Assembly: GCA_022710725.1 (NCBI GenBank)
Contig: JAKLGK010000007.1
Coordinates: forward strand, 1 to 64,000
Direction: 5' to 3'
DNA length: 64,000 nt
From: Verrucomicrobiota bacterium
Lineage (GTDB): Bacteria > Verrucomicrobiota > Kiritimatiellia > CAIQIC01 > JAGNIJ01
Part shown: in pieces, positions 1 through 64,000 of the stretch
Layout of the letters: every line of letters begins with the position of its first letter
Position numbering within the stretch: the first letter of the stretch is position 1
The notes under the pieces: model-generated
Told to the model about the DNA's origin: nothing
Database searches by the model: none
Seen by the model: the letters and a program-made list of their open reading frames with translations, nothing else
Made by a program: the position numbers and the translations under genes

Positions 1-366
1 GCGAAGTTGAGAGGCGCGCCGCCCCCCAGGGGGGGCGGGAGGGGGGAAGAAAGAAGGAGGTGGAATGACGACGAACCATTAGCTTATGCTACCCTTGAAA
101 CTGTCCAAAGGATGGGGGGAAGCTCCCCAGGGGGAGGGGATTTTCCCGCGCCGCGCGTGGCCCCAGGCTGCCTCGCGCGGGTTCAAGGAAAGCGTTGCGG
201 AGTTTGCCCGCCTCCGGCGGGCTTTACCACGCCTTGCTCGCCGCGCCCTGGTCGTGGTAACCGTTCCGCCGGTTGATCACGCCTTGTCCCGCGCTGCGCG
301 GGGCCAGCGGCCCGCCGCTGGACCACGGCCAAAGGACCGAAAAGCTTTTTGATATCCCTTTCCTGA
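1..366. other. Leading non-coding stretch, no gene recognised
   Basis: G/C-rich sequence with purine tracts at the start (roughly 27-60) and a short repeated CACGCCTTG (near 229 and 279). Reading frames across it give proline/arginine/glycine-rich translations with no family resemblance. I see no gene, tRNA or array. It probably belongs to the upstream region of the YitT-type gene or to the end of a preceding unit outside the window. Confidence 0.5.
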
Positions 367-395
367 TTGCCGAATTTCCCGTGCGCTGCTATACA
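367..395 (+). promoter_or_regulatory. Sigma-70-type promoter for the YitT-like gene
   Basis: TTGCCG at 367-372 and TATACA at 390-395 are separated by exactly 17 bases. Transcription would begin near 402, giving a leader of about 100 bases before the start at 507. Both hexamers are close to consensus, so this is one of the better promoters in the window. It is seen by eye only. Confidence 0.6.
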
Positions 396-506
396 ATCCA
401 GTGACGGGCGGAGCGGTATCCCGGGCCCTCTTTTGTCGAATGAATCCCTGCGGGGTGGTGGGCGTTCTCTCCGCGTCTGGATAGCCATGTGGTCGGGATA
501 AATGCC

Positions 507-1358
507 ATGATGAAAAAAGCGGTCGGGTTTCTGTATCAGTCCATGCTGTTGGCGGTGGGCAGTCTGCTTTGCGCGGTGGCCGTGCGGTCTATGATCATGC
601 CGCACGATTTCCTGGCGAGGGGGCTGACCGGCTTGGCCCTGCTCATCTACTACAAGTGGTCTGTCCTGCCGATAGGCTTGCTGTACCTGCTCATCAATAT
701 CCCCGTCTTCGTTTTGGGGTGGCGCTTTGTCGGCCGCCGGTTCGTGGCCTATTCCCTCTGGGGCATGGCGATTTACTCCCTGGCCCTGTCCCTCATGGAT
801 TGGGAGATCCCGATTCCGGATCCCATGCTGGCGGCGGTGATGGCCGGCGCCCTCTCGGGCCTGGGTTCCGCGGTGATCTTGAAGTCGTACGGCTCCAGCG
901 GCGGGTCGGATATCCTGTGCGTGGTCATGACGAAGTTGTTCAACATGACCCTCGGCACGGGCTCGATGCTGATTAATGCGGTCGTGCTGACTCTTTCGGC
1001 GCTACTCTTCCCGATCGACAAGGTTCTCTATACGCTGGTTTTTGTGTTTGTGGGCAAGCAGGTCACGGACGAGGTCTTTCACGGCCTGGCCAAGCGGCGT
1101 ACGGCGCTGATCATTTCCGACCAGTGGAAGGCCATCACCGAAGCCCTGACGACGGTTCATCGTTTCGGGGTGACCCTGCTGCATGGGCAGGGCGGTTACC
1201 AGGGCACGGAACGGCCCTTGCTGTATTCCGTGGTTCCGCGCCGGTCCGTTTCCGCGCTGAAACGAGTGGCCACGGAAATCGATCCCAGCGTATTCATCGC
1301 CATTATGGAGGCGGATGACGTAACCGGTGTGGAAGTGGGCAATCAGCCCCATTGGTAG
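507..1358 (+). CDS. YitT-type integral membrane protein (DUF161/DUF2179 family)
   Basis: The roughly 283-residue protein has about five hydrophobic membrane segments in its first 190 residues. A soluble C-terminal domain of about 80 residues follows, with the KRRTALIIS and HGQGGYQGTERPLLYSVV signatures of the DUF2179 domain. That matches the YitT/YvjA family in length and order. The family is widespread and its substrate is not established. A GTG at 489 is in frame, but the ATG at 507 (with another at 510) starts immediately before the first membrane segment and is preferred. The downstream rnk-like gene begins 17 bases after the stop, so the two are probably co-transcribed. Confidence 0.85.
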   Translation: MMKKAVGFLYQSMLLAVGSLLCAVAVRSMIMPHDFLARGLTGLALLIYYKWSVLPIGLLYLLINIPVFVLGWRFVGRRFVAYSLWGMAIYSLALSLMDWEIPIPDPMLAAVMAGALSGLGSAVILKSYGSSGGSDILCVVMTKLFNMTLGTGSMLINAVVLTLSALLFPIDKVLYTLVFVFVGKQVTDEVFHGLAKRRTALIISDQWKAITEALTTVHRFGVTLLHGQGGYQGTERPLLYSVVPRRSVSALKRVATEIDPSVFIAIMEADDVTGVEVGNQPHW

Positions 1359-1375
1359 AAAGAAAGGAGCGCATC

Positions 1376-1792
1376 ATGAACAAGCGGCACATTTTCATCA
1401 CGGCGGCGGACGCCAAGCGGCTGGAGGAACTGCTGGCCGTGGCCGAAACCTTCAACTATCGCGAGCGGAACGATCTCCAATCCTTGGAAGGGGAGTTGCG
1501 CCGGGCTGAAATTGTGGATTCACGAGCTATCCCGGCCAAGGTGGTTACCATGAATACCCGGTTCCGACTGCGGGATCTCGATGACAAGTCCTGCATGGAG
1601 GCGACCCTGGTGTTCCCGGCCGAGGCGGACATCGAGTCCGGGCGGATGTCCGTCCTTTCCCCCATCGGGACGGCGGTCCTGGGTTATTCGGAAGGCGATA
1701 CCATTACATGGCACGTTCCTGCCGGAGAACGGCGCATCGTCATTGAGAAGGTGCTCTACCAGCCCGAAGCGGCCGGAGATTACCATCTTTAG
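1376..1792 (+). CDS. Rnk/GreA-GreB C-terminal family nucleoside diphosphate kinase regulator-like protein
   Basis: The 138-residue protein has the layout of Rnk-type proteins. A short N-terminal helical part (ADAKRLEELL) is followed by a GreA/GreB C-terminal FKBP-like domain: V(V/T)MNTRF, then a conserved Asp-rich turn, and SVLSPIGTAVLGYSEGDTI near residues 93-111. Such proteins bind RNA polymerase near the secondary channel or influence nucleotide metabolism. Here that role is inferred from the family. The ATG at 1376 has a strong AAAGGAG ribosome site 5 bases upstream, whereas an upstream in-frame start at 1352 overlaps the previous gene and lacks one. Confidence 0.85.
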   Translation: MNKRHIFITAADAKRLEELLAVAETFNYRERNDLQSLEGELRRAEIVDSRAIPAKVVTMNTRFRLRDLDDKSCMEATLVFPAEADIESGRMSVLSPIGTAVLGYSEGDTITWHVPAGERRIVIEKVLYQPEAAGDYHL

Positions 1793-2062
1793 CGTTGCGC
1801 AGGACGTGAAGAAAGGCGGAGCGGCACAAGAACCCGGTTCGAATCCGGGAGCGGGCTCCAACTCTCGACGCCTTTCCCCTCGCGGCGAAAGGGCCATTAT
1901 CCTTAATGGCATCAGGATGTCAGTCCCCGTAATGGCTTGACTTGACGAGAGTCGAAAAGAGATAGTCCAATTATACTTTGGGAGGGACCACGCTGGCGTG
2001 GACATGACACTAAAGAACAAGGGTCGCATGGGGCCATCAACGAGTCTTGCCGATAGCTTGTG
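1793..2062 (+). other. Structured-looking intergenic region with a tRNA-type T-arm
   Basis: This 270-base gap contains several stem-loops. The first is CCCGG-TTCGAAT-CCGGG at 1833-1849, a canonical T-arm with its 7-base loop. It is followed by AGCGGGC, a T, and CCA ending at 1860, like the 3' half of a tRNA. Next come CCTTTC/GAAAGG (1871-1876 with 1887-1892) and GCCATTA/TAATGGC (1893-1899 with 1904-1910). An enclosing helix pairs ACTCTCG with CGAGAGT (1861-1867 with 1946-1952). CCACG/CGTGG lies at 1988-2001. No matching tRNA 5' half is visible on either side. It could be an RNA gene, an integration-site remnant or a leader of the sigma gene. Confidence 0.4.
1937..1966 (+). promoter_or_regulatory. 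Possible promoter for the sigma-factor operon
   Basis: TTGACT at 1937-1942 is followed after 18 bases by GATAGT at 1961-1966. The -35 is good and the -10 is mediocre. It overlaps the predicted stem at 1946-1952, so it competes with the alternative reading that this stretch is part of a structured RNA. Confidence 0.3.
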
Positions 2063-2662
2063 ATGAATGCGTTTTCTACGGCTCCCGACCCGTGGAGGCA
2101 ATTCTTCCGGGACTATGACGGTCTCATCTTCTTTGTGGTCCGCTGGCCCAAGTGGCGGTTCGCGCAGCCTGTTCAGGAAGACCTGGGCCAGCGTATCCGC
2201 GAGGATGTCGTCAAGGCGGTCACACCGGACCAGCCGGCGGCCCTGATCAAGACCCTCATCCGGCGGATTGCCGTGCGCCGATGCATCGACGAGGTCCGCC
2301 GGCAGGTCAGCGAGCGGGCGGTGCTGGTGCCCCTTTTCGAGAAACCGGAAGAGGACCAAGCGGATCCCCTCCGCGATGCTCCGGCGGGGAAGGAATGGGA
2401 TCCGAGGCGGCCGATCCTGCTTGCCGAAACCAGCGAGATGCTTTCCAAGCTGCTGGGCCAGCTGGGCGCTCTGTGCCAGCAGGTTATACAATCGTTTTAC
2501 CGGGATGACCTGGCCTACGAGGAAATAGCTGCAAAACTGGCCCTTCCGGCCAGTACCGTCGGCGTCCGGCTGTTCCGATGCCTCGAGAAAGCGAGGCGGC
2601 TGATCAGGATGAATGCTGTTTTCAGAAATTTTTTCCGATCGGCTTCCGACTTACTGGAGTAG
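2063..2662 (+). CDS. ECF-like sigma-70 family RNA polymerase sigma factor
   Basis: The 199-residue protein has a sigma region-2-like N-terminal part with an aromatic/basic segment (FFVVRWPKWRF, near residues 20-30). Its C-terminal region 4 helix-turn-helix carries DDLAYEEIAAKLALPASTVG (near residues 150-169) followed by a basic recognition helix. There is no region 1.1 or 3, as in ECF sigmas. The ATG at 2063 is preferred over the adjacent GTG at 2060. Neither has a clear ribosome site, so translation may be weak or regulated. The next gene begins 2 bases after the stop and encodes a one-TM protein, the usual place for an anti-sigma factor. This gene is the likely switch for the block that follows. 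Confidence 0.85.
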   Translation: MNAFSTAPDPWRQFFRDYDGLIFFVVRWPKWRFAQPVQEDLGQRIREDVVKAVTPDQPAALIKTLIRRIAVRRCIDEVRRQVSERAVLVPLFEKPEEDQADPLRDAPAGKEWDPRRPILLAETSEMLSKLLGQLGALCQQVIQSFYRDDLAYEEIAAKLALPASTVGVRLFRCLEKARRLIRMNAVFRNFFRSASDLLE

Positions 2663-2664
2663 AA

Positions 2665-3459
2665 ATGACCGTTCCAATCCATATTGTGTCCCTGCTTTGG
2701 AAGCAGGCGCACGCGCGGCTCACCCCCGAGGAGGGCGTGGCGCTGAAGGAGGCTTTACGCCGGCATCCCGAGTGGGAGGAGCGGGCGGAGGAGATTCGCC
2801 AGACGGATCGGATCCTGCATGAGCTGGTGCCCCTGGCCGGCCAGCCGTGGGCGGAAATAGAAGATCGGATCGTGCAGCAGTTGGCGCAGGAAGAGAGCGC
2901 CACGGCCGATTCTCCCGAGAGAGAACAGCCCGAGTCGGGGTTCGTGCTTGGCTTCCGCGAGTGGTGGAGCCGGGCATCCGGTCCTCCCCTGGCATGGGCG
3001 GCCGTTGCGGCCCTGGTCATCCTGGCGGGCTTCATCGGGATATACTCCGCGCCGGTCGTAGGCTGGGAGCGAGCCCGCATCGAGTTGGCCGTCGCCCGCG
3101 GAGAGGAGGGGGCGCCCCCTGCCGCGCGTCTTCATGATCCGCAACTTGTCTCCCGGCAGCTCTCCATATTGGAGCGGAGCCTCAAGCGGGAGTGCCGTCG
3201 CGCCGGCATCAAGCGGGCCGCGTGGTTCAGGCCTGCGTGGAAGTTCAAGGCCTCCGTTCGCGAGCTGCCGACCGGCTGGCTGTCGGTGGTGATCGCCGCC
3301 CGGCATGAACCATCGGGTCTTCAGAAGGAATGGGAGAATTTTTTCAAGGACGAAGGGGAACTGGCCCGCGCTGTCGATGGGTTAGCCGGGCGGATTGCCG
3401 GCGAACTGGCGCGGGAGGCGCCACCGAAAGCGGATGTCGGGAAGGATAGGGAGCGATGA
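2665..3459 (+). CDS. Probable membrane anti-sigma protein
   Basis: The 264-residue protein has a cytoplasmic N-terminal part of about 110 residues rich in short helices (LLWKQAHARLTPEEGVALK...). This resembles the N-terminal helical domains of FecR/anti-sigma proteins. One hydrophobic transmembrane segment follows near residues 112-135, then an exported C-terminal domain of about 125 residues. No zinc-binding HxxxCxxC motif is visible, so this is not a standard ZAS anti-sigma. The start at 2665 has GGAG inside the end of the sigma gene, only 2 bases after its stop. Its own stop overlaps the next gene (ATGA at 3456). The role rests on position and topology, with no clear family match. Confidence 0.6.
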   Translation: MTVPIHIVSLLWKQAHARLTPEEGVALKEALRRHPEWEERAEEIRQTDRILHELVPLAGQPWAEIEDRIVQQLAQEESATADSPEREQPESGFVLGFREWWSRASGPPLAWAAVAALVILAGFIGIYSAPVVGWERARIELAVARGEEGAPPAARLHDPQLVSRQLSILERSLKRECRRAGIKRAAWFRPAWKFKASVRELPTGWLSVVIAARHEPSGLQKEWENFFKDEGELARAVDGLAGRIAGELAREAPPKADVGKDRER

Positions 3460-5324
3460 ACAGATCGCAATGGATCGGATGCCTGGCCGGCGCGCTGGCG
3501 GGTTGCCTGCCGCTTTCGGGGCTGGCCCAGGAGGAGGCGACCTTTCGCGGTTGGAGCCGCGGCCGGGATCTGTCCTGGACCCCTTCCGTCATCTCCAACC
3601 GCATCCCTCGCTACCACGCCCTGGTCATCGGCATCAACCAGTATCAGGCGCCTCCCCCGGTGGGCTGGGAGTCGCTGGCGACGGCTCGGCAGGACGCCGA
3701 AGCGGTGGCCGGGATCCTGTCGAAGGACTACGGATTCGAGGTGCGAACCCTGTACGATGAACAGGCCACCCGCGCGGCGATCATGAGCGCCCTCGACGAT
3801 TTGGCGGAGTATACGATTGATGACGCGGTATTGGTCTACTATGCCGGGCACGGGTTCTTTGATCCGAATCTCGGCGAAGGATTCTGGATCCCCGCGGATG
3901 CCCGCCGCAAGGCAGGGGCCAAGTCCACCAGCCAGGATTGGATTTGGAACTCCGTGCTCACCAAGATCATCGGGGCCTCACAGGCGCGGCATATCCTGGT
4001 GGTGGCCGATTCCTGTTACGGCGGATCCCTTTTCCGCGGCGAAGGATTGGAAAGCGTCAAGCCGGACCTGACGTGGTATGCCCGGGCCATCACGACGCCT
4101 TCCCGCTACCTGATCACGAGCGGGGACCTGGAGCCCGTGCTGGATACCGGGGCGAGGCACAGCATTTTCTGCCAGGCGCTTCTCAACTACCTCCAGTATC
4201 CCAAGAAGGACGTGTTCTCGGCCTCGGATGTGGGCGTGTCCATCCGGGAGCAGGTCAGCACGCTTACCGCGCAGATGCCGCGGATGGGGCCCCTGTCGGT
4301 GGTCTCCCATGCCGGCGGCGAGTTTGTCTTCGTCCGCCAGGGCGCTTCCATTCCGGAAGAGGCGGTGGCCGTCCCGGCCGCCGGGCAGTCCGTCCGCGGG
4401 CCCGAAGCGGCCGCGGCGCCGTCCTCGCGGGAACTGTTGCGCGATGCCGCGCTCTTGAGTCAACAGGGCGCCACGGGTGCGGCCCATCGCCTGCTGGCGA
4501 TGACCCCCGCCGGTTCAAGCAATGCGGCCTTGCTGGAGGCTGTCGCCGACTACCTGGACCGGGAAAGGGAACAGAATAGCCGCGAAGAACTGCGCGGGTT
4601 GATCCGGCAACTGGAGGAGCGGAAGCACAACGCCCAGCCGGCGGATTTGGGCGCGGCCCGCCCCCGCATCGTGGCTTGCATGGGGCCCGACAGCCTGCGC
4701 GGGGGGAGCGACGACGAGGCCGACGCCCTGTTATATCGCATCTCACTGCGCGCGGCCCTGGAAGACGATGGGCGGGTTCGGGTCGTGGAGCGGGATGCGC
4801 TGGAAACCGTCCTGCAGGAGATGGACCTGGGAGCCTCGGAGCTGGCGGAGCCGGATGCGCGCACCGCGATCGGAAAGGTCCTGCCCGCCAGCTATTTGCT
4901 GCTCGGCACGCTCCTCTCTCGTGGAGACTCGCAGCAGCTGTTGATGCGGCTGGTGGATACGGAGACGACGCTGGCCCTGGGGTCATTTTCGCAAGCGGTC
5001 GGCCCGCAGGAAGATGTCATGGCTGCCGCGGGTCGGATCGCGGGCGCCATGATAACCCGGTTGATAGAGCAGGTCCCGCTGACGGCGTGCGTGGAATCGG
5101 TCGAGAAGGGGCGCCTTCGCGCCGCCGTCGGACGCCTGCACGGGGCCCGGGCCGGCGTCCAATTTCAGCTGCTTCGCCGCACGACGGCCGAGCAGGAGAG
5201 CGTCGCAGGGATGGCGGCCATCACGGAACTGGGTGAAAAGCAGAGCGTCCTCACCATGATGTCGGGCGAAGTGCCGGCGGAATGGGCGCCGGGCGAATTG
5301 TGGTTGGAAGAGCTTGCTCCGTAG
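3456..5324 (+). CDS. Secreted caspase-family (C14) peptidase fused to a CsgG/FlgT-like module
   Basis: The 622-residue protein has a Sec signal (about residues 1-25, ending SGLAQ). A metacaspase-like p20 fold follows: HALVIGINQY near residue 54, the catalytic His in YYAGHG (H132), and the catalytic Cys in VVADSCYGGS (C187). After a linker rich in Ala and Glu, residues about 400-540 resemble the nucleotide-binding-like fold of CsgG/TolB-N proteins (VERDALETVLQEMDLG; YLLLGTLLSR). The last 80 residues resemble FlgT C-terminal domains. Clan-CD peptidases cleave after specific basic or acidic residues, and the substrate here is unknown. The fusion suggests a periplasmic or surface processing role. 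The coding sequence overlaps the anti-sigma-like gene by four bases. Confidence 0.85.
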   Translation: MNRSQWIGCLAGALAGCLPLSGLAQEEATFRGWSRGRDLSWTPSVISNRIPRYHALVIGINQYQAPPPVGWESLATARQDAEAVAGILSKDYGFEVRTLYDEQATRAAIMSALDDLAEYTIDDAVLVYYAGHGFFDPNLGEGFWIPADARRKAGAKSTSQDWIWNSVLTKIIGASQARHILVVADSCYGGSLFRGEGLESVKPDLTWYARAITTPSRYLITSGDLEPVLDTGARHSIFCQALLNYLQYPKKDVFSASDVGVSIREQVSTLTAQMPRMGPLSVVSHAGGEFVFVRQGASIPEEAVAVPAAGQSVRGPEAAAAPSSRELLRDAALLSQQGATGAAHRLLAMTPAGSSNAALLEAVADYLDREREQNSREELRGLIRQLEERKHNAQPADLGAARPRIVACMGPDSLRGGSDDEADALLYRISLRAALEDDGRVRVVERDALETVLQEMDLGASELAEPDARTAIGKVLPASYLLLGTLLSRGDSQQLLMRLVDTETTLALGSFSQAVGPQEDVMAAAGRIAGAMITRLIEQVPLTACVESVEKGRLRAAVGRLHGARAGVQFQLLRRTTAEQESVAGMAAITELGEKQSVLTMMSGEVPAEWAPGELWLEELAP

Positions 5325-5360
5325 GGCGGGGAATGTGCCCGCGAAACCGAGGATAATGTA

Positions 5361-6563
5361 ATGAAAACTGGCCGCATGAGCCGGATGGGTATGGCATGGA
5401 TTGGCGGGGTGGGCCTGATCGTCTGCGTCGGAGGCTGCGCCGGGTTACGTCGCGGGCAGGCGCCGGAGGCCCCTTTGCCCCCAGGCGTGACACGGGCCGA
5501 CCTGGAGCGCGCCGCGCGCGCAGTTCCCCCGGAAGGCCTCGTGATAACCCGCGAAGCGCCGGCGCCGAGATACCGGGGCGCCGAACTGGAGGCCCTGGGC
5601 CCGCAGGCGACGCTGGCGGCCGGCCCGGCGAATGTCGCGGTCACGGCCTCCCTGCTGTCTCCGCAACCGACCCAGACATTTTTCCTGTCGGCCTGGATCC
5701 GCTGCAACCGTTTGCCGACCGCGACCGCCGGGTTCGCCGGGATCGCGGGCAAGTACCAGGCGGGAAACACCAATGCCTCGGAATGGTTGCTCGGCGTGAA
5801 TTCGGCCGGCAAGCTGTTCCTGGAATCCACCGGCGCCGGGAGCCCGAAGCAAGTCGTGGCCGCCAGCAACATCAAGACCGGCTGGTTCCATCACGTGGCG
5901 GCGCAATGGGAGACCAACGGCACGGCCACCTTGTGGATGGACGGTCGATTGGAGAGTTCCGCCGTGCTGGCCCGCCCGCGGGGCGGCAGTCTTCCGATGA
6001 TCCTGGGCGACACGTATCCCCCCGACGGATCCCATGCGTTGAAGGGCCGGATTGACGAGGTTCGGGTCTGGGTCAAAAAGGCGGACACCGCCACCGTGCA
6101 GGCCCTGTTGGCCGCCGCGCCGGACCTGGACAAGGACGGCCTGATTGACGGCAACGATCCGGACGGCAACAACGATGGCGTGGACGACGCCTGGGCGGCC
6201 CGGTACTTCGGCGACCGGTACAGCGGCGATCCCAATGTCGACCTGGACAAGGACTCCTTCGTCAATCGAGACGAGTCCGTGGCGGGCACGGATCCCACCA
6301 ATCCCTACTCGTACTTTCGGGCGTGGGACATGCGGCCGGGGGGCGGGCAGTGGAAAACGGCGGGAAACAAGCTGGAATTCGAGGTGGATGGCGTGGCCGG
6401 GCGCGTGTACCAGGTATGGACCCGGTCCAGGCTGATCACCACGCAAGCGTGGGTGGCGGCCAGTTCTCCCGTCCCCTGCGCACAAACCGGGCCTTTCGTG
6501 GTCAGCGTGGCGGCCAATCCCACGAACCAGGTCTTCTATCGGGTTACGGTAACCAAGCCGTAG
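5361..6563 (+). CDS. LamG-domain lipoprotein with calcium-binding TSP3-like repeats
   Basis: The 400-residue protein begins with a lipoprotein signal with lipobox VGGC (Cys26). Residues about 85-250 form a LamG/concanavalin-A-like jelly roll (FFLSAWIRCNRL, FHHVAAQWETNGTATLWMDG, GRIDEVRVW). Residues 250-315 carry Asp-rich TSP3-type calcium repeats (DLDKDGLIDGNDPDGNNDG). A final beta domain of about 85 residues has the pattern common in PVC secreted proteins. The protein is likely a lipid-anchored carbohydrate- or protein-binding factor. It lies 36 bases after the caspase gene and before the subtilase. Lipid anchoring is inferred from the motif only. Confidence 0.8.
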   Translation: MKTGRMSRMGMAWIGGVGLIVCVGGCAGLRRGQAPEAPLPPGVTRADLERAARAVPPEGLVITREAPAPRYRGAELEALGPQATLAAGPANVAVTASLLSPQPTQTFFLSAWIRCNRLPTATAGFAGIAGKYQAGNTNASEWLLGVNSAGKLFLESTGAGSPKQVVAASNIKTGWFHHVAAQWETNGTATLWMDGRLESSAVLARPRGGSLPMILGDTYPPDGSHALKGRIDEVRVWVKKADTATVQALLAAAPDLDKDGLIDGNDPDGNNDGVDDAWAARYFGDRYSGDPNVDLDKDSFVNRDESVAGTDPTNPYSYFRAWDMRPGGGQWKTAGNKLEFEVDGVAGRVYQVWTRSRLITTQAWVAASSPVPCAQTGPFVVSVAANPTNQVFYRVTVTKP

Positions 6564-6698
6564 GAGGAATGAATGAGAACCTATCTTCGATTTCCCGGCG
6601 ACCGTTCTTCGTACGTCCTCGACAACGGGATCGGGCATCATGACCAGCCAGGCCGCCGGCCACCAACTTGGCCGCCTGGAAGCCGGAAGGATTATCAC

Positions 6699-9326
6699 AT
6701 GAAACGCCTGACCTGGCTGGGCGCCGTCGCCCTGATGGCCCTGCTTCCCCTTGCCCGGGCACAGACACCGGGCCAGGACAACACGGTCTCTGTCGCTGCG
6801 ATGGACCAAGGCGGAACCGTGCCGGCGGCATCAGCCTTGACGTCGGCCGAAGACCTCTACCTGTCCGAATCCGACTACTACTTGGTTCGAGGCCAGAGAA
6901 TCCCTCTGCGCCGCGATGCCCAGCGCATGGCCGTCAAGCTGACGAAGCAGGCGCGCGAGGCCTATCAGTCAGAGATGGGCCGGCAGCCACGAGGCGCGAC
7001 GTCCGCGCACAGCGCGGCTTTGCGCGATGCCCTGGGCTTCTCCGACGCGGAGGCCGATGTGTCTCTGGAGCAGGAGGTGGCCGAAAAGGGCCTCGTGATC
7101 GTGGAAGTGCGCCCGAAGTCCGGCCATGCCCTCGGCCGGACCCGCCTGCGCGATGCCGGCAGGGCCAAGGGTGTGGAGTACGCCAACCCGGTGTTTGCGC
7201 CTGCGGTCGGGCTCGGCCAGATCCTGGTCACCGATGAGATTCTTGTCTGTTTCGCGAGCGATTATGACGACGCGAAGGTTGCGCTTTTCGCCGCGGAACA
7301 TGGCCTCGCATCGGTCCGGCGCCTGCGCGGCAGAAGCAATACGTGGCTGCTCCGCTTGGACGACCCCCGTTCGCAGACGGCCCTCGATGTGGCCAATACG
7401 CTCCATGGTCAACCAGGGGTGCTGTGGGCGCAGCCGAGTTTCGAGATGGAGATCCGGCTTCAAAGCAACGACCCGTACTATGCTTCACAATGGCACCTGC
7501 ACAACACGGGCCAAAGCGGTGGCCTTGCAGGGACCGACGTGCGTGCGCCGGAGGCGTGGGCCCTGGGCGTCACGGGCTCTAACATCGTGATCGCGATTGT
7601 GGATTCCGGCGTGGACCTGTCGCACGAGGACCTCGTGATCTGGCAGAACCCCGGCGAGTCCGGCAGCGGGCGCGAGAGTAATGGCATCGACGATGACGGA
7701 AACGGCTACGTGGACGACTACCGTGGCTGGGACTTCTACAGCATGGACAACAACCCTTCCCCCGGGGGCAGCCACGGAACCGCATGCGCGGGGGTCGCGG
7801 CCGCACGCGGCAACAACGCCAAAGGCGTTGCGGGCGTGGCCTGCGGAGCCGCGGTGCTGCCGATCAAGATCACGTCCACGGACACGGGCTTCGCCAATGA
7901 CGCGGCCGTTCATGACGCGATCGTGTACGCGGCGGACCACGCGGATATTCTCAGTTGCAGTTGGACCTACAGCCTGTCCGAGAGCATCATGGATGCGATT
8001 GACTATGCCGTCACGCGGGGTCGCGGGGGGCGCGGCTCTCCCGTGTTCGTCGCCGCGGGGAACGACGCCGCCCGCGGATGGACGACCTTCGGCCTAACCG
8101 GCGCGCCGGCCGGCACATTTGTCGTGGGCTGGGAGTATCGGACAGACGACAGTCCCACGGGCGCCCTCAACGACGCCTGGCTGGACAATGTGACATTGCA
8201 GGATGGTTCGGTAGAGCGGTTCTCCGGCACTACCCCGCCGACGCTCCCATCCGGCTGGAGCGGCGCCGGCACGATGCCGTGGACGACGGTCAGCGACGCC
8301 GAACACGCCATCGGCGACAGCCGCTCCGCGCGGGCGGGGCAGATCGGCCCGGACGGCTGGTCGCGCTTGTACGTGCAAAAGAATTACTCCGTTCCCGGCA
8401 ACTACAGTTTCTCCTGCTGGGTTGGTCCGGCCGCGGGCCAGACTCTCTACGCGCTTTATTATTACAGCTCGCGCTGGATCGCCTACAAGTGCTACTACGG
8501 CGCATACGTCGGCTTTCCTGCCAGCTACTCCAACAGCATTGCCGTGGGCGCCTGCGGCAATCTCGGAGCTCACTCCAGCTATAGCCAGTACGGGCCGGAG
8601 CTCGATCTCGTGGCCCCGAGCGGCGGCGGCACGCTGGGCATCGTCACCACCGATCGCACCGGCGCCAACGGGTACTCGACAACAGCGTACTGCACCAACT
8701 TTTCCGGCACATCGGCCGCTACGCCCGCGGCCGCCGGCGTGGCCGCCCTGGTCCTTGCGGCCAATCCGCAGTTGACTGCGGCCGAGGTCAAGCGGGTGCT
8801 TCAGGAGACGGCCGTCGATATGGAACAGCCTGGCTTCGACATCTATACGGGACGCGGCCGGGTCAACGCCTATGCCGCCGTGATGGCCTCCGCCGCCAAC
8901 AACCCGCCCGTCATCGAATCCCGGGCCCCGACGAATGCGCTTGTCTTCGTGACCCCGGGCGCCTCGGCGCGGTTCGCGATCGGCGCCCGCGATCCCGAGG
9001 GAACGGCCCTGACATATCGATGGTACCTGGACGGCGCGCTCCAGGCTTCCACCGCGACCAACTGCGTCGTGGCGACGAGTTCAGGTATGGTCGGGCCCCA
9101 CCAGGTACGCGCCGAGGTGAGCGACCGGGGCGGGAATACCGTTCAGGTCTCCTGGCAATTGCTGGTCGGCGAGGGCGATCCCAACCTGGTGGGATACTGG
9201 CCGTTTGATGACAAAACCGGGCGGGACCAGTCCGGCTGGGGCAACGATCTCTCCATCCAGGGCGCGGCGGGCTTTAACTGGGATGGCATCAAGGGTCCGG
9301 ACCTGGACCTCGATGTGCAGCCGTAG
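6699..9326 (+). CDS. Secreted S8 subtilisin-like protease with truncated C-terminal LamG
   Basis: The 875-residue protein has a clear signal peptide (MKRLTWLGAVALMALL... up to ARAQ). A propeptide-like segment with two halves comes next (residues about 90-250). The subtilase domain carries the full triad: D302 in AIVDSGVDLSHEDL, H359 in GSHGTACAGVAA, S672 in SGTSAATPAAAGVAAL. A large insert lies between the His and Ser. After it come a PKD/Ig-like domain (about 725-815) and only the first strands of a LamG domain (LVGYWPFDDKTGRDQSGWGN), then the stop. The ATG at 6699 has GGAAGG 9-14 bases upstream. A start 126 bases earlier lacks a signal peptide. It may process or turn over envelope partners. 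Confidence 0.9.
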   Translation: MKRLTWLGAVALMALLPLARAQTPGQDNTVSVAAMDQGGTVPAASALTSAEDLYLSESDYYLVRGQRIPLRRDAQRMAVKLTKQAREAYQSEMGRQPRGATSAHSAALRDALGFSDAEADVSLEQEVAEKGLVIVEVRPKSGHALGRTRLRDAGRAKGVEYANPVFAPAVGLGQILVTDEILVCFASDYDDAKVALFAAEHGLASVRRLRGRSNTWLLRLDDPRSQTALDVANTLHGQPGVLWAQPSFEMEIRLQSNDPYYASQWHLHNTGQSGGLAGTDVRAPEAWALGVTGSNIVIAIVDSGVDLSHEDLVIWQNPGESGSGRESNGIDDDGNGYVDDYRGWDFYSMDNNPSPGGSHGTACAGVAAARGNNAKGVAGVACGAAVLPIKITSTDTGFANDAAVHDAIVYAADHADILSCSWTYSLSESIMDAIDYAVTRGRGGRGSPVFVAAGNDAARGWTTFGLTGAPAGTFVVGWEYRTDDSPTGALNDAWLDNVTLQDGSVERFSGTTPPTLPSGWSGAGTMPWTTVSDAEHAIGDSRSARAGQIGPDGWSRLYVQKNYSVPGNYSFSCWVGPAAGQTLYALYYYSSRWIAYKCYYGAYVGFPASYSNSIAVGACGNLGAHSSYSQYGPELDLVAPSGGGTLGIVTTDRTGANGYSTTAYCTNFSGTSAATPAAAGVAALVLAANPQLTAAEVKRVLQETAVDMEQPGFDIYTGRGRVNAYAAVMASAANNPPVIESRAPTNALVFVTPGASARFAIGARDPEGTALTYRWYLDGALQASTATNCVVATSSGMVGPHQVRAEVSDRGGNTVQVSWQLLVGEGDPNLVGYWPFDDKTGRDQSGWGNDLSIQGAAGFNWDGIKGPDLDLDVQP

Positions 9327-9365
9327 CCTCGGCGGCATAGAGACAGGGAAACGCGCGGGGGAGGC

Positions 9366-11399
9366 TTGAATAGACCTCGGAACCATATCGGGCTGGCAGC
9401 GGGGGCGGCCCTTGGCCTGATCCTGTTTTCGTGCGGACATTTGGAAAGTCCTCCGGAAGCGGGCCGGGAAACAACGTTCTATCACAACTGGTGGAACTGC
9501 TATGAGCGCGGACTGGAACTCATGCGGGCGGGGAACTACGAGGGCGCGTCGCTGGAATTCGAGCGGACGCTGGGCCTGAAACCCGGGGCCCGGTTCGGTT
9601 TCGCCCGCGAAATGTGGCGGGCCCGGACCTACGGCCTGCATTTCGTGGAAGATTATTTTCCGCACCGGGAGTTGGGGGTGTGCCGGTACCGGTTGGGCCA
9701 GGACGAGGAGGCCATCCCGTTACTGGTCCGGTCCCTCGAGCAGGAGCCGTCCAGCCGGGCCAAGTTCTTCCTGAACCTGGCCCGGTCGCGGCAGGCCAGG
9801 AAACACCCCGCGTCCCCCCCCCAGATAACCATTCACGGCCCATCGCAGGAAAGGCCCGTGCGGGATCGCGAGGTGCGGCTTTCGGGGCTGGCGGCCGCCG
9901 AAGCCAGGATCGGCCGGGTAGCGGTCAACGGCCAGCCCGTTTTCGTGGAGCTGGCCGAGAAAGAGATCGCGTTCGATCAAGTGGTGCCCCTTCGCGAAGG
10001 GAGCAACGTGATCGCCTGCCTGGCCGAGGACCTCGCCGGGCAGGTCGCCGCCACGAACGTCACGGTCTGGTCGGACCGGACCCCGCCCGGCGTCGTCATC
10101 GCCGGCATTTCCGAAAGCAACAGCGGTCGATTCGTCCGCGGCACGGCCTCCGACAATTACGGGTTGGCGTACCTGGCCATCGATGGGACGGTCCTTGTGA
10201 AAACCGTCCCCGGATCGGAAGCGCCGGTTTCCCGGGAGTTTGTGGTGCCGATGTCATCCCGGGACGCCCTGGCCATCGAAGCCGCCGACGTGGCCGGCAA
10301 CACGTTGCGAAGTGTTGTGCCGCTGGGGGAGGGGGACGATGTCTTCCGCCGCCTCCCCCCGCGGTATGCCTCCGCGGGGTGGATCGCTTCAGCCGCCGAC
10401 GGGACGGAGCCGGAGGAGCCGGCTCCCGAAGATCGCATGAGGCCTTCCTTGACGCTGCACATCTCCGCGCCCGAGGTGGCGGTCTACGACGAGGAATACT
10501 ACCTCGAGGGCCTGGCGTCCGACCCGGGAGGGCTGGCGGCATTGAGCATCAACGGCGAGAGCCTGATGACCGGCCCGGAGAAAGGCGGCGTGCAGAAACT
10601 GTTTGCCCGTCGGCTGGCGCTGGATGTGGGGACCAACCGGTTCGTCCTGGCCGCCAGGGATCGCGCCGGCAACAAGACGGAAAAAGAAGTGACCGTCATC
10701 CGCTTGCAGCCTGATTATCTTGATCAGAAACACCGGCTGCGGGTGGCGTTGGCGCCGTGCAGCGGGGGCGGCGACACGGCGGAGGCCGTCGGCGCCTATA
10801 TGGAAGCGGCCGTCCTGCGCTCACCTGCCCGGTTCGCCATGGTGGAGCGGGATGACCGGGCCTGGGCGCGCATCGTGCAGGAGCAGGAGATCAGCCTTTC
10901 GGATCTCGCGGACTGCTCCGCCGCGCTGCGCATCGGCAAAATGATGCCGGCCGAACTGCTGCTGCTGTCGTCCGTCATTCGGCACGAGCGCGGCGTGACC
11001 GTGTTCGCCCGGCTGGTGGACACCTCGGAGGGCACCCGCGCGTGGGCCGGGGATATCTATTGCGATGAACCCGAGCGCGCCCTCGAGGAACAGGTGGACG
11101 CCCTGGCCCTGAAGCTCAAGCAGGCGTTTCCCCTCCTGGACGCCACCGTGATCCGGATCGACGGGGAGCGCATCACCATGGACGCCGGGACAGAACGGGG
11201 GGTGCGCGCGGGGACGCGCCTGCTGGTCCTCAAGACAGGGGCCGGTGGCGACAGAAGGCAGGGCCAAGTTCTCTATCACGAGAGCCAGCCTGCTGAAATC
11301 GAGGTGACGCGAACGGGCGGAAAGGATTGCCTGGGTCTCGTCAAGCCTCGCGCGGCGGCGGAACTCATTGATCCGGGCGATGCGGTTTACACGCGATGA
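9366..11399 (+). CDS. Lipoprotein with TPR, Ig-like and CsgG/FlgT-like domains
   Basis: The 677-residue protein opens with a lipoprotein signal whose lipobox is LFSC (Cys23). TPR-like helices follow (about residues 35-130: YERGLELMRAGNYEGASLEF). Then come two or three Ig-like beta domains (about 140-235 and 365-440). Residues 457-590 are a CsgG-like domain (RVALAPCSGGG; MVERDDRAWARIVQEQEI; ELLLLSSVIR). The tail resembles FlgT-C (GTERGVRAGTRLLVL). The last two modules match the C-terminal half of the caspase protein at 3456, so the pair look like co-evolved partners. The start is a TTG with a purine-rich site very close upstream, so the exact start is uncertain. The stop overlaps the barrel gene (ATGA at 11396). 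Confidence 0.75.
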   Translation: MNRPRNHIGLAAGAALGLILFSCGHLESPPEAGRETTFYHNWWNCYERGLELMRAGNYEGASLEFERTLGLKPGARFGFAREMWRARTYGLHFVEDYFPHRELGVCRYRLGQDEEAIPLLVRSLEQEPSSRAKFFLNLARSRQARKHPASPPQITIHGPSQERPVRDREVRLSGLAAAEARIGRVAVNGQPVFVELAEKEIAFDQVVPLREGSNVIACLAEDLAGQVAATNVTVWSDRTPPGVVIAGISESNSGRFVRGTASDNYGLAYLAIDGTVLVKTVPGSEAPVSREFVVPMSSRDALAIEAADVAGNTLRSVVPLGEGDDVFRRLPPRYASAGWIASAADGTEPEEPAPEDRMRPSLTLHISAPEVAVYDEEYYLEGLASDPGGLAALSINGESLMTGPEKGGVQKLFARRLALDVGTNRFVLAARDRAGNKTEKEVTVIRLQPDYLDQKHRLRVALAPCSGGGDTAEAVGAYMEAAVLRSPARFAMVERDDRAWARIVQEQEISLSDLADCSAALRIGKMMPAELLLLSSVIRHERGVTVFARLVDTSEGTRAWAGDIYCDEPERALEEQVDALALKLKQAFPLLDATVIRIDGERITMDAGTERGVRAGTRLLVLKTGAGGDRRQGQVLYHESQPAEIEVTRTGGKDCLGLVKPRAAAELIDPGDAVYTR

Positions 11400-13243
11400 G
11401 GGAATCGACCGTGAAAAGACTCGCGGAGACGAGCGGCAGGGGGATGGACGGTCCGCGGCGGCGGCGCGCGATCGGGGCTGCCCGCGCGCTTTTCCTGCCG
11501 TGGCTGATCTCATGGCTGGCGGGCGCGCGGGCGGGGCGGGCGGAGACGTTCATCATCAGCCTGCCCGTGGGCGGGGCGATCCCGATCGAGTTGAGCCACG
11601 TCGGCCCGGAAGGCGGGCTCGTCTCGCCGGGGGAACCCAGCGTGCCGCCCTTCCGGCCGCCCAGCATCTTCTCGGCCCCGCTGCCCAGCGGGTCCGGCGC
11701 CCGGGCCCTGGGGCTGGGGGCCTTCACGGCCGTGGCCGACGATGCCACGGCGGCTTCCTGGAACCCCGGGGGCCTCGTGCAACTGGAGCGACCCGAGGCG
11801 TCCTTCGTGCTGCGCTACTCCGCCCACGAGAGCCGCCACGCCTCGGACGACGCGGACTACCAGGTGGGCCGCGACGAATACGAGGGCCAGAACCTCAACT
11901 ACTTGAGCGCGGTCCTGCCGGTGAAGGCATTCAACCGCCCTTGCGTCGTGTCGCTCAACTACCAGGAGGCGTACGATTTCGAGATGCGTTTCCATGCCGA
12001 CCAGCTGGGGCGCAGTTCCCGCCGCGAGGAGGAGTCGAGGCAAAGCGCCACTTCCGACACCCAGGTGGATCACTTTTCGGACGGCGTGCTGGACGTGACG
12101 ATCACCAGCGAGCTGACGACCCGCCTGACCAGCCAGATGCGGCAGCTCCTGCAGTCCGACATGCTCACCGATATCTCGTTTGAGCAGGAGGGGATCATCG
12201 ATGCCGTCTCTCCCGCCCTGGCCGTCGAGGTGATCCCCGGGCTTTCGGTGGGCGGGGCCCTGAATATCTACCAGGACGATCTGTTCGGGAACCGGCCCAT
12301 TGGCTCCTCCAGCCGGGCTTCGTATTCCGGGGCGTCCAGCAGTCGCGTGCAGACGCGGGACACCCGCGAAACGACGGGGACCTATACCTACGAAGGCACC
12401 TGGACCCCCGCCCCGATAGAGATCATGCCCGGGATCGTGGTGCCCATTCCGCCTGTGCCCATTTCGGGGGAAGGCGTTTACCCGCCCTTCTCGGACAGCG
12501 GCAGCGGAGGCGGTTCGGATGGCATCGTCTTCGACGGCGAATACAGCGAGGAGAACCGCTTTGACGACCTCCACGGCTGGAACCTGACCCTGGGCGGCCT
12601 GTGGAGTGTCTCCCGGCACTTGAGCCTGGGCGGCTCCGTGGATCTCCCCTGGCTGGCGGAAGCGGAGCAGGAACAAACCATCCGGAGCCGGGAGACCGCG
12701 TACGATGCCTCCAGGACCGTGGTGCTCGATCGCTCGGAATATGTCGTCACGGAGCGGAAGGACGTGGAATTCCGGTTCCCGCTGTTCTGGTCAGTCGGCG
12801 CGGTGTGGAAGTGGAACAACGTGCTTTCCACCGCCCTGGACGTGAGCCAGACCCGCTGGTCGGACTTCTACTACCGGGCGGACGGCGAGGAGAAGATCAA
12901 TCCGCTCGACGGCCGCGCCTATGAGGCCAACCGGCTGGACGACTGCTGGGCCGTCCGCCTGGGCGCCGAATACATCTGGGTCCTGCGCGCCACCGAGATC
13001 CCGCTCCGGGCGGGCCTCTCGTGGGAGCAGCGCCCGGCGGTCGGCGCGCCGGACGAATTCTACGGAGTCAACGCGGGGACGGGCCTGTCGCTGGGCAAGG
13101 ATCCGGGCAAGCTGATCCTCGACGTGGCCTATGCCTATTCCTGGGGCGACGACGTGCTCGGCACGCTGGTGCCCGAGCAAGAAGGATTGAGCACCGATAT
13201 GCGCGAACATCAGGTGTACGTGTCGTGCATATACCATTTCTGA
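11396..13243 (+). CDS. PorV/FadL-like outer-membrane beta-barrel protein
   Basis: The 615-residue protein has a signal-like N-terminus after a basic stretch (hydrophobic residues about 25-45). It then carries the signature SGARALGLGAFTAVADDATA-SWNPGGL (near residues 97-125), typical of UPF0164/PorV/OmpP1-FadL barrels. Alternating hydrophobic strands continue to the end, and the last residue is Phe, as in outer-membrane barrels (YVSCIYHF). A Ser/Thr/Gly/Pro-rich insert (about 300-390) probably forms an extracellular loop. The ATG overlaps the stop of the lipoprotein gene by four bases, so they are translationally coupled. It may be the outer-membrane component of the system. Whether it transports or only anchors is not shown. 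Confidence 0.75.
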   Translation: MRESTVKRLAETSGRGMDGPRRRRAIGAARALFLPWLISWLAGARAGRAETFIISLPVGGAIPIELSHVGPEGGLVSPGEPSVPPFRPPSIFSAPLPSGSGARALGLGAFTAVADDATAASWNPGGLVQLERPEASFVLRYSAHESRHASDDADYQVGRDEYEGQNLNYLSAVLPVKAFNRPCVVSLNYQEAYDFEMRFHADQLGRSSRREEESRQSATSDTQVDHFSDGVLDVTITSELTTRLTSQMRQLLQSDMLTDISFEQEGIIDAVSPALAVEVIPGLSVGGALNIYQDDLFGNRPIGSSSRASYSGASSSRVQTRDTRETTGTYTYEGTWTPAPIEIMPGIVVPIPPVPISGEGVYPPFSDSGSGGGSDGIVFDGEYSEENRFDDLHGWNLTLGGLWSVSRHLSLGGSVDLPWLAEAEQEQTIRSRETAYDASRTVVLDRSEYVVTERKDVEFRFPLFWSVGAVWKWNNVLSTALDVSQTRWSDFYYRADGEEKINPLDGRAYEANRLDDCWAVRLGAEYIWVLRATEIPLRAGLSWEQRPAVGAPDEFYGVNAGTGLSLGKDPGKLILDVAYAYSWGDDVLGTLVPEQEGLSTDMREHQVYVSCIYHF

Positions 13244-13271
13244 AAAGAAGAACGCTGGGCCAGGAAAAGAG

Positions 13272-14432
13272 ATGAACGGGGTGCGCGTCATAGCCTGGGG
13301 CGGGGCGGCGCTGCTCATGGGCGCCACGACAGCCCTTTTTGTGTGGGATGTATTCGGCCTCCGGACGCCTCCGCGGAACCCGCCGGTCGCCTTGCCCGGG
13401 CAACCGCTCGCGGCCAGCTCCGTGGCGCTTGACCTCGAAGTGGAAATCGTCAATCCGACTTCCCATTCCATCGCTTACTTTTACACCTGGAACGCCGGGC
13501 GTGTGTTTGGACGGGTTATCGATTCGCAGTCCGTGCCGGGCCGGAAATACCCGGTGCGCGTCCGCCTTTCGCCCGAGGGGCTGGTGCTCTTCGATGACTC
13601 CTGGGGTTTGGAGTTTGCCGGGCCCCTCCAGTCGGGCCCCCTGTCGGTGGGCGTCACATTCGAGCGGCATTCCGGTGACGTCGAGAGGGTCTCGTGCGAA
13701 TGCCGCTACGAAGCGTGGGTCAGCCCGGATAACGTTGCGCTCGCCGATCCGGGCCAGCCGTGGACATTCAGCCACGGCGCGTGGTCGACGACGGGCGGCA
13801 CGGCGCTCGTCGTTCACGGGGTCAGGAGCTATGAGCGGGACCTGGGCCAACGGGCGGCCGTCATCGGCCGATTCACCGCGCCCCGGATGGCCGCGGATGT
13901 GAAAACAGCGCTGGCGTCCGCCCTCCCGGACGTGCCCGCCACGGCCGTCCACGTCCTGCCGGTGTACGAAGAGGGGCGGTTCACGGACGACGTCGGCCGC
14001 AAAGCCACCGTCTTTGAACTGGGTTATTCCGTGCCTCGGGCCATGGCGCCGTTGCCGGCCCCCCGGCCTCTTCAGCGCCTGAAGACGGCGGTGGTCGCGG
14101 CATTCCCGGAGGCGCTGTCGAGTAGCGACCTGCGCGATTGGAACCCTTCCGGACTCCGCGTCGCTCAACCCATCCAGCGCGTGCCCTTCCGGGTGGCTTC
14201 CGACGCGCCGGTCGTGCGCGCGCAGCTCGCGCGATGGCTCCGGGACGCCTCGGCGGGGGGGCGCGTGGCGGACCCTCTCCTCTGGCCTGCGGAACCCGGC
14301 GGCGCCCGCGCGCTGCGCCCCTTGCGCGACTACCGGATGTCCATCGTGGTCGCCGGCGGGACCTGGGAACCGGCCTTGGAGGCCCTGGCGCAGCGGATCG
14401 CCGCGCGCGCCGAGGCCGGGGAGGAGCCGTGA
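13272..14432 (+). CDS. Single-TM membrane protein of unknown function
   Basis: The 386-residue protein has one N-terminal membrane segment (about residues 5-28). The exported part is probably beta-rich: DLEVEIVNPTSHSIAYFYTW, SPEGLVLFDDSW, SVGVTFERHSGDVERVSCEC. The C-terminal half is Ala/Arg/Pro-rich and contains an amphipathic helix (LRDWN...; RMSIVVAGGTWEPALEALAQ). I do not recognise a family. It lies 28 bases after the barrel gene on the same strand, so it is likely part of the same envelope system. A role as an inner-membrane-anchored periplasmic partner of the barrel is only a guess. Confidence 0.6.
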   Translation: MNGVRVIAWGGAALLMGATTALFVWDVFGLRTPPRNPPVALPGQPLAASSVALDLEVEIVNPTSHSIAYFYTWNAGRVFGRVIDSQSVPGRKYPVRVRLSPEGLVLFDDSWGLEFAGPLQSGPLSVGVTFERHSGDVERVSCECRYEAWVSPDNVALADPGQPWTFSHGAWSTTGGTALVVHGVRSYERDLGQRAAVIGRFTAPRMAADVKTALASALPDVPATAVHVLPVYEEGRFTDDVGRKATVFELGYSVPRAMAPLPAPRPLQRLKTAVVAAFPEALSSSDLRDWNPSGLRVAQPIQRVPFRVASDAPVVRAQLARWLRDASAGGRVADPLLWPAEPGGARALRPLRDYRMSIVVAGGTWEPALEALAQRIAARAEAGEEP

Positions 14433-14545
14433 TCCGGCGCGACAGGACGGCCGGCGGCCATTTCGGCTGCGGCGCGGGCTTTCATTCAGGGCTTTCTTCT
14501 GGTAAATGGCAGGCAGAAGGAGTGGTTGACGTCGGCGTCCGCGTG

Positions 14546-17500
14546 ATGAGCAGCAAAAACATGAGGGGGAGCCTCCAAGCCGTGGTGATCCTTGCCGCCC
14601 TGGCGCTGGCCGCGCCATGGGACGCCGCCAGGGCGGCGACGGAGCCGGGCGATGCCAACGACGATGGAATAGTCGACATGGAGGACGTGCGCCACGTCCT
14701 CCAGTACTTGGTTCACGAGGTCCCGCTTGCCGAAACCAATGCTGCCGACGCCTCCCAGGACGGAAAGATCGACGTCGACGACGCCTTCATCATCGCCCGG
14801 CACCTGGGCGGGGAATCGCTTATCGTTTACGTGGACACCCCGTTCGGGGGGACTCGTGTCTTTGAAGCGGGCAGCATGCTTGTCGTCCAGGCGTTCGAGT
14901 CCTTCTTCCCGGCGGCCGCGACCAACGGGACGATCCGCATACGGTCGGAGAGCGCCGGCTATGACTCCGGAGTTCAGCCCATGTCCCTCGTGGCCGGCCA
15001 GCGGTCGTATCTCTTCCACTGGGACACGCTGGCCGCGCTCCCGGCCGCCGATTACGTCGTCCGCGTGACGATCGGAGACGATGAGGCGGAGCAGGTCGTG
15101 GCGCTGGCGCATCCCAGCTTCGGGCCTCCGTCGATTGCCGACGCGGTGGATGCGCAGTGCCCGGGCGCCGGATTCCCGCTGCAGCTCCGGCGCTTCATCG
15201 GCGACGGGCATAACAGCTATCCCCTGCTGGGGCCGTTCGGGCGTTCCTGGAAGCCGGATTTCGCGGTGAAGCTCGATGAGTTCGCCGACGGCACGGTGCT
15301 CTTCCACGGCCGCGCGCCCTTCCATCGGTACTATCGGAGCCGGCCGGACGGATCCTACGAATCCCCCGTGGGAGACTACTCGACGCTGACCTTCACCGGC
15401 GGCTGTTTCCGGCTCGAGGAGAAGTCGGGCCTCGCCTACCAGTTCAGGGACGACCTGCAGGCGCTTTTCATGGAAGACCGGAACGGGAACCGGCTGACGT
15501 TCGGTTACGACGAGCAGGGGCGGGTCACCAACGTGCTTCATTCCTCCGGCGACGCCCTGACCGTGCGCTACAACAGCCAGGGCCGGATCACCAACCTGGT
15601 GGACCACGTGGGGCGCGTGACCCTTTACGAGTACGACGCCGGCGGCCAGCATCTCGTCCGGGTGACCGGCCCGGGCGGCGACACGACAACCTGCTCCTAC
15701 TACACGAACGCCCACTACTACATCAACGACCGGTTGAAGTCCGTGACGTTCGCGGACGGCACGGAGGCGCACTACGAGTACGACGAGCAGGGCCGGGTTG
15801 TCCGGACCACGGGAAAGGATGGCGTCAATGCCGTAACGTTTGCGTACGAGGCGGACGGCGTCACGCGCATCCGCGACGTTTTTTCGAACGAAACGATCGC
15901 GGCCTATACCGTCCGGCGCCAGCCGGTCCTTTTCACCGATGCGCTGGGCCACTCGATTTCGAACCGCTACGACGCCCTGTTCAACCGCATCGAGGAGTGG
16001 GATGCTTTCGGCCGCCCCACCCGTTACGCCTATGACGCGAACGGGAACATGACGAACATGGTGGACGCGGCGGGACACGCCTTCGCGTTCCGCTACGACG
16101 CGGACACCCACAAGCTGCTGGAACTGCGGGACAGCCGCGGCGCGCTGTCGCGCTTCGTCTACGACGCCCTCGGGAATCTTCTGAAGGCCGTCTTCGCCGA
16201 CGGAACCGAGGAGACGTACGTCTACAATGCCCGGGGATTGCCGACGTCCAAGACCACCCGCTCGGGAGCGGTCATGTCCTACGCGTATGATGGGCGCGGC
16301 GTCCTTCTCTCCAGGACCTATCCCGGCGGCGCGCGCGACATGTATGAGTACGATGCGGCCGGACGGCTGGCGCAAGCTTCCAACACGATTTGGGCGATCT
16401 CGAACGTGTACGACGAGGCCGACCGCCTTGTGCGCGTGACCTATCCGGGGGGGCGGTCGTTCGTCTACGCGTATGACGGCGGGGACCGGCAAGCGGGCAT
16501 GACGGATCCCGACGGCAGGAATCTCGGGTATGCCTATGACCGCTTCGGATTCTTGAGCGCCATTCGCGAAGACGCAACAGGCGCCCTGGTGGCGGCCTAT
16601 GACCGGGATGCCGGCGGGCGCGTGACCAGAAAGCGCCTGGGGAACGGGACGTTTGCGGACTACCGCTATGATGCCCTCAACCGGTTGTCCGCGATCCTGC
16701 ACTACGGTCCGACCACGAACCTTCTGATCCGGTTCTCCTATAGCTACGATCCGCGCGGCAACGTGAGTTCCTGCGATACGCTCGAGGGCATCGAGTACTA
16801 CGCCTATGACGAGATCGGCCAGTTGACGAACGCGACGGGGTCTCGCGACAGCTGGATGCGCCGCTATGCCTACGACGCGATGGGCAATCGCACGTCGTCT
16901 TTCGACGGTCAGAGCGAGTGGGCCTACGGGGTCAATAATCTCAACCAGTACACCAATATCGGCGCCTCCGCCTGCAGCTACGATGCCAACGGGAACCTGG
17001 CGCAACGCCAGGCGGCCGGCGTGACGAACCGCTACACGTTCGATGCCGAAAACCGCCTCGTGCGCGTGGAAACCGCCTCGGTGACGAACGAATACGGTTA
17101 CGATCCCCTGGGCTGCCGTGTCCTCATCCGGAACGGGACGGGCGCGGTTTATCAGCTTTGGAGCGGCGGGCAGGTGGTCCTCGAGGAAAGCGCGGCGCAC
17201 GGCACGCTGGGCCGGTGGGTGTGGGGCGCCGTCCCGGACGAGGTTGTGCGCATGGACCGGGGCGCGGCGCGCACCTATTATGCCCAGGACGCCCGGCAGA
17301 GCGTCGTGGGCTTGACCGATGCCTCGGGGGGGCTGTGCGAGGAATATCGATACGCGCCCTTCGGAGAACCGTTGGGGCACGGCACGAACAGCAATCCGTG
17401 GCGATACGGCGGATTGGCCTACGATGACGTGACGGGCCTGCAATACCACCGGGCGCGGTACTACTCGCCGGACATGGGCCGGTTCCTGTCCGTCGATCCG

Positions 17501-20356
17501 ATGGGGATGGCGGGTGGCATCAATATCTACGCCTATGCGCGCAATTCACCCCTCCAGTTTGTGGACCGCACCGGTCTTGGCGTCGGCGACATGGTCGAGA
17601 TCTACCGGGCCATGGGGGAGGCGGCGCTGACGTTCAGCGGCGCGATACTGGACGCCGTGCTGGCGGTGGCCGAGGCCGTCGTCTACGTGAGCACGGTCAG
17701 CGTGCAGATGCAATGGGCGTACAGCCTATCGGGCGCGGACGGAGGCGCCTCCTTCGGCGCCGGCAACATCACGCACGCAACGCCGACGACCAGCAGCCGG
17801 TCGGCCGCCATCGGCGGGAAGTACGCCGTCCGGGCCATGACGGGCTATGGCTACTGTCCCACGTTCGTGCAGCCGCCGGCCGGATCAGCGGTCATAGGCG
17901 GCGAAGCGGCATTCGATCCGCAGGACCGCGGGCTGGCGGCCAGGATCATCGTGCCGCCCGACGGCAGCCTGTTGCGATCGGATATCCCGGTTTACGGCTA
18001 CGCCGGCGGGCGGAATTTCGCGCGCTTCCGCGTGGAATTCGGGCGCGGCCGCGATCCGGCGGAGTGGCATCTGCTCCGTTCTTCAGACCACGCGGAAGAG
18101 AGCCCTCCCGATTTGCGGGACGTGTCCTGGATGCAGGGCGACCTGGATCTCCGCGGCAACCTGGCCACGTGGAATACGGGGCTCAAGAACTGGGAGCACC
18201 TGCCGTGGCATCCGGCGGACGACCCGACCGATCTCAACGGCGCCTACACCGTGCGCCTGGTCGTCGAGGGGAAGGACGGGCAGACGGTTGAAGATCGCGT
18301 GACATGCGAGGTGGGCCGGGCCATCGCGCAATGCCTCCCGGGCCGTGTGGTCAGCCCCGATGGCGTCGCGACGATGCGCTTCCCGGAGCAGGGCCTGCTG
18401 GACAAGTTCCGCGTCTTCACGATCCTGCCGTTTTCCGAGCTCGACCGGCCCGTTCCGGAGGCGCCGGCGGGCATGCAGTTGCTGACGGAGCCGTACCGGG
18501 TGAGGGAGCCGGGGGAGAAATTCATCAAGGACATCGTGCTCGAATTCGCCGCCCCCCCCGGCGGGACGGCGGCCCCGGACAGGACGGGCCTCTGCCGGTA
18601 TGATGCGACAACACAGGCGTGGATCTGGCTCCCGACGGATCGCGACGAATCCGGAAAGACATACCGGACGATCCTTCAGGAACTGCCCGCGCCGGATGCG
18701 GTCTACGCGCTCGCCGCGGATGCGACGCCAGGCCGATCCACCGTAGCGCAGGCCATCTCGCCCCCGGAGCCGCTCATCCCGGCGGGGCCCGGTATCCTGC
18801 TCGACAACACGTTCGATCGGGACTTGGGCTCCATCCGGCCGCGGGATCGGCTGGTCGGCGCGGCATTAGCCCGGGTGGAGCGCGCCGCCGGCGACGGATG
18901 CCTGGAGTTGAAGAAAGAGCGGTTCGGCGGCAATTTCTCGTTTACGGTGCTGGATCGCCCGTTCGACGTCCGCGAGTACCCGCAGTTCTCTTTCGATTAC
19001 CGCATCGACCAGGATATCAAGATCGACATCTATTTGCGGGTTCACGGGCGCTGGCACCGCCTGCGGTTCACCGATGACCCGGTTGATACCTGTGGCCAGG
19101 ATCTCAATATTTCGACGCTCGGGGCCATCCCCGGCATCATGGCGGACGGTCAATGGCGCTCGGCGAGCGTGGATCTGGCTCGCTTCCTGCGAAGGAAAAC
19201 CCGGCACACGCAGGTGGAGGAAATCATCTTCGCCGATTGGGACGTGGGCGGATACATGGCCCTGGAGTTCGGCCGGAACAGGCGTGACGCGACGTTCTGG
19301 CTTGACCGCATACGCCTGGCGGCCGGCGGCCGGGAACACGACGGCGCCGTTCTGTGTTTGGACGACTATGATCGCGACGACGGCCGCAATCGGCTCGGGC
19401 TTCCGGCGGCGTCCTATGGTTCGGACGGGCAGGCCTGCCAGTCTTCCCGCGCGCAGGCGAACTCGCAGACCGGCTCCTGCCTGGCGCTGGACGTGGATGT
19501 GAGCCGCCGCGGGGCCTACGGAGGCTACTGGTCCGGCCTGGGGGACCGCGACCTGCGGGGCTACGACTGGCTCTGTTTTGACATCCGGTGCGACGAAGGA
19601 CTTCGGCCGGCTGTTTCGCTGAAAGACGCGGACGGGCGGGAGACCGCGATTTCCATGGGCCGGTATGTCTCGAGCGCGGGCGGGGACGGATGGTCCAGGG
19701 CGCGCATCCCGCTGCAAGGATTCTCCGAATCGGTGGATATCGAACGCGTGGCCGTCGTGGCTTTTGGCTTTTCCGATCGGCAGGAGGTCCGAAAGGGACG
19801 GGTGCTGCTGGACAACGTGCGGTTCGAGCCGCAGGACTCTTCGCCCGCTCCTGAACTGGCGGTGGCCGATTTCGAGGGCGCGGCTTGGGAGCGGAACCTG
19901 ATGGGGGGGCGGTGCTACACGTTTGAAAACGGGGCGGCCGGCATTCGCTGCAGTTCCATCGCCGCCCGGGCGGGAGACGACCAGGGCCGCAGCCTTATGG
20001 TGGCGTATGGCGGCAGCATCGGGCTCGATCTGGGGCCGGATGGGTTCTCGTACTGCGGTTGGGGCGCCCGGCTGGGCGGGCTGGACCTGTCCGGATACCA
20101 GGTCCTCGAGATGCGGCTGCGCGGCCAGGAGGGCGGAGAGAAGCCCAACGTGTACCTGGGCGACGGCGTGGTGAAGCGCGGCCTGGATGTCGAAAAATAC
20201 AGCGGCATCAGCACGGGCTGGGCCGTGGTTTGCCTGCCCCTGGCCGATTTCGCCGCCCGCGGCATTGATTTGACCCATGTGGAAAACATGGAAATGACGT
20301 TCGAGTGGGATCGGATGTCGGGAAGCCTGTGGGTGGACGACGTGGGCTTCCGATAA
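14546..20356 (+). CDS. Giant secreted RHS-repeat protein with N-terminal dockerin and C-terminal carbohydrate-binding-like domains
   Basis: The 1936-residue protein starts with a signal peptide (ending ARAA near residue 31). A type-I-dockerin-like pair of calcium loops follows (GDANDDGIVDMEDV and DASQDGKIDVDDAFI, residues about 35-88). RHS/YD repeats run from about 205 (YDANGNMTNMVDAAGHAF and many relatives) to a canonical RHS core (ARYYSPDMGRFLSVDP, near 970-985). In polymorphic toxins a small variable toxin follows the core. Here a 920-residue tail follows instead: a hydrophobic segment, an Ig-like part, and three beta-sandwich domains resembling CBM11/CIA30-type galactose-binding folds. 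ATGs at 14546 and 14561 are both possible starts. Longer in-frame extensions overlap the preceding gene and lack a signal. Confidence 0.85.
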   Translation: MSSKNMRGSLQAVVILAALALAAPWDAARAATEPGDANDDGIVDMEDVRHVLQYLVHEVPLAETNAADASQDGKIDVDDAFIIARHLGGESLIVYVDTPFGGTRVFEAGSMLVVQAFESFFPAAATNGTIRIRSESAGYDSGVQPMSLVAGQRSYLFHWDTLAALPAADYVVRVTIGDDEAEQVVALAHPSFGPPSIADAVDAQCPGAGFPLQLRRFIGDGHNSYPLLGPFGRSWKPDFAVKLDEFADGTVLFHGRAPFHRYYRSRPDGSYESPVGDYSTLTFTGGCFRLEEKSGLAYQFRDDLQALFMEDRNGNRLTFGYDEQGRVTNVLHSSGDALTVRYNSQGRITNLVDHVGRVTLYEYDAGGQHLVRVTGPGGDTTTCSYYTNAHYYINDRLKSVTFADGTEAHYEYDEQGRVVRTTGKDGVNAVTFAYEADGVTRIRDVFSNETIAAYTVRRQPVLFTDALGHSISNRYDALFNRIEEWDAFGRPTRYAYDANGNMTNMVDAAGHAFAFRYDADTHKLLELRDSRGALSRFVYDALGNLLKAVFADGTEETYVYNARGLPTSKTTRSGAVMSYAYDGRGVLLSRTYPGGARDMYEYDAAGRLAQASNTIWAISNVYDEADRLVRVTYPGGRSFVYAYDGGDRQAGMTDPDGRNLGYAYDRFGFLSAIREDATGALVAAYDRDAGGRVTRKRLGNGTFADYRYDALNRLSAILHYGPTTNLLIRFSYSYDPRGNVSSCDTLEGIEYYAYDEIGQLTNATGSRDSWMRRYAYDAMGNRTSSFDGQSEWAYGVNNLNQYTNIGASACSYDANGNLAQRQAAGVTNRYTFDAENRLVRVETASVTNEYGYDPLGCRVLIRNGTGAVYQLWSGGQVVLEESAAHGTLGRWVWGAVPDEVVRMDRGAARTYYAQDARQSVVGLTDASGGLCEEYRYAPFGEPLGHGTNSNPWRYGGLAYDDVTGLQYHRARYYSPDMGRFLSVDPMGMAGGINIYAYARNSPLQFVDRTGLGVGDMVEIYRAMGEAALTFSGAILDAVLAVAEAVVYVSTVSVQMQWAYSLSGADGGASFGAGNITHATPTTSSRSAAIGGKYAVRAMTGYGYCPTFVQPPAGSAVIGGEAAFDPQDRGLAARIIVPPDGSLLRSDIPVYGYAGGRNFARFRVEFGRGRDPAEWHLLRSSDHAEESPPDLRDVSWMQGDLDLRGNLATWNTGLKNWEHLPWHPADDPTDLNGAYTVRLVVEGKDGQTVEDRVTCEVGRAIAQCLPGRVVSPDGVATMRFPEQGLLDKFRVFTILPFSELDRPVPEAPAGMQLLTEPYRVREPGEKFIKDIVLEFAAPPGGTAAPDRTGLCRYDATTQAWIWLPTDRDESGKTYRTILQELPAPDAVYALAADATPGRSTVAQAISPPEPLIPAGPGILLDNTFDRDLGSIRPRDRLVGAALARVERAAGDGCLELKKERFGGNFSFTVLDRPFDVREYPQFSFDYRIDQDIKIDIYLRVHGRWHRLRFTDDPVDTCGQDLNISTLGAIPGIMADGQWRSASVDLARFLRRKTRHTQVEEIIFADWDVGGYMALEFGRNRRDATFWLDRIRLAAGGREHDGAVLCLDDYDRDDGRNRLGLPAASYGSDGQACQSSRAQANSQTGSCLALDVDVSRRGAYGGYWSGLGDRDLRGYDWLCFDIRCDEGLRPAVSLKDADGRETAISMGRYVSSAGGDGWSRARIPLQGFSESVDIERVAVVAFGFSDRQEVRKGRVLLDNVRFEPQDSSPAPELAVADFEGAAWERNLMGGRCYTFENGAAGIRCSSIAARAGDDQGRSLMVAYGGSIGLDLGPDGFSYCGWGARLGGLDLSGYQVLEMRLRGQEGGEKPNVYLGDGVVKRGLDVEKYSGISTGWAVVCLPLADFAARGIDLTHVENMEMTFEWDRMSGSLWVDDVGFR

Positions 20357-20376
20357 AACGCGTGCAGACGAGGGGC

Positions 20377-21951
20377 ATGATGAGGCGCGATTCGTTGTAT
20401 TTGGGAGCCATCGGATGGCTGGCCTTGTTGCTGACCATCCTGCTGGCCGGAATGCTCGAATGGCGGCAGGGGAGCCCGCTGATCGGCGCCCTGTGGATCG
20501 TCGGCTTCTTTTTCGTCGCGCTGAATCTGTGCTACCTCGTGGTGGTTTGCCTCGTCTCGATCCGGCTGCGCGCCCGCCGCCTGCCGGAGGCGGAGCCGGT
20601 CCGCGCCGTCCGCACCGCCATCCTGTATGTCGTCAAGAACGAACCCGGCGATTTCGCCGGGCGTATGCGGCAAACGATGGCCGGCAACGACGGCCCGCTC
20701 AACGAGCTGTGGCTGATATCGAATTCCGACGACGAGGCGCTGCGGCGGAGCGAGGAGCGCGTCGTTCGGGCGCTGCGCGAGGAGTTCGGGCCGCATCGCG
20801 CGCACCATTACCGACCGGGCTCCAACCCCCTCGGCCGGAAGCATGTGGCCATCGCGCAATGGGCGCGCGCCCACCGCGAATACGACTATTTCATTGTCTG
20901 CGACGCCGACTCCATTCTCTATCCCGGCGCCGTCGCCCGGCTGGTGGCCAAGGCGGAGCATCCGGCCAATCGCCGGTTCATGGTGTTCCAATCCCACCTG
21001 CAGATCGCGGGCAGCCGGACGCGGTTTGCCCGTTTTCTTGAGCCGGGTCAGAACATCGTGCAGAAGGCCTTCTGCGAGGTGAACTTCGCCCTCTTCGGCC
21101 AGTCGCCCTACTATGGCCACGGCGCGCTCATCCGGCGCGCCCCGTTCGCCCGGCTGCGCGTGCCGGCCGCCGTGCTCAGCCACGATCTGTGGGACACGGC
21201 GGCCATCGACCGCGCGGGGTGGGGCATCGCCTTCTGCTCCGACGTGCATACGCACGAAATGTTCCCGGCCGACTATCTCGAGTTCCGCCGGCGGAGCCGG
21301 CGATGGATCGTGGGCACCCTGGAGGCCTGGCCCCTGCTGTTCCGCCGCCGGCTTACGCTCGGCACGCGGTTTCATCTCGCCCTGGCCAACTACATCTACA
21401 TCGTGCAGCCCGTGTTCCTGCTCTGGGTGCTCCTGGGCCTGCTGGCCCACAACAGCTTGGCGGGCCCGCTGCTGAAAACACAGGCCGTGTTCCTGGGCGG
21501 GTCGGCGGCGCTGGATTTCGAAATGGGGGGTATCTCGGTGGCCACCGTGGGCCTCATGTGGGCCTACAAACAGCGCTTCGCGCGCGGCCTCCGCGAGGCG
21601 CTGCTGGTGTTGCGGGATGCCGCGACCGGCACGGCCGTGCTCTTGAACAACCTGTTCTACGACTCCATCTTCATCCTGCTGGCGCCCTGGACCGCGCGAA
21701 GCTGGCGGCCGATGCGCAAGGAGGCCGTGCCGGAACGGACGTTCGCGGAATGTTTCCGCGCCATGCTGCCGAGCACGGCTTTCGGCGCGGCCCTGTTGGC
21801 CGGCAGCCTGGCCCTGGATTCCCGGTGGACGCTCTATTCCAGCCCGATCCTCTTCAGTTTCCTGTTCGGCAGCGCGCTCGTGTACTGGACCTCCAGGCCC
21901 GCGCGGGCGGCCTGCCCGGACAACGGCGCCGGGATAAGGGGGGCCGTATGA
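20377..21951 (+). CDS. OpgH/MdoH-like family 2 membrane glycosyltransferase
   Basis: The 524-residue protein has two N-terminal membrane segments (about residues 8-30 and 38-60). The GT-A catalytic domain carries a DxD motif (D176-A-D178 in IVCDADSIL), the acceptor region YYGHGALIRRAPF, and the processive-type LSHDLWDTAAIDRAGWGI and RRSRRWIVGTLEAW blocks. These line up with the osmoregulated periplasmic glucan glucosyltransferase OpgH. At least four more membrane segments follow. It is shorter than E. coli OpgH (about 850 residues). A beta-glucan or related product exported to the periplasm or surface is plausible. The start at 20377 has GAGGGG upstream, and the stop overlaps the next gene (ATGA at 21948). 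Confidence 0.8.
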   Translation: MMRRDSLYLGAIGWLALLLTILLAGMLEWRQGSPLIGALWIVGFFFVALNLCYLVVVCLVSIRLRARRLPEAEPVRAVRTAILYVVKNEPGDFAGRMRQTMAGNDGPLNELWLISNSDDEALRRSEERVVRALREEFGPHRAHHYRPGSNPLGRKHVAIAQWARAHREYDYFIVCDADSILYPGAVARLVAKAEHPANRRFMVFQSHLQIAGSRTRFARFLEPGQNIVQKAFCEVNFALFGQSPYYGHGALIRRAPFARLRVPAAVLSHDLWDTAAIDRAGWGIAFCSDVHTHEMFPADYLEFRRRSRRWIVGTLEAWPLLFRRRLTLGTRFHLALANYIYIVQPVFLLWVLLGLLAHNSLAGPLLKTQAVFLGGSAALDFEMGGISVATVGLMWAYKQRFARGLREALLVLRDAATGTAVLLNNLFYDSIFILLAPWTARSWRPMRKEAVPERTFAECFRAMLPSTAFGAALLAGSLALDSRWTLYSSPILFSFLFGSALVYWTSRPARAACPDNGAGIRGAV

Positions 21952-23855
21952 GCATCCTTTCTCGCTGCCGCGCTGGCGCGGCCTTCGCGGTCGCGTTTCT
22001 CGCCGCGGGCACGGACGGCGCCTGGGCCGGCCCCACGGAGTTCCTGTTCGAACCCAATCCCGTCTACGCGGCCACCAATTGGGAATTCACCACGGACCTG
22101 CGCATCCGGGCGCCGGACCGGAACCCGGGCGCGTTCCAGATCGTTCTCGTCTACGAGCCCGATGTGCTGCGCATCCTCGACGTTACGCCCAGCCCGAGCA
22201 CGCCCTTCTATTCCTATTTCCAGGCCGACGCGGCCTCGTTCTCCAAGGGCTATACCCGGATCGCGGCCCTCCAGACGCAGGATCTCTCGGACTCCATGGA
22301 CGAAGTGGTGCTGCGCGTGCAATGGGCCGCCATCGGGTCCGGGGCGCGGACTTCGGATGTGTCCGTCTACGTGGAGGGCCTCGTGGACGTCCGTTGGCGC
22401 GAGACCAGCGGCGCCGGCACGCCGCTGGCCGTGGACGTGCGCGGGGTGGACACGAATGCCAACACGATCCCGGACGCCTGGGAAGAAGGGCGCTACGGCG
22501 CGCCCACCAACGCGGCCCCCGGTTCGGACGAGGACGGCGACGGCTATACGCTGGAGCAGGAATACTGGGCCGACACGGACCCGCGCGACCCGGACTCGCT
22601 GCCCCTGGTGGGAGTGGCCACGGCCGGCCCCAACGCGGCCGTCTTCTGCGAGGGGTCGCGTCTGCGCCGCTATCACTTCGACGTGCAGGACTCCCTGGTT
22701 TCCGGAACCTGGTCGAACTGGTTCTCCGTGCAACCGTCTGGCGACGGCACCATCTGGCTTCTCGATCATGACCGGGAGACCAACCGCTTCTACCGGCTGC
22801 GCGTTCAGCTTCCGATCTCCGGGGCGGCGGGCGGCGGCGAGACCAACGAGCATTGGACCTCCGACGCGGTGACGGACTTCACGGCCCTGCAGCCCCTGCT
22901 GTACCGGCTGCATCCCGGCGGCGCGTACACGCTGACGGCTCTGGACCTGCTGTCTTCCGAGCGGTTTGAATTCCGGTTCAACCTGGCCAATGGAAGTTCC
23001 AGGGCTAATACCGATTGGGCCGGCGGCATGCTGTGGTTCGACGGGACCCCGTTCGATGCGTCCGTCAATGGCATTGTGCTCGGCTTGTCCGCGTCCGGCA
23101 CAACCGAAGTCAAACTGGAGGCCACGGATACGGGCGGCCGGAAGGCGGTGGTCATACTCGGCGCATTAAGCCGTAATGAACGGAATTACAGGGTGCCGGC
23201 GGCCGAACTGCTCGCGGCCGGCGGCAGCGGCTTCGATCCGGGGCACATCCGAGCCATCGCGGTTGTGGTAGACGGCGCGGTGGCCGGCTGGTCCCGGGCG
23301 AGCGGGTTGGTGAATGTCCGGACGAAGGGAGTTCCATACGACCAGAAGTCGAATATTCTGCTGTCCGGGACGGCCTACGACACCAACGCGCTGTCGTCAT
23401 TCGGCTCGTACTACCCGGCATGGGTGCCAGACGGAGGGAATACGAGCGAGGAAGGGTCGAACGGAATTATCGTCGCCACGGGCATGCCGGAAGCGCGCGG
23501 ATTCCGCTATGAATATGATCTGACTGCGGATCCCGGCGCGTTTGCATACGTTGCAATCCATCGCGGGGGGGTGCTCCTCTTTCGCCTCCCAGCCATCTAC
23601 ACGTTTGCAGCCAAGGGCACAGCAGGAGCGCGAATGCGAGTGACGTATAGGGATGGAGATGAACACATGGGGCAGGTTGTCGTGCTTCTGGAAGAGGGAT
23701 TTCGAAACTACAGCATTGACTTCAGCACCATGGCTCCCGCGGATTTTGATCGTTTGCGTGTGAAAGAGCTTACATTCGTTCAGGATTGGACCATAGGCAC
23801 GCCGTTCCTGGAAGATGCCGTGCAGATTGAGACCCCCGGCTTGGACTATCCCTAG
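21948..23855 (+). CDS. Secreted cohesin-like domain protein with TSP3 repeats
   Basis: The 635-residue protein has a signal peptide (to about residue 28). A beta-sandwich at residues about 30-165 has the cohesin pattern (FTTDLRIRAPDRNPGAFQIV, LVYEPDVLRILDV, GSGARTSDVSVYVEG). TSP3-type Asp repeats follow near 168-215 (DEDGDGYTLEQEYWADTDP). The remaining 400 residues are beta-rich with no family that I recognise. Cohesins bind dockerins, and the RHS protein two genes upstream and the four beta-helix proteins downstream all carry dockerin-like repeats. This could be the receptor for them, which is inference. The start overlaps the glycosyltransferase stop by four bases. Confidence 0.7.
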   Translation: MSILSRCRAGAAFAVAFLAAGTDGAWAGPTEFLFEPNPVYAATNWEFTTDLRIRAPDRNPGAFQIVLVYEPDVLRILDVTPSPSTPFYSYFQADAASFSKGYTRIAALQTQDLSDSMDEVVLRVQWAAIGSGARTSDVSVYVEGLVDVRWRETSGAGTPLAVDVRGVDTNANTIPDAWEEGRYGAPTNAAPGSDEDGDGYTLEQEYWADTDPRDPDSLPLVGVATAGPNAAVFCEGSRLRRYHFDVQDSLVSGTWSNWFSVQPSGDGTIWLLDHDRETNRFYRLRVQLPISGAAGGGETNEHWTSDAVTDFTALQPLLYRLHPGGAYTLTALDLLSSERFEFRFNLANGSSRANTDWAGGMLWFDGTPFDASVNGIVLGLSASGTTEVKLEATDTGGRKAVVILGALSRNERNYRVPAAELLAAGGSGFDPGHIRAIAVVVDGAVAGWSRASGLVNVRTKGVPYDQKSNILLSGTAYDTNALSSFGSYYPAWVPDGGNTSEEGSNGIIVATGMPEARGFRYEYDLTADPGAFAYVAIHRGGVLLFRLPAIYTFAAKGTAGARMRVTYRDGDEHMGQVVVLLEEGFRNYSIDFSTMAPADFDRLRVKELTFVQDWTIGTPFLEDAVQIETPGLDYP

Positions 23856-23960
23856 GCTCCCGACATCCTGACCAACAGGAGTTGGCCGCGTGCGCGCGAA
23901 GAGAGGCCCCCGGGCTGGTGAATAGAAGGTTTTCTTCGTGAATCCATCGACAAGAAAACG

Positions 23961-26840
23961 ATGAAAAGTGTTCGACAGCTTGGAGCCGCCGCGTCGGCGC
24001 GGGCGACGTGTTTAGCTGGTTGCTTGCTAATCCCCTGTGCGGCGCTGGCCGACACGCACTTTGTCAGCGCCAGCGGGTCCGCGCCGCTGGCTCCCTACAC
24101 CAATTGGGCGCACGCGGCGTCGAGCATTCAGGACGCCGTCGACGAGGCGGCGCCGGGCGACACCGTGCTGGTCGCCGACGGCGTCTATACCCAGGGCGGC
24201 CGCGCGGTCTTTGGGACCATGACCAACCGGGTAGCCATCGACAAGCCCATCGTGGTCCGCAGCGTCAACGGCGCCCAGTCCGCCGCCATTGCGGGCCGGG
24301 GGGCCTCGCTCGGCAGCAACAGCGTCCGTTGCGTCTACGTGGGCAGTAATGCAACGCTGGAGGGCTTCACCCTGGCCGGCGGGGGGACCCATATAACGGG
24401 AGATCGGCATCACGAATTGAGCGGCGGCGGCGCCTGGTGCGAAACCGGCGGCCTCGTGCGCCTCTGCGTCATCTCCAGCAACGTGGCCGGCTATGGCGGC
24501 GGCGTGTATGGCGGCGCCGTGCGGGACAGCATGCTCTGCGGCAACGAAGCCAATACCGGGGGCGGCGCCTGCAGCAGCCGGGTCGAAAACTGCACGGTGG
24601 TCAACAACCGCGCATTCCATGCCGGCGGCGGCATCAGCGCGGGGACCATCGCCAACAGCATCGTCTATTACAACGTCGCCAGTTCGGACCCGAACTGGCA
24701 GCCGGGGACGCTCTCGTACTGCTGCACCCTGCCGCTGCCGCCGGGCGACGGCAACATCTCCGACGAGCCCGGCATCTTGAGCTTCGACAATCCCCATCTC
24801 GTGTCGACTTCGCCCTGCATCGATGCCGGAGACAATGGCCTGGTCGCGGGCGACGCGGATTGCGACGGAGAGGGCCGCATCGAAGGTTCACGCGTGGACA
24901 TGGGATGCGATGAGGTCTGGTCCGGCGGCATCACCGGGGCCCTGTCCGTCGCGATCTCCGCGGTATCTACGCAGGCGATAACGGGCTATGAACTACGCTT
25001 CCGCTCCGTCATCGCGGGGCGCGCCGAGGGATACGAATGGATCCTGGCCGGCAGTTCGTTGCCCGGCGCGCCGGTGGTCGCGCGGAATTGGAGTGTCACC
25101 GGAACCTTCCCGGTGGTCCTTCGCGCCTGGAACACGGGCGCGGCATGCTGCGCGACGACGACGGTCGCCATTTTGGCCGGCTTCACCAACTACGCCTCTC
25201 CGAGGGGCGGGCACCTTCCCCCCTACACGAACTGGGCGTCGGCCGCCACGTCCATCCAGGCGGCGGTGGACGCCGTGCAGGTGGCGGGCGGTGTCACCAT
25301 GCTGGCGACGGGCGTCTACGAGCAGGGGAGCTACCTGACGGCGCTCATGCGGTGCCGCTTCGGGATCGACAAGCCGATGACGGTTCGGGCCCTGGATCCG
25401 ACGCCATGGGCGACGGTCATCAGGGGGCAGGGGCCCCTGGGAACCAGCGCAATACGGTGCGCCTACCTCACGGCCGGCGCCGTGCTGGAAGGTGTCACGC
25501 TGACGGAAGGCCACACCCGCGCGGAGGGCGCGCTGGGGGATGGCGAACTGGCGGGCGGCGGGGTCTTCTGCGACGGCGGCGGAACGGTGTCGAATTGCCT
25601 GATCGCGGGAAATGCCGCGCACGATGGCGGGGGGAGCTTCGGGGGCACGCTGGCCGGATGCACAATCGGCAGCAACACGGCCGCGCAATTCGGGGGCGGC
25701 GCATTCGGCAGCATGCTGCGCGATTGCCTCGTCCATGACAACTCGGCCGGTTGGGGAGGCGGCTGCAGCGAGGGGACCGCCGAGCGGTGCATGATCTTCC
25801 GCAACACCGCGACCAACTACGGGGGCGGCGTGTTCAATGTGCGTATTTCGGACTCGGTCGTTTTCAGCAACCACGCATCGGCGGGGGGCGGGGCGTGCGC
25901 GGGCATCCTTCGCAACTGCACGGTTGCCGGGAACAGGGCGGCCCTCCTGGCCGGCGGGACGCTGCTGGGCGAGGCGGAAAACTCGATTGTCGTCGACAAC
26001 ATGGACGCGTGGGGCGCCTCCAATTACAGCGGCACGGCTTTTTTCTACTCGTGCACGACACCGATGCCGACCAACGGAACGGAAAACCAGTCCTCCGCGC
26101 CCGGCTTCGCGGACGGGCCGGCGCACACCTATCGGCTGCAGCCCTGGTCGCCCTGCATCGACCGGGGCATGAACCAGTCCTGGCGGGAAGTCGCGATCGA
26201 CGTGGAAGGCGCCCCCCGCATTGTGAACGGACGGATTGACCTGGGGGCCTATGAATTCCATTTCGGCGCCGCCCTGCGGGTGTTCCTCCAGGGGCCGTAC
26301 AGCTCGAACCTGGACGCCATGACCACAGCCCTGGCGAGCAACCTTCCGTTTGCCTCGCCCTATGCCGCCGACCCCGCCGCCGTTACGGAAATTCCATCCA
26401 ATGTAGTGGATTGGGTGCTGGTCCAGGCGCGCCCGGGGCTCACCAACGCGCCCACATTTACCCGCAGCGCCTTCTTGCGCAGCGATGGCGCCGTGGTGTC
26501 CTCCGCCGGCGAGACCAGCCTGGTTGTCGAGGTGTCGCCGGGGACGACCAACTACCTGGCGATCAGCCATCGCAACCATCTCTCGGCCCTGTCGGCCGCG
26601 CCCATTGTGTTCACGAACCAGGCGGTGCAATACTCGTTCACCACCGGAGCGGGCCAGTACTACGGCGGGACCAACGCCGCCGCGCAACTGGAACCCGGAG
26701 TCTGGGGCCTGATGGCCGGGGATGCGGATGGGGATGGAAAAATCACGGCGGTTGACCGATCGATTTGCACGTCGCAGGTCGGGAGGACCGGTTATCTCGG
26801 CGGCGATTTTGATTTGGATGGTATTGTTTACGACAAATGA
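23961..26840 (+). CDS. Secreted right-handed beta-helix protein 1 with C-terminal dockerin-like repeat
   Basis: The 959-residue protein has a signal peptide (ending CAALA). Its architecture is: beta-helix module 1 (about 30-315), a PKD-like linker (about 320-410), beta-helix module 2 (about 415-775), a C-terminal beta domain, and an Asp-rich dockerin-like pair ([15 protein letters not shown] and GDFDLDGIV). The helix turns show the Asn/Gly ladder of polymorphic-outer-membrane-protein-like proteins (GYGGGVYGGAVRDSMLCGN; NCTVVNNRAFHAGGGISAG). Such proteins are surface or secreted adhesins or polysaccharide-active proteins, and no catalytic site is apparent. It is GC-rich, unlike the next two genes. 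The stop overlaps paralogue 2 (ATGA at 26837). Confidence 0.85.
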   Translation: MKSVRQLGAAASARATCLAGCLLIPCAALADTHFVSASGSAPLAPYTNWAHAASSIQDAVDEAAPGDTVLVADGVYTQGGRAVFGTMTNRVAIDKPIVVRSVNGAQSAAIAGRGASLGSNSVRCVYVGSNATLEGFTLAGGGTHITGDRHHELSGGGAWCETGGLVRLCVISSNVAGYGGGVYGGAVRDSMLCGNEANTGGGACSSRVENCTVVNNRAFHAGGGISAGTIANSIVYYNVASSDPNWQPGTLSYCCTLPLPPGDGNISDEPGILSFDNPHLVSTSPCIDAGDNGLVAGDADCDGEGRIEGSRVDMGCDEVWSGGITGALSVAISAVSTQAITGYELRFRSVIAGRAEGYEWILAGSSLPGAPVVARNWSVTGTFPVVLRAWNTGAACCATTTVAILAGFTNYASPRGGHLPPYTNWASAATSIQAAVDAVQVAGGVTMLATGVYEQGSYLTALMRCRFGIDKPMTVRALDPTPWATVIRGQGPLGTSAIRCAYLTAGAVLEGVTLTEGHTRAEGALGDGELAGGGVFCDGGGTVSNCLIAGNAAHDGGGSFGGTLAGCTIGSNTAAQFGGGAFGSMLRDCLVHDNSAGWGGGCSEGTAERCMIFRNTATNYGGGVFNVRISDSVVFSNHASAGGGACAGILRNCTVAGNRAALLAGGTLLGEAENSIVVDNMDAWGASNYSGTAFFYSCTTPMPTNGTENQSSAPGFADGPAHTYRLQPWSPCIDRGMNQSWREVAIDVEGAPRIVNGRIDLGAYEFHFGAALRVFLQGPYSSNLDAMTTALASNLPFASPYAADPAAVTEIPSNVVDWVLVQARPGLTNAPTFTRSAFLRSDGAVVSSAGETSLVVEVSPGTTNYLAISHRNHLSALSAAPIVFTNQAVQYSFTTGAGQYYGGTNAAAQLEPGVWGLMAGDADGDGKITAVDRSICTSQVGRTGYLGGDFDLDGIVYDK
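26529..26749 (+). repeat. Direct repeat: C-terminal domain cassette, copy in paralogue 1
   Basis: Ungapped 221-base segment coding for the region before the dockerin-like repeat. It matches 29564-29784 at high identity and 35998-36218 at lower identity, all exactly the same length. The paralogue 3 copy (32919-33136) is 3 bases shorter. The near-identity of the paralogue 1 and 2 copies contrasts with the divergent helix modules and GC content around them, which suggests gene conversion or recombination. Confidence 0.75.
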
Positions 26841-26962
26841 ATAATGGCGAAAAGCTGCTGTTTTCGGCGGTGATAATCTGCATGTATCTGATCACTGCGG
26901 CATCAGCCGACACGCTTTACGTCTCGACCAACGGCCTTCACCAGACGCCGTTCACGAACTGG
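26837..26962 (+). repeat. Direct repeat: signal-peptide cassette, copy in paralogue 2
   Basis: 126 bases from the start codon to the first FTNW block. They align without gaps to 33223-33348 at the start of paralogue 4, with scattered mostly synonymous changes. Paralogues 1 and 3 have unrelated signal regions. Confidence 0.75.
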
Positions 26963-29878
26963 ATGATCGCTGCACGCACTATCCAGGATGCAGTCGATGC
27001 GGCAACAGATGGCGACATGATTTTGGTGAGCAACGGGATTTACAACTTAGGTGGACGGGAGGCGGGCGGTGAGCATGTGCTGACCAATCGCGTGATAATT
27101 GACAAGCCCATCACTCTGCAGGCTGTAGGAGGTCCCGAACACACAATCATTATGGGATCAAAAGATCCAAGTAGTGATGGATATGGCGATGCTGCTGTGC
27201 GCGGTGTCTGGATGGTAGACGGCTCGATCATTGTGGGCTTTACAATCGAAGGAGGCTCGACGAGGACATCGATTGGCGCTGATGATAATGCGTACGGTAG
27301 TGGCGCTTTTTGCCAAAGCACAAACGCGGTGATATCCAATTGCGTGTTAAAAGGGAATTCGGCCGCCGGTATTGGCGGCGGGAGTTATGGCGGCACTTTA
27401 ATCCATTGCGCAATCACGTCGAACAGAGCGAGCTATGGCGGGGGAGTGTATGGGAGCGCGGTGCTTGCCAGTGCATTCGATGGAAATTGGGCCTCGGACG
27501 GCCTCTATGGAAGTAATGGGGGTGGCGCCGATGGAAGCGTCTTACAAAACTGCATGCTGTCGGGGAATCGCGCCGACTATGGCGGTGCTGCCAGTGAAAG
27601 CACATTATGCAATTGCTTTCTTAGCGGAAATACGGCGTTTCTAGGTGGCGGCTCTTATGAATGCACTCTGAACAATTGCACGGTGGTCGGGAATTCCGCT
27701 GAATATGATGGGGGATCGCATGGGGATCGTCTGTACAACTGCATTGTATATTACAATGATGCTCCCTCGGGGCCCAATCATGGCGGTTCGACGTTTGAGC
27801 ACAGTTGTTCTGCGCCGCTGCCGAGCGGCCCCGGGAACATTAGTCGTGAACCTGGCTTGGCAAGCGCGTCTCATTTGGCATTGGCATCGCCTTGCAAGGG
27901 CGCCGGCAGCAGCTTGTACGCATCAGGATATGACATCGATAGAGAGCCTTGGCTAAGCCCCCCGTCGATGGGGTGCGATGAATTGCATATTGGCTCCATC
28001 ACCGGGGCGTTGAATGTCAGCATATGGGCTTCCTATACCAATGTTGCGGTCGGGATACCTGTGCAGTTCCGAGCAGATGCTGTCGGTCGGACAACGGCTA
28101 GTGTGTGGGAATGGGGCGATGGGGTGGTGTCTAGCAATCAAGTGTATGCCGAGCATGTTTTCACCTCTACTGCCGACTACGAAGTGGTATTTCGTGTTTA
28201 TAATGAAAGCAAGCCATCAGGGGTTGCTGCCGGCGTTTCAGTTCATGTTGCGAGTCGTATGGTTCACTATGTGAACCTCAACAGCGAGACCCCTTCGGCG
28301 CCGTTTGAATCTTGGGAGACTGCTGCAACCAATATTCAGGACGCCATTGATGCTGTTTCTCAGATTGGCGCATTGGTCCTTGTAACAAATGGCATCTACG
28401 CAACGGGTGGCCGGATGATCTATGGGGCTTTGACCAATCGCGTGGTCGTAATCAAACGCATCACGCTGCAAAGCGTTAATGGTCCGGCCGTGACTGTCAT
28501 ACAAGGGGCGCATGATCCATTCACGACTAATGGTAATTCGGCGGTGCGGTGTGCCTATTTGGGGGCGCATGCTATCATGTCGGGCTTCACGCTAACGAAC
28601 GGCTCAACACGCACCGAAGGCGACTATCCCAGCGACTATCGAGGCGGGGGTGTATGGTGTGAAGCGGGCAGCATTGTATCCAATTGCATTGTGGCCGGGA
28701 ACACGGCGTATTTTGACGGAGGCTGCGATGGCGGAACCATAAACGATTGCCTCCTAACGGGAAACATGGCGCTTGGAGGCCTCGTAGGATGGTTTGGTGG
28801 TGGCGGCTCAGGTGGTGGCACGCTGAATAGGTGTATACTGAGCGAGAACTATTCAGGGGACCAGGGGGGCGGCGCTCTCTATGGAACACTAAATAATTGT
28901 TTACTTGTTCACAATTCTGCCCGCACAGGAGGGGGCGCGTACTTGTGCAGTTTAAACAACTGTACCGTGGTTGGCAATACCGCTTCAAGTGAAGGTGGCG
29001 GGGTATATGATGGGGAACTGAACAATTGCATTGTCTACTCCAATGCTGCACCGACAGGCTCAAATCACAACGATTCCGTGTTCATCAGAATCAATAACAG
29101 TTGCACAATTCCTGCGTTGGCCGCATGCAGTAACATAACTAGCGACCCCAAGCTTACAGACCAATTTGAACTTACGGCGAATTCTCCCTGCATCGATGCG
29201 GGCGTGAATCAGGAAGGCATGGCCGAGACAAGGGATTTAGCTGGGGTATCGCGGATCATCAATGGCAAGGTCGATATGGGAGCTTATGAGTTCCATTATA
29301 ATGCCACTTTGCAGGCATTTCTGCAGGGCCCTTACTGCACAACCTTGCACACCATGAAGGTAATCCTGCCGAGCAATATGCCCTTTTCCGCTCCGTATGC
29401 CGGAGATCCGCGCGCCGTTTTGCAGATTCCGTCCAATGTGACCGATTGGGTTTTGCTGGAGATGCGTTCCGACCCGAGCAATTCGGCGATCTTCTCCGAA
29501 AGCGCCTTTCTGAGAAACGATGGACGGATTATCAATGCGGCAGGCGAAACGAATATCATCATCGAGGTGTCGCCAGGGACAACGAACTACCTGGTCATCA
29601 GCCACCGAAATCACCTGTCCGCCATGTCGGCCCAGCCCATCGTTTTCACGAACCAGGCGGTACAATACTCGTTCACCACCGGATCGGGCCAGTACTACGG
29701 CGGGACCAACGCTGCCGCGCAACTAGAGCCCGGCGTGTGGGGGATGATGGCCGGGGATGCGGATGGGGATGGAAAGATTACGGCCGCGGACAGATCGATA
29801 TGTGAGTCGCAACGGGCGCAGGCTGGCTACTTGGCTGGTGATTTCACCTTGGATGGGGTCGTGACGGATGAGGATTAG
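26837..29878 (+). CDS. Secreted right-handed beta-helix protein 2 (paralogue), AT-richer
   Basis: The 1013-residue paralogue has the same architecture as its upstream neighbour: signal ([19 protein letters not shown]...), helix module, PKD-like linker, second helix module, C-terminal domain and dockerin-like ending ([15 protein letters not shown]). A sample line (27601-27660) is 45% GC against 73% in a comparable line of paralogue 1 (24481-24540). The first 126 bases match the start of paralogue 4 (33223) at high identity. The last roughly 220 bases match paralogue 1 without gaps, so module exchange has occurred. It begins inside the stop codon of paralogue 1 and overlaps paralogue 3 by 11 bases, so it is probably translationally coupled. 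Confidence 0.85.
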   Translation: MNNGEKLLFSAVIICMYLITAASADTLYVSTNGLHQTPFTNWMIAARTIQDAVDAATDGDMILVSNGIYNLGGREAGGEHVLTNRVIIDKPITLQAVGGPEHTIIMGSKDPSSDGYGDAAVRGVWMVDGSIIVGFTIEGGSTRTSIGADDNAYGSGAFCQSTNAVISNCVLKGNSAAGIGGGSYGGTLIHCAITSNRASYGGGVYGSAVLASAFDGNWASDGLYGSNGGGADGSVLQNCMLSGNRADYGGAASESTLCNCFLSGNTAFLGGGSYECTLNNCTVVGNSAEYDGGSHGDRLYNCIVYYNDAPSGPNHGGSTFEHSCSAPLPSGPGNISREPGLASASHLALASPCKGAGSSLYASGYDIDREPWLSPPSMGCDELHIGSITGALNVSIWASYTNVAVGIPVQFRADAVGRTTASVWEWGDGVVSSNQVYAEHVFTSTADYEVVFRVYNESKPSGVAAGVSVHVASRMVHYVNLNSETPSAPFESWETAATNIQDAIDAVSQIGALVLVTNGIYATGGRMIYGALTNRVVVIKRITLQSVNGPAVTVIQGAHDPFTTNGNSAVRCAYLGAHAIMSGFTLTNGSTRTEGDYPSDYRGGGVWCEAGSIVSNCIVAGNTAYFDGGCDGGTINDCLLTGNMALGGLVGWFGGGGSGGGTLNRCILSENYSGDQGGGALYGTLNNCLLVHNSARTGGGAYLCSLNNCTVVGNTASSEGGGVYDGELNNCIVYSNAAPTGSNHNDSVFIRINNSCTIPALAACSNITSDPKLTDQFELTANSPCIDAGVNQEGMAETRDLAGVSRIINGKVDMGAYEFHYNATLQAFLQGPYCTTLHTMKVILPSNMPFSAPYAGDPRAVLQIPSNVTDWVLLEMRSDPSNSAIFSESAFLRNDGRIINAAGETNIIIEVSPGTTNYLVISHRNHLSAMSAQPIVFTNQAVQYSFTTGSGQYYGGTNAAAQLEPGVWGMMAGDADGDGKITAADRSICESQRAQAGYLAGDFTLDGVVTDED
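29564..29784 (+). repeat. Direct repeat: C-terminal domain cassette, copy in paralogue 2
   Basis: Partner of 26529-26749, aligned without gaps. It encodes the conserved [35 protein letters not shown] blocks and the start of the calcium repeat. The GC-rich codons resemble paralogue 1 more than the rest of this gene. Confidence 0.75.
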
Positions 29879-32800
29879 CCCACAGTCGAGTGTTCATCGT
29901 TCCAGTTCTGGGCCGAGAATTCTGTGGTTTGCAATGTTGCTGATGACGGCTCGGGGGTCAATGCTTACTCTTTATGCCGACACCCATTACGTTGACCTCT
30001 ACAACCCGACCCCTCTTCCACCGTTCACCAACTGGCCCGGCGCGGCGAATAGTATCCAGGCCGCCATCGACGAGGCTTCCGATGGCGACACTGTACTAGT
30101 CAGCAATGGCATGTATGTCGCAGGGGGGCGGACGCTCCCTGGAGTCAGCCCGGTCAATCGAGTCATCGTAACGCAAAGCATAACCGTCGCCAGTGTCAAT
30201 GGGCCGTCCGCTGCCGCGATCGTGGGACAAGGACCGCTGGGGACTTCGGCTGTGCGTTGCTTGTACCTGAACCATCCCGGCGCGCTGGTTTCGGGATTCA
30301 CCCTCACCAATGGGCATACCGCCACTATGTTTGGAACCGCTGGTGGCGGCGCCTATATTGAGAGCGGGGTTCTCTCAAACTGCATTGTCGCTTCCAGCCA
30401 TGCTAATGATTATGGAGGAGGGGTCCACGGTGGCATGCTCTACGACTGCTGGCTCAAGGGAAACACAGCCGGGAAATGGGGCGGCGGCGCAATCTACAGC
30501 GTCCTGTCCAACTGCACTATCGAGGCGAATACAGCAGCGTGGGGAGGCGGCGCCAGGAGTTGCACTCTTTACAACTGCCGCGTTATTGGAAACCTGGCCA
30601 CGAACTCCGGTGGCGGAGCAATAGGTGGAACCATCTATGACAGTGAGCTTCGAGGGAACACCGCAATTTCATATGGTGGAGGGGTTTACGGCGCAACAAT
30701 CTTTCGCAGCCAGATTGCCAATAACAGCGCGCTGGCTGGAGGAGGTGTGGGGGAAGATTGTGAGGTGCATGCCAGTGTTCTGTCCTCCAACATTGCCCAA
30801 TATGGGGGCGGCGCAGGAGCAGCGCGCCTGTATTCCTGCCGACTGGAGCACAATGTTGCTACAGGCACTGGTGGTGGCGCAAGCGGCGGATCCCTCTTCA
30901 GTTGCGCGGTCTATAACAACCAGGCGCAGTGGGGCGGAGGGACTCAGAGTTCGTCGAACTGGAACTGCAGCATTGTGGCCAATACAGCGAGCGGCTCCGG
31001 GGGCGGGGTTCGGTTTTCATGGTCGCGCAATTGCATCATTTACGACAACGATGCGCCCGTCCAGCCGAATCACGAAGGTGGTGATACCGCCTACTCATGC
31101 ACCACACCCGCGATTTCGGCGTCGGGGAATATGAGCGCGGCGCCTCACCTCGTTACTCCCTTCCGCCTGGCCTCCTCCTCCCCTTGCCTGGGTGCCGGCA
31201 GCGAGGAGTACATGGTGGGCGCGGATCTGGATGGGGAGCCGTGGCGCATCCCTCCGGCCATGGGTTGTGACGAGTTGTATCCTGCGAATCTAACGGGCTC
31301 TGTCATCCTGTCCGTTATCGGAGAATTCGCGCAGGCGGCAACGGATTTTGCGGTTGTCTTTCGTGCGGACACCCTCTCCGCCGTGGCCTCAAATCTCTGG
31401 GATTTCGGTGACGGCGTGCGGCTAACAAACTATCTGCATGCCAGCCATGCCTGGTCAAGCGGAGGGCTATACACCGTATCCGTCACGGCCTACAATCTGA
31501 ACCACCCAACCGGAGTCACGGCCGCCGCGACGATTATGGTGGTGGATCACCCTGTCCATTACGTTAATGTGCATTCGCCTTCACCCGCATATCCCTTTAC
31601 CAACTGGACCACTGCCGCGACAACGATTCAGTCGGCAGTGAACGCTGCGATCCCTGGCAGTCTCGTGCTGGTAACCGACGGCATTTATAACGCTGGCGGC
31701 GCGATTACGCCGCAGGGCATATTGTCGAACCGGGTGGTGATCACCAATGGTGTAGCGTTGCGAAGCGTGAACGGGCCGGATTCGACTTTCATTGTGGGCG
31801 CAGGGCCGTTGGGGAGCAATGCCATGCGGGGTGTTTTTCTGTCCAATCAGGGCCGCCTCGACGGATTTACAATCACCAATGGTCACACGCGTTTTACGGA
31901 TGGTGTGATCGCCGCCGACAAGTCGGGCGGCGGCATCTTTGCTTCCGGGGGGATTGTTACTAATTGTATCATCACGGGTAACTCCGCACGGACCGCGGGC
32001 GGCGCCCACTTCGGCGAGTACTACAATTGTGGATTCTTCGGGAACCGTGCCCTGAATTACGTTATCTGGGGTGTCATCTTCGACGGCAGCGGATATGGCG
32101 GTGGCGTCAACCAGGCCATGCTTCACCGCTGTTGGATAGAAGATAACCTTGCGGAAGACGGGGGCGGAGGCGCGGGCAGCAGCCAGCTCTTCAACTGCAT
32201 CGTCAGGAACAATCGAGCCTTCACCGGATACGAAGACAAGGGCATTTCAGCCTCTGGCGGCGGCGCGTACAGAAGTAGCCTTTATGGGTGTACGGTGATC
32301 AGCAATTCGGCCGCCTTGATTGGCGGCGTGGACAATTGTCGGGTTGTGAACTCCATTGTCTATTACAACACAGCTTCGCAGGCCCAGTGGGGACACAATT
32401 ACACGACCAACAGATACTCTGCCAGCACCTTCTCGGGCTCTTGCACCACGCCACATCCCGCCGATGCGGGCAACATATCCTCCCCGCCGGAGTTCGCTGA
32501 TGACACCGGTGGTGATTATCATCTCGCGTGGCATTCGTCCTGCGTTGATGCGGGCGTATTTTTTGAGGGGATTGAGGGGTTGTCCGATTACGACGGCCGG
32601 CCACGTGTGTTTCATCGGCCGGATATTGGAGCTTATGAGTACGTCATGGAAACCGACATCCGCGTGAAATTGGCGGGAGCATCAGGGCCATTTTCCGGTG
32701 ACATGCGAACCGACCTGGCTCGACTTGGTTACGTGCCGATGCATTCACTCTATGCCGCAACCCAGATACCTCGCGGTGAAATGCCTTCGAATGCAACGGA

Positions 32801-33230
32801 CTGGATTCTGGTTGAACTCTTGGATCCCCAGTCAGGCGTGTCGATGGCCGCGGAACAGGCGATATTGCGCTGCGACGGCACAGTCCTTAGCGACCAAGGG
32901 GGTGCAGGTCTTCATCTGGAAGCGTCTCCCGGCTCCTACTTCCTCACGATCAAGCATCGGAACCATCTATCCGTCATGTCCGCGCAGCCGCTGGATTACA
33001 CCAACGCCACTGTTTTCTATGATTTCACCACAGGCCCCGAAAAGGCGCGAGACGGAACGAACAGCCTCGTGGAAGTCACGCCCGGCGCCTGGGGCATGAT
33101 CGCCGGCGACGCGGACGGGGACGGGAAGATCACGGCCGTTGACCGATCCGTTTGTACATCGCAAGTCGGACGAACAGGCTATCTCGCCGGTGATTTCAAT
33201 TTGGATGGTGTGGTGACGACGAATGAATAA
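29868..33230 (+). CDS. Secreted right-handed beta-helix protein 3 (paralogue), longest
   Basis: The 1120-residue paralogue has a longer basic N-terminus before its hydrophobic signal ([18 protein letters not shown]). Two beta-helix modules with a PKD-like linker (about 475-560) and a C-terminal [18 protein letters not shown] dockerin-like repeat follow. The helix turns carry GGG[AV]...NC[TI]V ladder residues at roughly 22-24 residue spacing. Its start ATG is 11 bases inside paralogue 2, and its stop overlaps paralogue 4 by eight bases, so all four are coupled without separate ribosome sites. Its C-terminal domain is 3 bases (one residue) shorter than the other copies, which are the same length as each other. 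Confidence 0.85.
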
Positions 33231-33348
33231 TTGCGAAAAGCTGCTGTTTTCAGCGGTGATAATTTGCCGGTTATTGATCACTGCCGCATCGGCGGATACG
33301 CACTATGTCTCCACCAACGGGCTGCACCAGACGCCGTTCACGAACTGG
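33223..33348 (+). repeat. Direct repeat: signal-peptide cassette, copy in paralogue 4
   Basis: Partner of 26837-26962. The two copies are the same length and differ by scattered substitutions. Together with the C-terminal cassettes it shows that the array evolved by duplication of paralogues 2 and 4 and exchange of end modules. Confidence 0.75.
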
Positions 33349-36315
33349 GTTTTTGCCGCGACGAATATCCAGGATGCGATTGATGCGGCTTCTGATGGTG
33401 ACGAAGTACTGGTGAGCAATGGGGTGTATGCAACCGGGGGGCGGGTGGTATATGGAGCCATGACCAACCGTGTGATGATTACCAATGCGGTGACGGTTCA
33501 AAGCATCAACGGCCCCACCGTAACCATCCTTCAGGGCGCGGGCCCCGTTGGGAGCAATGCTGTGCGGTGCGCCTATGTGGGTGCCCATGCGAGTCTAGTG
33601 GGATTTACGTTGACGAACGGCGCGACATGGTCAAGCGGTGACGAATTTATTTCGCAAAGCGGTGGTGGCTTATGGTGCGAACCGGGCGGTGAAATATCGA
33701 ATTGCGTGATCACCGGAAACTCTGCGGCCTCACACGGTGGTGGGGTATACCAAGGCTCGCTCCACAACTGCACAGTCGATGGGAATTACGCAGGTTGGTG
33801 GGGCGGCGGAGCGTATAAAAGTGCGCTGCATGACTCCACCGTTTCATCGAATTCCTCATTCGCGAACGGCGGCGGTGCCTACTTCTGCTCGCTCTCCAAC
33901 TGTACAGTCACCGGCAATTCCTCCGAGGGTGGGGGTGGAACCTTGGGCGGAGCGCTCTACAACTGCATACTTTCCAGGAACTATGCCGATGTCGGTGGTG
34001 GATCGTTCGGGGGGGAGTTGTATAATTGTTCACTGACCGATAACTCCGCTAACTGGGGCGGTGGATCATCGCAAGGTGAACTGAACAACTGCACCCTCTT
34101 CGCAAACTGTGCGCGATTGGGCGGTGGTGGAACTGAGTCGGGCCGGCTTCGAAACTGCATTATCTGGTTCAACTCCGCAGCTAGCGGGGCCAACTGGAAT
34201 GGAGGCACACTCAACTACTGTTGCACCATGCCGATCCCGCCAGGCGAGGGCAACCTAGGCTGCGATCCCCTGCTTGCCAGCGCCTGGCGCCTTGGTGGCG
34301 CATCGCCGTGTATCGGCCGAGGTAGCGCTGCGTATGCCAGCGGTGTGGATATAGATGGTGAATCATGGGCTACTCCTCCCTCCATGGGTTGTGATGAACG
34401 ATCCGGCTCCGTGACAGGCGATATATCCGTCGCCATCATGGCAAAATATACAAACTTCGCGGTGGGGTTCCCGGTTGAATTCACTGCGCAGATAGAAGGC
34501 CATCCCGCAGAGAGTTGGTGGATTCTTGGGATGGACGGTGTGGTCAGCAATAGACCCATAATTAACCACTCGTGGGCTTCGACCGGAACGTATGTGGTAA
34601 TCCTGAAGGCGATCAACGAAAGTTATCCTGCTGGCAATTCGGCTTCGGCAACGGTCAACGTGGTGCTTGCGCCTGTACACTATGTCAACCAGTCGAATAC
34701 TTTCCCCGACTCCCCCTTCACATCATGGCACACAGCAGCGACCACCATTCAAGAGGCGGTCGATGCAGCCACGGTTCCAGGGGCAACCATTCTGGTGACC
34801 AACGGGCTTTATGATACCGGTGGTCGCGTAATAAACGGAGACATGACCAACCGGGTTGTCATCGATAAACCGGTCGTTGTGCGAAGCGTGAACGGACCGT
34901 TGGTAACGTTCATCCGGGGGAGGGGCCCGATCGGCAATGGAGCGGTGCGCTGTGCGTACGTCGGCCGAAACGCTGAATTGGCGGGGTTCTCCCTGACAGG
35001 TGGTTGCACAATGGCAATGACGGATGAACGCACGGAGCGATGCGGCGGGGGCGTGTGGTGCGAGAGTCAGGCCGTGGTGTCCAATTGCGTGATAACGGGC
35101 AATTCGGCTTCTTCGGCGGGTGGTGGGGTGGCGCAGGGATCTTTGTTCAATTGCACTGTTTCTGGAAATTCCGCGAGCGGCGCCGGCGGCACCTACGTTA
35201 GCTTTCTCCATAGCTGCATTCTTTCGAACAACTCCGCCACCGGCGAAGCAGGGGGCGCATATCAAAGCATGCTCGACGGCTGCATTCTCGTTGATAACGC
35301 GGCCCGCGAAGGGGGTGGTGTTATACAAAGTATCCTGTTCAACTGCACACTGTTGGGCAATTCGGCCACGGACTCGGGTGGTGGGGCATTCCAAAGCACT
35401 CTCTTCAACTGCACGGTTGTGGGCAATCGAGCCGCAAGCGCAGGCGGGACGCTTCAGGGCTCGGCGAACAATTGCATCATATTTAACAACACTGGCGGAA
35501 ACTATGTGCAGGGAACTATTCAATACAGTTGTACAACGCCGATGCCGTCTGGGACGGGAAACATCACGGATACCCCCCATTTCAGAGCATCAAATGATTT
35601 TCATCTGGCTGCAAATTCTCCGTGTGTCGATCGGGGCCAGAACCAGCAGTGGATGGTTGGGGCCTGTGATTTAGATGGCAGCCCGCGCAGTGTCAATGGA
35701 ACAGTGGACATGGGGGCGTATGAATTTCATTTCGACGGAAATCTGAAGGCGGTTCTCCAGGGGCCGTATGACACGAATGCCCACTTGATGGCGACATTGT
35801 TGAGCAGCAATGTTCCACCAACTTCTCCTTATGTGGCCGATGCGCGGACAGTTGGAAACATACCGTCCAATGTCACGGATTGGATTATGTTGCAGGTTCG
35901 GCCGGGCATTACCAATAATCCTGTTTACGCTCGATCGCTGTTCCTCCGAAATGATGGCAGGATTCTTTCGGATCAGGGCGATACAAATCTACTGATCGAG
36001 GTCTCGCCGCTGACGACCAATTACTTGGTCGTCTCCCACCGCAACCATCTTTCCGCCATGTCCGCCCAACCCATTATTTTCACTAACCAGCAAATCTCGT
36101 TCGATTTCACGAGCAGTTCGGACCAGTATTATGCCGGAACTAATGGCGCGGTTGAACTGGAGCCGGGCGCGTGGGGGATGATCGCGGGCGATGCGGATGG
36201 GGATGGGAAGATCACGGCGGTGGACAAGGCAATGTGCGAGGGGCAGGAAGGACAGACGGGTTATCTGGCCGGGGATTTCAATCTGGATGGGTTTGTGAGC
36301 ACAAACGAGCCGTGA
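33223..36315 (+). CDS. Secreted right-handed beta-helix protein 4 (paralogue)
   Basis: The 1030-residue paralogue has a signal ([19 protein letters not shown]...) nearly identical to that of paralogue 2. The helix 1 - PKD - helix 2 - C-domain - dockerin layout is the same ([27 protein letters not shown]). The paralogues differ mostly in the surface turns of the helices, as expected for variable adhesin faces. Translation must re-initiate at 33223 inside the stop region of paralogue 3. It closes the array. The next gene, a clan-CD peptidase, begins after a 116-base gap on the same strand. Confidence 0.85.
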
Positions 36316-36431
36316 GCTAGGTCGGAAGAGGTTGCGGAGATGGCCTTGATTGGCCACATGCGGGTGCCGGATTCATGTGTCGATTTGACATGGCTGTGAA
36401 TACAATGAGCCCAGTCCTGCGAGGGGGATGT

Positions 36432-39400
36432 ATGAAAAAAGTACTGGCAGCTTTAGCGCTTCTTTGCTGGGGGGCCGGCCTCCAGGGCCGGGCTATTTCA
36501 AACGACCTGTACTTCGTCACCAACAACATGGGCCGAGTCACCTCCGTCCCCAACGGCGAGGTTATTCTTTATCCGCAACTGGTGGTCAGTCCTCCACGAA
36601 AGACATTGGTAGCGCAAAGCACACAGGTGATGACCGCACAAGGTTCAACAAATCCCATCACCTGGTTCATGATCGAGCGGCCGAGCGGCGGAACGATTAC
36701 GGTGACCAGCCCCACGTCCGTGACGTACCAGGCGGGCGCGACTTCCGATTGCGTGGACATCGTCGAGGCCTGGGACGGCGGGAATATGTTCGGTCGCGCG
36801 TACTTGAACGTGATCAGCCCGGCGGAAGTGGCGGCGGCGGGCAAGGCGATCATCGTGGCGGGCCGCAAAGGCGCCGATGATCCGTTGTGGCCGGCGACGG
36901 ACTACCTGGCCAACAATGCGTTCAATACGTTGCTGTACCGGGGCTACGGGAAGGAGCATGTGCAGTACCTCAACCCGGTCCCTGGGCGCGACGTGGACGG
37001 CAATGGAACGGCCGACGATATTGATCTTGAATCGACCCTCGGCAACGCGCGCCTGACCTTCACCAATTGGGCTGGCAATACGCATAGACTCTTTGTCTAC
37101 CTTGTGGATCACGGCGAGGCGGCCTCCACCAACGGGTACTTCCGGCTCAATGCCGGGGAGACGCTGCCGGGCACAACGCTGAAAGGCTGGCTGGACGACA
37201 TCCAGAACGCCTACACCACGGAAGTCACGGTGGTGGTGGATTGCTGCTATGCCGGGACCCTGATCAACCAGTTGAGCTACACGGGGGTCGCCAGGCGGAT
37301 TCTGATCGCCTCCTCCGGGACCAACGAGCCGGCGTATTTCATCGGGGGCGGGCTGGTGAGTTTTTCCGACGCCTTCTTCGGCGGCATCATGCTCGGCTAC
37401 GACGTGCTGCGGGCCTACGAACAGGCGCGCAGTGCCATGCTGACCTACCAGGGCCCGGCCTACACGGACAACGGGAGCGGAACCGAGGGAACCAATGTCT
37501 GGCTGGGGGCGACGTTCGTGGCGGGGAAGGATATTCCGCAGATCGGGCTGGTGTGCGGCCGCCAGCTGCTGATGGACGGGACGACGGCAAACCTGTGGGC
37601 GCGCGATGTCGTGTCGTCCTATCCGATCGAGCGGGTCTGGTGCATGGTGGTGCCGCCCAGCCACAATCCGACCAACGCGGCGGATCCGGTGCAGGACATA
37701 CCGGAACTCGCCCTCGTCTACACCAACGACCCCGGGCGTTACCACCAGGACTACAACGGGTTCAGCGAAGAGGGAACCTATAAGATCATCTACTACGCCA
37801 AGGACATCTGGGGCAGCGTGTCCCTGCCGCGGCAGAGCTACGTGGACCAGGCGAGTTACGACGAGCGGGTGCTCCTGGTGGCCGGCGACGCCACCAACGC
37901 GGCCGACGGGGCGTCCATCCGGAACATGGCGAACGATGCCTGGCACAGCCTGCTGGAACGGGGTTTCGCGACGAACCGGCTGCGTTACTTGAGCCACGAA
38001 GCGGCTTCGCAGGTCGCCACCTCGCCCTCCCTCTCCGCGATCTCCTATGCCATTACCAACTGGGCGGGCACGACCAACTGGGGCGGACCGGCGGATAGGC
38101 TGACCGTCTACATCGTGGGACAGGGCGCCAACAGCCAACTGCGCCTGAACTCGGGGGAGTGGTTGGCGGCCTCCCAGTTGGATCAATCGTTGGACCTGTT
38201 CCAGGCCTCCAACCGGACCGTGAATGTGATCATGGACTTTGCCGGGTCGGGGGCGTGGATTCCGCAATTGGCGCCGCCGGTGGAGCGGGAGCGGATCAAT
38301 CTGGCCAGCACGCGGGCCGGCGCGCCGTGCCTGCGAGAAGGCGCGGGCGCCTTGAGCTTTTCGCGCTTCTTCTGGCGGGCGGTGTTCCAGGGCAGCAGCA
38401 TCGGAACGGCGTTCGACCAGGCGCGGCGGGCGGTCTGGATGGCCTCGGGTTCATGGGGGCAGACGGCCCAGCTGGACGACAACGGCAATGGCCTGGCGAA
38501 TGAAAAATCCCAGGACCGGTTGATCGCCCAGCTGCGATACATCGGGCCGGCTTTCCGAACGGGCAATGATGCGCCCGTCATTGGCGCCGTGACGCCGGAC
38601 ACGGAATTGACCGGGACCAACCGGTTCATGCTGTGGGCGCAGGACGTGGTGGACGCGGACGGCGTCTCGAACGTCTGGTGTGTGATCACCGAACCCGGAT
38701 ACAACGGCCGCACCGGCGTCGTGGAGGTGGTCCTGGCGTGGAACGCTGGAACGCAGCGATACGAGACGGATTACAGCGGCTTTTCCGCGACAGGGGTATA
38801 CGCCTGCACCTTCTACGCCGGGGATCGGGGCGGCGAAATCTCGTCGCCTCGGCAGGCCGTGATCCGCACGCGCGAGGGGAATGGCGTGGACGCCGACGAA
38901 TATGAAACGGACGACCTGCCGGAACAGGCGAAGCCCCTGCTCGTCGGCGAGACCCAGACGCGAACGCTTCACGTGTCCAACGATGTGGACTGGGCCGTGT
39001 TTTTCGTGGGAGACCAGACCAACTACTTCCACACGATCCGGACGGATCATTTGACCAACACGGTGGACACGGTGCTGGATATTTACCAGGAGGGCGATGA
39101 CGGGGCCTTGACCTTGATCCAGCACGTGGACCAGTGGGACCCGGACCAGGGCGAGTCCTGGGGATGGTATCCGAGCAATGGGGTCTACTTCGCCAGGGTG
39201 AGCTCAACGAATTTCACGGAACCCGGAGGCTATGAACTGGCCTTGACGATAGATATCGGGGGGCCCTTCGACCATCTGCTGGTCCTGGCGATGAACGGCC
39301 TGACGGCGGGGGCCGTGCCGACCGGGGTCAAGGCGCATATGGCGGGTTCAGACCTGCCATTCAATGGGGCCTATTCCGTTGATTTCGTGGGTCCCGACAA

Positions 39401-40202
39401 CGGGACGCACACGGTGACGCTGACCGGAGTTCCTGCGGGCTGGTACTATGTACAGGGCTACCCGGCGGCCCAGAACGTCACCGTGCCCAACACGCCGGGC
39501 AAGGCGTACTACGCGCAATTCGTGCTCCTGCCGTGCTTTGGCATAACGGGAACGGTGCGAGACGCGTGGACCGGGGAATGGCTGGATGGAGCGGCCCTGT
39601 CGTTCCAGGCGACCAGCGGACGGATTGCTGGACAGACCAGCGCGAGCAACTGGTATTCGCAGGTCGGCGGAGGGCTCCCCGGCGGGGTGCGCGTGGCCAC
39701 GGTCAACTGGGCCGTGACGCTGGCCAAGGCGGGCTACTCCAATGCCGTGAAGAGCATTGCGGGAGCTGGTATCGCGGCGGGCAATTCTACAAACTGGGGG
39801 ACCGTGTGGATGGTCCCCGTGGACAGTTCGGGCGCCGGTTTGCCGGATGCCTGGCGCGATTTGTATTTCACCGGGGCCGTGGATCCCGGCGGCGATGCCG
39901 ACGGCGACGGCCAATCCAATGAGGAAGAATATTGGGCTAACACCCATCCGACCAACGGCGCCAGTTTGTTCATGTACTATCAGGCGCCCGCGGCGGCGGC
40001 GACAGGCTTCACGCTCACGTGGCCGGCCGCCTCCGGCCGGGACTACGCCGTGGAGCGAGCCGCCACCCTGGTGCCGGGCGACTGGGTCCGCGTCCATGGC
40101 CCGCAGACGGCGTCGGCCGGCCAGACCACCATGTCATGGACGGACACCAACGCGGTTCAGGGCTGCTGCTACCGCATTGTGCTGTATCCTCCCGCCCCCT
40201 AG
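36432..40202 (+). CDS. Secreted clan-CD peptidase-like protein with one active and one degenerate domain
   Basis: The 1256-residue protein has a signal peptide (MKKVLAALALLCW...). Its first clan-CD (legumain C13/caspase-like) domain starts near residue 134 (KAIIVAGRKG). It carries the catalytic His in LVDHGE (H227) and Cys in VVDCCYAG (C272). A second copy near residues 480-650 keeps the fold pattern (VLLVAGDATN), but the His site reads GQGAN (Q564) and the Cys site MDFAGSG (A604), so it is probably inactive. Later come a PPC-like domain, a carboxypeptidase-regulatory-like beta domain (GITGTVRDAWTGEWLDG), TSP3 repeats (GGDADGDGQSNEEEYWA) and a final beta domain. The ATG at 36432 has GAGGGG upstream, and the earlier in-frame ATG at 36375 lacks a signal peptide. 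Confidence 0.8.
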   Translation: MKKVLAALALLCWGAGLQGRAISNDLYFVTNNMGRVTSVPNGEVILYPQLVVSPPRKTLVAQSTQVMTAQGSTNPITWFMIERPSGGTITVTSPTSVTYQAGATSDCVDIVEAWDGGNMFGRAYLNVISPAEVAAAGKAIIVAGRKGADDPLWPATDYLANNAFNTLLYRGYGKEHVQYLNPVPGRDVDGNGTADDIDLESTLGNARLTFTNWAGNTHRLFVYLVDHGEAASTNGYFRLNAGETLPGTTLKGWLDDIQNAYTTEVTVVVDCCYAGTLINQLSYTGVARRILIASSGTNEPAYFIGGGLVSFSDAFFGGIMLGYDVLRAYEQARSAMLTYQGPAYTDNGSGTEGTNVWLGATFVAGKDIPQIGLVCGRQLLMDGTTANLWARDVVSSYPIERVWCMVVPPSHNPTNAADPVQDIPELALVYTNDPGRYHQDYNGFSEEGTYKIIYYAKDIWGSVSLPRQSYVDQASYDERVLLVAGDATNAADGASIRNMANDAWHSLLERGFATNRLRYLSHEAASQVATSPSLSAISYAITNWAGTTNWGGPADRLTVYIVGQGANSQLRLNSGEWLAASQLDQSLDLFQASNRTVNVIMDFAGSGAWIPQLAPPVERERINLASTRAGAPCLREGAGALSFSRFFWRAVFQGSSIGTAFDQARRAVWMASGSWGQTAQLDDNGNGLANEKSQDRLIAQLRYIGPAFRTGNDAPVIGAVTPDTELTGTNRFMLWAQDVVDADGVSNVWCVITEPGYNGRTGVVEVVLAWNAGTQRYETDYSGFSATGVYACTFYAGDRGGEISSPRQAVIRTREGNGVDADEYETDDLPEQAKPLLVGETQTRTLHVSNDVDWAVFFVGDQTNYFHTIRTDHLTNTVDTVLDIYQEGDDGALTLIQHVDQWDPDQGESWGWYPSNGVYFARVSSTNFTEPGGYELALTIDIGGPFDHLLVLAMNGLTAGAVPTGVKAHMAGSDLPFNGAYSVDFVGPDNGTHTVTLTGVPAGWYYVQGYPAAQNVTVPNTPGKAYYAQFVLLPCFGITGTVRDAWTGEWLDGAALSFQATSGRIAGQTSASNWYSQVGGGLPGGVRVATVNWAVTLAKAGYSNAVKSIAGAGIAAGNSTNWGTVWMVPVDSSGAGLPDAWRDLYFTGAVDPGGDADGDGQSNEEEYWANTHPTNGASLFMYYQAPAAAATGFTLTWPAASGRDYAVERAATLVPGDWVRVHGPQTASAGQTTMSWTDTNAVQGCCYRIVLYPPAP

Positions 40203-40215
40203 GTGGGCTAATGCC

Positions 40216-40887
40216 ATGGGCATCATGAAACGGCACGGCTGGGCAGGGCGCGCTCCGGTGGCCACGTGGCGAAAAGCTATCCATCTTGCGGCGCTTCTAG
40301 TCGGTGTGACGGGCAGGATCGGGCGCGGTCAGGATGCCGATGGGGTGGCCCTGGACGTGACACAGCTTAAAACACTGGCCCAGCAGCACGAGCAGGCCGG
40401 GGAAAAGCAGGCCGCCGCGGATATCTACGAAATCATTATGGCCAGGGAGCCCTCCTCGCGGCAGATCCTGGCGGCCCGCCTGGCCATCCTTTGTGCGGAA
40501 ATGGGCGCGACCAACAAGGCGCTCGCTTGGGCCCACGAGGTCGCCTCCGCCAATCCCGACCCGGAAGCTTATCTCGCCGGGATTTATGAGAAGCTTGGCG
40601 ATCTGACGAAAGCCCAGGCGATTTTAAAGGATCTTGTTCAACAAGAAGCGGGCTCCAGGGTGATGTTGGCTCGTTTCTGGCAACTGGCTGCTGTTTATGA
40701 AAAGATGGGTCAGTTGGAATCTTCAGAAGCCATGCTGAAGCGTGCTTACGAAGCGGCTTCCAGTCCAGCGGAGAAAGACTGCGCAGTGGCTCGTTGGAAT
40801 CAATTCAAGCAGCGTCGAGAAACCAGCCTGGATGTAGCTTCACCCGTGGATCCCGCTGTGCCGTCGGGATCGTCGCCAATGAAGTAG
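40216..40887 (+). CDS. TPR-repeat exported protein
   Basis: The 223-residue protein has a basic then hydrophobic N-terminus (HLAALLVGVTGRI near residues 23-35) that may be a signal or anchor. About three TPR helices-pairs follow: LKTLAQQHEQAGEKQAAADI, LAILCAEMGATNKALAWAH, LAGIYEKLGDLTKAQAIL, LAAVYEKMGQLESSEAML. It is probably a protein-protein adaptor. It starts 13 bases after the clan-CD gene, so the two likely form one unit. ATGs at 40216 and 40225 are both possible. Confidence 0.75.
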   Translation: MGIMKRHGWAGRAPVATWRKAIHLAALLVGVTGRIGRGQDADGVALDVTQLKTLAQQHEQAGEKQAAADIYEIIMAREPSSRQILAARLAILCAEMGATNKALAWAHEVASANPDPEAYLAGIYEKLGDLTKAQAILKDLVQQEAGSRVMLARFWQLAAVYEKMGQLESSEAMLKRAYEAASSPAEKDCAVARWNQFKQRRETSLDVASPVDPAVPSGSSPMK

Positions 40888-41035
40888 TCTGGACAGTCGC
40901 CAGCCCAACAACCAAGCCTTTTGGTTTCAGCGCGGCATGGTTCTGCTTCGCATTAACACCCCGAATAGAGAAGGCGCGCCCTCCTTGCGCCGCCGATTCC
41001 CGAACTGGCCGTTTGTCGCTCGCCATGAAAGCCCG

Positions 41036-41117
41036 CGTAACCTGTTCGTATACAGCAGGTAATGCTCGCGCATCATTTGCAAATTATTTTTGAAAGAAAG
41101 GCGTTTTGCATCCGACT
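41036..41117 (+). promoter_or_regulatory. Shared leader element, copy A
   Basis: About 82 bases upstream of the atypical subtilase that align with 45224-45306 upstream of the next gene. Shared blocks are CGCGTAA..TGTT, AGCAGG, TGAAAGAAA(G/C)GCG and ATCCGACT. It ends 25 bases before the start at 41143. Conservation outside coding sequence and at a fixed distance from two starts suggests a promoter or leader. The trigger is unknown. Confidence 0.55.
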
Positions 41118-41142
41118 AGCTAGGCAGAAAAGGAGAAGAACA

Positions 41143-44100
41143 ATGAAAAGTGCAAATCTACTCGCAAGGACTTGGGCAAGCATCACCACGACAATATCAA
41201 TGGTCAAGGGCGGGATTTCGGTGTTCCTTATCTCGCACCCGCAATGGGCTCAACTAAGTCCTTCTTTGATTGTTGAGGCGTCACCCCTGAGGCGCCCAGA
41301 CCTATTTTGTCGAGTTGGAAAAGCGAGCCGGCCGCGTTCGATTGTGATGCTGAGGACGATTATGATTGCCGGCCTGGGACTCCCCCATATAGCACTGGCC
41401 CAGAAAGCTGCATCCGCGCACGGCGAAGCATTTGCCTCGGCGACGGTGATGGAACAGATTGCTGCAATGGGGCGAGAGAAGAACTCTTGGACTCCCGTCC
41501 AGCGGAAAATTAGTTCGAAGCTTCTTCTTGAGACAAGACAACGGCTTGGACGGCCAATCACTGCAGGTTTGCCCGAGATACGCTCTGCCGTGGAGGTCGA
41601 CGCCGCAGGACTTACACTTGTGGACATCAAGGCCGAAGTGAGTGATGGGCTGCTGCGTCGCATTCAACACCTTGGTGGTCAAGTGATTAACAGCCATGTG
41701 CGATACAGCTCAATTCGCGCTCTCGTCCCCATTGCGCAACTGGAGATCTTGGCGGGAGAGACAGCCGTCAAATCCATTAAGCCATCTGATAAACTGACAA
41801 CCCACAAAGTCGACACTTCACAGGGAGTGGTGACGCATTGTGCCGATAGTGCGCGTACAAGCTACGGCGTTGATGGTACGGGTGTCCGCGTTGGCATCCT
41901 CTCTGACAGTGTGGAATCTCTCGCCTCCCTTCAGGCATCCGGCGATCTTCCTGCAGGGGTAACCGTACTTTCAGGGCAGGCCGGTAGCGGTCGTAGCGAG
42001 GGGACGGCGATGTTGGAGATCGTGCACGATATCGCTCCTGGTGCAGGCCTCTATTTCGCCACGGCAAACGGCGGACAGGCACAGTTTGCGCAGAACATAC
42101 TGGCCTTGCAGGCCGTTGGGTGTAAGGTGATCGTGGATGACTGTAGCTACTACGAAGAACCAGTCTTTCAAGACGGGATCATTGCGCAGGCCGTTGAAAT
42201 AGTCACTGCCGCGGGCTGCATCTACTTCTCCGCGGCGGGCAACGAGGGCAACCTAAACGACGGAACATCCGGCGTGTGGGAAGGCGATTTCGTGGCAGCA
42301 GCCGGCCGTCCGACGCCAATTACAAGTGGCACCGCTCACGATTTCGGTGCTGGGATCAACTACAACACTATCACAGTTGATTCCCCTTCTTTCTTCAACT
42401 TGAAATGGGCGGACGCTTTGGGGGCATCCGCGAATGACTACGACCTATATCTTCTCAACTCAACACGCACGACAATATACGATTATTCTGTCGATTTGCA
42501 GGATGGCAATGATGACCCTTACGAGTCTATCGACAGCTTCAAATTCAATGATACAGGCAACACCCTGGTAATTATCCAGAAGACCGGCGGTAAAACGCGT
42601 TTCCTGCATCTGAGCGCAAACAGAGGGCGCTTCTCCCGGTCGACGGCGGGGCAAATCGGCGGGCATTCGGCTGCTGCATCAGCCTTGAGCGTCGCTGCCG
42701 TAGATGTCGCCACAGCGGGCGGAGGGGTTTTCGTTGGAGGCGCGGCAAACCCAGTGGAGAGGTTTAGCTCTGACGGACCCAGGCGGATATTTTACATGGC
42801 TGACGGAACTCCAATTACGCCCGGTGATTTCTCCTCGACAGGGGGAGCGCTGCGCCAGAAACCAGACATCGCTGCGGCAGACGGTGTGAGTTGTTCCACT
42901 CCGGGATTCAATCTGTTTAAGGGAACCTCTGCGGCTGCTCCACATGCTGCCGGGATTGCTGCGCTCATGATCGACAGCGGGTTGACCACGCCGGCGCAGA
43001 TCAGGCAGGCAATGACGAGTTCAGCCTGGGATATTGAAACGGACGGTGTTGACCGTGATTCAGGCTGGGGGCTTGTCAACGCGCTGGCTGCGCTTGGATA
43101 TTCCATTGCCGAGAATGTCAGCGCTCCAACCACCCCTGCGGGGCTGTCTGCCGGATTGACCAATCAGCCGCTGGTGTTTTCGGCGGGCGGGGCGAAGAGC
43201 AGCGTCGGGCACGCCGTGCAGTATCGTTTCGGATGGGGCGACGGGACCTTGTCGCCCTGGACAGCGGGGACGGCCACCGGGAAGTGGAGCGCGGCCGGGT
43301 CCTATAGCGTTGTCTCCCAGGCCCGCTGCATCAGCGGCCACGCGACGTCGGCCTGGTCCGCGGCCCGGCTTGTCGCCATCACCAATACGCCGGCGGGCGT
43401 GCTCGGCGCGGCGGCGGCGTGGATGGAGGTCCCGGCAACCATGATTTCCGGCCGGACCTACCGCGTGAAAGTGGCCATGCAGAACACGGGAACGATCCCA
43501 TGGACCCTGGCGGGCGGGTTCAAGCTGGGATCCGAAATGGCGGTTGATACTTACCGGTGGGGCCTGACGCGGGTTCAAGTCACCAACACGGTGGCTTCGG
43601 GGGCCGTGCAGGTCTTTGAATTCGATGTTACGCCCCGCGAAGTGGGCGGCCGGCCTTGCGCGTGGAGGATGGTGAAAGAGGGCTACCGTTGGTTCGGGGC
43701 CACCAACAGCTCGATCGTTGTGGTCTCCGCGGCCGCGTCTCCCCTCATGCGGAAAATCAATTGCGGGGGCCCGGCGGTGGCGGGAGGATGGCTGGCCGAT
43801 ACCGGTTGTCTGGCGGGGCAGGCCTATGTGGTGACCGCTCCCATCGCCAATGCGGGAGCCGTTGCTCAAGCGGTCTACCAGTCTTGCCGGTATGGCCCGG
43901 GTGCGACCCCGTTCGGCTACAGTTTTCCTGATGTCCCCAACGGCAACTACAAGGTGAAGCTGCACTTCTCGGAGCCTCTCTGGACGGCGGCCGGACTGCG
44001 GTTGTTCCATATCGATGCGGAGGGGCAGCGGAAACTGTCGGGCCTGGATGTCGTCAAGCGGGCCGGCGGAAGGAATCGCGCGCTGGTGATTGAACTGGTG

Positions 44101-45120
44101 ATTGCCGTCCGGGATGGCAACGGGCTGCAGCTGCAATTCGCGGCGGTGAAGGACTGTGCGATGGTCAGCGGCATCGAAATCGTGCAGGAATCTGTGAGCC
44201 TGCCGCGAATCAACTGCGGCGGCGCCGGGATCGGCGACTTCGCGGTAGACCGGGGCGGCGTCGGGGGTCAGGTTTACCAGTCTGCGGCGGTGATAGCCGG
44301 CGCCGGCGTTACTCCTCAAGCGCTCTACCAGACTTGTCGATATGGGCCTGCCGGCGCCGCCTTCAGCTATGCTTTTGCCGACGTGCCGAATGGCGCTTAC
44401 AAGGTCCGGTTGCATTTCTCGGAGCCCGTTTGGTGGAAGGCGGGACAACGCCTGTTCGATGTGGTGATCGAAGGAGTGCGCAAGGAAGCCGGCCTGGATG
44501 TGTGGTCTCAGGCCGGAGGTATCAATCGGTCCCTGGTGAAGGAATATGCGGTCGCGGTTTCAGACGGTAACGGCCTGCAGATCGTCTTCACCAACGCCAC
44601 CAGGGACTGCGCCATGGTCAGCGGGATCGAGGTCATACAAGCCTCGGCCGCCGCGGACGGAGGCGGCTTGCTTGTCCGCACGGCTGCGCCAACGGCCTTC
44701 TCTGCGAACGGGGTTGACCGTGCGGCCCCCGGCCCGGATCCGATGTCGTTCTCAATCCCGGCCCCGCTGGATGTCGTGACGAGCGGCAACGCCTTCGAAG
44801 ACGCAACGGGCTGGGCGGCGGTTGACCAGTCCCATGAAACAGCCTGGATCGGGAATCCCGGCGGCAACGGGTGGTGGGTGGCGCTTGCGTATGAGCCGGA
44901 GATCACGGCGAGCCAGCTGGAGCTGACCCTGGGCGCTCATTCGCTCACGAACGTGCAGTGCCTGTGCAGCGAAGACGCCGATCATTGGGTCGATTTCCAT
45001 TCGGCGGCCACCAATGGCCCGGTGACGCTTCGCTATCTGTGGCTCGTGTTTCCTGCCGATGGGTCGGACCGAGTTCCCGTGGTCCTGGAAATCGCGCCCC
45101 GTGTCGAACGGGGTGATTGA
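41143..45120 (+). CDS. Atypical S8 subtilase (His replaced by Glu) with two malectin-like domains
   Basis: The 1325-residue protein has a long N-terminus with a second signal-like stretch (MLRTIMIAGLGLPHIALAQ, from 41347). A subtilase domain follows, with D255 in VGILSDSVESL and S596 in GTSAAAPHAAGIAAL. At the usual His block it reads EGTAMLEIVHDIAPGA (E286), so a Ser-Glu-Asp arrangement as in sedolisins is possible. After it come a PKD-like domain (about 680-745), an Ig-like domain, two malectin-like domains (INCGG...FSEP...DCAMVSGIEI, twice) and a discoidin-like tail. The start at 41143 has AGGAG 11 bases upstream. The protease part is about 48% GC in a sampled line, and the C-terminal part reaches 77%. 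Confidence 0.8.
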   Translation: MKSANLLARTWASITTTISMVKGGISVFLISHPQWAQLSPSLIVEASPLRRPDLFCRVGKASRPRSIVMLRTIMIAGLGLPHIALAQKAASAHGEAFASATVMEQIAAMGREKNSWTPVQRKISSKLLLETRQRLGRPITAGLPEIRSAVEVDAAGLTLVDIKAEVSDGLLRRIQHLGGQVINSHVRYSSIRALVPIAQLEILAGETAVKSIKPSDKLTTHKVDTSQGVVTHCADSARTSYGVDGTGVRVGILSDSVESLASLQASGDLPAGVTVLSGQAGSGRSEGTAMLEIVHDIAPGAGLYFATANGGQAQFAQNILALQAVGCKVIVDDCSYYEEPVFQDGIIAQAVEIVTAAGCIYFSAAGNEGNLNDGTSGVWEGDFVAAAGRPTPITSGTAHDFGAGINYNTITVDSPSFFNLKWADALGASANDYDLYLLNSTRTTIYDYSVDLQDGNDDPYESIDSFKFNDTGNTLVIIQKTGGKTRFLHLSANRGRFSRSTAGQIGGHSAAASALSVAAVDVATAGGGVFVGGAANPVERFSSDGPRRIFYMADGTPITPGDFSSTGGALRQKPDIAAADGVSCSTPGFNLFKGTSAAAPHAAGIAALMIDSGLTTPAQIRQAMTSSAWDIETDGVDRDSGWGLVNALAALGYSIAENVSAPTTPAGLSAGLTNQPLVFSAGGAKSSVGHAVQYRFGWGDGTLSPWTAGTATGKWSAAGSYSVVSQARCISGHATSAWSAARLVAITNTPAGVLGAAAAWMEVPATMISGRTYRVKVAMQNTGTIPWTLAGGFKLGSEMAVDTYRWGLTRVQVTNTVASGAVQVFEFDVTPREVGGRPCAWRMVKEGYRWFGATNSSIVVVSAAASPLMRKINCGGPAVAGGWLADTGCLAGQAYVVTAPIANAGAVAQAVYQSCRYGPGATPFGYSFPDVPNGNYKVKLHFSEPLWTAAGLRLFHIDAEGQRKLSGLDVVKRAGGRNRALVIELVIAVRDGNGLQLQFAAVKDCAMVSGIEIVQESVSLPRINCGGAGIGDFAVDRGGVGGQVYQSAAVIAGAGVTPQALYQTCRYGPAGAAFSYAFADVPNGAYKVRLHFSEPVWWKAGQRLFDVVIEGVRKEAGLDVWSQAGGINRSLVKEYAVAVSDGNGLQIVFTNATRDCAMVSGIEVIQASAAADGGGLLVRTAAPTAFSANGVDRAAPGPDPMSFSIPAPLDVVTSGNAFEDATGWAAVDQSHETAWIGNPGGNGWWVALAYEPEITASQLELTLGAHSLTNVQCLCSEDADHWVDFHSAATNGPVTLRYLWLVFPADGSDRVPVVLEIAPRVERGD

Positions 45121-45223
45121 TCCTTCCGCGCCGCTGCCTGTGATGCCGGCGGGGAGGAGGGGGGTGCAGGTCCGCGAAAGCCCGCGGCCTGCATCCCTGC
45201 ACAGGCTGTATCCCGCCAGCGCT

Positions 45224-45306
45224 CGCGTAATATGTTGTGCGCAAGCAGGATGCATTGCGATGACTCCAGTGAAAAATAGTGAAAGAAACGCGCTTCTGAT
45301 CCGACT
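45224..45306 (+). promoter_or_regulatory. Shared leader element, copy B
   Basis: Aligns with 41036-41117 (see that entry) and ends 28 bases before the start at 45335, close to the 25 bases seen in copy A. TAATAT at 45228-45233 could be a -10, but no good -35 lies 17 bases upstream. Confidence 0.55.
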
Positions 45307-45334
45307 GATTGAATAGACCATGAAAGGAGCCTCC

Positions 45335-46228
45335 ATGAACTTGACCAACTGGCCGGCGATGTCGTTCGGAATGCGTCCGTCTCGGAAGATGGCCTGGGGA
45401 CTGCTCATGCTGGTGTCCGCGACGGCCACCGGCATCCGGGCGGCTGAATACGTGGTGCCGACGAATGGCGCTGCTGCCTATGGAAACACCGGAACGAGCT
45501 ATCCCTGCCTGTCCTCGGCGTGCCGCCGATATCAGCAGGTGTATGCCGCCAGCGAGTTTGCGTCGGCCCAGAGCCCGCAGCTCATCACCCGGCTCGGATT
45601 CCGCTATCGCACCGCGACGAGCACCTTTTATCTGTCCGGCACGTGGATGGAGGTGCGGCTGTCCACGACGAGTCGCAACCCCGACGGATTGAGCGCCACG
45701 TTCGCGGACAATCCGGGCGCGGATGAAACGCTGGTCTATGCGGGGACCAACTGGCAGTTCGCCGGGTCGTCCGCCCTCGGCAAGTTCTGGATGGATGCCT
45801 ATTTCGATCGGCCTTTCCACTACGACAGGACGAAGGGAAACCTGCTCGTGGAGATCCGTATGCCGGGCTATTACAACTTCTCCGGCTACACGCTGGACGC
45901 GACCAACGCGGCGTCCGATTCCGTTTCCCGGCTGTACGCGTCCGCGACCAATGCGGCCGCCGGCACCCTGGATAGCGTCGGCGCCATCACGGAGTTCACC
46001 TTCCAGGACGTGGTTCTTTCCAACATCAGCGCAGAAGCTGTGGCCGGCGGGATCGTCCTCCGGCACGCGAGCATCAGCAACGCCGAGTACCGCGTTCAGG
46101 TGTCGACCAACCTGGCCGGGGCCTTCGCGAATGCCTCGGCAATATACACCGCGAGCCCGCCTTTCAATGTGGTCACGCAATTCCCGGGGAGCGGGCTGAA
46201 GTTCTACCGGGTGGTCCGGGAGAAATGA
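45335..46228 (+). CDS. Secreted protein of unknown function
   Basis: The 297-residue protein has a signal sequence (WGLLMLVSATATGIRAA near residues 24-40). A beta-rich body with aromatic strands follows (ITRLGFRYRTATSTFYLSGT, GNLLVEIRMPGYYNFSGYTL). A short C-terminal domain is shared in style with other secreted proteins here (ISAEAVAGGIVLRHASISNAEYRVQVSTN). No known family is recognised. The start at 45335 has AAAGGAG at ideal spacing. It shares the leader element with the upstream subtilase, so the two are probably regulated together. It might be a substrate or partner of that protease. Confidence 0.65.
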   Translation: MNLTNWPAMSFGMRPSRKMAWGLLMLVSATATGIRAAEYVVPTNGAAAYGNTGTSYPCLSSACRRYQQVYAASEFASAQSPQLITRLGFRYRTATSTFYLSGTWMEVRLSTTSRNPDGLSATFADNPGADETLVYAGTNWQFAGSSALGKFWMDAYFDRPFHYDRTKGNLLVEIRMPGYYNFSGYTLDATNAASDSVSRLYASATNAAAGTLDSVGAITEFTFQDVVLSNISAEAVAGGIVLRHASISNAEYRVQVSTNLAGAFANASAIYTASPPFNVVTQFPGSGLKFYRVVREK

Positions 46229-46382
46229 GCGGGCCCGGGCGGTCGCGAGATCGGCCAGGATTGGAGAATAATCGCTACAGGGGAAGGAGGTTCGCCGGCA
46301 GCATTGACCGCGTGTGGATGTAAGCGCTCGTGCCGTGATTCAGGGAATTGTTGAAACAAAACAAACACAAGGAGAGATCCAA

Positions 46383-46952
46383 ATGAAGAAGATGGCGGCT
46401 ATGTTGGTCGGTATGATGTGCCTTGGAGGGGTCGCGCATGGCGAGAGTCGGCTTGGTCCGTTCGCCTCCTGGCTCACCTCCAACGACGAGAATGCATTCG
46501 GCGTGGGTCTGAAGTACGAATGGCTCTTCAACGGAAAGTTCGGGATGGATGCGCGTGCCGGCTACCTGACGGATAGCGATATGTACGTCATTCCCCTGGA
46601 ACTGGGCGTGGTAGGCATCCTGCCGCTGGAGCGACTGTCTCTGTATGCCGGGGTGGGCGGCGGGTACTATATCCCCGAAGACATCGGCATGAGCACGCCG
46701 TGGGGGCCGGTGGACGGGCCCGATGCCACCTTCGGCTTCTATGGAGTGGCCGGGATCAGGATGCCGACGGGCAAGAACATGGAGTTCTTCGCGGAAGCGA
46801 AGTACACCAGGGCGGAAAGCGATGAGGAGAGCACGTCGGGACCCATTTACCGAAACGGCCAACTCGTCGGGTATACGGTCCATCAGACCACGAAGATGGG
46901 CATGGATCTGGACGGGATCGGCGCCAACGCCGGCATCCTCTGGAAGTTTTAG
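46383..46952 (+). CDS. Small outer-membrane beta-barrel protein
   Basis: The 189-residue protein has a clean signal peptide (MKKMAAMLVGMMCLGGVAHG). About eight amphipathic strands follow (NAFGVGLKYEWLFNGKFGMD, LSLYAGVGGGYYI, FGFYGVAGIRM, MEFFAEAKYTRA) and the last residue is Phe (NAGILWKF). The size and pattern fit eight-stranded OmpA/OmpX-type barrels. AAGGAG lies 7 bases before the ATG. A strong hairpin follows the gene, so it is the last of its unit. Confidence 0.8.
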   Translation: MKKMAAMLVGMMCLGGVAHGESRLGPFASWLTSNDENAFGVGLKYEWLFNGKFGMDARAGYLTDSDMYVIPLELGVVGILPLERLSLYAGVGGGYYIPEDIGMSTPWGPVDGPDATFGFYGVAGIRMPTGKNMEFFAEAKYTRAESDEESTSGPIYRNGQLVGYTVHQTTKMGMDLDGIGANAGILWKF

Positions 46953-46973
46953 CCGCGTATAAGCGCCTCGACA

Positions 46974-47011
46974 CCGTGGTTCATCCTGCGCAGCCGCAGG
47001 GTGAACCACGG
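46974..47011 (+). terminator. Strong hairpin after the barrel gene
   Basis: A 17-base stem (46974-46990 with 46995-47011) closes a CAGC loop. It is perfect except for one T-G pair. A mixed T tract (TTTGCATTT) follows. It lies 21 bases after the stop, so a transcription terminator is the natural reading. A palindromic regulatory site is less likely. Confidence 0.65.
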
Positions 47012-47103
47012 TTTGCATTTCCGGCAGGGATCTGTGGGCGTCGGGCCGTAATCGTTTCCATCGGCGCGTGTGCGAGCGGCAGTCCTGCGCCTGCGATATC
47101 TCC

Positions 47104-47131
47104 TTGTCGTTGTCCGTTCTGGTGCTATGAA
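47104..47131 (+). promoter_or_regulatory. Possible promoter for the radical-SAM pair
   Basis: TTGTCG at 47104-47109, 16 bases, then TATGAA at 47126-47131. It lies about 55 bases before the small membrane protein start and after the terminator of the previous unit. Both hexamers are moderate. Confidence 0.35.
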
Positions 47132-47184
47132 TACGCAGCACAGGCGGGCCGGATCGAAGGAAGCAGCAACCGGTTGGACGAAGG

Positions 47185-47610
47185 ATGAGCACGGCAAGAA
47201 GCGGGAGGGGGACGCGGGGCTGGATCGGGCCGATCCTGGCGATCGTCCTGATCGTGGCGGCCGGCGGCGCGTGGTGGTATTTCGAAAAGCCGGCGAAGCC
47301 GCCGGACTTCGGGACGCTGGCCGGACGCTGGGTCAGGCCGGACGGCGGTTACGTGGTGGAGATCAAGGCGGTGGGGAAGGACGGCGCGCTGGAGGCCGCG
47401 TACTTCAACCCAAAACCCATCCACGTGGCCGTGGCCCGCGCCTTCACGGAGGCCGGCGCCCTGAACGTGTTCATCGAACTCCGCGACGAGAATTACCCCG
47501 GCTCCACGTACACGCTGGCCTACGACCCGGCGGCCGACCAGTTGCAGGGCCTCTACTACCAGGCCGTCATGGGGCAGCGCTTCGAGGTCTACTTTGAAAG
47601 GATCAAGTAG
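47185..47610 (+). CDS. Small membrane-anchored protein of unknown function
   Basis: The 141-residue protein has a basic N-terminus and one membrane segment (WIGPILAIVLIVAAGGAWWYF, residues about 12-32). A compact exported beta domain follows (GRWVRPDGGYVVEIKAVGKDG, DNLQGLYYQAV-like strands), resembling small lipocalin-like or copper-resistance-like folds in pattern only. It ends two bases before the radical SAM gene, so the two are almost certainly co-transcribed. A role in holding or chaperoning the maturase target is a guess. Confidence 0.6.
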   Translation: MSTARSGRGTRGWIGPILAIVLIVAAGGAWWYFEKPAKPPDFGTLAGRWVRPDGGYVVEIKAVGKDGALEAAYFNPKPIHVAVARAFTEAGALNVFIELRDENYPGSTYTLAYDPAADQLQGLYYQAVMGQRFEVYFERIK

Positions 47611-47612
47611 GC

Positions 47613-48953
47613 GTGGCCGAGGTTCCCAGGAGGGACGTATGGCATCCGGCGGGTCCCGGCCAGCCGGTCGAGGTGTTCACGTCGCTCGACCGGTACGACG
47701 CGCCCCTGATGATGGCGGACCGCGGGCGCCGCCGGTTCCATGTGATGATCAAGCCCGTCGGCTGCCGCTGCAACCTGAACTGCGCCTACTGCTTCTACCT
47801 CCACAAGGCCGACCTGCCGGGCGGGCCGGGCGCCGGGCGGATGTCCGACGCGGTCCTCGAGCGCTTCATCCAGCAGTACATCGAGGGCGTGACGGCGGAC
47901 GAGGTCGTGTTCTCGTGGCAGGGCGGCGAGCCGACACTCCTCGGGGTGGAGTTCTTCCGCCGGGTGGTCGAACTGGAGAAGAAGCACGCGCGCCCCGGCC
48001 AGACGATCCAGAACGACCTGCAGACCAACGGCACGCTGATCACCGAGGAGTGGTGCGCGTTCCTCAAGGCGAACCGGTTCCTCGTGGGGTTGAGCATCGA
48101 CGGCCCGAAGAAACTCCACGACCGGTACCGCGTGGCGAAAGACGGGGCGCCGACGTTCGACCAGGTGTTCCGCGCGGCCCGGCTGCTGGCGAAGCACGGG
48201 ATTCCCTTCAACACGCTGACGTGCGTCCACCGGGAGAACGCCCGCTTCCCGCTGGACGTGTATCGATTCCTGCGCCGTGAGCTTGGATCCACCTACCTGC
48301 AGTTCATCCCGATCGTCGAGTACAAGGGCTTCGAGCGCACGGCCCCGCAAAAATGGAACTGGGAACGGATGCCCCGGGACGGCGAACCGGAGGCCCGGCC
48401 GGGCCACCCGGATTCGGTCGTGACCGACTGGTCCGTGGACCCGGACGACTGGGGCTACTTCCTCTGCCGGGTGTTCGACGAGTGGCGGAGCCGCGATCTC
48501 GGCAAGGTGCTGGTCAATCACTTCGAGACGCTCGTGGCGCAGCACCTGGGCCTGCCGTCGCAGCTCTGCGTCTACGGCGAGTTCTGCGGCAAGGGCGTCG
48601 CGGTGGAGCAGGACGGCAGCGTGTACGCCTGCGACCACTACGTCTACCCGGAGTACCGGATCGGCCACGTGAACGAGAAGCCGCTGGCCGACACGGTGCT
48701 GTCGCGGGCGCAGGTGCAGTTCGGCTACGCGAAGAACGAGGCCCTGCCGAACCAGTGCCGGCAGTGCGAATTTCTCAAGGACTGCTGGGGCGAGTGCCCG
48801 AAGAACCGGATCCTCCGCACGGCGGACGACGAGCCGGGGCTCAACTACCTCTGCCGGGGGTTCAAGCGGTACTTCGCCCACGCCGTGCCGGAGGCGGAGC
48901 GCATCGCCGACGGGCTGCGCCGCCAGCCGCGGGAGAGCCGGCGGCGGATGTGA
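47613..48953 (+). CDS. Anaerobic sulfatase-maturase-type radical SAM/SPASM enzyme
   Basis: The 446-residue protein carries the radical SAM cluster motif C-x3-C-x2-C (C53, C57, C60 in GCRCNLNCAYCFYLHK). The anSME blocks VVFSWQGGEPTLLG and IQNDLQTNGTLI are also present. A C-terminal SPASM domain contains two further cysteine sets (CVYGEFCGKG...CDHYVY and CRQCEFLKDCWGECPKNR). Such enzymes convert a Cys or Ser in the sulfatase active site to formylglycine using S-adenosylmethionine and three 4Fe-4S clusters. No sulfatase lies within the window. The start is GTG at 47613, with AAAGGA inside the upstream gene. Confidence 0.9.
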   Translation: MAEVPRRDVWHPAGPGQPVEVFTSLDRYDAPLMMADRGRRRFHVMIKPVGCRCNLNCAYCFYLHKADLPGGPGAGRMSDAVLERFIQQYIEGVTADEVVFSWQGGEPTLLGVEFFRRVVELEKKHARPGQTIQNDLQTNGTLITEEWCAFLKANRFLVGLSIDGPKKLHDRYRVAKDGAPTFDQVFRAARLLAKHGIPFNTLTCVHRENARFPLDVYRFLRRELGSTYLQFIPIVEYKGFERTAPQKWNWERMPRDGEPEARPGHPDSVVTDWSVDPDDWGYFLCRVFDEWRSRDLGKVLVNHFETLVAQHLGLPSQLCVYGEFCGKGVAVEQDGSVYACDHYVYPEYRIGHVNEKPLADTVLSRAQVQFGYAKNEALPNQCRQCEFLKDCWGECPKNRILRTADDEPGLNYLCRGFKRYFAHAVPEAERIADGLRRQPRESRRRM

Positions 48954-49012
48954 CAGGCCCGCGAATCCCTGTTGGCGCGCGGCCTCCCGCGGAGTATGCT
49001 GACCGCCGACCG

Positions 49013-49585
49013 ATGAAGCCGAACTCCATCCGGAAATCAGGCGGGGCCGCCATCACGATCCTGCTCTGCCTCCTCTGCCTCGGCATCGGGTTCGCCGCCG
49101 GATACCTCGCGCGGCGCTGGCAGGCCTCGGGGTCGTCGGCCATGCCGGCCCGGTGCCTGCGCGTGGTGGACACGGATACCATCGTGATCCATTGGCTCTA
49201 CGGCACCAACAAGGTCCGCATGGCGGGCATCGACGCCCCCGAGAGCAAGGAGAACAAGAAGCTGCGGGAGCAGGCCGAGATGCTCGGCATCAAGCCCGCG
49301 GCCCTGCTCCAGGTCAGCCAGGTCGTCATCCGCCAGATGGATATCATGCTGACGGGGAAGGACGTGAGGATCGTGTTCCCCCGCGGCAAGGTGGAATACG
49401 ATTCCTTCGGCCGCGTGCTGGCCTACATCGAGGTCGGCGGCAAGGACATCTGCGAGATGCTGATGCGCAATGGGCTGGTGTACCCGCGGCCGGAGCCGCA
49501 TCCGCGCAAGGAACGCTATGCCCAGGTCAACGCGCAGGCCAAGGCCCAGCGCAAGGGCATCTACGGCATGTCCGGCGCGAAGTAG
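49013..49585 (+). CDS. Membrane-anchored staphylococcal-nuclease-family (SNase) protein
   Basis: The 190-residue protein has an N-terminal membrane or signal segment (AITILLCLLCLGIGFAAGYL). An SNase OB-fold follows: the conserved VVDTDTIVI (near residue 46), VRMAGIDAPE (arginine and acid of the active site) and FGRVLAYIEVGGKD (second arginine), with a KGIYG-type ending. Members cut DNA and RNA or bind modified proteins. This one would act outside the cytoplasm. The gene begins 59 bases after the radical SAM gene and converges on gpmI with only 12 bases between the stops. Confidence 0.85.
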   Translation: MKPNSIRKSGGAAITILLCLLCLGIGFAAGYLARRWQASGSSAMPARCLRVVDTDTIVIHWLYGTNKVRMAGIDAPESKENKKLREQAEMLGIKPAALLQVSQVVIRQMDIMLTGKDVRIVFPRGKVEYDSFGRVLAYIEVGGKDICEMLMRNGLVYPRPEPHPRKERYAQVNAQAKAQRKGIYGMSGAK

Positions 49586-49597
49586 CGCCGCGACGCA

Positions 49598-51271
49598 TCA
49601 GCCCGCGTCCACGATCGAGGGCGTGTAGTCCGCCGGCGGCTCGTGCCCCAGCAGCGTCAGGCACGTGGCCGCGAGGCTGCTGATGCCGAGCCCGCCGCCC
49701 TGCGCCGCCGCGGACAGCCGGACGCACGACGCGCCCGACGGGTCGTAGATGCCGCACGGCACCGGGTTGAGCGAGTGCGCCGTGCGGATCTTGGGCTGGC
49801 CCGTGCGCGGGTCCATGACCACCGCGCCGGTCTTCTTCTCGTGCTCGTACATGTCGTCCGCGTTCCCGTGGTCCGCCGTGACCACGAGGATGCCGCCGGC
49901 CTTTTCCACGGCCTTCATCACGCGCCCGAGGCACAGGTCCACGGTCTCGACCGCGACCTGCACGGCCTGGGGAATCCCCGTGTGGCCCACCATGTCGCCG
50001 TTGGCGTAGTTCAGCCGGATGAAGCGGAACTTGTTGCGCTTCCGCTCGATGGCCTCGATGACCTTGTCCGTGATCTCCGCCGCCTTCATCCAGGGCCGAT
50101 GCTCGAACGGGACGCGGTCGGAGGGCACCTCGACGTAGGTCTCCAGCTTGTCGTCGAACTTGCCGGAGCGGTTGCCGTTGAAGAAATAGGTCACGTGCCC
50201 GAACTTCTGCGTCTCGCTGATCGCCATCTGCCGCACGCCCGTGGCGGAGAGGTATTCGCCCATCGTCCGGTCGATGCCGGGGGGCGGCACGAGGAACCGG
50301 TGGGGGATGCCCGTGTCGCCGTCGTACTGCATCATGCCGGCGAAGAGCACGGCCGGCCGCGGGCCGCGGTCGAACTTGTCGAAAGCGTCCTCCTCGAAGG
50401 CCCGGCTGATCTCGATGGCGCGGTCGCCGCGGAAGTTGTAGAAGATCACGCCGTCGCCGTCGCGGATCGGGCCGACCGGCCGGCCGTCCCGGACGATCAC
50501 GAAGGGCGGGAGATCCTGGTCGATCACGGACGGGTTGGCCGCGCGGCCGGCCTCGATGGCCGCGCGCGCGGAGGGGAAGGCCGGGCCGGCGCCGCGGACG
50601 TGGATGTCCCAGCCCCGCTTCACCATTTCCCAGTCCGCCTCGTAGCGGTCCATGGTGATCTTCATGCGGCCGCCGCCGGTGGCGATCGCGAAGTCCGTCG
50701 CGCCGCCGGCGTTCAGCTCCTTCAGGAAGGCCTCCAACCGGTCCACGTAGACCAGCGCGGACTGCGGCGGCACGTCGCGCCCGTCGAGCAGGATATGCAC
50801 GAAGGCCTTCTTCACGCCGGCCGCCCGGGCCTCGCGGAGCATGGCCTCGAGGTGGCTGATGTGGCTGTGCACGTTGCCGTCGGAGAAGAGCCCGAGGAAG
50901 TGCAGGGCGGAGCTTTTCTGGAGGCCGTTCTGGACCAGTTCCCGCCACGCGGCGCCCTCGAACAGGGAGCGGCTCTCGATCGCCTTGTTGACGAGGCTGG
51001 CGCCCTGGTCGAAGACCCGGCCGCAGCCGATGGCATTGTGGCCGATCTCGCTGTTGCCCATATCCTCGTCGCTGGGCATGCCGACGGCGGTCCCGTGCGC
51101 CTTGAGCTGGGTGAACGGGACGTGGGCCCGGAGCCAGTCCAGATGCGGCGTGGAGGCGGCGCGGACGAAATCGCCTTCCTCGTACCGGCCGATGCCGACG
51201 CCGTCCATGATCATCAGGACCACCGGGCCTTGCGGGCCGCGGCAGCCGGCGAGCGGTTTCAACGTGTCCAT
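49598..51271 (-). CDS. gpmI: 2,3-bisphosphoglycerate-independent phosphoglycerate mutase
   Basis: The 557-residue protein matches the family in length and order. MIMDGVGIG near residue 20 supplies a metal-binding Asp, and the phosphorylated Ser is S74 in EDMGNSEIGHNAIG. HLLDGRDVPP-like and TGGGRMKITMDRY blocks follow, and VTADHGNADDM near residue 465 supplies the second metal site. It interconverts 3- and 2-phosphoglycerate in glycolysis using two manganese ions. A GGAG site lies about 10 bases before the ATG. It stands alone, divergent from the polyprenyl synthetase. Confidence 0.95.
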   Translation of the reverse strand: MDTLKPLAGCRGPQGPVVLMIMDGVGIGRYEEGDFVRAASTPHLDWLRAHVPFTQLKAHGTAVGMPSDEDMGNSEIGHNAIGCGRVFDQGASLVNKAIESRSLFEGAAWRELVQNGLQKSSALHFLGLFSDGNVHSHISHLEAMLREARAAGVKKAFVHILLDGRDVPPQSALVYVDRLEAFLKELNAGGATDFAIATGGGRMKITMDRYEADWEMVKRGWDIHVRGAGPAFPSARAAIEAGRAANPSVIDQDLPPFVIVRDGRPVGPIRDGDGVIFYNFRGDRAIEISRAFEEDAFDKFDRGPRPAVLFAGMMQYDGDTGIPHRFLVPPPGIDRTMGEYLSATGVRQMAISETQKFGHVTYFFNGNRSGKFDDKLETYVEVPSDRVPFEHRPWMKAAEITDKVIEAIERKRNKFRFIRLNYANGDMVGHTGIPQAVQVAVETVDLCLGRVMKAVEKAGGILVVTADHGNADDMYEHEKKTGAVVMDPRTGQPKIRTAHSLNPVPCGIYDPSGASCVRLSAAAQGGGLGISSLAATCLTLLGHEPPADYTPSIVDAG

Positions 51272-51376
51272 GGCTGATTCTCCGGGTTCGCGCGGCCGGA
51301 CATCCGCGCCGCGCCTTCAGGGCCGCTCAATATGCCCCGTCGGGCGGGCCCGCGCAAGGGCGGAATCAGGGGCCGG

Positions 51377-51405
51377 TTGACGGCCTCCGGATTGTCGGGT
51401 AGCTT
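51377..51405 (+). promoter_or_regulatory. Possible promoter giving a leaderless polyprenyl synthetase mRNA
   Basis: TTGACG at 51377-51382, 17 bases, then TAGCTT at 51400-51405. Transcription would start about 6 bases further on, at or beside the ATG (51412), and no clear ribosome site precedes that ATG. The -10 is weak. Confidence 0.35.
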
Positions 51406-51411
51406 GGCGGC

Positions 51412-52302
51412 ATGAGTGCGGAAGCGTCTGGAGCGGGGGAGCCGCGGATCGAGGAGCACCTGGAGGCCGTCCGGTCGCGCATCATGCAGGTCATGACGGC
51501 GACGGCGGTCGGCCCGCTGGTGGCCGGCTACCGGCGCCTGCTGGTCCAGGGCAAGATGCTGCGCAGCCGCCTCGCCTGGCGCGTGGGCGAGGCCCTGCAG
51601 GCCGACCCGGCGATGCTGGTGGACGCCGGCGCCGCGATAGAAATGATCCATGCCGCCAGCCTGCTGCACGACGACGTGATCGACGGGGGCTACCTGCGCC
51701 GGGGCCTGCCGGCGTTCTGGGTGGAGCAGGGGATCCCGGGCGCGATCCTGCTCGGCGACCTCATGCTGTTCCAGGCCTTGCGGCTCCTCTCGGCGCCCGG
51801 GCAGCGCGCCCTGCTCGGGGAGGCCATCCGTCTCACCGGCGAAGTCTGCGAGGCGGAATCCGAGCAGGAGCTGATGATGCGCGAAGTCCCGTCCACGTGG
51901 GAAGCGGGCGTGGACGTCGCGCGGCGGAAGACGGGCGCGCTCTTCGCCCTGGCGGCCGGCGCCGGCGCCGGCCCGGAGACGCCTTCCCTCGACGCGCTCC
52001 GGGAAAGCGGCTTCCTGGTCGGGACCGCGTACCAGCTGGCGGACGATTTCCTGGATGCGCACGGGGACGCGGAGACGGCCGGGAAAACCCTCGGCAGCGA
52101 CGCGGGCCGGAACAAGGCCACCGCGTTCCGCGCGGCCGCCGAGGCCGGCATCGACGTGCCGCGCTACCTCGAGGCCCTGCTGGCGCAATCCGTCGACGGG
52201 CTGGCCCGGTGGCCGACCGTGCGGGCGGCCTGGGCCCGATACCTGGAAACCGACTTGCGGCCCGCGCTGGACCATAACCTGCGCTGCCAGGCCGCGTTGT
52301 GA
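51412..52302 (+). CDS. Polyprenyl diphosphate synthase (trans-isoprenyl)
   Basis: The 296-residue protein has both Asp-rich motifs of the family: DDVID at residues 87-91 in SLLHDDVIDGGYLRRGLPAFW, and DDFLD at 211-215 in YQLADDFLD. The MIHAASLL helix precedes the first motif. It condenses isopentenyl diphosphate onto allylic diphosphates, providing chains for quinones or undecaprenyl-like carriers. Product length cannot be read reliably. The N-terminal substrate-binding segment is short compared with ispB-type enzymes. Confidence 0.88.
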   Translation: MSAEASGAGEPRIEEHLEAVRSRIMQVMTATAVGPLVAGYRRLLVQGKMLRSRLAWRVGEALQADPAMLVDAGAAIEMIHAASLLHDDVIDGGYLRRGLPAFWVEQGIPGAILLGDLMLFQALRLLSAPGQRALLGEAIRLTGEVCEAESEQELMMREVPSTWEAGVDVARRKTGALFALAAGAGAGPETPSLDALRESGFLVGTAYQLADDFLDAHGDAETAGKTLGSDAGRNKATAFRAAAEAGIDVPRYLEALLAQSVDGLARWPTVRAAWARYLETDLRPALDHNLRCQAAL

Positions 52303-52338
52303 GCCCCGCGGGCCGCCGGCCGGCAGGTCGAAGAAGGC

Positions 52339-52367
52339 TTGATCAAAGGGCCGATTCCGGGTATAGA
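52339..52367 (+). promoter_or_regulatory. Sigma-70-type promoter
   Basis: TTGATC at 52339-52344, 17 bases, then TATAGA at 52362-52367. Transcription would begin near 52374, leaving a very short leader that still contains the GGAG site (52377-52380) before the ATG at 52388. Confidence 0.55.
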
Positions 52368-52387
52368 TAGTTCTTTGGAGAAGTCGT

Positions 52388-53680
52388 ATGCGCTGGATTC
52401 GCGGGAATAGATGGGCGGTCGCGGTCGTCCTGCTCGCCGCGCTGGTCGTGGCCGGGACGCTTGCGCGCGTGGCGTACCGGGCGACGCGGGTCTGGTCCGT
52501 CGGCGCCGATTTCCAGGAGCGCCTGCGCTACCTCGTGGAGACCGGGCAGACCATCGGCGAGAAGCCGGCCTCCGAAACGTTCTCCGTCGACTACCTCCAG
52601 ACGATCTTCGGCGACAACCCCGAACTGCTCGAGCACCTGAAGTCGGTCGTGCAGCAGGGCATGGCCCAGGACTCGACCCTGACCGCCGGCGAGGTCACGG
52701 CCCTGCTGGTGACCTATCACCTGCAGGACGACGGCAGCGTGGCCGACGTGATCGTGCACGCCGTGGGCGGGTTCCCGGCGGCGCGCAAGCGGCCCGGCTT
52801 CCACCGCCACGGCTACTTCTTCCAGCAGATTGACAACGACCTCTGGACCCTGGGCAACATCGCCATCGGGTTCCTGGGCCGCGACATCATCGTGTTCGGC
52901 GCCGACGAGGCCGCCACGGAGCGGCAGCGCCAGATCCTGGATTCCATCTTCTCCGGCGAGATCATGATGCTCGTGGCCCATCTCCAGGAGCCCCTGTACT
53001 TCAGCCTCGTCCTGCCGGACCCGCGCCAGGCCGTGCCGCCGCAACTGCGCAACCACGTGCAGGCCGTCGTGGTCAAGGGGTACCTCGGCCACAACGACGG
53101 CCGGTGCGACATCCTCGTGCTGACCCCCTCGCCGCGCTCCTCGCGGTACGCCCTCAACCTGTTCGCGGACATGAAGACGGCCTCCGAGGCCGCCCTGCGC
53201 AGCAAGTGGGGCGGCGTGAAGAAGATGAACGAGTGGGGCATGCCCGAGTACGACTGGTGGGCGTTCGAGATGGTCAAGACGCTCGAACAGGCTACCCTGG
53301 AGCAGGAGTTCAGCATCATCCGCATGGGCACCACGTTCGACCGGGTGATGATCAACGCGATCCTGAAATCCATCGAGCGCATGAGCCGCGACCTGGCGGC
53401 CATGCAGGGTATCGAGGACGAGCGCCTCGACCCCCGCCTGGTCGATGCCCGCTTGAGGAACTCCAATCCGGAGGTCCCCACGACCTACCCGCTGCATTAC
53501 TGGAGCGCGCAGCACCAGTGGGGGCCGGACTGGCCCATCCCGGCCACCACCAACCTGCCTCCGCTCACATCCTCTTCCGAGACTCCGGCCCCCGCGGAAA
53601 GCCCGGTTCCGGCGGAACCCGCCGCGGGCACGGAAGTTCCGGCCAGCCCGGCCGCCCCTGCAACGCCGGCAACGCCTTGA
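52388..53680 (+). CDS. Single-TM membrane protein of unknown function
   Basis: The 430-residue protein has one membrane segment at residues about 10-30 (WAVAVVLLAALVVAGTLARV). The mixed alpha/beta body shows hydrophobic strands (DIIVFGADEAATERQRQILD, LYFSLVLPDP, QAVVVKGYLGHNDGRCDILV). The tail is a low-complexity stretch of Pro, Ala, Glu and Thr (last 50 residues) that could be a flexible periplasmic spacer. I do not recognise a family. It has its own good promoter and stands between the polyprenyl synthetase and a TolB-like gene. Confidence 0.6.
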   Translation: MRWIRGNRWAVAVVLLAALVVAGTLARVAYRATRVWSVGADFQERLRYLVETGQTIGEKPASETFSVDYLQTIFGDNPELLEHLKSVVQQGMAQDSTLTAGEVTALLVTYHLQDDGSVADVIVHAVGGFPAARKRPGFHRHGYFFQQIDNDLWTLGNIAIGFLGRDIIVFGADEAATERQRQILDSIFSGEIMMLVAHLQEPLYFSLVLPDPRQAVPPQLRNHVQAVVVKGYLGHNDGRCDILVLTPSPRSSRYALNLFADMKTASEAALRSKWGGVKKMNEWGMPEYDWWAFEMVKTLEQATLEQEFSIIRMGTTFDRVMINAILKSIERMSRDLAAMQGIEDERLDPRLVDARLRNSNPEVPTTYPLHYWSAQHQWGPDWPIPATTNLPPLTSSSETPAPAESPVPAEPAAGTEVPASPAAPATPATP

Positions 53681-53756
53681 CCAAGCCGGTGTGATGCCGA
53701 GTCACACGTCTTACCCGGTTCCGGCCGATTTGGCTGCGCTTTCCCTATTCTAAGGA

Positions 53757-53785
53757 TTGCACTATTTCCGCGGCTGCACTAGTAT
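53757..53785 (+). promoter_or_regulatory. Sigma-70-type promoter for the TolB-like gene
   Basis: TTGCAC at 53757-53762, 17 bases, then TAGTAT at 53780-53785. Predicted transcription start is near 53792, about 60 bases before the ATG at 53854. Confidence 0.6.
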
Positions 53786-53853
53786 CAAGCACTTTTATAC
53801 GTGTGCCCGTCCGCGAATATGCCCTTTGCGGAACGGGGTTTGCGTATTTTGGC

Positions 53854-55260
53854 ATGAGCTTGCAGCGCATAGAACGCTGTTGTCGCAGCGCAGCGGGGGG
53901 GGTGTTGCTTTCGCTGGCAACCTGGACACCCCTCGCGTGGGCGGCGCCCGCGGAGTACACGGTCAAGCAGGTGTCGGACGACCATTTCTTCAGCCGCGAT
54001 CCCGTCATCAGCGACACGGGCTTCGCGGCCTGGTCGGCCTACCATTCCGAGGACGGCGAGGACAGCGCGTCGGATATCCACGTCTACGATAACGGCCAGC
54101 AGCGCTCGCTCACGGGGGGCAATGTGCCCGTCGGCACGACGCATTATCGGCCCTGCGTGTACAGCAACACCGCGGCCTGGATCGGCAGTTTCCCCTATCC
54201 GAAGACGGGCGAGGGGAACTGGGTCCTGAAGGAAGTGCCGGCCGAGGTGCGCGATGCGCCGTACGAGGAGCTGGTCGCCTTCCCGGAGTACATGACCACC
54301 AACGCCGTGCCGACGGAGCCCGTGACGAATGCCCCGGCGGCGGAGACGCCGGGAGAGCCTCCGCCCGGCGCGCCGGCGGACGAGGCGGCCGCGGAGGAGG
54401 TCGGCGGCCCTGATTCCGCCCGCCGGCATCCCAGCGGCGTCATGGAATCGGTGGCCTGGTTCGGGGACGAGATCAAGCGCATCAGCTACGACTGGCGCAA
54501 CGATTTCGGCGTGAGCCTGTGGGGGCGGACCCTGGCCTGGCAGAAGTCGAAGGGCTTCCCGTTCGGCTGGGAAATCATGGTGTGGAACGACGGGACCATG
54601 TACCAGCTGACCACCAACTTCTTCTACGACATGGCCCCGCAGGTCCAGGGAACCCAGATCGCCTGGTACGGATGGGACGGAAACGACTACGAGATTTACC
54701 TGCACGACTTTGCGGCCGGCACCACGATGGCGATCACGAGCAACCGCTACGACGACGTTTCGCCGGTGCTCTGGGACGGTCAGGTGGCCTGGGAGGCCTA
54801 CCCGGGCGCCGACGCCGAAGTGTACCTTTGGAAAGAGGGCCGCTTCCAGCGGTTGAGCGACAATCCGTGGGACGACACCAACCCGCGCATCTGGAACGGC
54901 AAGGTGGTCTGGCAGGGCTTCGACGGAGACGATTTCGAGATCTACCTGTTCGACGGCGTGAAGTCCGTGAAGCTCACCAGCAACCGCCACGACGACGTCA
55001 ACCCCGACATCCGCGACGGGCTCGTCTGCTGGATGGCCTATTATGACAACTGGGACTCCGAGATCTTCGCGTGGGACCTCGACAAGGGCGAGTACATCGC
55101 CATGATCAACGAGGAGGGCCAGGTCGGCTCGACGCCGGGCCGCTTGAGCTATAACGAGGTCGAGGACCGCGAGCCGCGCACGGCGGGCCGCCGCGTCATC
55201 TGGCAGGTGCAGCAGGAGGGGAAATCCCTCATCATGCTCGCCGAGCCCAAGGCTCCGTGA
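53854..55260 (+). CDS. Secreted TolB-like beta-propeller protein
   Basis: The 468-residue protein has a signal sequence (ending PLAWA near residue 31). WD40/TolB-like propeller blades with a roughly 45-residue period follow. Each has a W or Y before a Asp-rich turn: GNDYEIYLHDFAAGTTMAIT, GADAEVYLWKEGRFQRLSDN, GDDFEIYLFDGVKSVKLTSN, WDSEIFAWDLDKGEYIAM. A Pro/Ala-rich insertion separates the first and second half. Such propellers bind proteins in the periplasm. A GTG start 51 bases upstream gives a longer N-terminus without a better signal. It converges on comM with 5 bases between stops. Confidence 0.8.
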   Translation: MSLQRIERCCRSAAGGVLLSLATWTPLAWAAPAEYTVKQVSDDHFFSRDPVISDTGFAAWSAYHSEDGEDSASDIHVYDNGQQRSLTGGNVPVGTTHYRPCVYSNTAAWIGSFPYPKTGEGNWVLKEVPAEVRDAPYEELVAFPEYMTTNAVPTEPVTNAPAAETPGEPPPGAPADEAAAEEVGGPDSARRHPSGVMESVAWFGDEIKRISYDWRNDFGVSLWGRTLAWQKSKGFPFGWEIMVWNDGTMYQLTTNFFYDMAPQVQGTQIAWYGWDGNDYEIYLHDFAAGTTMAITSNRYDDVSPVLWDGQVAWEAYPGADAEVYLWKEGRFQRLSDNPWDDTNPRIWNGKVVWQGFDGDDFEIYLFDGVKSVKLTSNRHDDVNPDIRDGLVCWMAYYDNWDSEIFAWDLDKGEYIAMINEEGQVGSTPGRLSYNEVEDREPRTAGRRVIWQVQQEGKSLIMLAEPKAP

Positions 55261-55265
55261 CCTGA

Positions 55266-56801
55266 TCAGACCCAGTACCGGCGGTCCAGCGAGCGGTACT
55301 GGATCGCCTCCGACACGTGCGGCGTGCGCAGCGTCTCCGACCCGTCCAGGTCCGCGATCGTGCGCGCCACCTTAAGGATCCGGTCGTACGTCCGCGCGCT
55401 GAAATGCAGTTCCGTCAGCGCCATCTTCAGCAGGTGCTGGGCCTCGTCCTCGATCGGGCAGTGCTTGTGGATGTCGCGCGAGCGCATCATCGCGTTGCAA
55501 TAAACCCGCCTGGCGCCCTCGAACCGCTTCCGCTGGAGCTCCCGCGCGCACAGGATGCGACCGCGGATCGCGGAGGAGGGCTCGCCGGGCTCGGCCCGCG
55601 ACAGCTCCGTGTACGCCACCGCGGGGACCTCGACGTGGATGTCGATCCGGTCCAGCAGCGGGCCGGAGATCCGGTGCCGGTAGCGCTCGATCTGGATCGG
55701 GCTGCAGCGGCACTCCTTCCGCGTGTCCCCGAAGTATCCGCACGGGCAGGGATTCATCGCGGCCACGAGCATGAACCGGGAGGGAAAGGTCACGCTCGCC
55801 GCCGCCCGCGAGATCGTGACGTGCCCGTCCTCGATCGGCTGGCGCAGGACCTCCAGGACGTTGCGGTGGAACTCGGGCAATTCATCCAGGAACAGCACGC
55901 CGTTGTGGGCCAGGCTGACCTCGCCGGGCATGGGATGCGATCCGCCGCCCAGCAGGCCGGCGTCCGAGACCGTGTGGTGCGGGGCGCGGAACGGGCGCAG
56001 GGCCACCAGCGCCTGGTGCGCCGCCAGGATGCCGGCGATGCTGTGAATCTTGGTCGTCTCCAGGGCCTCCTCCAGCGTCATGGGCGGGAGGATCGACGGG
56101 ACGCGCCGCGCCAGCATGGTCTTGCCTGTCCCCGGCGGGCCCAGCGTCAGGATGTTGTGCCCCCCGGCCACGGCCACCTCGAACGCGCGCTTGGCGGACT
56201 CCTGGCCCTTGACGTCGGCGAAGTCCTCGTCGCCGTGCGACGCCTGGTCGAACACCGCGCGCGCGTCCAGGCGGTAGGGCTCCAGGGCCAGCGTCCCGGC
56301 CAGGAAATCCGCCGCCTGCCGGAGCGTCCGCACGGGATACACGGGCAGCCCTTCCACGACGGCAGCCTCCTCGGCGTTGTCCTCCGGGATCATCAGCCCC
56401 CGGCACCCGGCCGCGCGGGCCTCCATGGCGATGGGCAGCACGCCGCGGACGCGGCGGATCTCTCCGCTCAAGGCCAGTTCGCCGAGCACGCACAGGCCGT
56501 CCAGCCGGCCGGGCGCGAGTTCCTCCTCCGCGACCAGCATGCCCAGGGCGATGGGCAGGTCGAAGCTGGGCCCTTCCTTCTTGATATCCGCCGGGGCGAG
56601 GTTGATCGTGGTGCGCCCGCGCGGCGGCATGAAGCCGGAGTTGATCAGCGCGGTGTGGACGCGGTCCTTGCTCTCCTTGACGGCGGCGTCGGGCAGGCCG
56701 ACGACGATCGTCGCCGGGTCGCCCCGGCCCGCGTGGACCTCGATCTCCACCGCGAAGGCGTCCACGCCCAGCACCGCCCCGGATCTGACCCTGGCCAGCA
56801 T
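55266..56801 (-). CDS. comM: ComM/YifB-type Mg-chelatase-like AAA+ ATPase
   Basis: The 511-residue protein has the family layout: an N-terminal RecA/lon-like region ([39 protein letters not shown]), Walker [10 protein letters not shown] at residues 220-228 and Walker [11 protein letters not shown]. The sensor block [12 protein letters not shown] and a C-terminal helical domain follow ([13 protein letters not shown] at the end). ComM is a helicase that extends branch migration during natural transformation in Vibrio and Acinetobacter. Here the role is inferred from family. The ATG has GAGGGG upstream and it lies 13 bases after the TPR gene, which is upstream in the same operon. Confidence 0.92.
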
Positions 56802-56814
56802 GCGCGTCGCCCCC

Positions 56815-58032
56815 TCAATCCGGCGTGGCGGGCGGCGGCTCGGCGCCCAGGTTCCGCAGCCAGGTCCGCAAGTCCCGGTTGGTCTCGAGGAGGGAATCGT
56901 AGGGGTGTCCGCCCGCGGCCCAGGCGGCCACCTGGCGCGCCTGCTCGGGGGGCAGGGCGCGCGCCGTGTCGCGCGCGTCGGTAAAGCGCCGGGCGGCGCT
57001 GTAGGCGCAGATCAGCGCGAAGGCGGTCTCCGCGTCCGAGTCGGCCATCTTCCGGGCTTCGACGAGCGCCTCCACGGCCTTGTCATATTCGCGCTCCTCC
57101 AGCAGCACCAGCCCGTATATCCGCTGCGCGCCGGGCCACTCCGGACGTTGCGCGATGAGTTGCTCCAGTTCCTCGATGGCCCGGGTTTTTTCGCCCAGGC
57201 GGTACAGGGCCAGGGCATGGTCCCGCGTCGCGTCCGGGGATTCCAGGCCGGCCTCCCTGGCCGCTTCCAGGCCGTCCCGCACGGCCGCCCACTGCCGGTT
57301 GGTCAGGGCCTCCATCGCGCCGGCCAGCGCCACGGCGACGGAGCCCATCCGCGCCTTCCATTCCTCCACCGTCGGCTCGGAGCCCGATTCGGCCGGCCCG
57401 GCCGACCTCCGGCCCAGCGCCAGCTGGCACAGGGCCTCGAGCGGACGGTACCCGAACTTGCCGGCCAGCAGGTCGGCATCGGTTTGGATCCAGGTCGCCA
57501 TCTGCCGGACCTCGTCGAGCGGCAGGCCCTCAAGCAGCGGCTCGGCCAGGTCGCGCCGTCCGTTCATCAGGTGGATGCTGGCCAGCAGGTAGCGCGACGA
57601 CAGCTGGGCGGGATCGAGTTCAATGGCCCGCGCCAGCGCGACCTGGGCGCGGTCGAAGCGGTCCAGTTCAAAGAACACGTTTCCCCAGCGGGCAAACACC
57701 CACGCGTTGGAGGGATACAGCTCGGACAGCCGCGCCCAGTAGCTCTCCGACATCGCGTACTGGCCGCGCTTCGTGTAAAGGTCCGCCGCCCACCACAGGA
57801 GCGTCGGGTGGTCCGGCGCCAGGCTCAAGGCCTGCTGGACCTCCAGGCTGGCCGCGTCGAGATCCTTGTGTTCCAGCAGGTACTGCGTCTCCTCGGCATG
57901 AAACTGCGCCAGTTCGTTCAGGTTGGTCCAGTCGGTGGGAAAGTCCGGCGGCCGGCCCGGTTCGGCCGCCGCCGAAAGCCCGGCCCAGACCGCCAGCCAG
58001 ACCGCCAGGATCTGATTCCCAGGGAATCTCAT
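56815..58032 (-). CDS. Exported TPR-repeat protein
   Basis: The 405-residue protein (from the ATG at 58032) has a signal ([18 protein letters not shown]). About eight TPR units follow, such as [56 protein letters not shown] and [19 protein letters not shown]. Acidic linkers separate them. It probably serves as a periplasmic scaffold. A GTG 24 bases upstream is in frame but adds a basic stretch before the signal. It is divergent from the CsgG/PEGA gene and co-directional with comM. Confidence 0.8.
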
Positions 58033-58175
58033 GTTCTCAGCGCGCCTTTTTAACACGGAGCCGCCGGGCCCGCGAGCCTATCTTTTCCGGCATTGCGCAG
58101 GCCCGCCCCGCCGGGCATGATAACCGTTGAATAGGCCGGGCGCCCCGGCGTCTAAAGGTGTTGGAGGACAGAACC

Positions 58176-59111
58176 ATGAAGAAACATGCGATTGCAGCCG
58201 TGCTGATGATGATCCCCGCCCTGGCGGGCTGGGCGGACCCCGTGAAGGTGGCCATCCTGGATTTCGAGGACCGAACCGGGCAGGCCTCCGACGCGCTCCT
58301 CGGCGGCGCCATCAAGTCCGGCGCCCTGGCCGACAAGGGCCTCGACCTGCTGGGCCGCCGCCTGCTCGACGCCGAGACCTTCGTGCTCGTGGACCGGCGC
58401 GACTTCATCAACCAGATCGAGCAGCTCCAGCCCACCGACAGCGGCGCGCCGACGCCCACGAAGCCGTCCTTCCTGCATGCCGCCCAGGCCCTGAACATGG
58501 ACGTGGTCCTGCGCGGCAGCCTGTTGAGCTTCTCGCCCGGCAAGCAGACCGTCCGGCAGGGCGGCTACGAGACGGAATTCGTCACGCTCTCCCTGCGGAT
58601 CAGCGTCGAGGCCGTGGATCCCGTCGACGGCACGGTCATCGCCATGGCCGACGGCGCCGCGGCCGGCCAGTTCCGCCAGACCGCCGAGCATTTCACCTCC
58701 CTTTCGGAGGACGACGCCCTGGGCCTGCTGGACAAGGCCGTCGACCAGGTGGTCCCGGTGCTCAAGGCCAAGCTCGATCAGCGCCAGGCCGCGCAGGCCG
58801 CCCGCCCGCGCGTGAAGATCAGCGTCAAGAGCTCGGCCGACCCGGCCCTGGTTGAGATCGACGGCATCCTCGTCGGCAGCACGCCGCTGGAGAACTTCGA
58901 GGTCTACCAGGGCGACCACGTCCTGACCGTCGGCAAGCCCGGCCACCGCGACATCACCAAGCGCATCCTGCTGGAGCAGGACTCCGCGATCGAGGTTCCG
59001 ATGATGCGCACCGAGATGTCCGCCGAGGAGTGGAAGGACATCCTCGAGAAGGTGCGGATGAACGTCGTCATCGGCGAGCCGGGGATCGTCATCACCCCGC
59101 TGGCGGAATAA
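58176..59111 (+). CDS. CsgG-like protein with C-terminal PEGA-type domain
   Basis: The 311-residue protein has a signal peptide (MKKHAIAAVLMMIPALAGWA). A CsgG/TolB-N-like domain follows (VKVAILDFEDRTGQ; LLDAETFVLVDRRDFINQIE; MDVVLRGSLLSFSP). After a coiled linker comes a PEGA-like domain (ISVKSSADPALVEIDGILVG...GDHVLTVGKPGHRDI) that usually sits at the cell surface. It is the third CsgG-like protein in the window. GGAGG ends 9 bases before the ATG. It may act at the outer membrane in export or assembly. No curli-like genes are adjacent. Confidence 0.8.
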   Translation: MKKHAIAAVLMMIPALAGWADPVKVAILDFEDRTGQASDALLGGAIKSGALADKGLDLLGRRLLDAETFVLVDRRDFINQIEQLQPTDSGAPTPTKPSFLHAAQALNMDVVLRGSLLSFSPGKQTVRQGGYETEFVTLSLRISVEAVDPVDGTVIAMADGAAAGQFRQTAEHFTSLSEDDALGLLDKAVDQVVPVLKAKLDQRQAAQAARPRVKISVKSSADPALVEIDGILVGSTPLENFEVYQGDHVLTVGKPGHRDITKRILLEQDSAIEVPMMRTEMSAEEWKDILEKVRMNVVIGEPGIVITPLAE

Positions 59112-59133
59112 CGCCCGCGCGCCGGGACGTTTG

Positions 59134-59168
59134 CGGCCGGTTTTCCAATGGTTGGAAAACCGGCCGCT
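59134..59168. terminator. Bidirectional terminator, perfect 16-bp stem
   Basis: Arms at 59134-59149 and 59153-59168 are perfectly complementary around a TGG loop. A T tract (TTTTTT, from 59171) follows on the plus strand. It lies 22 bases after the CsgG-like stop and between convergent genes, so it could stop transcripts from either side. The core TTTTCCAA...TTGGAAAA is repeated in a shorter second dyad next to it. Confidence 0.8.
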
Positions 59169-59171
59169 GTT

Positions 59172-59192
59172 TTTTCCAATGTCTGGAAAAAC
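59172..59192. terminator. Second dyad, 8-bp stem
   Basis: TTTTTCCA at 59172-59179 pairs with TGGAAAAA at 59185-59192 around ATGTC. On the minus strand it could terminate the subtilase transcript, whose stop is 29 bases away. Confidence 0.5.
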
Positions 59193-59221
59193 CGCCGGCG
59201 CGGCCCGGAGGCGCGCCGGGG

Positions 59222-61639
59222 TCAGGGCGTGACCTCGCCCAGCCGCGTGCGGAATACCGCGCCGCTCACGGCCTGGAAGCCCGGCCCGAGGGTGATCTTG
59301 TTCCCCGCGTTCAGCGTCACGTCGCCCGGCGACTGCACGCGGAACTGGTCGAAGGCGGTGATCGTGTTGAAGGCCCGGTACGTGCGGGTGTCGGTGACGA
59401 CCGGGTTGGTGAGGACGAGGTCCCACGGGATGCCCGCCACTGCGGCCCACGCGTTCAGGCGGCCGTAGCCGTAGTACTCGTTCCAGCCGTTCTCGTCGTA
59501 GGGGACGGGTCCGATCCGCTCGCAGGAGGCGCGCATCCGGTCCCGCACCTCCTGCCAGGTCAGGTTCGTGTCGGTCGAGAGGATCAGCGCCGCGATCCCC
59601 GCCGCGAGGGGGCAAGCCGCCGAAGTGCCGCCGAACGTCGCCGTGTAGTCGCCATCCGACCCTTCCGCCGTGTTGTAGCCGTTGGTCGAGGTGCGATCGA
59701 TCGTGACGATCTGGTGGGTGTCTTCCAAGGGGCTCAAATGCCCGCCCGAACTGGGCACGACAAACTCCAGGCCCGTGCCGTACTGGCTGTAGTCTGACCG
59801 GTAGTCGAAGTCCGTGCTGGCCCCGACGGCGATCACGTTAGAGTGCGAAGCCGGGTAGTGGATGTAGTAGTCGATTTCATGGTCGCCGGGCAACCACATG
59901 CGATCTCCCGGGATGCCCGAGGTGATGTATTCGATGTTGGTGTTGCCCGTGTTCAGGTAATGCCATTCGACCGTCAGCCAGTCCTTCGTCTTTTCCGACG
60001 AGACCCAGGCCTGGAACTCGAGCGCCTTGTCCCTGTCGGTATAAAACGCGGGCGTGCGCAGGCAGGAGCCCTGGGAATCGCCGATGGCCCCGGATCGCGC
60101 CGCATAACGGCCGGACCCGTAGGCGTGCGAGGGATCGTCCACGATGGAGAACGGCACGTCGCCGGTGACCGACCATCCCGCCGGGAGGTCGGGCGAGTCG
60201 AACCGCTCCCAGGTGCCGCCCGCGTCGGGCAGCTTGACGCTCGAGACCCAGACGGCGTCCTCCCCGTTGGTGACGCTGTCGTTCTTCCGGTACCAGAATT
60301 CGATGTAACACGGAGTGCCGTTGGTACCCGACGGATTCCGGGTGAAGTAAGAGTGCCCCGACGCATTGTTGCCGGAGGAGGCCAGGACGGGTGTTCCTTT
60401 GCCCCCGCGTCCCTTGGTAACCGCGTCATCGAAGGCGGCATCGGTTACCGGCAGGGCGGTGAATCCGAGGCTCATGCTGATCACATCCGCTCCCCGCCAC
60501 CGGTTTGTGCCGTCCACGTCCAAGCCCGCCGAATACCGGATGGCCGAAGCCATGGCGCTCGGAGTCACCCAGTTGGTCCCGTGGATCACTTTGATCGGCA
60601 GGATGTTGCAACCATAGGCGATGCCGGCAACGCCCAGCCCGTTATTGCCCGCCGACGCCGCGACGCCTGCGCAACACATGCCGTGCTGGTCGTCCGCGTC
60701 CTTTGGGCCCGAGTCGTTGTTGTCATTAACGAAGTCCCAGCCGTGCAGGTCGTTCGTGTACCCGTTGCCGTCCCCGTCCACGCCGGGGATGCCTTCCGGT
60801 TCGTTTGCAAAAAGGTTGTCGATGATGTCCGGGTGTTCCCATTCCACGCCGTCGTCAATGATCGCGATCACGATCGAGTTGCTGCCCGTCGTGATGTCCC
60901 ACGCCTCCGGCGCGTCCACGTCGGCGTCGGGCTTGGCCCCGTTCTGGCCCGTGTTGCCGAGGTGCCACTGGTTAGTGAACAGGGGATCGGAAGGCGTGAA
61001 CGCGCGCCGGACCTCGCCGAGAAAGTCCGGCTGGGCCCACTCGACGCGCGGATCCCCCGCGTGCCGGTTGATTTCCCGCAGGACGTCCTCGGCCCCGGTG
61101 ATGGGCAGCGTCAGGAGGAACTGGTCCGTCGTATGCCGCAGCGGGCGGACGCGGTCGCGGTCGGCGCCGAAGTAGGCGTCCGCTTCCACGCCCGGCTTGA
61201 GGCGGATGATCATGTCCGGCGTCACGAGCCCCTTGAGGCCGCTGTCCGGGTCCACGAAGACGGGGTTGAACGAGGACACGCCGGGCTGGGCCCGGACGGC
61301 TGCCAGCACGGCATCCAGGCGGCCCGGTTCGGAGTCCAGCCGGATTCGTTCCGCCTCGGGCGCGGCCAGCAGTTGGTACCCGTGCCCAACATCCTGGCCC
61401 AGGCTGTAGCCCTGGATCGGCCCGCCCCGTGCGATCAGTTGCCGCGCGAGGGCCTGCCCGTCGGCGCCGGTCTCCGCGCGCAACGCGACCATTCCGGCGA
61501 CCCGCCACAGGGGGCGGCTGCTCTTCGGCGTCAGGAAGAAGTCCCCCGCGTCGACTGCGCCCGGTCGCGGGCTGGCCGCGCTCGCGTCCGGCGGGAGCAG
61601 GCCGAGCGCCAGCAGGAACACGAGGAACCATCTATTCAC
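59222..61639 (-). CDS. Secreted S8 subtilisin-like protease with C-terminal anchoring-type domain
   Basis: The 805-residue protein has a signal peptide (to about residue 21). A split propeptide region (about 45-210) precedes the subtilase domain with D262 in AIIDDGVEWEHPD, H319 in DDQHGMCCAGVAA and S673 in GGTSAACPLAAGIAAL. The C-terminal 70 residues contain TAFDQFRVQSPGDVTLNAGNK and ITLGPGFQAVSG blocks, resembling 3-coathanger-stack domains at the ends of secreted proteins. The start is a GTG that lies eight bases inside the upstream adhesin gene, so the two are coupled and the protease may act on it. The domain order differs from the subtilase at 6699 because it lacks LamG. Confidence 0.85.
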   Translation of the reverse strand: MNRWFLVFLLALGLLPPDASAASPRPGAVDAGDFFLTPKSSRPLWRVAGMVALRAETGADGQALARQLIARGGPIQGYSLGQDVGHGYQLLAAPEAERIRLDSEPGRLDAVLAAVRAQPGVSSFNPVFVDPDSGLKGLVTPDMIIRLKPGVEADAYFGADRDRVRPLRHTTDQFLLTLPITGAEDVLREINRHAGDPRVEWAQPDFLGEVRRAFTPSDPLFTNQWHLGNTGQNGAKPDADVDAPEAWDITTGSNSIVIAIIDDGVEWEHPDIIDNLFANEPEGIPGVDGDGNGYTNDLHGWDFVNDNNDSGPKDADDQHGMCCAGVAASAGNNGLGVAGIAYGCNILPIKVIHGTNWVTPSAMASAIRYSAGLDVDGTNRWRGADVISMSLGFTALPVTDAAFDDAVTKGRGGKGTPVLASSGNNASGHSYFTRNPSGTNGTPCYIEFWYRKNDSVTNGEDAVWVSSVKLPDAGGTWERFDSPDLPAGWSVTGDVPFSIVDDPSHAYGSGRYAARSGAIGDSQGSCLRTPAFYTDRDKALEFQAWVSSEKTKDWLTVEWHYLNTGNTNIEYITSGIPGDRMWLPGDHEIDYYIHYPASHSNVIAVGASTDFDYRSDYSQYGTGLEFVVPSSGGHLSPLEDTHQIVTIDRTSTNGYNTAEGSDGDYTATFGGTSAACPLAAGIAALILSTDTNLTWQEVRDRMRASCERIGPVPYDENGWNEYYGYGRLNAWAAVAGIPWDLVLTNPVVTDTRTYRAFNTITAFDQFRVQSPGDVTLNAGNKITLGPGFQAVSGAVFRTRLGEVTP

Positions 61640-63590
61640 GGGAATTCTCCCGCCGCAGCTCCGCGAGTTCCTGTTGAAGCGCTCGGATCTCCTTCTGCTG
61701 GCGGATGGTGTACAGGGTCAGCTCCTCGATTTTCTGGAGCAGCTTGGCCTGGGTTTCGCCGACGCCCGCGCCGCGCGCCGCTACTTCCGCGGCGGAGGGC
61801 AGGCCGGGAAGCCGGCCATGTTCCGCGATGTGGCGCTCGACGTCGTTCAGCGGGGGGAGGGGATAGCCCGGCTCGAACACGAAGTCGGCCCAGCCAGTTT
61901 CCACGACGATCTCCTCGCAGCGGATCGCGCCGCCGACGGAGAGCAGGTAATTCGTCTCCAGGTTCTGCGTGCCGATGCCCACGCGACCCTCGTCGCGGGT
62001 GACGACGAGGTGAGGCCCATTGGTCTCCGACGGGGTCATTCCAAGGATCTCGAGCTGGTTCGAGTCGAAGTTGTAGCGAAGCGCGATGCCCCAGTTGCCC
62101 GACAAGGACTCGTTGAGCTGCAGCTCCGCGCCCGCTGTGCCGAGCGCGTCCGGGCACACGAAGAGCCGGCCCATGTCCGCGCCGCCGACCACGTGCAGGT
62201 CGGCCTGCGGATTCATGACGTTGATGCCCACCCGTCCCGGCGCGTTCACCAGGAACTGGCCGTCCGCCGTGGAGTGGAAGCTGCCGGAGGACGAGCCGTT
62301 CCAGACGAACGCGCCGGCGTGGAGAGCTTGCGCTTCGCGTCCCGCCGCGAACGCCCCCGCGCCGGCGGCGACGTTCGAGAAGCCGCCGGGGATGGCCGCG
62401 TAGTCGGCGTCGTTGGTGATCGTGTTGTACTGGCCGCCGCCGACGACAGCCCACGAGGCGTCGCCGCCGATCCGGTTGGCCTGGCCGGCGCCGATGAATC
62501 CGTAGTCACCGTCGTCCATCCGGTTCCCGCCGCCCGCGCCGATGAAGCCCTGGTAGATCCCCGGTTGGACCTTGTTGCCCAGGCCGCCTGCGACGACGCA
62601 GCCGTAGGAGCCGGTGGCGACCAGGTTGTTGTCGCCCCCGCCGATGACCGAGTACGCGGCGCGGACTTGGATCCGGTTCCCCTGTCCTCCGCCGATGGCC
62701 GACTTGTACCCGTCGATCTCGTTCATCCAGCCGCCGGCGACCACGGCATTGCTGCCCTCGTAGGCGATGCGGTTGTACTGTCCTCCGCCGATAACCGCTC
62801 CTCCGCCGGCATTCGTATTGTACGCCCCGCCGTCCACGACGGCATTCTCGGCGCCGAGCGCCACGTTGTAGGCCCCGCCGCCCACGATGCTGTTCATGCC
62901 CCCCGCGCTGCATCCCTTGCCCATGGCGATCACATCGCTGCCGGCCGCGTTCGGCGAGGGGGTGAACGTTCCGTATTCCCGGTACCCGAGCAGCGACCCG
63001 CCTCCACCGCCCGTATTGTCGTCCGATGCCACCCATGCGCTGCCGCTCCACTTCATGACCTGGCCATTTGCCGCGCCGTTCTGGTTCATGTCGGCGAAGG
63101 AGATGCTGTCGTCCTGGATCTTCGTGCTGTCCACGGAGCTGTTGTTGAGGTGGTAGCCCATCACCGAACCGTCCGCGATCATCATCGTGGTGATGGCCCC
63201 GTTGGTCACGCCTCCCGCCAGCAGGGAGAAGGGGACGGCGACCAGCCGTTCGCGCGGCCGGAGGGCCGTGCCGTTCACCGCGACTTCGAGCCAGAAGCCG
63301 GGCACGCTCATCGACAACCACGACATGTCGCTGGCCGCGCCCTCGTCCCCGATGAACGTGGAATACAGGCCGTCCGCGACCGAGACGGTATCCGTGTCCT
63401 GGTAATGGACCATGACCGTATTCGTGGGATCGGAGTACACGCGGAATACGACCTGCGCCGCTCCGCTGTACAGGTTGGTTCCGCTGACGAGTCGGCCCTG
63501 GTAGTTGATCAGCGTCGGGAGTTGTGCGCCGGCCGGCATTCCAGTGAGGGCCACACATGCGATAACCAAGCTACAGGACGTGCTTTTCAT
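61632..63590 (-). CDS. YadA-head-like surface adhesin with C-terminal coiled coil
   Basis: The 652-residue protein has a signal (ending GAQ near residue 23). An N-terminal beta domain of about 150 residues is typical of tail-fibre-like proteins in PVC genomes (FRVYSDPTNT, LVAVPFSLLAGGV). A left-handed ladder with about eleven repeats of the form S-x-I/V-x-G-G-G-x-x-N-x-I at 20-24 residue spacing occupies about residues 225-440 (NSIVGGGAYNVALG, SAIGGGQGNRI, SVIGGGDNNLV). After it come a beta segment, a conserved LPGLPSAAEV motif common in S74-like chaperone neighbours, and a heptad-like coiled coil at the end (LLQKIEELTLYTIRQQKEIR). It is likely a trimeric fibre. AGGAGG lies 6 bases before the start. 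Confidence 0.85.
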   Translation of the reverse strand: MKSTSCSLVIACVALTGMPAGAQLPTLINYQGRLVSGTNLYSGAAQVVFRVYSDPTNTVMVHYQDTDTVSVADGLYSTFIGDEGAASDMSWLSMSVPGFWLEVAVNGTALRPRERLVAVPFSLLAGGVTNGAITTMMIADGSVMGYHLNNSSVDSTKIQDDSISFADMNQNGAANGQVMKWSGSAWVASDDNTGGGGGSLLGYREYGTFTPSPNAAGSDVIAMGKGCSAGGMNSIVGGGAYNVALGAENAVVDGGAYNTNAGGGAVIGGGQYNRIAYEGSNAVVAGGWMNEIDGYKSAIGGGQGNRIQVRAAYSVIGGGDNNLVATGSYGCVVAGGLGNKVQPGIYQGFIGAGGGNRMDDGDYGFIGAGQANRIGGDASWAVVGGGQYNTITNDADYAAIPGGFSNVAAGAGAFAAGREAQALHAGAFVWNGSSSGSFHSTADGQFLVNAPGRVGINVMNPQADLHVVGGADMGRLFVCPDALGTAGAELQLNESLSGNWGIALRYNFDSNQLEILGMTPSETNGPHLVVTRDEGRVGIGTQNLETNYLLSVGGAIRCEEIVVETGWADFVFEPGYPLPPLNDVERHIAEHGRLPGLPSAAEVAARGAGVGETQAKLLQKIEELTLYTIRQQKEIRALQQELAELRRENSRE

Positions 63591-63642
63591 AGCGGGCCTC
63601 CTGTCTCCCCGGCTCCGCGGGGCAACCTCGTGCTATGAAGCC

Positions 63643-63671
63643 ATTATCCCGTTCGTGGCCGGTCGAGTCAA
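63643..63671 (-). promoter_or_regulatory. Sigma-70-type promoter for the adhesin-protease operon
   Basis: On the minus strand, TTGACT (63671 down to 63666), 17 bases, then GATAAT (63648 down to 63643). Transcription would start near 63636, leaving a 46-base leader with AGGAGG before the start at 63590. Confidence 0.7.
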
Positions 63672-63790
63672 TTGCGCCGGCAAATTTACCGGCAGGGCGC
63701 GCGACGTAATCCGTGACGACTTGGTTGCGGTCGAGCTAGGGCCCGCTCCAGAACGGGTGAAGTATCACGTGAAGACCCAGGCATGTTGTC

Positions 63791-63808
63791 CATACTTTGC
63801 ATAGTATG
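63791..63808. repeat. Near-palindrome, related to 63894-63923
   Basis: CATACTTTGCATAGTATG is self-complementary except for one central pair. It shares the (C)CAyACTTTGCAwAGTrTG core with the longer palindrome about 100 bases away. Operator sites for a dimeric regulator, or dispersed repeats, are both possible. Confidence 0.6.
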
Positions 63809-63893
63809 AAAATCTGGCATGAACCGCGATGGATGTTATATGCAGTCCAGTAGTTGGATAGAACCTATTGCAGCTTCAGAAATATGGTTCAGG

Positions 63894-63923
63894 AATTTCC
63901 ACACTTTGCAAAGTGTGGAAATT
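63894..63923. repeat. Perfect 30-bp palindrome
   Basis: Arms 63894-63908 and 63909-63923 are fully complementary with no loop. The sequence opens with AATTTCCACACTTTG. Palindromes of this length are rare by chance. With no spacer it is a poor RNA hairpin and more like a DNA-binding or dispersed repeat site. It shares the TTTCCA...TGGAAA outline with the terminator dyads at 59134-59192. Confidence 0.75.
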
Positions 63924-64000
63924 ATTCAAATCGAACACCAATAGAATTGCCGTGCAACTTCTCCTGCGTGAACGACCGGGCATCGAAGGCATGGCGCGGC

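Follow-up and report, generated by a model that had tools for sequence, protein, structure and literature searches.

Gene content of the locus

The window, i.e., the whole stretch of 64,000 nucleotides that was analysed, contains between positions 14543 and 40202 a set of genes on a single strand whose translations correspond to an RHS protein, a membrane glycosyltransferase of family 2 (GT2), a cohesin-like protein, four beta-helix proteins and a C13/caspase-like protein (Table 1). All of them with the exception of the GT2 start with an apparent signal peptide, as judged by eye, and the beta-helix genes overlap one another by 4–11 bases.

Table 1. Position and main evidence of the features of the window mentioned in the text.
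Feature	Position	Strand	Evidence and remarks
Sigma-factor-like protein	2060-2662		Recurrent neighbour of the beta-helix/C13 genes
TPR-type protein	9366-11399		Recurrent neighbour of the beta-helix/C13 genes
Outer-membrane-barrel-like protein	11396-13243		Recurrent neighbour of the beta-helix/C13 genes; 48-58% identity
RHS/YD-repeat surface protein	14543..20356	+	Signal peptide, N-terminal type I dockerin, C-terminal CBM11/CBM30-like region; Pfam/NCBIfam
Complete type I dockerin of the RHS protein	14645..14806	+	Two loop-helix repeats, GDANDDGIVDMEDVRHVLQYLV / ADASQDGKIDVDDAFIIARHLG; PF00404
CBM11/CBM30-like (galactose-binding-like) repeats, RHS C-terminus	19409..20344	+	PF03425 24.6 bits, PF21582 25.5 bits, slightly below the 27-bit cut-offs
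Membrane-bound family-2 glycosyltransferase	20380..21951	+	DAD motif, RSRRW motif; PF13632/PF13641 over cut-off; hydrophobic segments
Cohesin-like protein	21948..23855	+	Signal peptide, cohesin domain, TSP3 + Ig-like module, 340-aa tail without assignment
Cohesin-family domain (aa 27-166)	22026..22445	+	3/5 orthologues over the PF00963 cut-off; hhalign P=6e-7
TSP3 + Ig-like C-terminal module	22440..22817	+	Common to many surface proteins of the class; matches in 52/56 related genomes
Beta-helix (choice-of-anchor-Q) protein 1	23961..26840	+	NF041518 62.6 bits
EF1 and EF2 loop without helix, end of protein 1	26718..26837	+	
Beta-helix protein 2	26837..29878	+	NF041518 40.8 bits; 4-base overlap with gene 1
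EF1 and EF2 loop without helix, end of protein 2	29753..29875	+	
Beta-helix protein 3	29868..33230	+	NF041518 23.1 bits, slightly below the cut-off of 25; homology; 11-base overlap with gene 2
EF1 and EF2 loop without helix, end of protein 3	33105..33227	+	
Beta-helix protein 4	33223..36315	+	NosD 34.6, PKD 26.3, NF041518 35.1 bits; 8-base overlap with gene 3
EF1 and EF2 loop without helix, end of protein 4	36187..36312	+	
C13/caspase-like protein	36375..40202	+	Likely start ATG 36432, with signal peptide; TSP3 + Ig-like C-terminal module; PF01650, motifs, homology
Mature N-terminus of the C13 protein, ISNDLYFVTNNMGRVTSVPNGE	36495..36560	+	Aligned to the EF2 exit helix in fused and G109 homologues

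The dockerin of the RHS protein and the neighbouring cohesin-like protein

The dockerin-like pair that the initial annotation had located at the N-terminus of the RHS protein is a complete type I dockerin. Residues 35–88 have a calcium loop and a helix in both repeats and score 28 bits on PF00404 in Pfam (cut-off 22.9), and this is the sole match to that family in the 3.9 Mb genome (E=1.1e-7). Full-length RHS homologues with 35–41% identity were found in five other genomes and the dockerin is kept in all six orthologues, the five additional ones scoring 25.4–29.8 bits on PF00404. One of the orthologues (L080) exceeded the cut-off for CBM30 in the C-terminal region, with 38.5 bits. We considered that the protein could be an RHS polymorphic toxin and rejected it, since what comes after the RHS core is conserved segments plus CBM11/30-like modules, and neither Pfam nor NCBIfam gave a match to a toxin family.

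The cohesin-like beta sandwich described before in the protein encoded downstream of the GT2 required a more indirect approach. No match to PF00963 was obtained with the full-length protein nor across the whole genome, and the domain alone reached 12 bits, under the cut-off of 24.1. However, three of its five orthologues exceeded this value (24.7, 25.4 and 25.3 bits), PF00963 was the one family matched, weakly or better, by all six members when the domains were scanned alone, and a profile of the six rows matched the cohesins of other members of the class (hhalign P=6e-7). On this indirect evidence, from the orthologues and from the family profile, we assign the domain to the cohesin family. 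A search with the window domain alone gave one clear homologue, in genome G128 (E=1.9e-11). Against the PDB, the single domain had no phmmer match, and with the six-row profile a cohesin ranked first, although none of the matches was significant (best E=0.054). The AlphaFold model, made from a two-row alignment, had low confidence (pLDDT 41), and Foldseek with this model listed the archaeal cohesin 2xdh among its matches only at rank 40; nothing decisive came from Foldseek on the models of this domain and of the tail module of the beta-helix proteins (see below). What stands of the first description is therefore the family, with a fold model of low confidence. The remainder of the protein varies between genomes, which is consistent with an adaptor having a lineage-specific far end, and no anchor (SLH, sortase motif or C-terminal TM) was evident in it by eye or with Pfam.

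A rare trio conserved in distant genomes

From 84,980 named genomes the RHS N-terminus retrieved five full-length RHS-dockerin relatives, found in G128 (bin AlinenLipids_bin-7679) and in Nitrospinae, Opitutales, Sedimentisphaerales and Desulfobacterium MAGs. Including the window this makes six genomes, mostly metagenome-assembled, and in the six of them the cohesin-like gene adjoins the RHS-dockerin gene or is located one gene away: it follows directly in the four new genomes and after one intervening gene in G128 and in the window. A GT2 gene was again near the pair in all six cases, either upstream, between the two or a few genes beyond the cohesin gene, and the layout of these GT2s is like that of membrane polysaccharide synthases. 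In G128 the order is RHS-dockerin, GT2 and cohesin-like with TSP3, and there are C13 homologues on both sides. The RHS proteins of the window and G128 align from end to end (36%), while the identity of their GT2s is only 26% over 358 residues. Within the class (346 genomes searched), the RHS N-terminus and strong cohesin-like matches appeared only in the same two genomes, a coincidence that by our own arithmetic has a chance of 1 in 59,685 if both were independent. The RHS N-terminus profile recovered only the genome of the window among 250 genomes of the phylum, and searching the relatives with PF00963 and PF00404 alone did not reveal the trio in other genomes. These comparisons indicate that the trio is a rare, conserved unit.

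Because the two domains could be identified and their gene order is linked in the six genomes, the RHS dockerin likely binds the cohesin domain of the neighbouring protein. The trio could also travel together without any mutual binding of dockerin and cohesin, the dockerin recognising another partner, and cohesins do occur in proteins without known dockerin partners; but the genome yielded no further cohesin or PF00404 dockerin and the two genes are neighbours in six out of six genomes across distant taxa, so that we regard this as improbable. Still less credible, at a level that we would call very improbable, is the cellulosome-like complex put forward in the initial annotation, in which the single cohesin protein would be the scaffold of five dockerin proteins (the RHS and the four beta-helix proteins). 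It is true that all of them are found within 22 kb and have calcium loops, and that G128, the other genome of the class with the trio, has beta-helix/EF proteins as well. But the beta-helix tails have no second helix and fail PF00404, the residues at the two specificity positions differ (ME/VD in the RHS protein, AV or AA in the first repeat of the beta-helix proteins), no HRNHL protein (the module present in the beta-helix proteins, see below) was found among the genes read at four trio loci from named genomes, the RHS-dockerin family is absent from 8 of the 10 genomes with the HRNHL module, and one cohesin could not hold five clients simultaneously. The genome has neither a multi-cohesin scaffoldin nor many dockerin enzymes. 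A multi-enzyme cellulosome is not likely because a single cohesin and a single complete dockerin could be recognised in the genome.

Truncated EF-hand pairs in the beta-helix proteins

The four beta-helix proteins end in a common module of ~190 aa that contains an HRNHL segment, then a complete EF-hand-like repeat and the calcium loop of a second one, and that was found in 10 of 346 genomes in the class-wide search (its AlphaFold model was of low confidence). The GDF(D/N)LDG repeats reported before are present in the four tails, as GDF(D/N/T)LDG, but the pairs are incomplete. Each tail has one full loop-helix followed by the second calcium loop, the second helix is absent in all four, and the chains end at residue 11, 12 or 13 counting from the first Asp of that loop. 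Published dockerins have two loop-helix motifs (PMC8063739) versus one and a half here, and the tails had 8.9–12.3 bits on PF00404 where reported, under the cut-off. These proteins are not type I dockerin proteins, their EF pair belongs to the ~190-aa module instead of being a free-standing dockerin, and the five "dockerins" first described are two different things. Profile searches, the check that had been suggested for both kinds of domain, retained the RHS dockerin and left the window cohesin and the beta-helix tails below the cut-offs, and calcium repeats without paired helices, which the initial annotation itself had named as an argument against its model, are what all four tails have.

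The first calcium loop is identical in the four paralogues of the window even though the modules are just 50–61% identical to that of protein 4. Both tails of G128 and the four of the window keep the calcium-ligand positions, except that protein 1 ends one residue short and thereby lacks the last position. That the tails could be frameshifted full dockerins was rejected, since those of the window and of G128 end at nearly the same place and the downstream gene has its own signal peptide.

The other half of the pair is probably in the C13 protein

PF01650 (25.2 bits, cut-off 22.8) and the His-Cys pair in DHG 245 / DCC 289 place the protein encoded downstream in the Peptidase C13 family, as a putative peptidase. 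Its first mature residues (ISNDLYFVTNNMGRVTSVPN) align with the EF2 exit helix of fused proteins found in relatives. Specifically, G005, G136, G187, G243, G259, G261 and G296 encode single polypeptides that have either all four of beta-helix, HRNHL segment, EF pair and C13 domain or the last three, the domains and their order being the same, and the proteins of the window tile onto them, whereas in the window, G128 and G109 there are two chains. In the first six of these genomes the second repeat continues through a helix-like stretch straight into the C13 domain, and G296 does likewise. The G136 protein illustrates the correspondence, with residues 536–1538 equivalent to beta-helix protein 2 of the window and 1538–2795 to its mature C13 protein. 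Both alignments abut on the same residue in G136 (1538), G187 (1541) and G243 (1035), with a 5-residue overlap in G005.

G128 is split at the same point as the window, its beta-helix and C13 genes being on different contigs. G109 is cut one step earlier, between EF1 and EF2: its beta-helix proteins end after EF1 (with DGEIGPADESIRKTQGP before the stop) and its C13 protein has the whole EF2 (GYWRADFNMDGVVDSNDMVLLQAN) directly after the signal peptide. The match of the window C13 N-terminus (SNDLYFVTNNMGRVTSVPN) to the EF2 helix and onward of G109 (SNDMVLLQANLGRKSSVPN) is especially good. In the C13 tree the G000/G128 pair (support 97/95) and G109 are not grouped, and its well-supported branches cannot be explained with fewer than two changes between split and fused forms. 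One fission plus one re-fusion could also account for two changes on this tree. The smaller tree of the HRNHL module does not separate one fission from two.

These homologues link the EF pair of the beta-helix proteins to the C13 protein and not to the cohesin to which they had been assigned as clients, and make the C13 protein their likeliest partner. The proteins would be two halves of a chain that is single (about 1,600–2,800 aa) in relatives, apparently cut inside a dockerin-like EF-hand pair, with the second calcium loop left on the beta-helix protein and its helix on the C13 protein. We propose tentatively, with a confidence a little short of even, that an EF pair that was once an intra-chain linker was split by fission at different points in separate lineages and became a calcium-dependent connector, so that the C13 protein could be loaded with any of the four beta-helix partners. 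Conserved EF loops could be remnants.

The competing explanation is that the fission left useless EF fragments on both sides and that the halves no longer meet, which we find rather doubtful. The helix segment on the C13 protein is indeed short and there are C13 paralogues without any EF segment. But a relic would hardly be expected to have an identical first loop in four paralogues with such divergent modules, nor ligand positions kept also in both G128 tails, and there are two cuts at different places within the same EF pair. Because the ligand positions are kept and the four duplicates all end at the same point to within two residues, a pattern that decay would not favour, we think that the two halves, on balance, probably still pair.

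Comparison with known systems

Non-cellulosomal cohesin and dockerin proteins were reportedly treated by Peer et al. 2009. This work is cited in the reference lists of PMC6461901 and PMC10066038. Like the proteins found here, the non-cellulosomal ones are large, TSP3-containing surface proteins with single cohesin and dockerin domains, and there are no cellulases. The 'planctosome' proposal (PMC6461901) involves peptidases, P-domains and hyaline repeats. In the window it is an RHS protein that carries the dockerin, and the pair is consistently linked to a GT2 gene. In Clostridium alkalicellulosi and Acetivibrio cellulolyticus, the cellulosomal scaffoldins ScaO/ScaP (PMC6780208, PMC3413522) have the RHS repeat, dockerin and cohesin on a single polypeptide, together with peptidase and galactose-oxidase modules. 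The three are parts of one system there as in the window, where, however, they are divided between two genes, accompanied by a GT2 and outside any cellulosome. These cellulosomal scaffoldins were the only result of a literature search for RHS and dockerin together, and no account of the GT2/RHS/cohesin trio was found in a similar search. Five other genomes of the class (G017, G035, G050, G052 and G055) have a three-gene cohesin/dockerin unit. As in the trio, a large protein, here dockerin-like at its C-terminus, precedes a small cohesin protein, and TSP3 occurs in G017, G052 and G055 at least, but the unit has no RHS or GT2 and its large proteins are unrelated.

Two probable adjacent surface-assembly systems

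Taken from its sequences, the region probably consists of two adjacent calcium-dependent surface-assembly systems, the GT2/RHS/cohesin trio on one side and, on the other, a beta-helix and C13 split chain that would re-pair via calcium. The barrel-like, TPR-type and sigma-factor-like genes are kept beside the beta-helix/C13 genes in G128, G136, G187 or G243, and they are absent around the trio among the genes read in four named genomes. The TSP3 + Ig-like module is common to the cohesin-like protein (aa 165–290) and the end region of the C13 protein, and because both systems contain it they may share a surface location.

Our best guess for the trio is a glycan-linked surface assembly. The membrane GT2 probably synthesises an exopolysaccharide or modifies one, the secreted RHS protein would present its carbohydrate-binding-like C-terminal modules, its N-terminal dockerin would clip into the one cohesin domain of the secreted protein encoded nearby, and the variable C-terminal part of the latter (here TSP3 + Ig-like) may act as a lineage-specific adaptor for anchoring. 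In the second system the halves would most likely re-pair with calcium, and one C13 protein could hold any one of the four beta-helix parts, which would be interchangeable.

Most non-cellulosomal cohesins and dockerins are orphans. In this case the gene order of a one-to-one pair, kept across six distant genomes, makes the partner assignable, and the trio suggests a job for it, that of keeping an RHS protein on the surface next to a glycosyltransferase. If true, the split between beta-helix and C13 proteins would be a natural conversion of an internal EF-hand linker into a connector between proteins, with relevance both to protein evolution and to split-domain tools.

Apparent split and internal repeat in C13 proteins

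A second region of the window C13 protein also matches a C13 query taken from the protein itself. It is devoid of the His-Cys pair (DHG 245, DCC 289) present in the first region, suggesting, at the sequence level, one active-looking copy and one inactive copy. In G128 (AlinenLipids_bin-7679), an FG-GAP protein looks split from a C13 protein inside an FG-GAP repeat, where the split point reads VLIGE*DGGINLWRN; in G005 and others both form a single chain. Possibly, this is the same habit of fission ahead of the C13 domain as in the beta-helix/C13 system.

Several genes of a neighboring region of the window were found again adjoining beta-helix/C13 proteins (G128, G136, G187 and G243). The window cohesin-like protein closes with additional residues that are missing from its G128 orthologue, and in which Pfam detected no family above the cut-off.

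Cohesin and dockerin genes in other genomes

At two of the loci carrying the trio of RHS-dockerin, cohesin-like and membrane GT2 genes, L080 and L083, a CBM-like small secreted protein is located immediately upstream of the GT2. In the Desulfobacterium MAG (L083), the gene for the RHS protein is broken.

Coordinates of the features described
Feature	Location	Description
Neighboring genes	window 2060-13243	sigma-factor-like, FecR-like, caspase-like, TPR, outer-membrane-barrel-like
End of cohesin-like protein	window 22818-23852	~340 residues
C13 protein	window 36375-40202	
Second C13 region	window 37911-38453	
Apparent FG-GAP/C13 split	L070 774-6248	G128:C241
Small secreted proteins	L080 6300-6944; L083 493-1116	similar to C-terminal CBM-like repeats of RHS protein
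RHS gene	L083 2875-9232	two reading frames, broken between dockerin region and RHS part
A-B-C unit, A		~450-700 aa
A-B-C unit, B		~1,100-1,500 aa; dockerin-like region at its end
A-B-C unit, C		cohesin protein; PF00963 above cut-off

Elsewhere in the class, a recurrent three-protein unit, A-B-C, appears at L056 (G052), L057 (G055), L058 (G017), L059 (G035) and L060 (G050), and is probably a second cohesin-dockerin pair.
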